Assembly: GCF_013299175.1 (NCBI RefSeq)
Contig: NZ_JAAFKF010000033.1
Span: forward strand, 1 to 36,914
DNA: 36,914 bases
Reading direction: 5' to 3'
From: Sphaerotilus sp.
Lineage (GTDB): Bacteria > Pseudomonadota > Gammaproteobacteria > Burkholderiales > Burkholderiaceae_C
Part shown: positions 1 through 36,914 of the stretch, piece by piece
Layout: every line of letters starts with the position of its first letter
Numbering within the stretch: position 1 is the stretch's first letter
The notes under the pieces: generated by a model
Databases searched by the model: none
The model's input: the letters and a program-made list of their open reading frames with translations, nothing else
What the model was told of the DNA's origin: nothing
Translations under genes and position numbers: made by a program

Positions 1-132
1 GGCCTCCACGGTTCGGCTCCCCGGTCAACGTATCCTTGCGGGCTGCACACATGCCGTGCCTCCTGACCTCCGACTGCAGGCATCACAGCCTGCGCCTCTT
101 CAGTTGATTCTGTCTACACCCACTTACTGACC

Positions 133-1032
133 ATGCAACCTGAAGCTGAAGCGCACCGTTCGGCACCCTGCTGGGCCGACCTGTCAACGCTGGCGCTGGC
201 CGGGGGTGGCAACCGCTGCTGGTGGCAGGCGGGCGCCCTCAGCCACCTGATGGAAGAAGGCTGGGTGCTGCCGACGCAATGGATTGGCACCAGTGCCGGG
301 GCCGCGATCGCGGCGGCCTGCCTGACCACCGGGCCACGGACGGCGCTCGACGCCTGCAAGGCGTTGTACGGCCAGACTGCCAGGATCTTCCACTGGGACA
401 AGCTGTTGCAAGGTCGCTTCGAGTTCGCGCACCAGACCGTCTACCCCGCCTGGCTGGATGCGTTCGTGAACGACGAGACGTTCGGTGTGCTGCGGAAGTC
501 TGGCGCGTCGCTGCGGGTGGCGGTGACGCGGCCGTCGCGCCTGTTGGGACTCGGCGCGAGCGTGTTGCTGGGCACGCTGGCGTATGCCGTGGACAAGCAG
601 GTCTGGCACAGCATCCATCCACGACTCCCCGGCCACCTGGGGTTGCGCCAGGAGTTCATCGACATCTCGCGGTACAGCGATGCCGCCGACGCGCACCGCG
701 TGCTGCTGGCGGCGGCCGCACCACCGCCGATCATGGCGGCGGTCAACGTGCAGGGCGCCTATGCGTTCGACGGCGGCTACACCGACAACGCGCCGATCCC
801 TGAACAGACGCTGGCCCAACGACAAGGCACGCTGGTGATGCTCACGCGGCACTACCCTTCACGGCCACCGCTGTTCCGATTGCGTGAGCGCCTGTACTGG
901 CAGCCCAGTCAGCCCATCCCGGTTTCTACGTGGGACTGCACGGCAAAGACCACGGTGGACCAAGCCTTCCAATTGGGTAGAGTCGATGCCGCCAGCGCCA
1001 CGCAGCTTGGATGGCTGGCGGCGCAGGGCTGA
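133..1032 (+). CDS. Patatin-like phospholipase family protein
   Basis: A 299-residue serine hydrolase of the patatin type, expected to hydrolyse acyl esters of lipids with a Ser-Asp dyad. Visible motifs are the glycine-rich oxyanion loop AGGGNR (residues 23-28), the nucleophile elbow GTSAG (52-56, Ser54) and the DGG box (213-215, Asp213). A hydrophobic stretch around 137-152 could touch a membrane, but there is no signal peptide, so a cytoplasmic or membrane-associated location is likely. The ATG at 133 is the first Met before the conserved core. The gene ends 63 bp before the dehydrogenase on the same strand; that gap holds a pyrimidine-rich repeat. The natural substrate cannot be told from the sequence. 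Confidence 0.9.
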   Translation: MQPEAEAHRSAPCWADLSTLALAGGGNRCWWQAGALSHLMEEGWVLPTQWIGTSAGAAIAAACLTTGPRTALDACKALYGQTARIFHWDKLLQGRFEFAHQTVYPAWLDAFVNDETFGVLRKSGASLRVAVTRPSRLLGLGASVLLGTLAYAVDKQVWHSIHPRLPGHLGLRQEFIDISRYSDAADAHRVLLAAAAPPPIMAAVNVQGAYAFDGGYTDNAPIPEQTLAQRQGTLVMLTRHYPSRPPLFRLRERLYWQPSQPIPVSTWDCTAKTTVDQAFQLGRVDAASATQLGWLAAQG

Positions 1033-1043
1033 TCTCTCTGCCT

Positions 1044-1076
1044 TGTCTTTTGTCTTCCTGTCTTCCTTGTCTTCCT
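1044..1076 (+). repeat. Short imperfect TGTCTTCC tandem tract
   Basis: A pyrimidine-only tract between the patatin and dehydrogenase genes. TGTCTTCC occurs at 1051, 1059 and 1069, preceded by a degenerate TGTCTTT at 1044. It lies about 20 bp upstream of the next start codon and leaves no obvious Shine-Dalgarno sequence there. The length could vary by slippage; a function is not evident. Confidence 0.5.
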
Positions 1077-1095
1077 CTGAACCACGGACGCTCCC

Positions 1096-2160
1096 ATGAA
1101 CAAACGTCACCGCATCGCCGTCATCCCCGGCGACGGCATCGGCAAGGAAGTGATGCCCGAGGGGCTGCGCGCCCTGCAGGCCGCCTCGCAGCGCTTCGGC
1201 TTCGAACTCGACCTGCACCCGATCGAATGGGCCAGTTGCGACTGGTACCAGCAGCACGGCGAGATGATGCCCGCCGACTGGAAGGCGCAGCTCCAGGGCA
1301 TGGACGCGATCCTGTTCGGCGCGGTCGGCTGGCCGGCGACGGTGCCGGACCACGTCTCGCTGTGGGGTTCGCTGCTGAAGTTCCGCCGCGAGTTCGACCA
1401 GTACATCAACCTCCGGCCCGCGCGGCTGTTCGAGGGCGTGCCGTGCCCGCTGGTCGGGCGCCAGGCGGGCGACATCGACATGCTGATCGTGCGCGAGAAC
1501 ACCGAGGGCGAGTACACCAACCTCGGCGGCACGATGTACGCCGGCACCGAGCGCGAGATCGTGATCCAGGAGTCGGTGTTCAGCCGCTTCGGCGCCGACC
1601 GGGTGCTGAAGTACGCCTTCGAGGTGGCCGCGAGCCGCCCGCGCCAGCACCTGACGGTGGCGACCAAGAGCAACGGCATCGCGCTGAGCATGCCGTGGTG
1701 GGACGGCCGCGCCGACGCGATGCACGCGGGTTATCCACAGGTGACGGTGGACAAGCAGCACATCGACATCCTCACCGCCCGCTTCGTGCTGCAGCCGCAA
1801 CGCTTCGACGTGGTGGTGGCGACCAACCTGTTCGGTGACATCCTGAGCGACCTCGGCCCGGCCTGCACCGGCACGATCGGGCTGGCGCCGTCGGCGAACC
1901 TCAACCCGGAGCGGCGCTTCCCGAGCCTGTTCGAGCCGGTGCATGGCTCGGCGCCGGACATCTACGGCCGCAACATCGCCAACCCGGTGGCGATGGTGTG
2001 GTCGGTGGCGCTGATGCTCGATTTCCTCGGGGAACGCGAGGCGCATGACGCGATCGTGCGGGCGATCGAGCAGGTGCTGGTGGACGGGCCGCGCACGCCG
2101 GACCTGGGTGGGGCGGCTTCGACGACGGCATTGGGGGAGGCGCTGGCGGCGCGGGTGTGA
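1096..2160 (+). CDS. Tartrate dehydrogenase / isopropylmalate dehydrogenase family enzyme (TtuC/YeaU type)
   Basis: A 354-residue NAD-dependent beta-decarboxylating dehydrogenase. The N-terminus IAVIPGDGIGKEV (7-19) and the family signature NLFGDILSDLGP with following GTIGLAPSAN (starting near residue 243) place it in the isocitrate/isopropylmalate dehydrogenase superfamily. RENTEGEY and the overall sequence style fit the tartrate dehydrogenase/decarboxylase or D-malate dehydrogenase branch (TtuC, YeaU/DmlA) rather than LeuB, and no leuC/leuD is near. Likely substrates are tartrate or D-malate; this is inferred from the family. The ATG at 1096 starts directly before the conserved Rossmann-like strand. 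It is the last ordinary metabolic gene before the restriction island. Confidence 0.88.
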   Translation: MNKRHRIAVIPGDGIGKEVMPEGLRALQAASQRFGFELDLHPIEWASCDWYQQHGEMMPADWKAQLQGMDAILFGAVGWPATVPDHVSLWGSLLKFRREFDQYINLRPARLFEGVPCPLVGRQAGDIDMLIVRENTEGEYTNLGGTMYAGTEREIVIQESVFSRFGADRVLKYAFEVAASRPRQHLTVATKSNGIALSMPWWDGRADAMHAGYPQVTVDKQHIDILTARFVLQPQRFDVVVATNLFGDILSDLGPACTGTIGLAPSANLNPERRFPSLFEPVHGSAPDIYGRNIANPVAMVWSVALMLDFLGEREAHDAIVRAIEQVLVDGPRTPDLGGAASTTALGEALAARV

Positions 2161-2185
2161 CAGCGCGGGCGTCCGATGGCACAGT

Positions 2186-2222
2186 CTGCCCCCTGACAAT
2201 GCAAAAGCAAACAGGGGGACAG
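2186..2222 (+). promoter_or_regulatory. Predicted hairpin that pairs with the hsdR ribosome-binding site
   Basis: CCCCCTG (2189-2195) is a perfect complement of CAGGGGG (2212-2218), with a 16-nt A-rich loop. The stem extends by CTG/CAG (2186-2188 with 2220-2222) across one bulged A. The 3' arm contains the purine-rich Shine-Dalgarno AGGGGGA, 8 nt before the hsdR ATG at 2228. When folded it would hide the ribosome-binding site. The fold is read from the sequence; the regulatory role is inference. Confidence 0.5.
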
Positions 2223-2227
2223 CGGCG

Positions 2228-4705
2228 ATGGCCCGTCATCACAACGAAGAAGAAACCAGGTTCTGGCGCATCGATCCGGTGTTGCGCGTCAAGGGCTACG
2301 ACGCCTCCTGGAAGCTGCGGCTGGAAACCCCCGCGCCGGTCGAGCCTTCGACCGATGACCTGAAGGGCCGACGCCGCTCCGGCAAGGGCCGCACCGACTA
2401 CTTGTTGTGCATCCACCCTCCCGGCGCGCCTCTGCCGCTGCCGGTCGGCGTGATTGAAGCCAAGGCCGAGAACGCCGACCCGCTCAAGGGGATGCAGCAG
2501 GCCAAGGGCTACTACAGCGGCACGGCAGCCCGCCACACGGTGCGCTATGTGTTCAGCACCAACGGCCACCGCTACGCCGAGTTCGACCGCACCACGCAGC
2601 AGCCCGGCGACGTGCGCCCGCTCGACGAGTTCCCGACCCATGGCGAGCTGACCGACCGCTATGTGCGGGACAGCGGCGTTGATCTGGCTTCGCCCGGCGC
2701 TGCCATCCTGTTCCAGCCCGACAGCCCCGCCTTCGACCGGCCGCGCTACTACCAGGACGCCGCGATCCGGTCTGCGTTCGAGAAGATCCTGCGCAGCGAG
2801 CAGGCGGGCGAGCCGGCGCGGGTGCTGATGAGCCTCGCCACCGGGGCGGGCAAGACGGTGATCGCCGCGAACCTGCTGTGGCGGCTGCACGAGGCCGGGC
2901 GGTTGGCCAAGCCGGCGCTGTTCCTGTGCGACCGCGACGAGTTGCGCGAGCAGGCGATGGACAAGCTCGGCCGGGCGTTTCCGAAGGGCAGCGTGCGGGC
3001 GGTGCGCACCGAGCAGGGCGACAACGCCGCCCGCAACGCCCGCGTCCACATCGCCACCTACCAGACGCTCGGCATCGACGGCGAGCCGGGCAACGACGGC
3101 GCGCCGGGGGCCGACAGCTTCCTGAGCCGCCACTACGGCGAGAACGCCTTTTCGGTCATCGTCATCGACGAGTGCCACCGCTCGGCCTGGGGGCGCTGGT
3201 CGGAGGTGCTGCGGCGCAATCCGCAGGCGATCCAGATCGGCCTGACCGCCACGCCGCGCCAGTTGCGGGCACCGCGTCAGCACGGGCCGCAGGCGCCGGC
3301 CATTGCCGACGCCACGGCCGAGGACGAGCGCATCACCGCGAACAACCTCGCCTATTTCGGGGCGCCGGTCTACGAGTACACGCTGATCCAGGCGCAGGAG
3401 GATGGCTACCTCTCGGCCTGCGAGATCGTGCGGCTGAAACCTTCGATCGACGGACGCATCTTCACCCGCGAGGAGATCGAGGCGATCGGCGTGACCGACG
3501 TGCGCACCGGGCAGACGCTGCCGATCGAGGAACTCCAGGCCCAGTACGGCGCACGCCAGTTCGACGACGACCTGATCCTGCCCGAGCGCATCGAGGCGAT
3601 GTGTGCCGACCTGTTTGCGCGGCTGTGTGCCTGCGGCGGGCCGGAGCAGAAGGCCATCATCTTCTGCACCCGTGACCTGCACGCCGACCGCGTGGCCCTG
3701 CAGATGCAGCGGCTGTACGCCGACTGGTGCGCGCAGCAGGGGCGGGCGCCGAAAGAGCACTACGCCTTCAAATGCACGGCCAGCGGTGGCGCCGAGTTGC
3801 TGGAGCCGATGCGCGGCTCGGGCGAGCGGTGTTTCATCGCCTGCACGGTCGATCTGCTGGCGACCGGGGTGGACATCGAGCGGCTCAACGCGGTGGTGTT
3901 CTTCCGCTCGCTGGCGTCGGGCATCCTGTTCTATCAGATGGTCGGGCGTGGCACGCGGCTGCACGAGCCGACCCGCAAGTTCAAGTTCTGGCTCTATGAC
4001 TACACCGGCGTGACCGACCTGTTCGGCACCGAGTTCCTGACGGTGGCACGCAAGCCTCGTGTGCGTCTGGGCGGGGATGGCGATGGGGACGACGACGAGA
4101 CAGACGACGACCGCAATGGGCCGCCGCTGCCTGAACTGCGCACGGAAGAAGGGATCACGGTCGATCAGGTCGGGCGTTTCATCCTGCAAGCGCGTGAGGT
4201 GGACGGCGTGATGCGTGACGTGAAGGTGCCGCTGGACGAGTACCGACAGGGCATGGTCGAGCGGGTGCTGAAGGAGGCGGCGACGCTGCAGGAGTTCCGT
4301 GGCCTGTGGGTCGAGGCACGGCGGCGGCGGGCGCTGATCGACCACCTGCTGGGGGCGCATTACTCGCCCGAGACGGTGCGCGAACTGACCGGCATGAAGG
4401 CGTTCGACACCTTCGACCTGTTCGCCCACCACGGCTACCGGGCGCCGGCACTGCAGCAGACCGAGCGGGCGCAGGCGTTCCTCAGTGCGCAGGCACCGTG
4501 GTTCGCGTCGATGGACGAAAAGTCCGCGATCGTGCTGCGCGGCTTCGGCCACCAGTTCGCGGCGGGCGGCACGCTGGCGCTGGAGTCGTCCGAGCTGTGG
4601 AACGTCCCGGAAATCAAGCGCGCTGGCGGCTTGGCGGCGCTGAAGCCGCTGGGGCGGGCGGCGGAGGTGGTGATGGATGTGAAGATGAGGTTGTTTGGGG
4701 TATGA
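2228..4705 (+). CDS. hsdR: Type I restriction enzyme, R (endonuclease/translocase) subunit, locus 1
   Basis: An 825-residue HsdR of the shorter EcoEI-like class. It carries the nuclease and ATP-driven DNA translocase of a type I restriction complex. The PD-(D/E)xK nuclease is visible as Asp57 in RTDY and Glu77-Ala-Lys79 in VIEAKAE. The motor shows Walker A TGAGKT, motif II DECHRS, GLTATP and late SF2 motifs around ATGVDIERL and QMVGRGTR. The ATG at 2228 is chosen because AGGGGGA lies 8 nt upstream and the RHHNEEETRFWRIDPVLR start is family-like; the frame stays open further upstream. Its stop overlaps the hsdS start by 4 nt (ATGA), so the two are probably translationally coupled. hsdM is 3.9 kb away. 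Confidence 0.95.
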   Translation: MARHHNEEETRFWRIDPVLRVKGYDASWKLRLETPAPVEPSTDDLKGRRRSGKGRTDYLLCIHPPGAPLPLPVGVIEAKAENADPLKGMQQAKGYYSGTAARHTVRYVFSTNGHRYAEFDRTTQQPGDVRPLDEFPTHGELTDRYVRDSGVDLASPGAAILFQPDSPAFDRPRYYQDAAIRSAFEKILRSEQAGEPARVLMSLATGAGKTVIAANLLWRLHEAGRLAKPALFLCDRDELREQAMDKLGRAFPKGSVRAVRTEQGDNAARNARVHIATYQTLGIDGEPGNDGAPGADSFLSRHYGENAFSVIVIDECHRSAWGRWSEVLRRNPQAIQIGLTATPRQLRAPRQHGPQAPAIADATAEDERITANNLAYFGAPVYEYTLIQAQEDGYLSACEIVRLKPSIDGRIFTREEIEAIGVTDVRTGQTLPIEELQAQYGARQFDDDLILPERIEAMCADLFARLCACGGPEQKAIIFCTRDLHADRVALQMQRLYADWCAQQGRAPKEHYAFKCTASGGAELLEPMRGSGERCFIACTVDLLATGVDIERLNAVVFFRSLASGILFYQMVGRGTRLHEPTRKFKFWLYDYTGVTDLFGTEFLTVARKPRVRLGGDGDGDDDETDDDRNGPPLPELRTEEGITVDQVGRFILQAREVDGVMRDVKVPLDEYRQGMVERVLKEAATLQEFRGLWVEARRRRALIDHLLGAHYSPETVRELTGMKAFDTFDLFAHHGYRAPALQQTERAQAFLSAQAPWFASMDEKSAIVLRGFGHQFAAGGTLALESSELWNVPEIKRAGGLAALKPLGRAAEVVMDVKMRLFGV

Positions 4706-5934
4706 GTGTGGAAATCATGAAGCTGGGTGCTGTGGCCGACATCAATCCGCGCCGAATATCGGCTGCACTCAATGACACGGATGACGTCAGCTTTGTCCCA
4801 ATGAGCGCGGTCAGCGAAGTGACCGGCACGATCGAAGCGGCAGTTGCCAAACCGTTTGGCGACGTCAAGAAGGGATACACCTGCTTTTCGGATGGAGACA
4901 TCCTGTTCGCCAAGGTGTCTCCTTGCATGCAGAACGGCAAGCACGCCATCGCATGGGATCTGATCAATGGAGTGGGTTTTGGATCGACAGAGTTTCATGT
5001 GATCCGCCCTGGGCCACTGGTCTTGGCGGAGTGGATTCATTACTTCCTGCGGCGGCAAGACACGCTGCAGGCAGCGATAAAAACCTTCAATGGCGCCGTT
5101 GGTCTCCAGCGCGTTCCATCCGATTTTCTGGAGTCGCTGGAAATTCCTGTGCCGTCCTTGGACGTTCAACGAAATCAAGTCGATCTGTTGCGGCGGCAGC
5201 TTGCGGCGGTTGAAGAGGCGCGGCAGGCGGCGCAGGCGCAGGTGAAGGACGCTGACGCGCTGAAGGCCGCGCTGTATCGATGTGCTTTTCAGGGCGTGGT
5301 GCCTGTCGCACTGCCGCTCGACTTGGAAGACGCTCCGGCGGGCTGGTGCTGGACCAAGCTGGCCGATCTGGCCCGACTGGAAAGCGGCCACACGCCGAGT
5401 CGGGCACGGCCGGATTGGTGGGGCGGGGATATTTCGTGGCTGTCGCTGACGGAAATCCGGGCGCTGGACGGGCAGTGGGTGAAGTCCACCGAGATTCGCA
5501 CCAACGAGGCGGGGATTGCCAATTCCTCGGCCCGCATCCTGCCGCGTGGCACGGTCTGCTTTTCCCGCACAGCCTCCGTCGGCTTCGTTGCACTCATGGC
5601 CGAGCCGATGGCGACCAGCCAGGACTTCGCCAACTGGGTTTGCGGCGATGATCTCGATCCTGAGTTCCTGATGTACGCCCTGATTCGTGCCCGAACCGAA
5701 TTGCGGGCACTCGCCACCGGTGCGACGCACAAGACAATCTACATGCCAATGCTGGGATCGTTTCACCTGTGCCTGCCTGACCGTGCAACGCAAGGCGCGA
5801 TCGTCCGAGCACTGAAGGCGCAACTTGCCGCCGCAGAAGAAGCGCGGCAGGCGGCGCAAGCACAGTTGGACGAGATCAAGCGGCTGCCGGGTCGGCTGCT
5901 GGCGCAGGCATTTGATTCAAACCACCCGCAGTGA
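4702..5934 (+). CDS. hsdS: Type I restriction enzyme, S (specificity) subunit, locus 1
   Basis: A 410-residue HsdS that gives the complex its DNA target. It has two target-recognition domains, roughly residues 1-160 and 205-370, each followed by a helical spacer. The two spacers are near-repeats (QLAAVEEARQAAQAQ near 166 and QLAAAEEARQAAQAQ near 374). The first recognition domain is noticeably AT-richer than the second, as expected for exchanged half-domains. It starts at the ATGA overlap with hsdR. Its last 18 bp overlap the 3' end of the convergent XRE-ImmA gene. No hsdM follows directly; the likely partner starts at 8586. Confidence 0.93.
   Translation: MSVEIMKLGAVADINPRRISAALNDTDDVSFVPMSAVSEVTGTIEAAVAKPFGDVKKGYTCFSDGDILFAKVSPCMQNGKHAIAWDLINGVGFGSTEFHVIRPGPLVLAEWIHYFLRRQDTLQAAIKTFNGAVGLQRVPSDFLESLEIPVPSLDVQRNQVDLLRRQLAAVEEARQAAQAQVKDADALKAALYRCAFQGVVPVALPLDLEDAPAGWCWTKLADLARLESGHTPSRARPDWWGGDISWLSLTEIRALDGQWVKSTEIRTNEAGIANSSARILPRGTVCFSRTASVGFVALMAEPMATSQDFANWVCGDDLDPEFLMYALIRARTELRALATGATHKTIYMPMLGSFHLCLPDRATQGAIVRALKAQLAAAEEARQAAQAQLDEIKRLPGRLLAQAFDSNHPQ
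5197..5244 (+). repeat. hsdS locus 1 internal repeat, copy 1 (spacer helix)
   Basis: Encodes the central helix of HsdS. It matches 5821-5868 at 39 of 48 bases in direct orientation, including 17 identical bases (5218-5234 with 5842-5858). Such repeats are known sites of half-domain exchange in type I specificity genes. Confidence 0.75.
5821..5868 (+). repeat. hsdS locus 1 internal repeat, copy 2 (C-terminal helix)
   Basis: The second copy of the spacer-helix repeat, in the same orientation and reading frame as 5197-5244. It encodes QLAAAEEARQAAQAQL, which packs against the central helix in HsdS proteins and fixes the distance between the two recognition domains. Confidence 0.75.
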
Positions 5935-7032
5935 TGGACGTTCCCGAGAGGGCCTATCTAAAGACTCCGCAAGGTTATTGGTCTGACTTGACAAGCCTGT
6001 AATAGCCAAGCTGAAAGTGAGGTTCTCGAGATCTTCCGAGTAAATATTGAGGTCTCGCGCAATGTCGGCCAAACGGATGCCTTCTGCTCGTAATTTTTCA
6101 AGAACTTTTGCCAATAGCTGGGAAAACTCTGGCCTCATCGGCTCAGGTTCTTGAGTCCGATACCCACTCTTAGCGATATCGATACACAAGCTGCGATATG
6201 TCCACTCCGTGAACAGGCCGAGTTGATTCATGCGGAACGCCAAGGCCGCGACTGATACACCCCAAGTTTTTTTTAATTCCATAAGTGTTTTTATGGAAAC
6301 AAATCTTGGTTTGGAGGCAATGATATTGTTGCTTGGCATCAAAAATGCCGAGGCAAAGGCTTGAGCATCTTTTTCCATTTTTTGAGTATGCTCACCGCCG
6401 TGCAGCATGGAATGCCTGTCGCACACCAAATGCTTTAACTCATGTGCGGCATCAAATCGACTATGCTCAGCAGACTTGAAGGTATTCAAGAACACAAAAG
6501 GCTTGCCACCATTCCATACACTGTAGGCATCGACTTCCTTGGCATCAATGGCGAGAGAGAAGACCCGGATACCCTTGGATTCGAGTAGATGAATTATGTT
6601 TTGAATGGGGGATTCCCCAAGGCCCCAAATCCTGCGTAATGTCTCGGCAGCGATTTCTGGAGGAAGATCACTCAAGTCTGGCAAATCAGCAGTCGGCAAA
6701 CTAAACCGCTCTTCCATCCACTCATTAAACAGAAATGCGATGGAGCCTGCGGTTAATGCGCTATTTTTCAGTGCGCCGGACATTTTCGACATGGAGCGGA
6801 AGCTCGCTGCGTGATCACCTATGATTGGTAAATCATCGCCATAAAAGAATACCACAGGAAATTTGAGTAGTTCGGCAATTTTTTCTAGATTTGCCGGTCC
6901 GGGAGAATACTCCCCCGACTCGTACCCTTGAATCGCCCGACTATCGACCCCCAGAGCTTTAGCCAGTCGGGTTTTGGTCCATTGGCGCCTTACTCTTGAA
7001 AATTCAATTCTCTTGGGGTTTACGATAGTCAT
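5917..7032 (-). CDS. XRE-type helix-turn-helix protein fused to an ImmA/IrrE metallopeptidase
   Basis: A 371-residue fusion. Residues 8-62 form an XRE helix-turn-helix (TKTRLAKALGVDSRAIQGYESG). The centre is an ImmA/IrrE (DUF955) zinc peptidase with H197-ELK-H201 and a likely third ligand Glu220 in EKDAQAFASAFLMP. Such proteins sense stress and cleave a partner repressor or regulate their own operon (family knowledge). The ATG at 7032 has an upstream AAAGGTGAC, 13 nt after the stop of the 225-residue gene, so the two form an operon. The DNA is clearly AT-richer than the flanking hsd genes and lies on the opposite strand, which points to a separate acquisition. Its 3' end overlaps hsdS by 18 bp. 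Confidence 0.9.
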   Translation of the reverse strand: MTIVNPKRIEFSRVRRQWTKTRLAKALGVDSRAIQGYESGEYSPGPANLEKIAELLKFPVVFFYGDDLPIIGDHAASFRSMSKMSGALKNSALTAGSIAFLFNEWMEERFSLPTADLPDLSDLPPEIAAETLRRIWGLGESPIQNIIHLLESKGIRVFSLAIDAKEVDAYSVWNGGKPFVFLNTFKSAEHSRFDAAHELKHLVCDRHSMLHGGEHTQKMEKDAQAFASAFLMPSNNIIASKPRFVSIKTLMELKKTWGVSVAALAFRMNQLGLFTEWTYRSLCIDIAKSGYRTQEPEPMRPEFSQLLAKVLEKLRAEGIRLADIARDLNIYSEDLENLTFSLAITGLSSQTNNLAESLDRPSRERPSLRVV

Positions 7033-7045
7033 GTGTCACCTTTAT

Positions 7046-7723
7046 TTATCCTGTCTTGCGCTCCACGGATACATCGATCGGCGCTTGCGGCACGTCTGCG
7101 ATATTAACATTAACCGGCCCATCAGACAAGGTTTCAAGTATTATTCTGTCGCTCCAAGCAATAATTTTTTTGCCTTTGAATGCGGATGGGCGAGACAGCT
7201 CTGCACGAATGGTCACGCCACCTTGTTGTTCATCCACATGATAAAGAAAAACCCATATTTGAGTGCCAGAAGGCGGGCGTTTTAATTCGTGCAATGCGCG
7301 TGATTCAAACAAATCGTACTGATTGTTCTGCTGTATGGCTGCATCGAGAACAGGGCCTTTGTCGGCTTGATTCTTCGGTTGACCATGCTTTTTTCCTGTG
7401 TCTTTGCATCCAGTCATCATCAGGATGGCAATCGACTTGTCAGGAGACACAATCATTGGGCAGTTGTTGTTATCTTTTGAAAGCCATGCTCTGAGCGTCA
7501 GAATGGTTCTGAGCGCATGGACCAAGCTGTGCCAATGCAGAGTGCCGGCAGCGGTCGGGGCATGGAGTCGCGTGACTTCTTTGCGTGCTCGAAGCCCGGA
7601 CCCACTGGCCTCCAGGAAGATCAACTGATCAAGGGCTGGGTCTAACGCCCAGAGGCGGGCCTGAGCCTCGGAGGGATCACTGATGACTTGAGCCGGGCGC
7701 GGAGAGGGTTCTATGTCGAACAA
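7046..7723 (-). CDS. Unrecognised 225-residue protein, operon partner of XRE-ImmA
   Basis: I do not recognise a family. The protein has no signal peptide and no convincing membrane segment. An N-terminal half containing WALDPALDQLIFLEASGSG and HSLVHALRTILTLRAWL looks helical; a Lys/Gln-rich linker follows (around 110-125), then a probably beta-rich C-terminus (GTQIWVFLYHVDEQ, VTIRAELSRP, KKIIAWSDRIILETL). The in-frame start is TTG 7723 with a weak GGA upstream; no ATG is available. It precedes XRE-ImmA by 13 nt and shares its low GC. By analogy with other XRE-ImmA pairs it could be the effector or the proteolytic target, but nothing in the sequence proves this. Confidence 0.7.
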   Translation of the reverse strand: MFDIEPSPRPAQVISDPSEAQARLWALDPALDQLIFLEASGSGLRARKEVTRLHAPTAAGTLHWHSLVHALRTILTLRAWLSKDNNNCPMIVSPDKSIAILMMTGCKDTGKKHGQPKNQADKGPVLDAAIQQNNQYDLFESRALHELKRPPSGTQIWVFLYHVDEQQGGVTIRAELSRPSAFKGKKIIAWSDRIILETLSDGPVNVNIADVPQAPIDVSVERKTG

Positions 7724-7800
7724 GATCGTTCCAGAAGTGTACGAACTTCCGATTGTGCCACCTCAACATGAGGAATGAAAAGCGGAAGTTGTGCTGGCAT
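7711..7800 (-). CDS. Possible 29-residue leader peptide, or displaced N-terminus of the 225-residue protein
   Basis: A short frame starting ATG at 7800 (MPAQLPLFIPHVEVAQSEVR...) that ends 13 nt inside the 225-residue gene in another frame. It could be a leader coupled to the TTG start at 7723. Alternatively it is the true N-terminus separated by a frameshift, because the 225-residue frame is open for 13 codons before its TTG. It has no strong ribosome-binding site. Low confidence. Confidence 0.25.
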   Translation of the reverse strand: MPAQLPLFIPHVEVAQSEVRTLLERSCST

Positions 7801-7812
7801 GCTTTGACGCTT

Positions 7813-7836
7813 CACCGGTGCGAGAACGCATCGGTG
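7813..7836. promoter_or_regulatory. Inverted repeat, candidate operator upstream of the XRE-ImmA operon
   Basis: CACCGGTGCG (7813-7822), spacer AGAA, CGCATCGGTG (7827-7836). The arms match at 9 of 10 positions, the tenth being a G-T pair. It lies about 90 bp upstream of the TTG start of the XRE-ImmA operon and about 117 bp before the divergent MNT gene, a position suited to an XRE operator serving both. A role in RNA folding is also possible. Confidence 0.4.
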
Positions 7837-7952
7837 CTGCCTGTCAGGACTGGCGATGCGACTGCATGACGCAGGTCCATCCACGGCTGCTGCGCCTCTA
7901 GCGTCTAGTGAGGCAAACTTGCCGACAAATGACAGATCGCTCTGGAGCCTTG

Positions 7953-8261
7953 ATGACCACTCACACACCGATGACCTGTTTGTCGAATGGTGAACTGGCA
8001 CCCATCTGCCAGCGCCACGGCATCCACCGGCTGTCCGTGTTCGGCTCGCGCTTGAAGGGCACGGCCCGTCCCGACAGTGACCTGGATTTGCTGGTTGAGT
8101 TCGAGCCAGGGCGAGTCCCCGGTCTGATCGGCTTGAGCGCCATTGAAATCGAGCTGACCGAGGCACTCGGCATCAAGGTGGATCTGCGCACGGCGCAGGA
8201 ACTGAGCCGCTACTTCCGCGACGACGTGCTGCGCTCTGTACAGGTGGCCTATGCCGCCTGA
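7953..8261 (+). CDS. MNT-family nucleotidyltransferase (MntA-like)
   Basis: A 102-residue minimal nucleotidyltransferase. The signature GSR (31-33) followed by D43-L-D45 and a third acidic residue Asp77 (KVDLRT) is complete, so catalysis is plausible. In type VII toxin-antitoxin pairs, MntA adds AMP groups to a HEPN toxin (HepT). Here no HEPN gene follows; the next frame is an antitoxin-like hybrid. ATG 7953 is chosen for GGAG at 7944-7947, 5 nt upstream; the frame extends to 7908 without a better site. It overlaps the next gene by 11 nt, so the two are coupled. It sits inside the hsd locus and is transcribed toward hsdM. Confidence 0.85.
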   Translation: MTTHTPMTCLSNGELAPICQRHGIHRLSVFGSRLKGTARPDSDLDLLVEFEPGRVPGLIGLSAIEIELTEALGIKVDLRTAQELSRYFRDDVLRSVQVAYAA

Positions 8262-8544
8262 AGACCGCAACCGCTCGCACGACGAAGCCGTCGTGGAACT
8301 GCTCAAGGCAGACCCAGCCTTGGCAGACGAGTACCTCGCCGTCGCGCAGGAAGAGGCCGAAGAACCGGGCGGGCCTGCCGCGCTGTCGGCTGCCTTGCGC
8401 CACGTCGCCGAGGCCCAGAAGACACCCAACGCCGAAACCCTCGCCGCGATGGAAGAATCCCGCACCATCCTGGCCAGCCGCCGAGCGCGTTTCGCCTCAG
8501 CCGAGGCGCTGTTCGCCAGCCTCGAACAAGGGCGCGACGAATAA
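8251..8544 (+). CDS. Chimeric antitoxin-like protein (COG3636-type N-terminus, RelB-type tail)
   Basis: A 97-residue acidic protein. Residues 9-55 (SHDEAVVELLKADPALADEYLA...EEPGGPAALSAALRHVAEA) read like the N-terminus of HigA2/COG3636 addiction-module antidotes, where a helix-turn-helix normally follows. Here that part is absent. It is replaced by residues 58-93 (TPNAETLAAMEESR...RARFASAEALFASLE), typical of the toxin-wrapping tail of RelB/DinJ-like antitoxins. The gene overlaps the MNT gene by 11 nt and is followed by hsdM after 41 bp. No RelE/HigB toxin gene is adjacent, so it is either an orphan or serves another partner. The family assignment is from pattern recognition only. Confidence 0.65.
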   Translation: MPPEDRNRSHDEAVVELLKADPALADEYLAVAQEEAEEPGGPAALSAALRHVAEAQKTPNAETLAAMEESRTILASRRARFASAEALFASLEQGRDE

Positions 8545-8585
8545 CCCGCGCCTCGCACCCCATCGCATTCAGAACAACAGAACCC

Positions 8586-10490
8586 ATGGCCGAACCCCGC
8601 CCGAAATCCATCGCCTCGACACCATCCCTCTCCAGCACGGTCAAGTCGATCTGCGACATCCTGCGTCGCTCGAACTGCGCCAGCGCACTGCAATACGTGC
8701 CGGAACTGACCTGGATACTGTTCCTGCGCATCCTCGACGCACAGGAAACCCGTGCCCGCGAGGAGGCCGAGGCCATCGGCGACGACTTCACGCCTGCCCT
8801 GCCTGCACCGTTTCGCTGGCAGGACTGGGCCGCCCCGTGCAATGTCGAGCAGGAGGCCCGCACGCCTGAAGGCCAACTCGTCGGATGGAAGCGGCAGGCA
8901 CTGGGTTCGCGCATCGGTACGCTGATCGAGTTCGTCAATAAGGAACTGCTGCCCTACCTACACGGCCTGGACACCTTGCCCGACGGCCGCCCGAATCCAT
9001 CCGCCACCCCGAAACAGCGCGTCATCGGTCGCATCATGACCGCGGTCGAGCGCGTGCGTGTCGATACGGAAGCCGACTTCATCGACATCCTCGACCGCCT
9101 CCACACCATCCAGATTGACCACATCGACGACACACACGTCTTCACGCTGTCGCAGGTGTACGAAGACCTGCTGCTGAAGATGGGCGAGAAGAACTCCGAC
9201 GGCGGCCAGTTCTTCACACCCCGCGAAGTGGTGCGCGCCATGGTCGCCACGCTGAACCCGGTCTTCGGCGAGACCGTCTACGACCCGTGCTGCGGCACGG
9301 GCGGCTTCCTGGCGCAGTCCTACGAATGGATGAGCCGGCGCATGGGCGATCAAGCCACCGGCACCGACCTGGAGCGGCTCAAGCACGACACCTTCTTCGG
9401 CCGCGAGAAGGAAAACCTCGTCTTCCCGATCGCGCTGGCGAACCTCGTGCTGCACGGCATCGACCAGCCCAATCTCTGGCACGGCAACACGCTGGCCGAC
9501 CAGCCGACCTACGCCGGCTTGTTCGAACAGGCTCCGCCCACCTTCGACGTGATCCTGACCAACCCGCCCTTCGGCGGCAAGGAGAGCAGCGAAACCCAGG
9601 ACCGCTACAGCTTCCACTCCAGCGCGACGCAGGTGCTGTTCCTGCAACACCTGCTGGACGAGCTGGCGCTGCCGAGCGATGAGCAGCCGGGCGGGCGCTG
9701 CGGTGTCGTGCTCGACGAAGGCTTGCTGTTCCGCACCAACGAATCGGCTTTTGTGGAAACCAAGCGCAGGTTGCTGGACGAATGCGAGCTGTGGTGCATC
9801 GTCAGCCTGCCGGGCGGCGTGTTCTCGACGGCAGGGGCGGGCGTCAAGACCAACCTGCTGTTCTTCACCAAGGGCCGCCCGACCGAGCGCACCTGGTACT
9901 ACGACCTCTCGCACGTCAAGATGGGCAAGAAGTCGCCGATGACGCTGGCGCACTTCGGCTGGAACCCGGATTTCACGCTGATCACCGACGACGCGGCGCT
10001 GCCGGCTTCGCTGGTCGAGGACTGGCACACCCGCGAAGGCAACGAAGGCCGCTTGTTCCCGACCTTCGCCCGTCTGCTCGCGTGGCGTGGTACGCCCCAG
10101 GCCGACAGCGATGTCTCGTGGACGATCGACGTTGCCGCCCGCCGTGCCCAGGCCCGTGCCGACATGGCGCCACACGAGGCCGAGGCTGTCCGCTGTCGTG
10201 AGGAGGCCGTGACACTCAGGGAGCAGATGGCGGCACTGAAGAAGGCCAAGGCGTCCGAAGCCGCGTGGCTCGCAGTTCAGCAGCAGTGGCAGGCGATGGA
10301 CAAGGCTGCACGGGATGCACAGGCCCGCGCCGCAGCGATCGACGCGGCGGCGTTTGACCTGAAGGCGGTCAATCCGAATGCCCGCGTCACGCAGGACACC
10401 CGTTCGCCATCCGAGATCCTGGCGGCGATCACCGCACATGGGCGGGACATGGTGGCCGCACTGGACCGATTGCGCCGACTGGTGGCTTGA
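8586..10490 (+). CDS. hsdM: Type I restriction enzyme, M (DNA N6-adenine methyltransferase) subunit, locus 1
   Basis: A 634-residue HsdM that methylates adenine at the site chosen by HsdS, using S-adenosylmethionine. The N-terminal helical HsdM domain covers about 1-190. The methyltransferase domain has the SAM motif DPCCGTGGF (233-241) and catalytic N326-P-P-F329. The C-terminal 130 residues are Ala/Glu-rich and probably coiled-coil. ATG 8586 follows the antitoxin-like gene by 41 bp without a strong ribosome-binding site. The order R-S-...-M is unusual: hsdM is the last gene and is separated from hsdS by four genes, two on the other strand, so it likely needs its own promoter or the MNT transcript. 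Confidence 0.95.
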   Translation: MAEPRPKSIASTPSLSSTVKSICDILRRSNCASALQYVPELTWILFLRILDAQETRAREEAEAIGDDFTPALPAPFRWQDWAAPCNVEQEARTPEGQLVGWKRQALGSRIGTLIEFVNKELLPYLHGLDTLPDGRPNPSATPKQRVIGRIMTAVERVRVDTEADFIDILDRLHTIQIDHIDDTHVFTLSQVYEDLLLKMGEKNSDGGQFFTPREVVRAMVATLNPVFGETVYDPCCGTGGFLAQSYEWMSRRMGDQATGTDLERLKHDTFFGREKENLVFPIALANLVLHGIDQPNLWHGNTLADQPTYAGLFEQAPPTFDVILTNPPFGGKESSETQDRYSFHSSATQVLFLQHLLDELALPSDEQPGGRCGVVLDEGLLFRTNESAFVETKRRLLDECELWCIVSLPGGVFSTAGAGVKTNLLFFTKGRPTERTWYYDLSHVKMGKKSPMTLAHFGWNPDFTLITDDAALPASLVEDWHTREGNEGRLFPTFARLLAWRGTPQADSDVSWTIDVAARRAQARADMAPHEAEAVRCREEAVTLREQMAALKKAKASEAAWLAVQQQWQAMDKAARDAQARAAAIDAAAFDLKAVNPNARVTQDTRSPSEILAAITAHGRDMVAALDRLRRLVA

Positions 10491-10512
10491 GCCGCTGGCT
10501 GCTCAAGCCACC
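10481..10512. terminator. Bidirectional hairpin shared by convergent hsdM and araC ends
   Basis: GGTGGCTTGAG (10481-10491) and CTCAAGCCACC (10502-10512) form a perfect 11-bp stem with a 10-nt loop. The TGA stops of hsdM (10488-10490) and of the opposing AraC gene (10503-10505) lie in the two arms, so each arm encodes one gene's end. No T tract follows on either strand, so an intrinsic terminator is possible but not certain. Confidence 0.5.
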
Positions 10513-11390
10513 GAGGCTGCCCCATCCAGTACCGCCCCCCACAGCCGGTACACCCAGAAACTCTCCTCCCCCTGCATCCGCTGGCGCAGTTCCTCCGGGC
10601 TGAAGCCGGTGACGCGGCGCGTCTCGCGGCACAGGTGCGACTGGTCCGCGAACCCGCCCAGCACCGCGACATCGGCCCAATCGACCGCTCCGCGCTGCTG
10701 CGCGGCGAGCACCTCGAAGAACACCACCTCGGTGCGGCTGATCCCTTTGAGCTGGCGCAGCGGCTGGCCGGTCCAGCGTTTGATGCGGCGCTCGAACTGC
10801 CGCAGGCTGCGCCCCGGCGCCGACGTGGCCGCCCGCAGCGCCAGCCCCTGCGTCCAGTCGTGCAGCAGCGGACTGCCCAGCACGGCGGTGGACGACGGGC
10901 GCGCAGCCTGCCAGCGCGCCTCCAGGAAGTCCTCGATCAGCGCCACACGCCGCTCGTCATCCGCCGCCCGCTGCACCGCCTCGCCCCACGCCAGCCACTC
11001 CGGCGGAAGCACCGCGTGTGCCGCCACGGTGCGGTCGATCCAGGCGCTCGGGTCGAGTCCGGTCATCGCGTGCAGCGCGTCCGGCAGCAGCATCAGCATC
11101 ATCCCGTGGCCCGGCCCGGTGTCGCGGCTGGTGGTCGGGCCGGTCTGGGGGCCGCTGAAGCGCACGGGGTCGGCCGGCATCGGCGCCAGCGTCGGGTCCA
11201 GCCATTCGCTGTGGCCTTCGAAAAACCAACTGACCGTGCAGGCCGGCGTGGCGGGGAAGTGGTTGATGCAGCGGGCTTCGGTGGGCGGCCGGTCGAGCGT
11301 GCTGCGGCTGAGCACCGCCCGAACGCACGCAGTGAGCGACAGGCGCGGCAGCCACAGGCGGGCTTCATCGGAAGGGCTGACCTCGTGCAT
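10503..11390 (-). CDS. AraC-family transcriptional regulator
   Basis: A regulator of about 295 residues from ATG 11390. The frame also opens from a TTG at 11465, but those extra residues look unrelated to the family. The N-terminal part (LTACVRAVLSRS...SWFFEGHSEWL) is a sensor-like domain. The C-terminus carries the AraC DNA-binding domain, with AVLGGFADQSHLCRETRRVTGFSPEELRQ as the second helix-turn-helix. It is divergent from the P450 gene across a 112-bp gap, which suggests that it controls that gene. The effector cannot be inferred. It is convergent with hsdM and shares a hairpin with it. Confidence 0.88.
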   Translation of the reverse strand: MHEVSPSDEARLWLPRLSLTACVRAVLSRSTLDRPPTEARCINHFPATPACTVSWFFEGHSEWLDPTLAPMPADPVRFSGPQTGPTTSRDTGPGHGMMLMLLPDALHAMTGLDPSAWIDRTVAAHAVLPPEWLAWGEAVQRAADDERRVALIEDFLEARWQAARPSSTAVLGSPLLHDWTQGLALRAATSAPGRSLRQFERRIKRWTGQPLRQLKGISRTEVVFFEVLAAQQRGAVDWADVAVLGGFADQSHLCRETRRVTGFSPEELRQRMQGEESFWVYRLWGAVLDGAASVA

Positions 11391-11502
11391 GCCGGGCAGT
11401 GTAGGGCCGCTCGTCCGGTCGATCGAGCAGGGCGCGTGATGCCCATGCCTGTCGAATTCGTTCAAGACAGCTCACCGTGGCGCGGTGCAACATCAACGCA
11501 CC

Positions 11503-12936
11503 ATGAACACCAACACCCCCTTGACGACGCCCCTCGCCGCCGTGCCGCGCCCGCCCGGTCCTCCCAGCCCGTGGTGGGGTCTGCCGCTGCTGCGCGCCCT
11601 GTCGCGGGACTACCTCGGTTTCGTGCAGCGCCTGCAGCACGCGCACGGCGACATCACCTTCATGCGCATCGGCCCGGAGTGCGCCTACGACGTGTTGTCG
11701 CCCGATGGGGTGCGGGCGGTGCTGGTGGAACAGGCCGACCACTTCATCCGCTGGGAGCGTGGCATCGAGGTGTTTGCCCAGGTCTTCGGCCAGGGGCTGC
11801 TGACCACCGAAGGTGAGCAGTGGAAGCGCCAGCACCGCCTGTTGCGCCCTGGCTTCGCGCCGCGCCGGGTGGCCGGCTACGCGGCGCTGATGGTGGACGC
11901 GGCGCGGCAGGCGCTCGACGACGCCGTGCCCCCCGGTCAGGCGAGCGCCCGCGTCGAGGTGGACGCGCTGATGACGCGGCTGACGATGGACGTGATCCTG
12001 CGCACCTTGTTCGGCAGCCGGGCGCGTGACGAAGCCCGCGAGGCGGGGGAGGCGGTGCAGGTGCTCGGTCGTCAGGCGATGCGCGAAATGTTCCTGCCGC
12101 TGACGCTGCCGGACTGGCTGCCACTGCCCGGCAAGGCGGGCAAGCGCCGGGCACTGCGCACGCTGCGCGGGCTGGTGGACCGCCACATCGACGCCCGCCT
12201 GAACGCCGCGGTCGCCGACCCCGCCACGGTGCCGACGGACGACCTGCTGGCGATGATGCTCGCCGCCCGCGACGACGAGGCCGGCGCTCCCGACGGCACG
12301 GGCGCCGGTAGCGGCCTGAGCCGGGCGGAGCTGCACGACCAGTCCATGGTGATCTTCCAGGCGGGCCATGAAACCTCGGCCACGGCGCTGCTGTGGTGGA
12401 GCCGCCTGATGGCCGAGCACCCGGAGATCGCCCGCCGCGCCCGCGACGAGGTGGACCAGGTGCTGGCCGGCCGCGACCCGACGCCGGCCGACCTGCCCCG
12501 GCTCGACTGGCTGGGCGCTACGCTCAAGGAGGCGATGCGGCTGTACCCGCCCGTTCCCGCCTTGATGAGCCGCCGGGCGGTGAAGGAGGCGCAGGTCGGC
12601 CCGTGGCGCATCCCGGCGGGCAGCCTCGTGCGCCTGACGCCGTGGGTGCTGCACCACGACCCGCGCTGGTTCCCTGAGCCAGAGGTGTTCCGCCCCGAGC
12701 GGTTCACGGCCGATGCGCCGCCGCTGCCGCGGGGCGCGTGGCTGCCGTTCGGCACGGGGCCGCGGGTGTGCATCGGGCAGCACTTCGCGATGCTGGAGAT
12801 GACGCTGATCGCGGCGATGCTGCTGCAGCGGTACACGCTGGCGGTGCCACCGGGAGACGACACGCGTCCGGCCGCCGAGCTGAACGTCACGCTGCGGCCG
12901 AAGGGTGGGCTGCGGCTGGCCTTCACTCGGCGCTGA
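11503..12936 (+). CDS. Cytochrome P450
   Basis: A 477-residue haem monooxygenase. Key motifs are the I-helix AGHET (287-291), the K-helix E343-x-x-R346 in LKEAMR, the PERF motif region (398-401) and the haem loop FGTGPRVCIG with ligand Cys423. There is no fused reductase and no ferredoxin gene adjacent, so electrons must come from proteins encoded elsewhere. No signal anchor is seen, so it should be a soluble bacterial enzyme. The ATG at 11503 is preferred over an in-frame GTG at 11485. The substrate is unknown. It ends 5 bp before the convergent M48 gene, with no terminator visible between them. Confidence 0.95.
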   Translation: MNTNTPLTTPLAAVPRPPGPPSPWWGLPLLRALSRDYLGFVQRLQHAHGDITFMRIGPECAYDVLSPDGVRAVLVEQADHFIRWERGIEVFAQVFGQGLLTTEGEQWKRQHRLLRPGFAPRRVAGYAALMVDAARQALDDAVPPGQASARVEVDALMTRLTMDVILRTLFGSRARDEAREAGEAVQVLGRQAMREMFLPLTLPDWLPLPGKAGKRRALRTLRGLVDRHIDARLNAAVADPATVPTDDLLAMMLAARDDEAGAPDGTGAGSGLSRAELHDQSMVIFQAGHETSATALLWWSRLMAEHPEIARRARDEVDQVLAGRDPTPADLPRLDWLGATLKEAMRLYPPVPALMSRRAVKEAQVGPWRIPAGSLVRLTPWVLHHDPRWFPEPEVFRPERFTADAPPLPRGAWLPFGTGPRVCIGQHFAMLEMTLIAAMLLQRYTLAVPPGDDTRPAAELNVTLRPKGGLRLAFTRR

Positions 12937-12941
12937 CCCGC

Positions 12942-13649
12942 TCACAGGTTCATGGCTGCCCCGCGTACTCGCAGCCACTCCTTGCGCGCGAGGTAATCCG
13001 GCAGGATCTTGTCCACCTCATTCCAGAAGTCCGCCGAGTGGTCGCGGTGGTGCCGGTGACACAGCTCATGGACAACGAAGTAGTCGATGATCGTGAGCGG
13101 GGCCATCAGGCACTTCCAGTGAAACTGCAGGTTGCCATTGGGCAGGCAAGACGCCCAGCGGTACCCAAGCTCCTTGATGTGCACCGACCCGGCTTGCACA
13201 CCCACCTTGTCGGCAAAGAAGGCCACCCGCCGACGCAGCCGTGGCAGGCCCTTGTCTTCGTAGAACTGCAGAAATGCCTGCCGAGCCGCTTCAGCACCGC
13301 CCTCTTGCACCAGGGAGCGCAACAGACAGAAGCGTCCATCCTTCAATTTCAGCGGTTCATCCTGGTCGTTCACCAGTTGCAGCCGGTAACTGCTGCCGAG
13401 ATACAGGAAAGACTCACCACTGACCCACTCGCGGGCGACACGGGCAGCGTTGAGTTCCTGCCAGTCGGCCAGATTCCGGTAGATCCACAGCCGCTTGCTG
13501 AAAACCGTGTCATCGACCTGCTCGGGCGTCATCCGCTGCGGCGGGCGTACCGTGATCAGGCCGTTGCGCTCGATCACGATGTCGGTGGTCTGACGCTCGG
13601 TGCCGGGCAGGAGCTGGTATTCGATGTCCTTGACACGACGAAGCTGCAT
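12942..13649 (-). CDS. M48/YgjP-type metallopeptidase at the end of the type I operon
   Basis: A 235-residue protein of the YgjP/WSS1-like group (DUF45). The zinc site is HELCH followed by RDHSADFWNEVD, near residues 190-208, as in this family. Such genes recur at the hsdR end of type I operons (family knowledge), but their role there is unknown; proteolysis of restriction subunits is one idea. Its ATG directly abuts the hsdR stop (TGAATG), so translation is presumably coupled. It is cytoplasmic, with no signal peptide. The neighbouring P450 gene is convergent. Confidence 0.88.
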   Translation of the reverse strand: MQLRRVKDIEYQLLPGTERQTTDIVIERNGLITVRPPQRMTPEQVDDTVFSKRLWIYRNLADWQELNAARVAREWVSGESFLYLGSSYRLQLVNDQDEPLKLKDGRFCLLRSLVQEGGAEAARQAFLQFYEDKGLPRLRRRVAFFADKVGVQAGSVHIKELGYRWASCLPNGNLQFHWKCLMAPLTIIDYFVVHELCHRHHRDHSADFWNEVDKILPDYLARKEWLRVRGAAMNL

Positions 13650-16600
13650 TCAGGCACTCCCGGTTCGGCCGACACGGGCCGCACGAGTCAGGTCGTCATG
13701 GCGGTTCTTGGCCAGCTTCATGATCTCGATAGCCACCCGTTCGCGATGTCGCTTGACCTCGTCGATGGCTGTCCTGGCAATCTCGTCCTTGATCCGGCCG
13801 CGCACCCGCTTCTGTTTGTCCGGGTTTTGCCAGAAGTCGATGCTGCCGATCGACTCCTGAAGAATCTCGACCGTGGTTTCCATCAGCGCCCGAAAGCCCG
13901 CCTGGTGCTCCGCCGGAATGACACCCTCCGTGAACCCGATCTGGGCAATGTGTTCATGGAAGGTCGTCGCTTCCTTGCCCATGCCCGACTCGCTTTCCTG
14001 GCGCCCGGCGCTGGCCTGGGCACGCAGTTTGGTCAGCTTGTCGGCCAGCAGATCCCACTGGCCCTGGTGCTGCTCGATCAGGGCATCCACCTTCTCCGAC
14101 AGCCGCTTGTAGAAGGCCGGGTCTTCGTCGTGATGCACCGTGCAGTGCTTGCGCAGCGCGTGCTCCATCTCGCTGGCCTTGGCTTCGCCGTTGTCACCGG
14201 CATGGGCGGCCAGCTTGTCCAGGAAGTCCTCGGCCAGCAGTTCGACCGGCGCGATCTTGGGGTTGATGCCCAGGCTGATCAGGTGCTCGTTGATCAGCGC
14301 CTTGACCTTCTCGCCCGCATTGCCCAGGTCCAGGCTGGCGTCCTTGTAACGCTGCTTCGTGACCTCCAGCAGGTAGCCGAAGCGGTGGGCGGGGACGCGG
14401 TAGGGATGGGCGGCTGCGTTCGGCAGCACGATGTCGAGGCTCATCAGGAATTTCTTCAGATGGACCTCGAAGTCGGCCCGCTGTCGTTCGTCCTTCAGCG
14501 CCTTGACGGCCTCGTGGACCACCGCCGCGTCGGCCGTCTGGTCGGGCAGCGTGCCGGTGACAAACGCCTTGATCGCCTTGACGCCCAGCGCCGTGAAGTG
14601 CTGCAGCAGGCGCTGGTAGCGTTCTTCCAGCACCGGCAGCTCTGACGTGATGTTCTTCATCCCGTCGTGCAGCTCCTGCTGCTCGTCGCTGGCGGCGTAC
14701 AGCGTCAGCGCCTCGGTCAGGTGGTGGGACAGGCCGATGTAGTCCACGATGTAGCCGCGCTGTTTGCCCTTCTTCACCCGGTTCGTGCGGGCAATGGCCT
14801 GCAGCAGAGTGTGCTCGCGCAGCTTCTTGTCGAGGTACATCACCTGTTCGATCGGGGCGTCGAAGCCGGTCAGCAGCATGTCGCAGACGATCAGGAAGGC
14901 GATGCCGGTGTGGGTCTTGTCCGGGTCGTCGAGATCGAAGCTGCGGCAGAAGTTGTCTACCGCGTTCATGCGCGCGGCCTGCTTGCGCACCTGCGTGATG
15001 ATGGCCAGCTCGTTGGTGCCGTCCGACGACACCACCACGGCGGTTTTCAGGAATTCCAGTCGCTTGATCAGATCGGCCTCTGGTGTGGGCCGCGCTTTTT
15101 CCTGGGCGATGCGCTCGGCCAGTGCGGCGTCGATGCCCGCCTGGTAGCGCACGCAGGCCAGCTTGGAGTGGCACACCACCTGCGCCTTGAACCCGTTGGG
15201 CAGGATGTTGTCCACGTAGTGCCGCACGAGGTCGCGGGCGATGGCGTGGAGGCGCTGTTCGGCTTCCAGGATGTCGCCGGTGGCCCCGTATTTCTTCCTG
15301 ATCGCCTCCAGCTCCGTCTCGCTGCGGTCGCGGAACAGGTCTTCGAAGGCGTCGTCGAACGCCTGCTTCTCGTTGAGCGCGCTGTCGGCTGTCTTGCCCT
15401 CGTAGAGGATCTGCAGCGTGGCACCGTCGTTGACCGCGTCCATCAGCCGGTAGGTGTCGATGTACTCGCCGAAGCGTTTTGACGTTTTTTTCTCGCCGTG
15501 CCGTTCGGTGACCAGGGGCGTGCCGGTGAAGGCGATGCGGGTGGCGTTGGGGAAGGCTTCGAAGAGGTTGTCACCGAGGTCGGAACTCTGGGTGCGGTGC
15601 GCCTCGTCGATCATCAGGAGGATGCGCTCGGACGTGTTGACCGTGCCGAAGGTCTTGCCCGAGGGGATGGCCAGGTAGGTGCCGAGTGCCTCGGCCACCG
15701 TGTTGCTCAGGGCCTGCTTGTGCTCCTGGAACTTGTGGACCATCGCCATGTTGATGTCGGAGCTGTCCGTGGCGAGGTGCTGGCGCAGCGTCTGGCGGCT
15801 GTCGATCACGTTGACGCGGCCCCCGATGAGTTTGGCGGTGGCGCCGAGTTGCGCTTCCAGATCCTGCCGATCGTTGACCAGGACGATCTTGTAGTCGTTC
15901 AGGTCTTTGCTGGTCCGCAGCATCCGGGCCAGGAACACCATGGTCAGCGACTTGCCCGAGCCTTGGGTGTGCCAGACGACGCCGCTGCGCGCCATCGGGG
16001 TGGTGCCGCTGCGCAGGCGCTCGACGATGCGGCCGGCGGCGCGGAACTGCTGGTAGCGGCACACCACCTTGACGCGCGGGCCGCCGTCGGTGTCCATGAA
16101 GACCGCGCTGGTGCGCAGGATGCGCAGCAGGTTCGGGCGGGTCAGCATGCCGGCGATGAGCTGCTGCTGGGCGTTCAGCGTCGCCAGGGTGTCATCAGGT
16201 TCGGGGTGGAGCGTTTTCCAGGCATAGAAATGCTCGTCGCCCGAGGTGATGGTGCCGTAGTCGGCTTCGAGGCCGCTGCTGCGGATCAGCAGGAGGTTGC
16301 TGTGGAACAGGCGGGGTTCGCCTTCCTTGAGTCCGGCTTGAGCCGTCTCGGGGCGGCGGTTCATGTAGCGCTGCAGTTGCACGAAGGCTTCCTGCATCGG
16401 ATTGGCGCAGGTGACCGAACCCTTCTTGCACTCGACGACGGCCAGCGGGATGCCGTTCACGAACAGCACGATGTCCGGGACGATGAACGCCTTGCCGCTG
16501 CCCGGCGTGTCGAGGCGGAACTGGTTGATGGCGTGGAAGTGGTTGTTCTCGGGCGTGTGGAAGTCGATCAGGCGCACGACCGGGTCGGATTCGCCGGTCA

Positions 16601-16922
16601 GTTCGTTCTGATCGACTTGCGCCTTGAACAGCAGGGCTTGCACCGCCTCGTTGGCTTCGAGCAGCGTGCGGTTGGGCTGGCGCAGCAGTTGGGTGCGCAG
16701 GTCGTCGAGTTGTCGCGGGGTCAGCCAGGGCTGGCCGTCGTCGGTGCGGTTGAGGTGGCGCACTGCCTCGTCGAAGACCGACGGCAGCAGCCACTGGCGG
16801 AAGTGTTCGCGCAGGCTGGGCGCGGCGCTTTGCGGGATGCCCGTGCCCTGGTCGATGACGGTCCAGCCCTGGGTGGCGAGCTGGTGCAGGAAGGGTTGTT
16901 CGACTTCGGTGTATTCGGACAC
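13650..16922 (-). CDS. hsdR: Type I restriction enzyme, R subunit, locus 2
   Basis: A full-length 1090-residue HsdR of the long class. The nuclease site is Asp150 (VPDIVLF) with Glu164-Cys-Lys166 (VVECKKG). The translocase has Walker A GSGKS (321-325), DEAH (439-442) and FTGTP. The C-terminal 200 residues are helical and would dock on the methyltransferase. The start is GTG 16922, 13 nt after the darG stop, with no clear Shine-Dalgarno; reinitiation from darG is plausible. It belongs to the minus-strand operon hsdM-hsdS-darT-darG-hsdR-M48. It is not close to the locus 1 HsdR, so the two systems are of different type I families. Confidence 0.96.
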   Translation of the reverse strand: MSEYTEVEQPFLHQLATQGWTVIDQGTGIPQSAAPSLREHFRQWLLPSVFDEAVRHLNRTDDGQPWLTPRQLDDLRTQLLRQPNRTLLEANEAVQALLFKAQVDQNELTGESDPVVRLIDFHTPENNHFHAINQFRLDTPGSGKAFIVPDIVLFVNGIPLAVVECKKGSVTCANPMQEAFVQLQRYMNRRPETAQAGLKEGEPRLFHSNLLLIRSSGLEADYGTITSGDEHFYAWKTLHPEPDDTLATLNAQQQLIAGMLTRPNLLRILRTSAVFMDTDGGPRVKVVCRYQQFRAAGRIVERLRSGTTPMARSGVVWHTQGSGKSLTMVFLARMLRTSKDLNDYKIVLVNDRQDLEAQLGATAKLIGGRVNVIDSRQTLRQHLATDSSDINMAMVHKFQEHKQALSNTVAEALGTYLAIPSGKTFGTVNTSERILLMIDEAHRTQSSDLGDNLFEAFPNATRIAFTGTPLVTERHGEKKTSKRFGEYIDTYRLMDAVNDGATLQILYEGKTADSALNEKQAFDDAFEDLFRDRSETELEAIRKKYGATGDILEAEQRLHAIARDLVRHYVDNILPNGFKAQVVCHSKLACVRYQAGIDAALAERIAQEKARPTPEADLIKRLEFLKTAVVVSSDGTNELAIITQVRKQAARMNAVDNFCRSFDLDDPDKTHTGIAFLIVCDMLLTGFDAPIEQVMYLDKKLREHTLLQAIARTNRVKKGKQRGYIVDYIGLSHHLTEALTLYAASDEQQELHDGMKNITSELPVLEERYQRLLQHFTALGVKAIKAFVTGTLPDQTADAAVVHEAVKALKDERQRADFEVHLKKFLMSLDIVLPNAAAHPYRVPAHRFGYLLEVTKQRYKDASLDLGNAGEKVKALINEHLISLGINPKIAPVELLAEDFLDKLAAHAGDNGEAKASEMEHALRKHCTVHHDEDPAFYKRLSEKVDALIEQHQGQWDLLADKLTKLRAQASAGRQESESGMGKEATTFHEHIAQIGFTEGVIPAEHQAGFRALMETTVEILQESIGSIDFWQNPDKQKRVRGRIKDEIARTAIDEVKRHRERVAIEIMKLAKNRHDDLTRAARVGRTGSA

Positions 16923-16935
16923 GGTGTAGCGGAGG

Positions 16936-18027
16936 TCAGTGTTCTGGAGCGCCCGCCAGATCGGGTTGGTCGCGGGTCAATCGATCCAGCGCGATCCCCA
17001 GCGCCCGGTCATCAAACAACCGGTCCTTGCGCGCTGCTGCGCCGGGGCCGCCCTGCCAGCGGCGCAGGCCCTCGCGCACGGCCGGCACGGTGGGTTCCAC
17101 GCCTTCACGGGCCAGCAGCCAATCGACCGTGGCGAGCAGTTCCATGCCGAACGGCGACTCGAACCCGTCGATCAGCCCGGCGGTGTGTTCGAGCGCCTGC
17201 GCCCACGGTTTGGCCTCGGTCTGCAGATAGGTCTGAAGGAAAGTCTGGCGCTCGTCGTCAAACCAGATCACGTCGAGCGGGTCGGCGTCGCTGATGCGCT
17301 TGTCGCAATGCAGGTAACTGCCGTCCAGGTTGTTGAGCAGGTGGTCGAGGCGGTTGGCGTAAGGACCGTACTTGTGGGCAACGAACTTCAAGTTCAGCGG
17401 ATTGTTGTCCGGAGAAAAGCGCTCGATGGCCCGTTCGGCGAACCATGCCAGCTTCTGGATTTCCAGCAGGCTGCATTCCATGCCGAGCACCCAGTAACGG
17501 CGCACCAGTTCGGCGATCAGGGCGCGGGCGGGGGTGAGTTTCTCGACGCCGCTGCGTTTGGCCACATTCTGGTATTGGCGGGTGGGCTCGAACACCAGGA
17601 TGTCCAGATCGAGATCGCCCAGGGCAGCCTCGATCTGGGTACGCACGTCGGGCCATTCCAGTCCGCCATTGCCGGCACCCAGCGGGGGAATCGCCACCGA
17701 CCGGACTTGTTGTTCGATCAGGAAGCGGCCCAGATCCTGCAACCCTTCGATCACCCATTCCATCCGTGATGGGGAACGCCAGTGCTGCTTGGTCGGAAAA
17801 TTGACGATCCAGCGGGGGCCGTCGAGTTCATGCACTTCGGTGACGAACATGCGGCCGGTCTGCACTTGGCCGGCCTTGCAGGCGGCGGCGTAGCGGCGGA
17901 AGTTGTCGTCGAAGCGATCCTTGAACATCAGGGCGATGCCCTTGCCCATCACACCCACGGTGTTGACGGTGTTGACCAGGGCTTCGGCCCGGGTTTCCAG
18001 CAGATTACCTTGTGTGAACGTGATCAT
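16936..18027 (-). CDS. darG: DarG: macrodomain DNA ADP-ribosylglycohydrolase, antitoxin of DarT
   Basis: A 363-residue antitoxin. Residues 1-155 are a macrodomain ([27 protein letters not shown] and [12 protein letters not shown]) that removes ADP-ribose from DNA bases. The remaining 200 residues form the larger C-terminal domain seen in full-length DarG, which blocks DarT by direct binding. A stretch around 184-232 ([13 protein letters not shown]..., KYGPYANRL) also recalls Panacea/DUF4065-like folds; this is my inference. ATG 18027 overlaps the darT stop (ATGA), giving coupled synthesis of toxin then antitoxin. The frame continues upstream to 18123, but that part is antisense to nothing useful and overlaps darT. 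It lies between hsdS and hsdR. Confidence 0.92.
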
Positions 18028-18677
18028 GGAAAATACCACTTTGGCCTGACATGAACGTCCAGCGCCAGTTTTCTGACTTGTGCATGGGCATCCAGTGAAT
18101 CCTTGACCTCTTGCGTGTAGCAAACAACTCCGAGCAATCCTGATATGGGCATGTGTCGATGAATCAATGCTTCGGCTTGATACCGCTCGATTTGGGCAGG
18201 ATCATCTGGATTGCGTGCAAAATTTCGAGCCTGCAACAGCGGCCAATCCACTTCGCCGATGTGCTCCATCGAATTAAAATAGCGCGAGGCCCATGTATAA
18301 GCGTGGCGATCAGTAAAAATAAACTCTTGACCCAGTTCTTGCATTTTCGGCAGGCTTGAGACGAGAATGCAGATTTCTTCGTTCGATCGTTTTATGATGC
18401 CGCTGCGCCCAGTATAAATATTATACATCATGGGCGAGAATGGGGTGAAATAAAAGGGGATATAGTCGGCCAGTGTTCCGCCCGGTGCAATCGGGATTTC
18501 CCTGTGGGCGCGCCGGCTGATCAGGTCGGCGTTGCCAATGGCGACATAATTCACCGACCGGATCGGCGATTTCTCGCAGTGCAGGCCGTTATCCAGAATC
18601 CAAGGCAGGTTGTCGCGGTGGACGATGCGCCAGATCAGCGCCTTTTCGGGGTTCAGATTCCGATAAGGGCCAGCCAT
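18024..18677 (-). CDS. darT: DarT: DNA ADP-ribosyltransferase toxin
   Basis: A 217-residue DUF4433/DarT enzyme that transfers ADP-ribose from NAD to bases of single-stranded DNA. Family features are the start [22 protein letters not shown] (His20 in the NAD pocket), the Arg-rich loop [10 protein letters not shown] (54-63) and the catalytic-glutamate region [12 protein letters not shown] with Glu169. Both appear intact, so the toxin should be active. AGGAGG lies 7 nt upstream of ATG 18677; an in-frame GTG at 18683 overlaps the hsdS stop (GTGA) but is too close to the AGGAGG. Base composition is AT-richer than hsdR, suggesting separate acquisition. It is embedded in the type I operon after hsdS. 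Confidence 0.92.
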
Positions 18678-18679
18678 GC

Positions 18680-19940
18680 TCACGCCTCCTGCTCAATAGG
18701 CGCATCCACCTTCACCGCCACTTCGCCGGTGAGCAGGTCGTGCATCAAGCCATTTTTCTGACTACGCATTTTCTCTGCTTCGGTCTTCAGCGCCTGTATG
18801 CGCTGATTCGCACGAGCCAATGTGGCGCAAATTCTCCGCTGCTCTGCAACATCAGGCAACGCGATCGGATAATTTTTTAGCTGCGTTGAATTGATGGATG
18901 CAAGATTTGTAGACTGCTTGGAGCTAATCAGAAAGTATTTCTTGCCAAACGATGACTCCGAATACAGCGCCAAGTAATTAGGCAACATGAATTCTTCATC
19001 CACACGAACCCGAAAAACATGATTCTGATGGACGCAGTTTTCTATTTCGCCTGCCCACACCGCACCTCGGCCGAGCTTGTCAAAGTCTCCGCCCTCATTC
19101 ATCAGAACGTCTCCGGGTTGCAGTCGGAGATCATTCAATGTGTTGCGCGAAATACGGACGGTTTTGATCTCGGCAAGATCAAGGTAGCCATCTTGCACAT
19201 TCGCCACTCGAAGATATGGCGCTTCAATTGTGTCGGAGGGGCTTTCCTTGGCGCCCAGCGTTACCCCTGAGGCAATTTTTGCCATCGTCTCCAGCTTGGA
19301 TATACCCCACTCCTTTGGAACCCACCCAATCCCCGTCTCCCGATACAACTCCGGCGCCTGCTCCCGCGTCGGCCGCAGTTTACCGTCGGGCAGCACGCCA
19401 CGGGTGAACAGGTCGTGCATCAAGCCGGCCTTGATCTGCTGGTATTTTTCGATCAGGGCTTCGGTTCTTTCGATAGCAGTGTCTATGCCATCCAACATGC
19501 CGGCAATTTTATTTTGCTGGGCCAGCGAAAATTTTGGCACTGGAATTTTACGAATGTCTTCCGACGAAACAGCCGCAAATGTGGAGCCTTGGCTGCGTCG
19601 ATGCAGATACCCTGAATTTAACTCAACGGCGTGCTTCAAAAAAACTGAATTGGAAAGCGATGGATTCGCCTTGAAAGCGGCCAAACCACGCCCTACGCAA
19701 TAGTCTTGATCCGCGTAATTCATGGTGCCAACAGGCGCACGCACACTAATCAAGACTGAACCAGCCTTCGCAGTCCGCACAGCGGACTCACAGAAAACCA
19801 TCGCCCTCGGATTTTTCTGCCCGAATTCGGCGCATCCTTGCAGAAATGGCAACCCCTGTTCATTTGTATTACAAAGCGCCGAATCCGGTGATTGACCCAT
19901 CGTGATGTCCGCAAGCGCAGCCAAAGTTGTGAATGCCAAT

Positions 19941-19948
<8 letters not shown>
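18680..19948 (-). CDS. hsdS: Type I restriction enzyme, S subunit, locus 2
   Basis: A 422-residue HsdS with two recognition domains (about 1-150 and 215-375). Each is followed by a conserved helix: [23 protein letters not shown] near 155-177 and [20 protein letters not shown] near 384-403. The linker [22 protein letters not shown] is typical of one widespread S family. Its ATG overlaps the hsdM stop by 8 nt (ATGAGTGA). Its TGA is followed at once by darT translation signals, and the AGGAGG for darT lies inside the last codons of hsdS. The recognition domains are AT-richer than hsdM, as is usual for exchanged specificity segments. Confidence 0.95.
18734..18751 (-). repeat. hsdS locus 2 internal repeat, copy 2
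   Basis: An 18-base sequence identical to 19409-19426 in the same orientation, encoding GLMHDL at the end of the C-terminal helix. Identical segments at both helix ends allow recombination between hsdS half-domains. Confidence 0.7.
19409..19426 (-). repeat. hsdS locus 2 internal repeat, copy 1
   Basis: The partner of 18734-18751, encoding GLMHDL at the end of the central helix. The two copies are 675 bp apart, one recognition-domain length. Confidence 0.7.
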
Positions 19949-22490
<2,542 letters not shown>

Positions 22491-22542
22491 GGGCACAGGC
22501 AGGCGAGGGGACGGCTGAAGCAGCACGTCAGGCGCCGGATTC

Positions 22543-22563
22543 TTGATTCCAGGGTCGAATCAA
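22543..22563. promoter_or_regulatory. Perfect inverted repeat, candidate operator of the hsdM-darTG operon
   Basis: TTGATTC (22543-22549), 7-nt spacer, GAATCAA (22557-22563). Read on the minus strand it lies between a weak TTGCTT and AAGAAT hexamer pair and the hsdM start at 22490. A dimeric repressor could sit here; no regulator gene is adjacent. Confidence 0.4.
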
Positions 22564-22588
22564 GCAAGTGCTGGCCAGGATTCGGACG

Positions 22589-22615
22589 AAAAAAAGCCCG
22601 GCCGAGGCCGGGCTT
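22589..22615 (-). terminator. Rho-independent terminator of the phasin gene
   Basis: On the minus strand AAGCCCGGCC and GGCCGGGCTT form a 9-bp GC-rich stem with a 4-nt loop, followed by seven T residues (A tract at 22589-22595 on the plus strand). It lies 75 bp after the phasin stop and separates phasin transcription from the type I operon on the same strand. Confidence 0.9.
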
Positions 22616-22690
22616 GAATCGATCCCTGCAGAGCAGGCACCGAGGAGACAATCGTTAAGAACCTGTGGTGCAGCGCGTCAGCGCGGCAGA

Positions 22691-23236
22691 TCAGCGGCGC
22701 TTGGTGGCGGCCTTGGTGGCCTTCTCGGCGGTTTCGCCAAGGTTCTTCAGGTTGGTTTCCGCCAGGTTGGTGGCTTGCTGGGCTGCCTTTTGCACGCTGT
22801 CGAACGCGGTCGAGGCGTTGGTCATGGCGGTCTTGACCATGGCCATGACGGTTTCGCTGCCTTGCGGGGCGTTCTTGGTGGCTTCTTCGACCAGCGTGCT
22901 GAACTGGGTCTTGGCGGCAGCGATCTGGGCTTCGGCCATCTTCGTCACTTCGGCTTGCGTCGCGGTGGCGATGTCATGGACCTGGCGGCCGTAGGCCATG
23001 GCCTTTTCCTGCGCCGGCTTCAGGAAATCCTGTTGCAGGGCGGCCAGTTCTTGCGGACCCTTGACGGTCAGCACCGCCTTGGCCTGCTCGACGGATTGCT
23101 CCAGCGAGTCGCGGGCAGCTTGCATGTTCAGCTCGACCAGCTTCTCGACGCTGGCGAACGCCTTCTGGGTCAGCTCGACCAGGGTGTCCAGGTTGGCTTT
23201 GTTGGCGGCGGCCAGTTGCTCGGGGGTCATCGTCAT
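22691..23236 (-). CDS. phaP: Phasin family protein (PHB granule-associated)
   Basis: A 181-residue amphipathic, Ala/Gln/Glu/Lys-rich protein, almost entirely helical, with phasin signatures [20 protein letters not shown] at the start and [17 protein letters not shown] near the C-terminus, ending in a basic tail ([10 protein letters not shown]). Phasins coat polyhydroxyalkanoate granules and control their size and number. ATG 23236 has GGAG 7 nt upstream; an in-frame ATG at 23230 is also possible. Promoter, two operator-like palindromes and a strong terminator show an independent, presumably highly expressed unit regulated by PHB level through PhaR. No polymerase gene is near. Confidence 0.93.
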
Positions 23237-23256
23237 GGTGGTGCTCCAGAAAGTTT

Positions 23257-23271
23257 TGCTGCGCTGCAGCA
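23257..23271. promoter_or_regulatory. PhaR-like operator 1 of the phasin gene
   Basis: A perfect palindrome TGCTGC-GCT-GCAGCA, just downstream of the predicted start of transcription. PhaR repressors bind TGC-rich repeats of this kind upstream of phasin genes; binding here would block transcription until PHB titrates PhaR away. Confidence 0.65.
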
Positions 23272-23279
23272 TGGAATGC

Positions 23280-23307
23280 AGTATAGGACCGCCAGCCGGG
23301 TTTGCAA
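23280..23307 (-). promoter_or_regulatory. Sigma-70 type promoter of the phasin gene
   Basis: On the minus strand a TTGCAA -35 box (23302-23307) and TATACT -10 box (23280-23285) are separated by 16 bp. They lie between the two PhaR-like operators, with the expected start of transcription about 7 bp on, at the edge of operator 1. Confidence 0.7.
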
Positions 23308-23314
23308 GGGGCTT

Positions 23315-23329
23315 TGTTGCAGTGCAGCA
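23315..23329. promoter_or_regulatory. PhaR-like operator 2 of the phasin gene
   Basis: TGTTGC-AGT-GCAGCA, the same design as operator 1 with one mismatch between arms. Centre-to-centre distance to operator 1 is 58 bp, so the promoter is flanked on both sides. It ends 2 bp before the stop codon of the helicase gene. Confidence 0.6.
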
Positions 23330-23330
23330 T

Positions 23331-25214
23331 TCATTGGTGTGCAAGCTCTAATGCGGGCGATCTCGCCACGCCCGTCCATGCCGCCTGCACGCGCTCGACC
23401 ATCGGCGACGCCCCGCAGGCCGACAGCACCAGCGCATGCGTGGCCCGCGTCATCGCGACATAGAGCAGCCGCGCCGCGTCGTCCATCGACTCGCCGCGCC
23501 ATGGCAGCGCGTGCAGCCCGGCGACGACGACCAGCGCGAACTCCAGCCCCTTGGCGCTGTGCAGCGTCATCAGCCGGATGCGCGGCTGCTGCCAGTCGAA
23601 GTGGCGGAAATCGGCCGCGCCCATCGACTCCACGGGCCAGCCCCGCCGCTGCAGCGCCTGTGCGATCGGCCCGAGCTGTGCCCGCGTGCGGCACAACACG
23701 GCCATCTCGCCCCACGCCACGCCGCGCGCATGGGCCGCGCCGAGCTGGGCGGCGATCTGCTCGGCTTCGTCCGCCGGCTCGCGGGCGAGCAGCAGCACGG
23801 GTTGCGGGCCATGGCGGCCGGAGCTGGTGGGGGTGATGGTGGGGACGGCATCGTCATCCGGCGGGGCTGCGGTGGGTCCAGTCGGCAGCAGCGGTGTACG
23901 GGTGCAGGCCAGCGCCAGCGCCAGCACTTCGGCGGTGTTGCGGTAGTTCAGCCGCAGCACGCTGGTGCGGCCTTGCGCCTGGATGCCGACGCTGGCGAAG
24001 CGGAAGCGTCGCCGGCTTGTCTGGTAAATGGATTGCGCGTCGTCGTAGAGCACGAGCAGACTGCGCGTATCCGGCGACACCATGCACGCGGCAGTGCGCA
24101 GCCAGTCGTCGTCGAAGTCGTGGGCTTCGTCGATGAGCACGGCGCTGTACTGGCCCGTCGGTACCCGCCCCTGCTCCACCGCCTGCGCGACGACCTGCGG
24201 CAGCTCGGTGTAATAGGCGTCGCTGCCTGGCTCGGCCTGCACGGCGAGCTGGTGCCGGCGCACTTGCTCCTGGCACCAGCGGTGGAAGGTGCGTACCTGC
24301 ACCTGATCACCCACTGGCCGCTGGTGGATCAGTGCCGCCAGCCGATCCGCCAGCGCCCGGTTGTAGCAAAGCACCAGCACGGGCTGCGCGGCCGTGGCGG
24401 TGGCCGCCAGCATCTGCGCCCGCAGCACCAGCACCATCGTCTTGCCCGAGCCGGCCGCGCCGTGGATGACGCGGTGCCCGGTGCCCAGCGTGCGCGCGAT
24501 CTGTTCCTGGGGGAGGTCCATCACCTGCAGCAGATCGGGGATGGGGGACGGCTCGACGCCGGGCGCGTCCACCGCCGGCGCGGCGTTCAGGCGCAGCGCG
24601 GGGAAGAGGTGCCAGCGGATGCGGTCGCGCTGCGCGGGGGTGAGCGTGTGCGGGTAGTGGACGGTGAACAGCCCGCGCAGCCGCTGCTGGAACACCTCCG
24701 GATCGACGCTGTCGTCGAGGTCATCGCGCAGCAGGGTCTGCGCGGGTGGGAAGAGGGCGTCGAAGCCGGGACGCTGCTCGACCTCGCTGCGCCGCATCCC
24801 CGAGAGCACGGCGCCCCAGCCATAGGGAAACAGCAGCCGTCCCTGGTGCGGCCCGTCGTCGTGGACCAGGGCCGGGTCGCGCTGCATCAGGGTGGCCAGT
24901 GCCATCGCGTAGTCGCGGGCCTGGCGCAGGGGGTGGTGGTCGGTGACGGGGCCGCGCTCGGTGTGCAGCGTCACGGCGTCGGGCGTGGCCTGCAGCAGCG
25001 TGCGGCAGCGCCAGTCCTTGACCTCCAGCAGCAGCACGCCCCAGTTCCGCCCGAGCACGACGAAATCCGGCTGCCGCGCCTGCGGGCCGACGGGGACGTT
25101 GTGCCAGACGAGGTGGCCGTCGTCCAGACACTGCTTCAGTTGCTGCAGCACGCGCCGCTCGCCCGCGTTGCAGCGTTGCTCGATTTGGCGATACCCCTGG
25201 GGAAACTGCGCCAT
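23331..25214 (-). CDS. NERD-domain nuclease fused to a UvrD/Rep-type (SF1) helicase
   Basis: A 627-residue fusion. Residues 14-125 form a NERD domain whose nuclease-like residues are present: Asp50 (QPDFVVL), Glu64 and Lys66 (LLLEVKDW). The helicase starts with GAAGSGKT (252-259), then LIDEAHDF, a DDAQSIYQ motif, LRLNYRN, and the late motifs [10 protein letters not shown] and LYVAMTRA. It probably unwinds and cuts DNA, in repair or phage defence; similar fusions are common in defence islands, but this one is unproven. ATG 25214 is chosen over GTG 25217 because AGGA lies 5 nt upstream. It is transcribed alone, divergent from the CBS gene, with its stop next to a phasin operator. Confidence 0.92.
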
Positions 25215-25332
25215 CACATTCCTGTCGTTCCGGTACTGGGAAAATCGAGCAGTCTGACAGGGCTGTGCGCCGGGCGGTTCTGCGAGAAGATGGCAACGTC
25301 ACCACGCTTTGCCACGCTGAAGGGGATTCCAC

Positions 25333-25764
25333 ATGAGCACCGTCGCCCAGATCCTGCTGTCCAAGCCCAGCCATGCCGTCCACACCGTCGCGCCCACGGC
25401 GACGGTGCGCGAGGCGATCGAGCAGATGGCGCACCGGCGCATCGGCGCCCTGCTGATCGTCGAGGGCGAGCGCATCCTCGGGATCTTCACGGAGCGCGAC
25501 TACGCCCGCAAGATCGAGGTCCGTGGCCGCACCTCCGCCGGCACGCCGATCCGCGACGTGATGACCGCCGACGTGATGTTCGTGACGCCGGCCACCACCA
25601 CGCAGGAATGCATGGCGCTGATGACCGACAAGCGCCTGCGCCACCTGCCGGTGCTGGACGGTGGCCAGCTGGTCGGGCTGGTCTCGATCGGCGATCTGGT
25701 GAAGGAGATCATCTCGGAGCAGCAGTTCGTGATCGCACAATTGGAGAGCTACATCCACAGTTGA
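25333..25764 (+). CDS. CBS-domain pair protein
   Basis: A 143-residue protein made of two CBS motifs (about 10-62 and 76-132), which together form one Bateman module. Typical pieces are VREAIEQMAHRRIGALLIVEGERILGIFTERDYARK and LMTDKRLRHLPVLDGGQLVGLVSIGDLVK. Such stand-alone modules bind adenine nucleotides and signal energy state to partner enzymes. No enzyme domain is attached. GAAGGGG lies 7-13 nt before the ATG. It is followed after 11 bp by the HMG-CoA lyase gene but has no clear functional link to it. Confidence 0.93.
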   Translation: MSTVAQILLSKPSHAVHTVAPTATVREAIEQMAHRRIGALLIVEGERILGIFTERDYARKIEVRGRTSAGTPIRDVMTADVMFVTPATTTQECMALMTDKRLRHLPVLDGGQLVGLVSIGDLVKEIISEQQFVIAQLESYIHS

Positions 25765-25775
25765 CACCGCGCCCC

Positions 25776-26732
25776 ATGCCCACCCCGATCGCCGCCACCG
25801 CCCACCTCGCCACCGATCCCATCACTGTTCGCGAGGTCGGCCTGCGCGACGGCCTGCAGAGCATCGCCCGCACGCTGCCCACCGCCCACAAGCTCGACTG
25901 GCTGCACGCCGCCCACGCGGCGGGGCTGCGCGAGATCGAGGTCGGCTCCTTCGTGCCGGCGCGGCTGCTGCCCCAGTTGGCGGACACGGCCGAACTCGTC
26001 GCCGTGGCGCGCACGCTGCCGGGGCTGACCACCTCGGTGCTGGTGCCGAACCTGCGGGGTGCCCAGGCCGCGCTCGACAGCGGCGCCGACCTGATGCTGC
26101 TGCCGCTGTCGGCCAGCCACGCGCACAGCCTGGCCAACCTGCGCAGGACGCCCGACGAGGTGATCGCCGAGATCGGCCGCATCCGGGCGTTGCGCGATGC
26201 GAGCGGTTCGCGCTGCGTGATCGAGGTGGGGCTGAGCACGGCGTTCGGCTGCACGCTCCAGGGCCGGGTGGACGAGGACGAGGTGATCCGGCTGCTGCAG
26301 GCCGCGCTGGATGCGGGTGCCGAGCGGGTCGGGCTGGCCGACACGGTGGGCTATGCCGATCCGCTGCAGGTGGCGCGGGTGTTCGAGCGTGGCTTCGCGG
26401 CGGTGGGCGACCGGCTGGCCTGCGGGCATTTCCATGACACGCGCGGTCTCGGCATGGCCAACGTCTATGCCGCATGGCAGGTCGGCGTGCGCCGCTTCGA
26501 CGCTTGTCTGGCGGGCATCGGCGGCTGCCCGCACGCGCCGGGGGCCAGCGGCAATGTCTCCACCGAGGACGTGGCCTACCTTTTTGCCAGCATGGGCGTG
26601 CCGACCGGGGTGAACTTTGACGCCCTCATCGCCCTGCGCCAGCGCCTGGCAGAGTGGCTCGCCGGCGAACCCCTGCACGGCAGCCTCTGGCGCGCCGGCC
26701 TCCCGAAAACCCTGCTGACCGCATGCGCATGA
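25776..26732 (+). CDS. Hydroxymethylglutaryl-CoA lyase family enzyme
   Basis: A 318-residue TIM-barrel lyase that cleaves HMG-CoA to acetoacetate and acetyl-CoA. Conserved residues are Arg24-Asp25 in VGLRDGLQ, metal ligands His218 and His220 in GHFHDTRG, Asn229, the flexible-loop cysteine Cys251 in GGCPHAPGASGN and Asn260. This matches true HMG-CoA lyase rather than isopropylmalate synthase. The ATG at 25776 is used; the frame is open far upstream, but only as antisense to the helicase. It overlaps the CoA-transferase start by 4 nt (ATGA). Coupling to a CoA-transferase suggests catabolism of a free acid such as 3-hydroxy-3-methylglutarate or a relative, rather than leucine degradation; that is inference. 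Confidence 0.9.
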   Translation: MPTPIAATAHLATDPITVREVGLRDGLQSIARTLPTAHKLDWLHAAHAAGLREIEVGSFVPARLLPQLADTAELVAVARTLPGLTTSVLVPNLRGAQAALDSGADLMLLPLSASHAHSLANLRRTPDEVIAEIGRIRALRDASGSRCVIEVGLSTAFGCTLQGRVDEDEVIRLLQAALDAGAERVGLADTVGYADPLQVARVFERGFAAVGDRLACGHFHDTRGLGMANVYAAWQVGVRRFDACLAGIGGCPHAPGASGNVSTEDVAYLFASMGVPTGVNFDALIALRQRLAEWLAGEPLHGSLWRAGLPKTLLTACA

Positions 26733-27952
26733 ACCCGAAGACCACGATGACGACGTCCGCCCACACCCCGCCTCAACCGCTTGCCGGCCTGCGTGTCGTC
26801 GAGTTCACCCACATGGTGATGGGGCCGACCTGCGGCATGGTGCTGGCCGACATGGGCGCCGAGGTCATCAAGATCGAGCCGATCGACGGCGACCGCACGC
26901 GGCGGCTGCTCGGCGCCGGGACGGGCTTCTTCCCGATGTTCAACCGCAACAAGAAGAGCATCGCGATCGACCTGCACCACCCGGAGGGGGCCGAGGTGGC
27001 ACGCCGTCTCGCGGCCAGCGCGGATGTGGTGGCCGAGAATTTCAAGCCCGGCACGATGGGCAAGTACGGACTCGACTACGCCAGCCTGAGCGCCGTGAAT
27101 CCTCGGATCATCTACGCCAGCCACAAGGGTTTCCTGCCCGGCCCGTACGACCACCGCACCGCGCTCGACGAGGTGGTGCAGATGATGGGCGGCCTGGCCT
27201 ACATGACCGGCCGGCCGGGCGACCCGCTGCGCGCCGGGACCAGCGTCAACGACATCATGGGCGGGCTGTTCGGCGCGATCGGCGTGCTGGGCGCCTTGAT
27301 CCAGCGCGGCATCAGCGGGCGCGGCATGGAGGTGCAGTCGGCGCTCTACGAGAACAACGTTTTCCTCGTCGGCCAGCACATGCTCCAGTACGCGATGACC
27401 GGCAAGCCTGCTGCGCCGATGCCTGCCCGTGAAAGCCCCTGGGCGGTCTACGACGTGTTCACGGTGCAGGGCGGCGAGCAGATCTTCCTGGCGGCGGTGA
27501 GCGACGCGCAGTGGGGGACGTTCTGTGACGCGCTCGGTTTCGCGGACCTGAAGGCGGATCCCGCGCTGGCGCTGAACAACCAGCGCGTGCGGGCGCGGCC
27601 GACGCTGATGCCCGCGCTGCGCGAGCGGCTGGCGCACCGCAGCGCGGCGGAGCTGTCGGCGCTCATGGAGCGGGTCGGTCTGCCGTTCGCGCCGATCCGC
27701 CGGCCGGAAGACCTGCTGGATGACCCGCACCTGCTGGCCACTGGCGGGCTGGCCGACATGAAGCTGCCGGACGGCGAGCGGGCCGGGCAGTCTGTCAAGA
27801 CCACGCTGTTTCCGATCACGATGGACGGCGAGCGGCTGGGCGTGCGGCTCGACCCGCCCCGGCTCGGCGAGCACACGGCCGCGCTGCTGGAGAGCATCGG
27901 CTACGACGCGGCGCAGATCGACGCGCTGCGCGCGCAGACCGTGATTGCCTGA
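26729..27952 (+). CDS. CaiB/BaiF family CoA-transferase
   Basis: A 407-residue class III CoA-transferase that would move CoA from a donor such as succinyl-CoA to a carboxylic acid. Visible are the start LAGLRVVEFTHMVMGPTCGMVLADMGAEVIKIE (19-50), NRNKKSIAIDL (72-82) and catalytic Asp175 in SVNDIMGG. ATG 26729 overlaps the lyase stop (ATGA); in-frame ATGs at 26723 and 26747 are alternatives. The family includes the glutarate/HMG-type transferase (SUGCT), which would fit the adjacent HMG-CoA lyase. A short GACCCA repeat separates it from the binding-protein gene. Confidence 0.92.
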   Translation: MNPKTTMTTSAHTPPQPLAGLRVVEFTHMVMGPTCGMVLADMGAEVIKIEPIDGDRTRRLLGAGTGFFPMFNRNKKSIAIDLHHPEGAEVARRLAASADVVAENFKPGTMGKYGLDYASLSAVNPRIIYASHKGFLPGPYDHRTALDEVVQMMGGLAYMTGRPGDPLRAGTSVNDIMGGLFGAIGVLGALIQRGISGRGMEVQSALYENNVFLVGQHMLQYAMTGKPAAPMPARESPWAVYDVFTVQGGEQIFLAAVSDAQWGTFCDALGFADLKADPALALNNQRVRARPTLMPALRERLAHRSAAELSALMERVGLPFAPIRRPEDLLDDPHLLATGGLADMKLPDGERAGQSVKTTLFPITMDGERLGVRLDPPRLGEHTAALLESIGYDAAQIDALRAQTVIA

Positions 27953-27956
27953 CCAC

Positions 27957-27984
27957 GACCCAGACCCAGACCCAGACCCGGACC
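27957..27984 (+). repeat. GACCCA hexamer repeat in the intergenic leader
   Basis: GACCCA occurs three times, followed by GACCCG and a partial GACC, between the CoA-transferase and the binding-protein gene. It is the type of tract that can change length by slippage and so alter spacing in the transcript leader. Confidence 0.6.
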
Positions 27985-28016
27985 AACAACCACACCGGAA
28001 CACCGGAGACGACACC

Positions 28017-29000
28017 ATGATCCACACCACCCGCCGCGACACCCTGCGCCAGTTCGGTGCGCTGACTCTGGCCGGGCTGGGCACGGCGGCGACCCGCGCG
28101 CTGGCGCAGTCGGACAAGCCGATCCGCATCGTGCTGCCGGTGGCCACCGCCTCGGGCGTGGACACCATCACCCGCGCCGCACAGGGCGCGCTGAGCAAGG
28201 CGCTAGGCCACCCGGTCATGGTCGAGAACCAGCCCGGCGCTGGCGGCATCCTGGGAACGACCACGCTGGTCCGCTCGGCGCCGGACGGTTTCACGCTGAG
28301 CTTCGTCTCCAACAACCACGTCATCTACCCGAGCGTCTACAAGTCGCTGCCCTTCGATCCGATCAACGACATCACGCCGATCGCCATCGTCGGCTCGACC
28401 CCGCTGATCGTCGTCGTCAACCCGAAGGTGCCGGCGAACAACGCCCGCGAGCTGGCCGCGTTGCTCAAGGCCAAGGCGGGCGACATGACCTACGGCTCGT
28501 CGGGCAACGGCACGATCCTGCACTTGGCGGCCGAGATGTTCGTGGACGAGGCGGGGGCGACGGCGCGCCACATCCCCTACAAGGGGGTCGGCCCGATGCT
28601 GACGGACCTGATCGGCGGGCAGGTGCAGATCGGCGTGGCGGCGTTGCCGTCGGTGCAGCAGCACATCAAGAGCGGCGCCTTGCGGGCGATCGGGACCGGC
28701 GCGGCGCAGCGTCTGGCCGCCGCGCCGGACATCCCGACCCTGGTCGAGCAGGGCATGCCGGGGTATCAGGTCGAGGGCTGGTTCGGTCTCATCGGGCCGA
28801 AGGGGCTGCCGGCGGCGGACGTGAAGCGCCTGCACGATGCCGTGGCGGTCGCGTTCGCGGCGCCGGACGTGGTGGAGGCGATGGCCAGGCAGGGCAACAC
28901 CATCAATGTCAGCACGACCGAGTACGCGCAAGCCTTCTTCCGCAGCGAGATGGCCAAGTACGCCAAGCTGGTGAAGAAGGCTGGGATCGAGCTGCAATGA
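28017..29000 (+). CDS. Bug/TctC family extracytoplasmic solute-binding protein
   Basis: A 327-residue periplasmic binding protein of the tripartite tricarboxylate transporter family, expanded in Burkholderiales. It has an N-terminal export signal with an RR pair (TTRRDTLRQFGALTLAGLG, cut near ALA at 27-30), then IRIVLPVATASGVDTITR, the conserved VENQPGAGG loop and later GSSGNG and PYKGVGPMLTDLIGGQV. No TctA/TctB membrane genes are nearby, as is common for Bug proteins. It follows the CoA-transferase by 64 bp and probably captures the organic acid that the CoA-transferase and lyase then degrade. Confidence 0.93.
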   Translation: MIHTTRRDTLRQFGALTLAGLGTAATRALAQSDKPIRIVLPVATASGVDTITRAAQGALSKALGHPVMVENQPGAGGILGTTTLVRSAPDGFTLSFVSNNHVIYPSVYKSLPFDPINDITPIAIVGSTPLIVVVNPKVPANNARELAALLKAKAGDMTYGSSGNGTILHLAAEMFVDEAGATARHIPYKGVGPMLTDLIGGQVQIGVAALPSVQQHIKSGALRAIGTGAAQRLAAAPDIPTLVEQGMPGYQVEGWFGLIGPKGLPAADVKRLHDAVAVAFAAPDVVEAMARQGNTINVSTTEYAQAFFRSEMAKYAKLVKKAGIELQ

Positions 29001-29209
29001 TCCGTTTGGCCCCGCGTGTGCTGTGCCTGAGCGCCGATCCGATCGCGCTGGACGCGCTGCTGGCCGAGGCACAGCGCATGCCCGACACGCCGACCGCGCC
29101 CGCCTTCGCCTTCGCTCAGGGCTTGAGCGCTCGGGCGAAGGTCTGGTCGGCGAGCTGCACGAGGTCGGCCGGCCCGGCGGTCGCAGTGAAGGTCACACAC
29201 TTCTCGTAG
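28997..29209 (+). pseudogene. Possible truncated gene coupled to the binding-protein gene
   Basis: A 70-codon frame whose ATG overlaps the previous stop (ATGA), as in a real operon. Its first 30 residues (MIRLAPRVLCLSADPIALD...) look protein-like and recall the N-terminus of aconitase-type hydratases (RVLYLTEDP...). After about residue 33 the frame runs antisense into the secreted-protein gene and loses sense. I read it as a remnant cut by a rearrangement, with low confidence; it may be chance. Confidence 0.3.
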
Positions 29210-29607
29210 GCTGTCGATACCGACACGCACACCCGCGTGGTCGGTTCGTCGCTGCGGTGCAGCCACTGTGTCTGTACCGTGCCGTCCTCCTGCAGCACGA
29301 CCGAGGTCTGCAAGGTCATCTGGCCGGGCAACGCGAAGAAATGCACGGCATGCAGTGCATTGAGCAGCGCCACCAGCGTGTCGCGCTGCCCTGCCACCGC
29401 TCCCGACAGCACGACACTGCGCGCCGCCGAGCCAGCCACCTGTCCCGCCCCGCGTTCCAGCCGCACCCGCAGATCCTCGATGCGAACGCTGCGGGGCGGG
29501 GCCGCCGTGGCAGGCTCGGCCGTGGTGGCCGCATCGGACAGGCCCGTCAGACTGGCACAGAGCACGAGCAGGCTGAGCGCGGTCAGAACACGGGGGCATC
29601 GGGGCAT
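29116..29607 (-). CDS. Small secreted protein of unknown function
   Basis: A 163-residue protein with a signal peptide (VLTALSLLVLCASLTGLSDA, cut near 26). The mature part shows alternating beta segments (TSVVLQEDGTVQTQWLH, TTRVCVSVSTAYEKCVTF), with two cysteines (152 and 164 approx. counted from the precursor would be beyond the end, so their exact positions are not given) that could pair. It resembles DUF6438-like exported proteins in pattern only. It starts 10 nt after the stop of the PEP-CTERM protease gene on the same strand and is probably cotranscribed. No function is inferred. Confidence 0.75.
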   Translation of the reverse strand: MPRCPRVLTALSLLVLCASLTGLSDAATTAEPATAAPPRSVRIEDLRVRLERGAGQVAGSAARSVVLSGAVAGQRDTLVALLNALHAVHFFALPGQMTLQTSVVLQEDGTVQTQWLHRSDEPTTRVCVSVSTAYEKCVTFTATAGPADLVQLADQTFARALKP

Positions 29608-29617
29608 GGGGCGGGGT

Positions 29618-30652
29618 TCAGGCGGTGGTGGTCAGGGTGCGGCGCCGCAGGCAGCCGATGACGCCCAGTCCGGTGAACATCAGCGCGAAGCTTGCCGGCT
29701 CCGGCACCACGGCGGCGACGGTGTAGCCCAGATCCTGCATCACGCCGATTTCGATGGCACTGTAGTTGCGCGCGCCGTTGCCGGTGCCGACGGAGTGCAG
29801 CATCATCGTGCTGGCATAGGCAGGGTTGTCGGTGTCGATGTGGGAGATGCTGCTGCCGCCGTTCCAGGTGGTCGGCGAGTACAGGCCGACGAGCTGGTTG
29901 CCATTGGCGGCCACCGCGTGCGCGCCGTTGAAGAACATGCCCGCGGCCGGGCTGGCACCGCCGATGCTGGCGGTGTTCCACACGCCAGCGTTGATGTCGA
30001 AGGTGCTGTGGTTGACGGCGGCGTTGCTGTTCTTGTCCACCAGGAACTGGTCGTAGATGCCCCAGTGGCCGGCGGTGCTGCTGCCGAACAGGTCGGTGCC
30101 GTTCTGTTGGACCAGCGAGGAGAAACCCAGCGCATGCGAGAACTCGTGGAAGGCAACGCCGTAGAAATCGAACTGTGCGCCGGAGACCGGGGCATTGGCG
30201 TCGAGCTGCCAGTTCTTGCCGAAGTTGAAGTTCACCGCACCGTCTGCGCTGACACTGTTGAGGTCCACGCCGGTCTGCAGCTTGGTGCTGATGACGCCTT
30301 GCAGGTTGAAGCCTGCCGGCGCGCCGCCCGCCAGCGAGAGCTGGCTGCCGGCGGAGGCCAGGTTGCCGTTCAGGGGGTCGTCGGTGGCCGTGGCGTCGAG
30401 CACGACGGTGCCCGAGTTGCTGAAATGGCTGCCGAACATCGTCGAGAACAGGCTGGCCGCGTTGTTCAGCGCGCTCTGGCGTGCGGCACCGGTGGTGGCG
30501 TCATTGAAGCCGGTGCCGGCGCCGTCGAGGAAGTTGAACTGGAAGCTGATCGCCGCGTGGGCAACCGAGCCGAACGACAGACCGCTGGCCAGCAGACCGC
30601 CGGTGAGCAGCGCGCGGGCCAGGGTGTGGCGCGACTTGGGTTGAATGGACAT
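29618..30652 (-). CDS. PEP-CTERM sorted metalloprotease-like protein
   Basis: A 344-residue exported protein. Residues 1-33 are a signal peptide (cleavage after AHA). The zinc motif HEFSHALGF has His169, Glu170 and His173 plus the conserved Gly176, as in metzincin-like enzymes. The position where metzincins usually have their third ligand (179) is Ser, so the third ligand must lie elsewhere. The C-terminus carries a PEP-CTERM tag: VPEPAS, a hydrophobic helix and a final RRR, for sorting by exosortase EpsH/XrtA and outer-surface or biofilm display. Its gene is followed by the small secreted protein gene. Exosortase genes are not in the window. Confidence 0.9.
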   Translation of the reverse strand: MSIQPKSRHTLARALLTGGLLASGLSFGSVAHAAISFQFNFLDGAGTGFNDATTGAARQSALNNAASLFSTMFGSHFSNSGTVVLDATATDDPLNGNLASAGSQLSLAGGAPAGFNLQGVISTKLQTGVDLNSVSADGAVNFNFGKNWQLDANAPVSGAQFDFYGVAFHEFSHALGFSSLVQQNGTDLFGSSTAGHWGIYDQFLVDKNSNAAVNHSTFDINAGVWNTASIGGASPAAGMFFNGAHAVAANGNQLVGLYSPTTWNGGSSISHIDTDNPAYASTMMLHSVGTGNGARNYSAIEIGVMQDLGYTVAAVVPEPASFALMFTGLGVIGCLRRRTLTTTA

Positions 30653-30689
30653 GGAAAACCCCGCAAGAAGTGGACATGGACCGGTGTGG

Positions 30690-30752
30690 AAAAGATCGCC
30701 AATTGCCGAGTGCCCGTGGAGTCGGGGACGAAAATGGCGAATGTGATCTTTT
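30690..30752. repeat. Imperfect inverted repeat upstream of the protease gene
   Basis: AAAAGATCGCCAATT (30690-30704) is repeated in inverse form, with a 5-base insertion, as AATGGCGAATGTGATCTTTT (30733-30752). It lies 38 bp upstream of the protease start in an otherwise empty 244-bp region (30653-30896). It could be a regulatory site or hairpin leader. Confidence 0.35.
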
Positions 30753-30860
30753 CATATGGGGCCAGTGGAGGCGCACCACAGATGAGGGGGCGGATGCGTG
30801 CGGGGGGGGTCGGGGCCGGATCCGGTGGCCCCTTGTTCGAAGGGCGTGCGGGCTTGGATG

Positions 30861-30898
30861 GACGCCTGGACGGCGGTGCGGCTGGCCGTCCAGGCGTC
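30861..30898 (-). terminator. Strong hairpin at the 3' end of the small cysteine-motif gene
   Basis: GACGCCTGGACGGC (30861-30874) and GCCGTCCAGGCGTC (30885-30898) form a perfect 14-bp stem with a 10-nt loop. It begins inside the TGA stop of the 80-residue gene. No T tract follows, so it may stall or protect the transcript end rather than act as a classical terminator. Confidence 0.55.
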
Positions 30899-31139
30899 AG
30901 CGTTGTTGGGCCATGAACTCGTCCAGTTCCTTGCAACTGGGTGCGCAGACCTTCTGCGGCCGGCCCAGCACCTGCTTGCTCTTGAGCATGGCCTGCGGCC
31001 GGTGTTTGCCGCAGAGCAGGCAGGACATGGTGCCGCCCACGAACGCGCCTTTGCCGCCGAAGGGCGAGCCGGCGGATTTGCTCTTGTAGCGCAGCCCCTT
31101 GGGGTCGATCACGGTCTTTTCGTCGTCGTCGTCGAGCAT
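30897..31139 (-). CDS. Small cysteine-motif protein (zinc-ribbon-like), conserved hypothetical
   Basis: An 80-residue protein with an acidic start (MLDDDDEKTV), a basic Gly-rich middle (KSKSAGSPFGGKG) and two cysteine pairs, Cys40-x2-Cys43 (SCLLCGKH) and Cys65-x3-Cys69 (VCAPSCKE), that could bind zinc. There is no signal peptide. It lies 75 bp downstream of the DUF1854 gene on the same strand and ends in a strong hairpin. Function unknown; the regularity of codon use and the terminal hairpin argue that it is a real gene. Confidence 0.7.
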   Translation of the reverse strand: MLDDDDEKTVIDPKGLRYKSKSAGSPFGGKGAFVGGTMSCLLCGKHRPQAMLKSKQVLGRPQKVCAPSCKELDEFMAQQR

Positions 31140-31214
31140 GGTGATGGAGCGCCTGTTGCCGGTGGTGTCAGCCCCATTGGACCACGCCCGCCACGGCGCG
31201 ACATCCCGGGGAAC

Positions 31215-31676
31215 TCAGAGAAAACGCCCCATCAGCTTGCGCGAATGCCGGTCCAGCGCGGCCATGTCCCGCACCGAAAAAACGATGCCGTGCCCGCTGG
31301 TGATGAGCAGCCGGCCGCGCTCGGGCAGGCGGCGGATGTCCTCCTCGACCTTCAGCACCAGCGTGGTCGGGCCGCGGTCGGTCTCCACGGTCCAGGTGCT
31401 GGGCGTCGAGAAGGTGGACACCTCCACCACCCGCCGGATCTCGGGCATGAACTCGCGGTGGGCCAGCTCTTCCTCGATCAAGGTGCGCTGGCGCTCGGGC
31501 AGGGCGCCGAGCCGGTCGATCCAGACCAGCTCATGCCCTTCGGCGCTGACGAGGGACAGGCCCGCGTCCGGTGCGGTGACGGGAAAGGCGCGCACGGGGG
31601 TGACGCCGTGGTGGGAGGCGCCGTCTTCGCCGGTGTAGACGAGGCGGCCGCTGGGGTGGCGTTCAAGCAGGAACAT
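31215..31676 (-). CDS. DUF1854 protein associated with cyanophycin genes
   Basis: A 153-residue cytoplasmic protein of the DUF1854 family (VRAFPVTAPDAGLSLVSAEGHELVWIDRL, EELAHREFMPEIRRV, VEEDIRRLP, ITSGHGIVFSVRDM). Members sit beside a specific ABC exporter and cyanophycin synthetase in betaproteobacteria. It follows the ABC gene by 17 nt and is surely cotranscribed. The biochemical role is unknown; a regulatory or coupling partner of the transporter is likely. The context (divergent cphA genes) supports the assignment. Confidence 0.88.
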   Translation of the reverse strand: MFLLERHPSGRLVYTGEDGASHHGVTPVRAFPVTAPDAGLSLVSAEGHELVWIDRLGALPERQRTLIEEELAHREFMPEIRRVVEVSTFSTPSTWTVETDRGPTTLVLKVEEDIRRLPERGRLLITSGHGIVFSVRDMAALDRHSRKLMGRFL

Positions 31677-31693
31677 GGGGCGGCTCGGCGGGT

Positions 31694-34009
31694 TCAGGAG
31701 GTGGCTTGGCCGTGGGCGGACGGCTGCGGGAGCTGGTGGGCGAGCAGGTTCTGGTCGTGCTCGGAGTCACCGTCTTCGTCGGCGGCATCGGTGCGGCGCG
31801 CCTGGGCTTCGTAGAGGCGGAAGTAGTGGCCTTCGGCGGCCATCAGCTCGTCGTGCGTGCCGACCTCGACCACCGCGCCGCGGTCCATCACCACCAGCCG
31901 GTCGGCCTTGCGCAGCGTGGACAGGCGGTGGGCGATGGCGATGGTGGTGCGGCCCTGGACGAGGTTGTCGAGCGCCTTCTGGATCTCGCGCTCGGTCTCG
32001 GTGTCCACGCTGGCGGTGGCCTCGTCGAGGATGAGCAGGCGCGGGTCGATCAGCAGCGCCCGCGCGATGGAGATGCGCTGGCGTTCGCCCCCGGACAAGC
32101 CCTGGCCGCGCTCGCCGACCAGCGAGTCGTAGCCTTGCGGCAGCCGCAGGATGAAGTCGTGCGCGTGCGCGGCGCGGGCGGCGGCGATGATCTGCGCGCG
32201 GGTGGCGCCGGGCAGGCCGTAGGCGATGTTCTCGGCGATGGTGCCGAAGAACAGGAACGGCTCCTGCAGCACCAGCCCGATGTGGCGGCGGTAGTCGGCG
32301 ACCTTGAAGCGGCGGATGTCGGTGCCGTCCACGCGGATCGAGCCGTCGGTCACGTCGTAGAAACGGCAGATCAGGTTGACCAGCGTGCTCTTGCCCGAGC
32401 CCGAGTGGCCGACCAGGCCGATCATCTCGCCGGGCCGGATGTCCAGGCTCATGCCGCGGATCACCGAGCGGCTGCCGTAGCGGAAACCGATGTTGTCGAG
32501 CCGTACCGCGCCCTGCAACTGACCGGTCGGCACTGGCTGATCGGGTTCGGGGACGTTGGAGACGTGGTCGAGGATGTCGAAGATGCGCTTGGCGCCGGCG
32601 GCGGCTTTCTGCGTCACCGAGACGATGCGGCTCATCGAATCGAGCCGCCCGTAGAAGCGGCCGATGTAGGCGAGGAAGGCGGTCAACACGCCGACGGTGA
32701 TGTCGCCCTTGCTGACCTGCCAGATCCCGAAGCCCCAGACCACCAGCAAGCCGATGTCGGTCAGCAGCGTCACCGTCGGCGTGAACAGGCTCCAGGTCTT
32801 GTTGAGCTTGTCGTTGACGGCGAGGTTGGCGGCGTTGGCTTCGTGGAAACGCTTCGATTCGCGCGCCTCCTGTGCAAACGCCTTGACCACGCGCACGCCG
32901 GGGATGGTGTCGGCCAGCACGTTGGTCACGTCGCTCCAGACACGGTCGATCTTCTCGAAGCCAGTGCGCAGCCGGTCGCGCACGAGGTGGATCATCCAGG
33001 CGATGAAGGGCAGCGGCAGCAGCGTGACCAGCGCGAGCCAGGGGTTGACCGAGAACAGGATCACCGAGGTCATGCCCAGCATCAGCACGTCGGTGGCGAA
33101 GTCGAGCGCGTGCAGCGACAGGAACACCGAGAGGCGGTCGGTCTCGGAGCCGATGCGGGCGATCAGGTCGCCGGTGCGCTTGGCGCCGAAGTAGTCGAGC
33201 GACAGGCCGAGCAGGTGGTCGAAGGCGGTGGTGCGCAGGTCGGCGGCGATGCGCTCGGAGACGATGGCCAGCAGCCAGGTCCGCGCCCAGCCCAGGCCCC
33301 AGGCGAGCAGGCCCGCGCCGAGCAGCCCGAACAGCAACTGCAGGACATAGGCGGGGTCGATCTTGTGGCCGTTCTGGAAGGGGATCAGTACCTTGTCCAT
33401 CAGCGGGATGGTCAGGTAGGGCGGCACCAGCGTCGCGGCGGTGGACGCCAGCGTCAGCAGGAAACCGGCCAGCAGCTTCCACTGGTAGGGTTGGGCAAAC
33501 CGCCACAGCCGCAGCAGCACCCAGGTGGACGGTGGCGTGGACAACTCGCGGGTGCAGACGGCGCACTCGTCGCTGTCGGGGGGCAGCGGGGCGTGGCAGG
33601 TGGGGCAGGTGGTGGGGTCGAGGTCGTCTTCGGGGAGCGGGGCGGCGGGGTTGCGCAGCACGGCGCATTGGCGCTCTAACTGCCGCACCAGCCGCAGCGC
33701 CTGCACGTTCTGCCCCAGGGTGAAACGCCAGACGGCGCGCAGGCTGTGCGGATCGTGCAGTTCGAGCGTGCCGACACCGGCGTGGTCGTGGTGGCGCAGC
33801 GACAGCGGGTCGTCGAGCGGCCAGGTGCCTGCCCAGTCTGTGGCCCCGGAGCGCGCCCACAGCAGGCGGCGATTCGTCAGGATCAGCGTGCTGCGGGTGA
33901 AGTGCAGGGCATCGTCGAGGTCAACCTCCAGGGTACACAGGGCGTTCTCTTCAGGGAGAAATCGGGTCGGAAGGTCGGCCATGGGGACATTGGCAGTGTG
34001 TGAGTGCAT
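31694..34009 (-). CDS. ABC exporter with N-terminal PH-like and zinc-ribbon extension, cyanophycin-associated
   Basis: A 771-residue half-transporter. The unusual front part contains a PH-like fold (STLILTNRRLLWA, 40-52) and a zinc ribbon with Cys135-x2-Cys138 and Cys149-x2-Cys152. Then come six membrane helices (about 165-455) and an ATPase domain with GHSGSGKST, the signature LSGGERQRISIARAL and Walker B LLILDEATASVD. It would work as a homodimer in the inner membrane. Linked to cyanophycin genes it may move a peptide or amino acid product, but no substrate is known. The start may be ATG 34009 or ATG 33982. It is divergent from cphA across 167 bp. Confidence 0.9.
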   Translation of the reverse strand: MHSHTANVPMADLPTRFLPEENALCTLEVDLDDALHFTRSTLILTNRRLLWARSGATDWAGTWPLDDPLSLRHHDHAGVGTLELHDPHSLRAVWRFTLGQNVQALRLVRQLERQCAVLRNPAAPLPEDDLDPTTCPTCHAPLPPDSDECAVCTRELSTPPSTWVLLRLWRFAQPYQWKLLAGFLLTLASTAATLVPPYLTIPLMDKVLIPFQNGHKIDPAYVLQLLFGLLGAGLLAWGLGWARTWLLAIVSERIAADLRTTAFDHLLGLSLDYFGAKRTGDLIARIGSETDRLSVFLSLHALDFATDVLMLGMTSVILFSVNPWLALVTLLPLPFIAWMIHLVRDRLRTGFEKIDRVWSDVTNVLADTIPGVRVVKAFAQEARESKRFHEANAANLAVNDKLNKTWSLFTPTVTLLTDIGLLVVWGFGIWQVSKGDITVGVLTAFLAYIGRFYGRLDSMSRIVSVTQKAAAGAKRIFDILDHVSNVPEPDQPVPTGQLQGAVRLDNIGFRYGSRSVIRGMSLDIRPGEMIGLVGHSGSGKSTLVNLICRFYDVTDGSIRVDGTDIRRFKVADYRRHIGLVLQEPFLFFGTIAENIAYGLPGATRAQIIAAARAAHAHDFILRLPQGYDSLVGERGQGLSGGERQRISIARALLIDPRLLILDEATASVDTETEREIQKALDNLVQGRTTIAIAHRLSTLRKADRLVVMDRGAVVEVGTHDELMAAEGHYFRLYEAQARRTDAADEDGDSEHDQNLLAHQLPQPSAHGQATS

Positions 34010-34176
34010 GGGGTCTTGTTCTCGGGGATGCCGAATTCTGGCGCAAGCCGCCCAGGTGAGATTTCTTCAGATGAACGCCACCCTGAATCAACGGACTGCC
34101 TCGGCGGAACGATGACTTCGTGCAAGAAACGTTGGGCACAATGGTCCCCTTGAGCCCAACACCAGCTCCGCAGGAC

Positions 34177-36342
34177 ATGACCAAGAAAGAAAACATCACG
34201 CTGCAGCGCATCACCTACCTGCGCGGCCCCAATGTCTGGACCTACCGTCCGGTGCTGGAGGTCTGGCTGGATCTGGGTGAGCTGGAGGATTGGCCCTCGC
34301 ACCAACTGCCCGGTTTCAACGACCGGCTCACGGCGATGCTGCCGGCACTGATCGAACACCACTGCGGGGTCGGCGAGCGCGGCGGCTTCCTGCAGCGGCT
34401 CGAAGAAGGCACCTGGATGGGCCATGTGCTCGAACACGTCGTCATCGAGCTGCTCAACCTGGCCGGCATGCCCACCGGCTTCGGCCAGACGCGCAGCACC
34501 TCGCAGCACGGCGTCTACCGCATGGTGTTCCGCGCCCGCGACGAGCAGGTGGCGCGCACGGCCCTGGCGGAAGGCCACACGCTGCTGATGTCGGCCATCA
34601 ACAGCGAGTCCTTCGACGTGGCGGCCGCGGTCGAGCGGGTGCGCGAGAAGATCGACGACTGTTACCTCGGCCCGAGCACCGCCAGCATCGTCGGCGCCGC
34701 CACCGACCGCCGCATCCCGCACATCCGCCTGAACGACGGTAACCTCGTCCAGATCGGCTACGGTTCGGCCCAGCGCCGCATCTGGACCGCCGAGACCGAC
34801 CTCACCAGCGCGATCGCCGAAGGCATCGCGGGCGACAAGGATCTGACCAAGACGCTGCTGAAAGCCTGTGGTGTGCCGGTGCCGGAAGGTGCGGTGGCGG
34901 GTGACGCCGAAGCGGCCTGGGACGAAGCGCAGGACATCGGGCTGCCGGTCGTGGTCAAGCCGACCGACGCCAACCACGGCCGCGGCGTCAGCCTGGACCT
35001 GAACACCCGCGAGGAGGTCATGGCGGCCTGGGCCGTGGCCGACGCCGAGGGCAGCGAGGTCATCGTCGAACGCTACATCCGTGGCGACGAACACCGGCTG
35101 CTGGTCGTCGGCGGGCAGGTGGTCGCGGCGGCACGGGGCGAGAGCCTGTGGATCACCGGTGATGGTGTGTCGAGCGTCACCCAGTTGATCGACCGCCAGC
35201 TCAACACCGATCCCCGCCGCGGCGACGCCGAAGAATTCCCGCTCGAAACCATCCGCCTGGAGCGTGACCCGGTGACGCGGTTGTTGCTGGAGCGGCAGGG
35301 GCTGGTCGGGCCGGACGCGGTGCCGGCCGCCGGGCGCGCGGTGCTGATCCAGCGCAATGGCAACGTCGCGATCGACTGCACTGATGTTGTCCACCCCGAT
35401 GTGGCCAGCCTGGTCGGGCTGGCGGCGCGCGTGGTGGGGCTGGACATTGCCGGCGTCGATCTGGTGACGACCGACATCCGCCGCCCGCTGCATGAAACCG
35501 GCGGCGCGATCGTCGAGGTCAACGCCGGCCCCGGCCTGCTGATGCACCTCAAGCCCGCCGAAGGCATGCCGCGTCCGGTCGGACGCGACATCGTCAACCA
35601 CCTCTTCGACGACGACGACAGCGGCCGCATCCCCGTGGTCGGTGTGGCTGGCTCCCACGACACCGCCGACATCGCGCAGCTCGTGGCATGGCTGGTCCAC
35701 CTGAGCGGCAAGCACGTCGGGCTGGCCTGCCGCGACGGGCTGTTCCTGGCGGGGCGCCGGGTCGGCCGCGGCGACTGCGCCAACTGGGCGAGCGGCCACC
35801 GGCTGCTGATGAACCGCGAAGTGCAGACGGTGGTGATCGAGAACGGCGCGGCCACCATCCTCGACGATGGCCTGTCTTACGACCGCTGCCACGTCGGTGT
35901 CGTCACCGATCTGGGCGGCGCCGAGACGCTGGCGCGCCACGACCTCCGGGATGTCGAGCAGATGCCGCGCGTGCTGCGCACCCAGGTGGACACCGTGCTG
36001 CCCGAGGGCGCGGCCGTGCTGAACGCCGACGACGAGCGCATCGCCGACATGGCCCGCTTGTCCGATGGCGAGGTGCTGTTCTACAGCCAGCTCGCCGGGG
36101 ACAACGAGACCGTGGCCGCCCACCGCGGGCAGGGCGGACGGGCCGTGCTGCTGCGGTCGTCGCGCGTGGTGCTGGCCACCGGCGGGGCCGAGGTGGTCTG
36201 CGTCGATCTGCAGCGCCGCCGCATTGCGCTGGCGCCGTCGGTGGTGCTGGCGGCGGTCGCTGCGGCCTGGGCGCTGGGCATTGCGCCGGAGCTGATGGCC
36301 GCCGGACTCGAAACCTTCGCATCGAGCCCGACGCGCTCGTGA
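34177..36342 (+). CDS. Cyanophycin synthetase paralogue with degenerate Mur-ligase domain (CphA2/CphA'-like)
   Basis: A 721-residue protein. The N-terminal domain (1-165) and ATP-grasp domain (about 215-460, with KPTDANHGRGV at 261-271 and metal ligands Glu447 and Asn449 in IVEVNAGPG) look intact. In the Mur-ligase-like domain the expected P-loop GTNGKTT is replaced by GVAGSHDTAD (489-498), ETARGG has become ENGAAT, and the NVTADH motif is lost. The protein is also some 150 residues shorter than active CphA. It should be unable to add arginine by itself; cyanobacterial CphA2, which polymerises the dipeptide, lost the same domain. ATG 34177 is preferred because the family starts there. The next cphA follows after 30 bp. 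Confidence 0.9.
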   Translation: MTKKENITLQRITYLRGPNVWTYRPVLEVWLDLGELEDWPSHQLPGFNDRLTAMLPALIEHHCGVGERGGFLQRLEEGTWMGHVLEHVVIELLNLAGMPTGFGQTRSTSQHGVYRMVFRARDEQVARTALAEGHTLLMSAINSESFDVAAAVERVREKIDDCYLGPSTASIVGAATDRRIPHIRLNDGNLVQIGYGSAQRRIWTAETDLTSAIAEGIAGDKDLTKTLLKACGVPVPEGAVAGDAEAAWDEAQDIGLPVVVKPTDANHGRGVSLDLNTREEVMAAWAVADAEGSEVIVERYIRGDEHRLLVVGGQVVAAARGESLWITGDGVSSVTQLIDRQLNTDPRRGDAEEFPLETIRLERDPVTRLLLERQGLVGPDAVPAAGRAVLIQRNGNVAIDCTDVVHPDVASLVGLAARVVGLDIAGVDLVTTDIRRPLHETGGAIVEVNAGPGLLMHLKPAEGMPRPVGRDIVNHLFDDDDSGRIPVVGVAGSHDTADIAQLVAWLVHLSGKHVGLACRDGLFLAGRRVGRGDCANWASGHRLLMNREVQTVVIENGAATILDDGLSYDRCHVGVVTDLGGAETLARHDLRDVEQMPRVLRTQVDTVLPEGAAVLNADDERIADMARLSDGEVLFYSQLAGDNETVAAHRGQGGRAVLLRSSRVVLATGGAEVVCVDLQRRRIALAPSVVLAAVAAAWALGIAPELMAAGLETFASSPTRS

Positions 36343-36372
36343 TCCTTTCTTCTGACCGGACGTGACCCACTG

Positions 36373-36914
36373 ATGGACGTTTCACGCATTCGGGCCTTGC
36401 GCGGCCCCAACCTCTGGAGCCGCCACACGGCGGTCGAGGCCATCGTTTCGTGTGCTGAAGACGAGCGCGCGATTGCCCAACTGCCCGGCTTCGAGTCCCG
36501 TCTGCGTGCCCGGTTCCCCGGCATCGGTGCGGTGCCGGCGGGTGCGCAGCGCGGCGACATCGCGCTGGCGCATGTGCTGGAAACCGCCACGCTGGCGCTG
36601 CAGGCGCAGGCTGGCTGTCCGGTCACGTTCAGCCGCACCTCGGCCACGGTCGAACCGGGCATCTACCAGGTGGTCGTCGAGTACAGCGAGGAGGACGTGG
36701 GCCGTCTGGCGCTCGAACTCGCCGAGCAGCTCATCCAGGCCACGCTCGCCGACACCGCCTTCGACGTGACCGCGGCCATCGCCCGGCTGCGCGAGATCGA
36801 CGAGGACGTGCGCCTCGGCCCGAGCACCGGCGCGATCGTGTCGGCGGCGGTGGCCCGCGGCATTCCGTACCGGCGTCTGACGCAGGGCAGTCTGGTGCAG
36901 TTCGGCTGGGGTTC
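36373..36914 (+). CDS. cphA: Cyanophycin synthetase, N-terminal part (cut by the window end)
   Basis: The first 180 codons of a second synthetase, open to the last base. It begins MDVSRIRALRGPNLWSRHTA, aligned with the start of the upstream paralogue, and includes the conserved LGPSTGAIVSAAVARGIPYRRL that closes the N-terminal domain. The catalytic ATP-grasp and Mur-ligase domains lie beyond the window, so whether this copy is the active one cannot be seen. It lies 30 bp after its paralogue on the same strand, so both are probably one transcript; tandem cphA pairs are typical of betaproteobacteria. Confidence 0.9.
   Translation, partial: MDVSRIRALRGPNLWSRHTAVEAIVSCAEDERAIAQLPGFESRLRARFPGIGAVPAGAQRGDIALAHVLETATLALQAQAGCPVTFSRTSATVEPGIYQVVVEYSEEDVGRLALELAEQLIQATLADTAFDVTAAIARLREIDEDVRLGPSTGAIVSAAVARGIPYRRLTQGSLVQFGWG

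Follow-up and report, generated by a model that had tools for sequence, protein, structure and literature searches.

We analysed a 36,914-nucleotide stretch of Sphaerotilus sp. DNA (contig NZ_JAAFKF010000033.1; hereafter the window) containing a type I restriction operon with additional genes between hsdS and hsdM. The features of the locus are as follows.

2228..4705, plus strand: hsdR of the host type I system (Pfam ResIII and EcoEI_R_C; PADLOC REase_I; start codon read)
4702..5934, plus strand: hsdS (Pfam Methylase_S; start codon read; 3'-end comparison)
5187..7791, no strand assigned: stretch common to the window and Sphaerotilus sulfidivorans (blastn and 100-base identity profile)
5917..7032, minus strand: rmrA, XRE-HTH and ImmA/IrrE (M78) antitoxin/repressor, 371 aa (PADLOC, Pfam)
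7046..7723, minus strand: rmrT, leading gene of the pair, 225 aa, start codon TTG; predicted toxin of RosmerTA (PADLOC)
7908..8261, plus strand: orphan MntA-like minimal nucleotidyltransferase (MNT) antitoxin, 117 aa, motif GSRLKGTARPDSDLD (Pfam, PADLOC)
8251..8544, plus strand: chimeric ORF, 97 codons (DNA-match breakpoints; protein matches)
8251-8274, plus strand: chimera part 1, hepT codons 1-8 (DNA matches)
about 8268-8418, plus strand: chimera part 2, N half of an HI1420-type antidote (DNA and protein matches)
about 8413-8541, plus strand: chimera part 3, RelB/DinJ C-terminal tail (DNA and protein matches)
8586..10490, plus strand: hsdM (Pfam N6_Mtase, 3.7e-49; PADLOC MTase_I, 7.5e-276)

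An ORF check located four reading frames in the gap between the end of hsdS (5934) and the start of hsdM (8586), and Pfam found HTH_3 with Peptidase_M78, NTP_transf_2, N6_Mtase and Methylase_S domains in place, in agreement with the four-gene layout of the first-pass annotation. The minus-strand pair was also AT-rich, as had been described, with a G + C content of 46–49% across 6001–7500, the minus-strand part of the block, versus 60–71% in hsdR, hsdS and hsdM (500-base windows). The 3' ends of rmrA and hsdS overlapped by 18 bases, and the last codons of hsdS were unlike those of G008, G010 and G012 (3'-end comparison), three genomes in which MNT relatives occupy the same gap without RosmerTA.

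Profile matches identified the two minus-strand genes as RosmerTA, a toxin–antitoxin system already known to act against phages, here present at full length. The PADLOC RmrT model (PDLC03935) matched residues 13–223 of the 225-aa protein (8.1e-54), and the RmrA model (PDLC03949) matched residues 4–371 of the XRE-ImmA protein (3.1e-145). Both matches were thus nearly full length and, as in RosmerTA, rmrT came first and rmrA second on the same strand, separated by 13 bases. RmrA had the XRE-type HTH (PF01381, 1.3e-9) and M78 peptidase (PF06114, 7.8e-22) of this family, with an HExxH motif, HELKH, at residue 197. The 225-aa protein had been called unrecognised, which holds for the Pfam and NCBIfam profile searches, where it gave no match, and fails for PADLOC. 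Its membership of the RmrT family makes it likely that this protein is the toxic part of the block, as had been suggested.

The activity of RosmerTA against phages and its protease-domain antitoxin RmrA have been published, and the part of that paper cited here describes the tested toxin of phage Kita as a membrane toxin that its antitoxin neutralised incompletely (PMC10440598). In contrast, the window's RmrT had no strongly hydrophobic segment, its 19-residue Kyte–Doolittle mean peaking at 1.09. Homologues from S. thermophilus were inefficient against most of the phages tested, according to the passage concerned (PMC12322248). Because of this inefficiency and the difference between the RmrT family and the Kita toxin, the reported effect is not transferable to the window copy.

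At E ≤ 0.001 we found 57 RmrT homologues, including the window's own protein, which is thus not confined to a single site. Twenty-eight loci other than that of the window were opened (20 plasmid, 1 phage and 7 genome), and RmrT was followed by RmrA on the same strand in 27, comprising all 20 plasmid records opened (24 match), the one phage record opened (2 match) and six of the seven genome loci. The exception, G731, had a partial RmrT match (E 4e-4) and no RmrA. Recurrence in plasmid, genome and phage records makes the pair more than a chance association, and the recurrence with XRE-ImmA is established. Recurrence inside hsd loci was rare, with type I hsd genes detectable by the window's hsd proteins near 2 of the 28 loci; RosmerTA therefore has no need of a restriction system. 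Within A. baumannii genomes, RosmerTA is described in the cited section as tending to co-occur with R-M systems (PMC12421847).

The MNT protein matched PF01909 (8.2e-13), PADLOC PDC-S09 (3.3e-24) and, under the model's cut-off, NCBIfam MntA_antitoxin (1.7e-11). It resembles the type VII module MntA-HepT in its NTase motif and in the overlap of its end with hepT codons 1–8. It differs from that module in that the remainder of hepT is missing: no HepT match, the downstream HepT/HEPN partner of the module, was found beside it (7501–9000). HepT matches were present at 7 of 13 related MNT loci. The antitoxin-like hybrid proposed downstream was borne out, and its breakpoints were resolved. DNA matches to four MNT-hepT loci ended at 8273–8274, 8268–8418 matched an HI1420-type antidote gene of G008 at 76%, and 8413–8746 matched the DinJ-tail/hsdM junction of G008 at 90%. 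No Pfam domain matched the 97-aa protein, even with the threshold at E 5; in protein matches it resembled PF21716 antidotes, PF04221 DinJ and MNT-tail fusions. It has no complete domain of either family, as about half of it aligns to PF21716 proteins and the C-terminal tail alone aligns to RelB. We infer that a MntA-HepT module in this genome would have lost hepT, and that the hepT start, the front of an HI1420-type antidote and a DinJ tail would have fused into the present ORF, which is probably non-functional. The antidote-tail fusion may be kept rather than decaying, since 6 of 79 protein hits had a version of it. Overall, the block holds RosmerTA next to what look like jumbled remnants of three further sets of toxin–antitoxin genes.

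The first-pass annotation had put forward the block as a candidate undescribed module. A single new defence module, in which the MNT and the hybrid add further control over RmrT, would fit the adjacency of the four genes and the presence of the MNT motif. We regard it as highly improbable, given that no MNT match was found in any of the 28 other RmrT loci, that the four genes never co-occurred there, and that the hybrid is pieced together from three unrelated genes. The nearly identical RosmerTA of S. sulfidivorans, moreover, has DinJ-YafQ beside it, with no MNT and an ordinary DinJ where the window has the hybrid. These observations, together with the slots holding MNT relatives alone, rule out the plus-strand pair as part of the RosmerTA module. 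What looked like a new four-gene module is thus explained by an established defence pair with debris beside it, and hybrid 'antitoxins' beside hsd genes should be read with caution, as they can be recombination scars.

Outside the window, RosmerTA was found in an hsdS–hsdM gap only in S. sulfidivorans. The common stretch had 92% DNA identity overall, with 99–100% per 100 bases in 7001–7700, and the match broke off sharply near 7791. DNA identity was 99.1% for rmrT and 95.3% for rmrA, against protein identities of 79% for HsdR and 78% for HsdM, and RosmerTA has therefore apparently been exchanged recently. Identity per 100 bases was also variable in hsdR (71–97) and hsdM (57–98), and exchange was therefore not limited to the block. 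Elsewhere, G011 gave three large matches to an unrelated 8-kb stretch, with identities of 71% (2.1 kb), 74% (1.2 kb) and 81% (0.8 kb). RmrA seems to be kept as a protein, since 41 of the 52 differences in rmrA lay in synonymous codons; rmrT, with three of its six base differences in non-synonymous codons, shows by itself no sign of purifying selection.

Twelve related hsdS–hsdM gaps were compared, of which four were empty and eight occupied with differing cargo, derived from toxin–antitoxin genes in all five occupied gaps from the window's genus. G008, a near relative (89% DNA over 5 kb), carried different cargo in this gap, and no RmrT match was found in its genome (83% complete). The hsdS–hsdM gap acts like a slot for cargo, with different modules arriving and leaving. 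Such variation, the fusions among the cargo and the gaps without any would also be expected if an insertion-tolerant gap neutrally collected toxin–antitoxin genes maintained through addiction, restriction gaining nothing from them. The defence-like look of the cargo and the apparent retention of RmrA as a protein speak against this, yet addiction alone would also keep rmrA, and we consider neutral collection possible but doubtful.

We instead think it likely that a full-length RosmerTA, most likely acting by phage-triggered growth arrest, entered the hsdS–hsdM gap beside apparent toxin–antitoxin remains and serves as a backup to restriction. RmrA, through its HTH and ImmA peptidase, would repress the rmrT-rmrA operon and hold RmrT harmless; infection would upset RmrA and free RmrT, and growth would stop. 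Its location within hsd would let the pair pass on together with the restriction system and act against phages that escape restriction. A broader and speculative extension, which we think unlikely, is that the type I operons of this lineage have a docking gap beside hsdS in which recombination exchanges toxin–antitoxin modules, each armed as a fail-safe. The toxin in residence (RosmerTA in one operon, DarTG in the window's other) would then fire if the restriction enzyme were disabled by a phage or the operon were lost. Loci of both sorts, with cargo and without, form natural pairs on which a possible coupling of restriction and toxin–antitoxin defence could be tested.

Defence genes embedded in type I operons are already in print, and the window's RosmerTA extends this set, adding to the toxin–antitoxin systems observed inside such operons a pair whose placement there is unlike RosmerTA as known. 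PrrC anticodon nuclease in EcoprrI (PMC3874165) and TgvAB in a Vibrio type I operon (PMC11411939) are likewise embedded second-line defences, although the proteins described in the cited passages differ from RosmerTA. In Campylobacter hsd loci, additional ORFs (mlo) also lie between hsdS and hsdM (PMC5183652, citing Miller 2005). The passage concerned does not describe these rlo/mlo ORFs as toxin–antitoxin genes, whereas some of the window's cargo can be named, and it has left fusion scars. Coupling to the restriction enzyme is described, in the passages cited here, for PrrC (PMC3874165) and not for RosmerTA. A PrrC-style guard, in which RmrA or RmrT contacts HsdRMS and the toxin is set off by anti-restriction proteins of phages, would agree with the position of RosmerTA inside hsd, with the second type I locus of the window, where DarTG lies between hsdS and hsdR, and with the PrrC and DarTG2 precedents as excerpted (PMC3874165, PMC12255303). 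It is nevertheless quite improbable, as 26 of the 28 RmrT loci had no type I hsd gene nearby detectable by the window's hsd proteins, and the pair is almost unchanged across hsd systems that diverge by 21–22% in HsdR and HsdM. In the EPEC RRDM island, as the cited part reports, DarTG2 is a toxin–antitoxin pair embedded adjoining hsdS of a type I operon, at a site the authors call a potential recombination hotspot. It belongs to a different toxin family and lies between hsdS and hsdR (PMC12255303); RRDM is closer to the window's DarTG locus than to the RosmerTA locus.

Four ORFs lie between hsdS and hsdM of the type I restriction operon as two pairs on opposite strands, at 5917–7032 and 7046–7723 (minus) and at 7908–8261 and 8251–8544 (plus), as the first-pass annotation had described; the AT-richness it reported for the minus pair was also borne out. 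At their 3' ends, rmrA and hsdS share 18 bases (5917–5934). The 225-aa protein had been called unrecognised, which holds for Pfam and NCBIfam, where it has no match, and fails for PADLOC, which identifies it as RmrT (PDLC03935, 8.1e-54, residues 13–223). PADLOC identifies the XRE-ImmA protein as RmrA (PDLC03949, 3.1e-145). The minus pair is close to certain to be RosmerTA; it likely acts as a phage-triggered arrest system in this host, and it may be functionally linked with the restriction enzyme.

A homologue search with RmrT retrieved 57 proteins, and a repeat with a 56-row alignment retrieved 107 among the best 7999 candidates scored. The recurrence of the 225-residue protein with XRE-ImmA, which was to be checked, holds in 27 of the 28 neighbourhoods examined (20 of 24 matching plasmid records, one of two phage records and seven genome loci), where an RmrA relative (38–97% identical) lay downstream of RmrT. 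Both genes were found on one strand with the window's own proteins as queries at 26 of these loci; at the 27th, in genome G1421, RmrT was detected by profile and PADLOC only, and the two genes are likewise adjacent and on one strand. The sole locus without RmrA, in G731, has a partial RmrT match (E 4e-4). With the window's hsd proteins as queries, type I genes were found in two of the 28 stretches, those of G602 and G011 (same gap; we infer G011 to be Sphaerotilus sulfidivorans, locus L001); the 28 stretches span about 4–6 kb or more per side unless the contig or record ends, and more distant hsd families would escape detection. MNT, the nucleotidyltransferase of the plus pair, had matches in none of the 28, and the 97-aa ORF was matched in one, G011, through its tail alone. 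In G602 (L042, 576–8250), a compact defence island adjoins the type I system: after hsdS come a Septu-like pair (a PtuA-like ATPase with a second protein of weaker PtuB/PDC-M01B likeness), RosmerTA in antisense orientation and a ThsB-like TIR gene.

The block had been proposed as an undescribed module, which the PADLOC identification contradicts. Excerpts of published accounts document second-line genes embedded in type I operons, namely PrrC (PMC3874165), TgvAB (PMC11411939) and DarTG2 (PMC12255303), as well as extra ORFs, mlo/rlo, in such operons (PMC5183652), HEPN domains near R-M operons (PMC3710099) and co-occurrence of RosmerTA with R-M in A. baumannii genomes (PMC12421847). In the literature searched, we found no account that places RosmerTA inside hsd, so the arrangement is of a known kind and RosmerTA a new instance of it. 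The window holds a second type I locus.

Second type I restriction locus of the window
12942–22526, minus, whole locus
19941–22526, minus, hsdM
18680–19948, minus, hsdS
18024–18683, minus, DarT (6.7e-74)
16936–18027, minus, DarG (1.9e-131)
13650–16922, minus, hsdR
12942–13649, minus, 235-aa ORF with HELCH, after hsdR

DarT and DarG sit between hsdS and hsdR, so both type I loci have a toxin–antitoxin pair adjoining hsdS. The gene order is that of the EPEC RRDM island, as far as the excerpt of PMC12255303 describes it, and the likeness is one of gene order. The 235-aa ORF, which has no PADLOC or NCBIfam match, is by eye a putative metallopeptidase. Between the two loci (10503–12936) are two further ORFs: one of 320 aa, which looks AraC-like by eye but is not matched in NCBIfam, and one that is cytochrome P450-like, with NCBIfam matches below their cut-offs.

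HsdM searches gave matches in eight genomes out of 399 in the family and four out of 240 in the order; both counts include the window. Leaving out G1039, where a contig end cuts the locus, six of the ten HsdM-derived loci were occupied and four (G1116, G879, G124 and G190) were empty, with two bases between the hsdS stop and the hsdM ATG. Two further occupied loci (G010 and G008) were found via MNT, hence with a bias towards cargo, and bring the occupied gaps to 8 of 12.

Cargo of the occupied hsdS–hsdM gaps
Window: RosmerTA and MNT/chimera
G011: RosmerTA and DinJ-YafQ
G012: MNT-HepT
G010: MNT alone
G008: DUF6731 protein, RexB-like membrane protein, antidote, MNT-tail fusion
G932: DinD
G1020: antisense pair, one protein weakly PD-T4-9_A-like
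G157: RhuM-Fic protein

The five cases of toxin–antitoxin-derived cargo all come from the window's genus and are therefore not independent. In the gap of locus L039 (2101–3376), a DUF6731 protein and, after it, a RexB-like membrane protein (PADLOC RexB 1.4e-8) form a candidate abortive-infection pair, and in that of L060 (7682–8525, minus) an antisense pair of a weakly PD-T4-9_A-like 201-aa protein and an unknown 71-aa protein is a candidate toxin–antitoxin pair.

The plus pair is, judged by its sequence, a remnant. Of 13 related MNT loci, seven have a HepT protein beginning at the MNT end (51–79% identical to G012 HepT, or G012's own) and the other six have no such hit there; the G012 protein scores above the Pfam HepT-like cut-off and below the NCBIfam HepT cut-off. 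All that the window retains of hepT is its first eight codons, which open the 97-aa ORF (MPPEDRNR versus MSPEDRNR in G012 HepT); DNA alignments with four MNT-hepT loci stop at 8273–8274. Next in the chimeric ORF, 8268–8418 aligns with a G008 gene for an HI1420-type antidote (76%), and the part from 8413 onward aligns with the G008 DinJ tail preceding hsdM (90%) and with S. sulfidivorans dinJ (82%). Among 79 protein hits to this ORF, six (P0108–P0113) have some version of the antidote-tail fusion. The hepT start is present in one of the six; three begin differently, with one of these shortened at the junction, and the other two are 23 residues shorter. MNT is fused to the same DinJ tail in P0162, P0169 and also G008, so different fronts have been attached to this tail. 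We read these fronts as signs of repeated deletion in the cargo gap, and the six clusters with the antidote-tail fusion leave room for a retained function.

The S. sulfidivorans gene order is hsdR, hsdS, antisense rmrT-rmrA, dinJ-yafQ, hsdM. Compared with the window, 6 of 678 bases differ in rmrT (three in synonymous and three in non-synonymous codons) and 52 of 1116 in rmrA (41 and 11), against protein identities of 79% for HsdR and 78% for HsdM. DNA identity per 100 bases was 99–100 at 7001–7700, 91–99 across rmrA, 78–90 in hsdS (5301–5900) and 45 just past 7800; it ranged from 71 to 97 in hsdR and from 57 to 98 in hsdM, so these genes are mosaic too. For an unrelated 8-kb stretch, the three large matches to G011 among those listed were 71% (2.1 kb), 74% (1.2 kb) and 81% (0.8 kb). 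The near-identity of rmrT and rmrA against this background and the lower HsdR and HsdM identities indicates that the block most likely moved recently between the two genomes. At 89% over 5 kb, the DNA of G008 is nearer to that of the window; the G008 gap holds other cargo, and RmrT had no match in that genome, which is only 83% complete. About 80 bases 5' of rmrT are conserved in both the window (7711–7791, minus) and L001 (6064–6144, plus) and may represent operator DNA or an extended start of the protein; an other-frame peptide of the stretch upstream of rmrT resembles the N-terminal extension of protein P0004.
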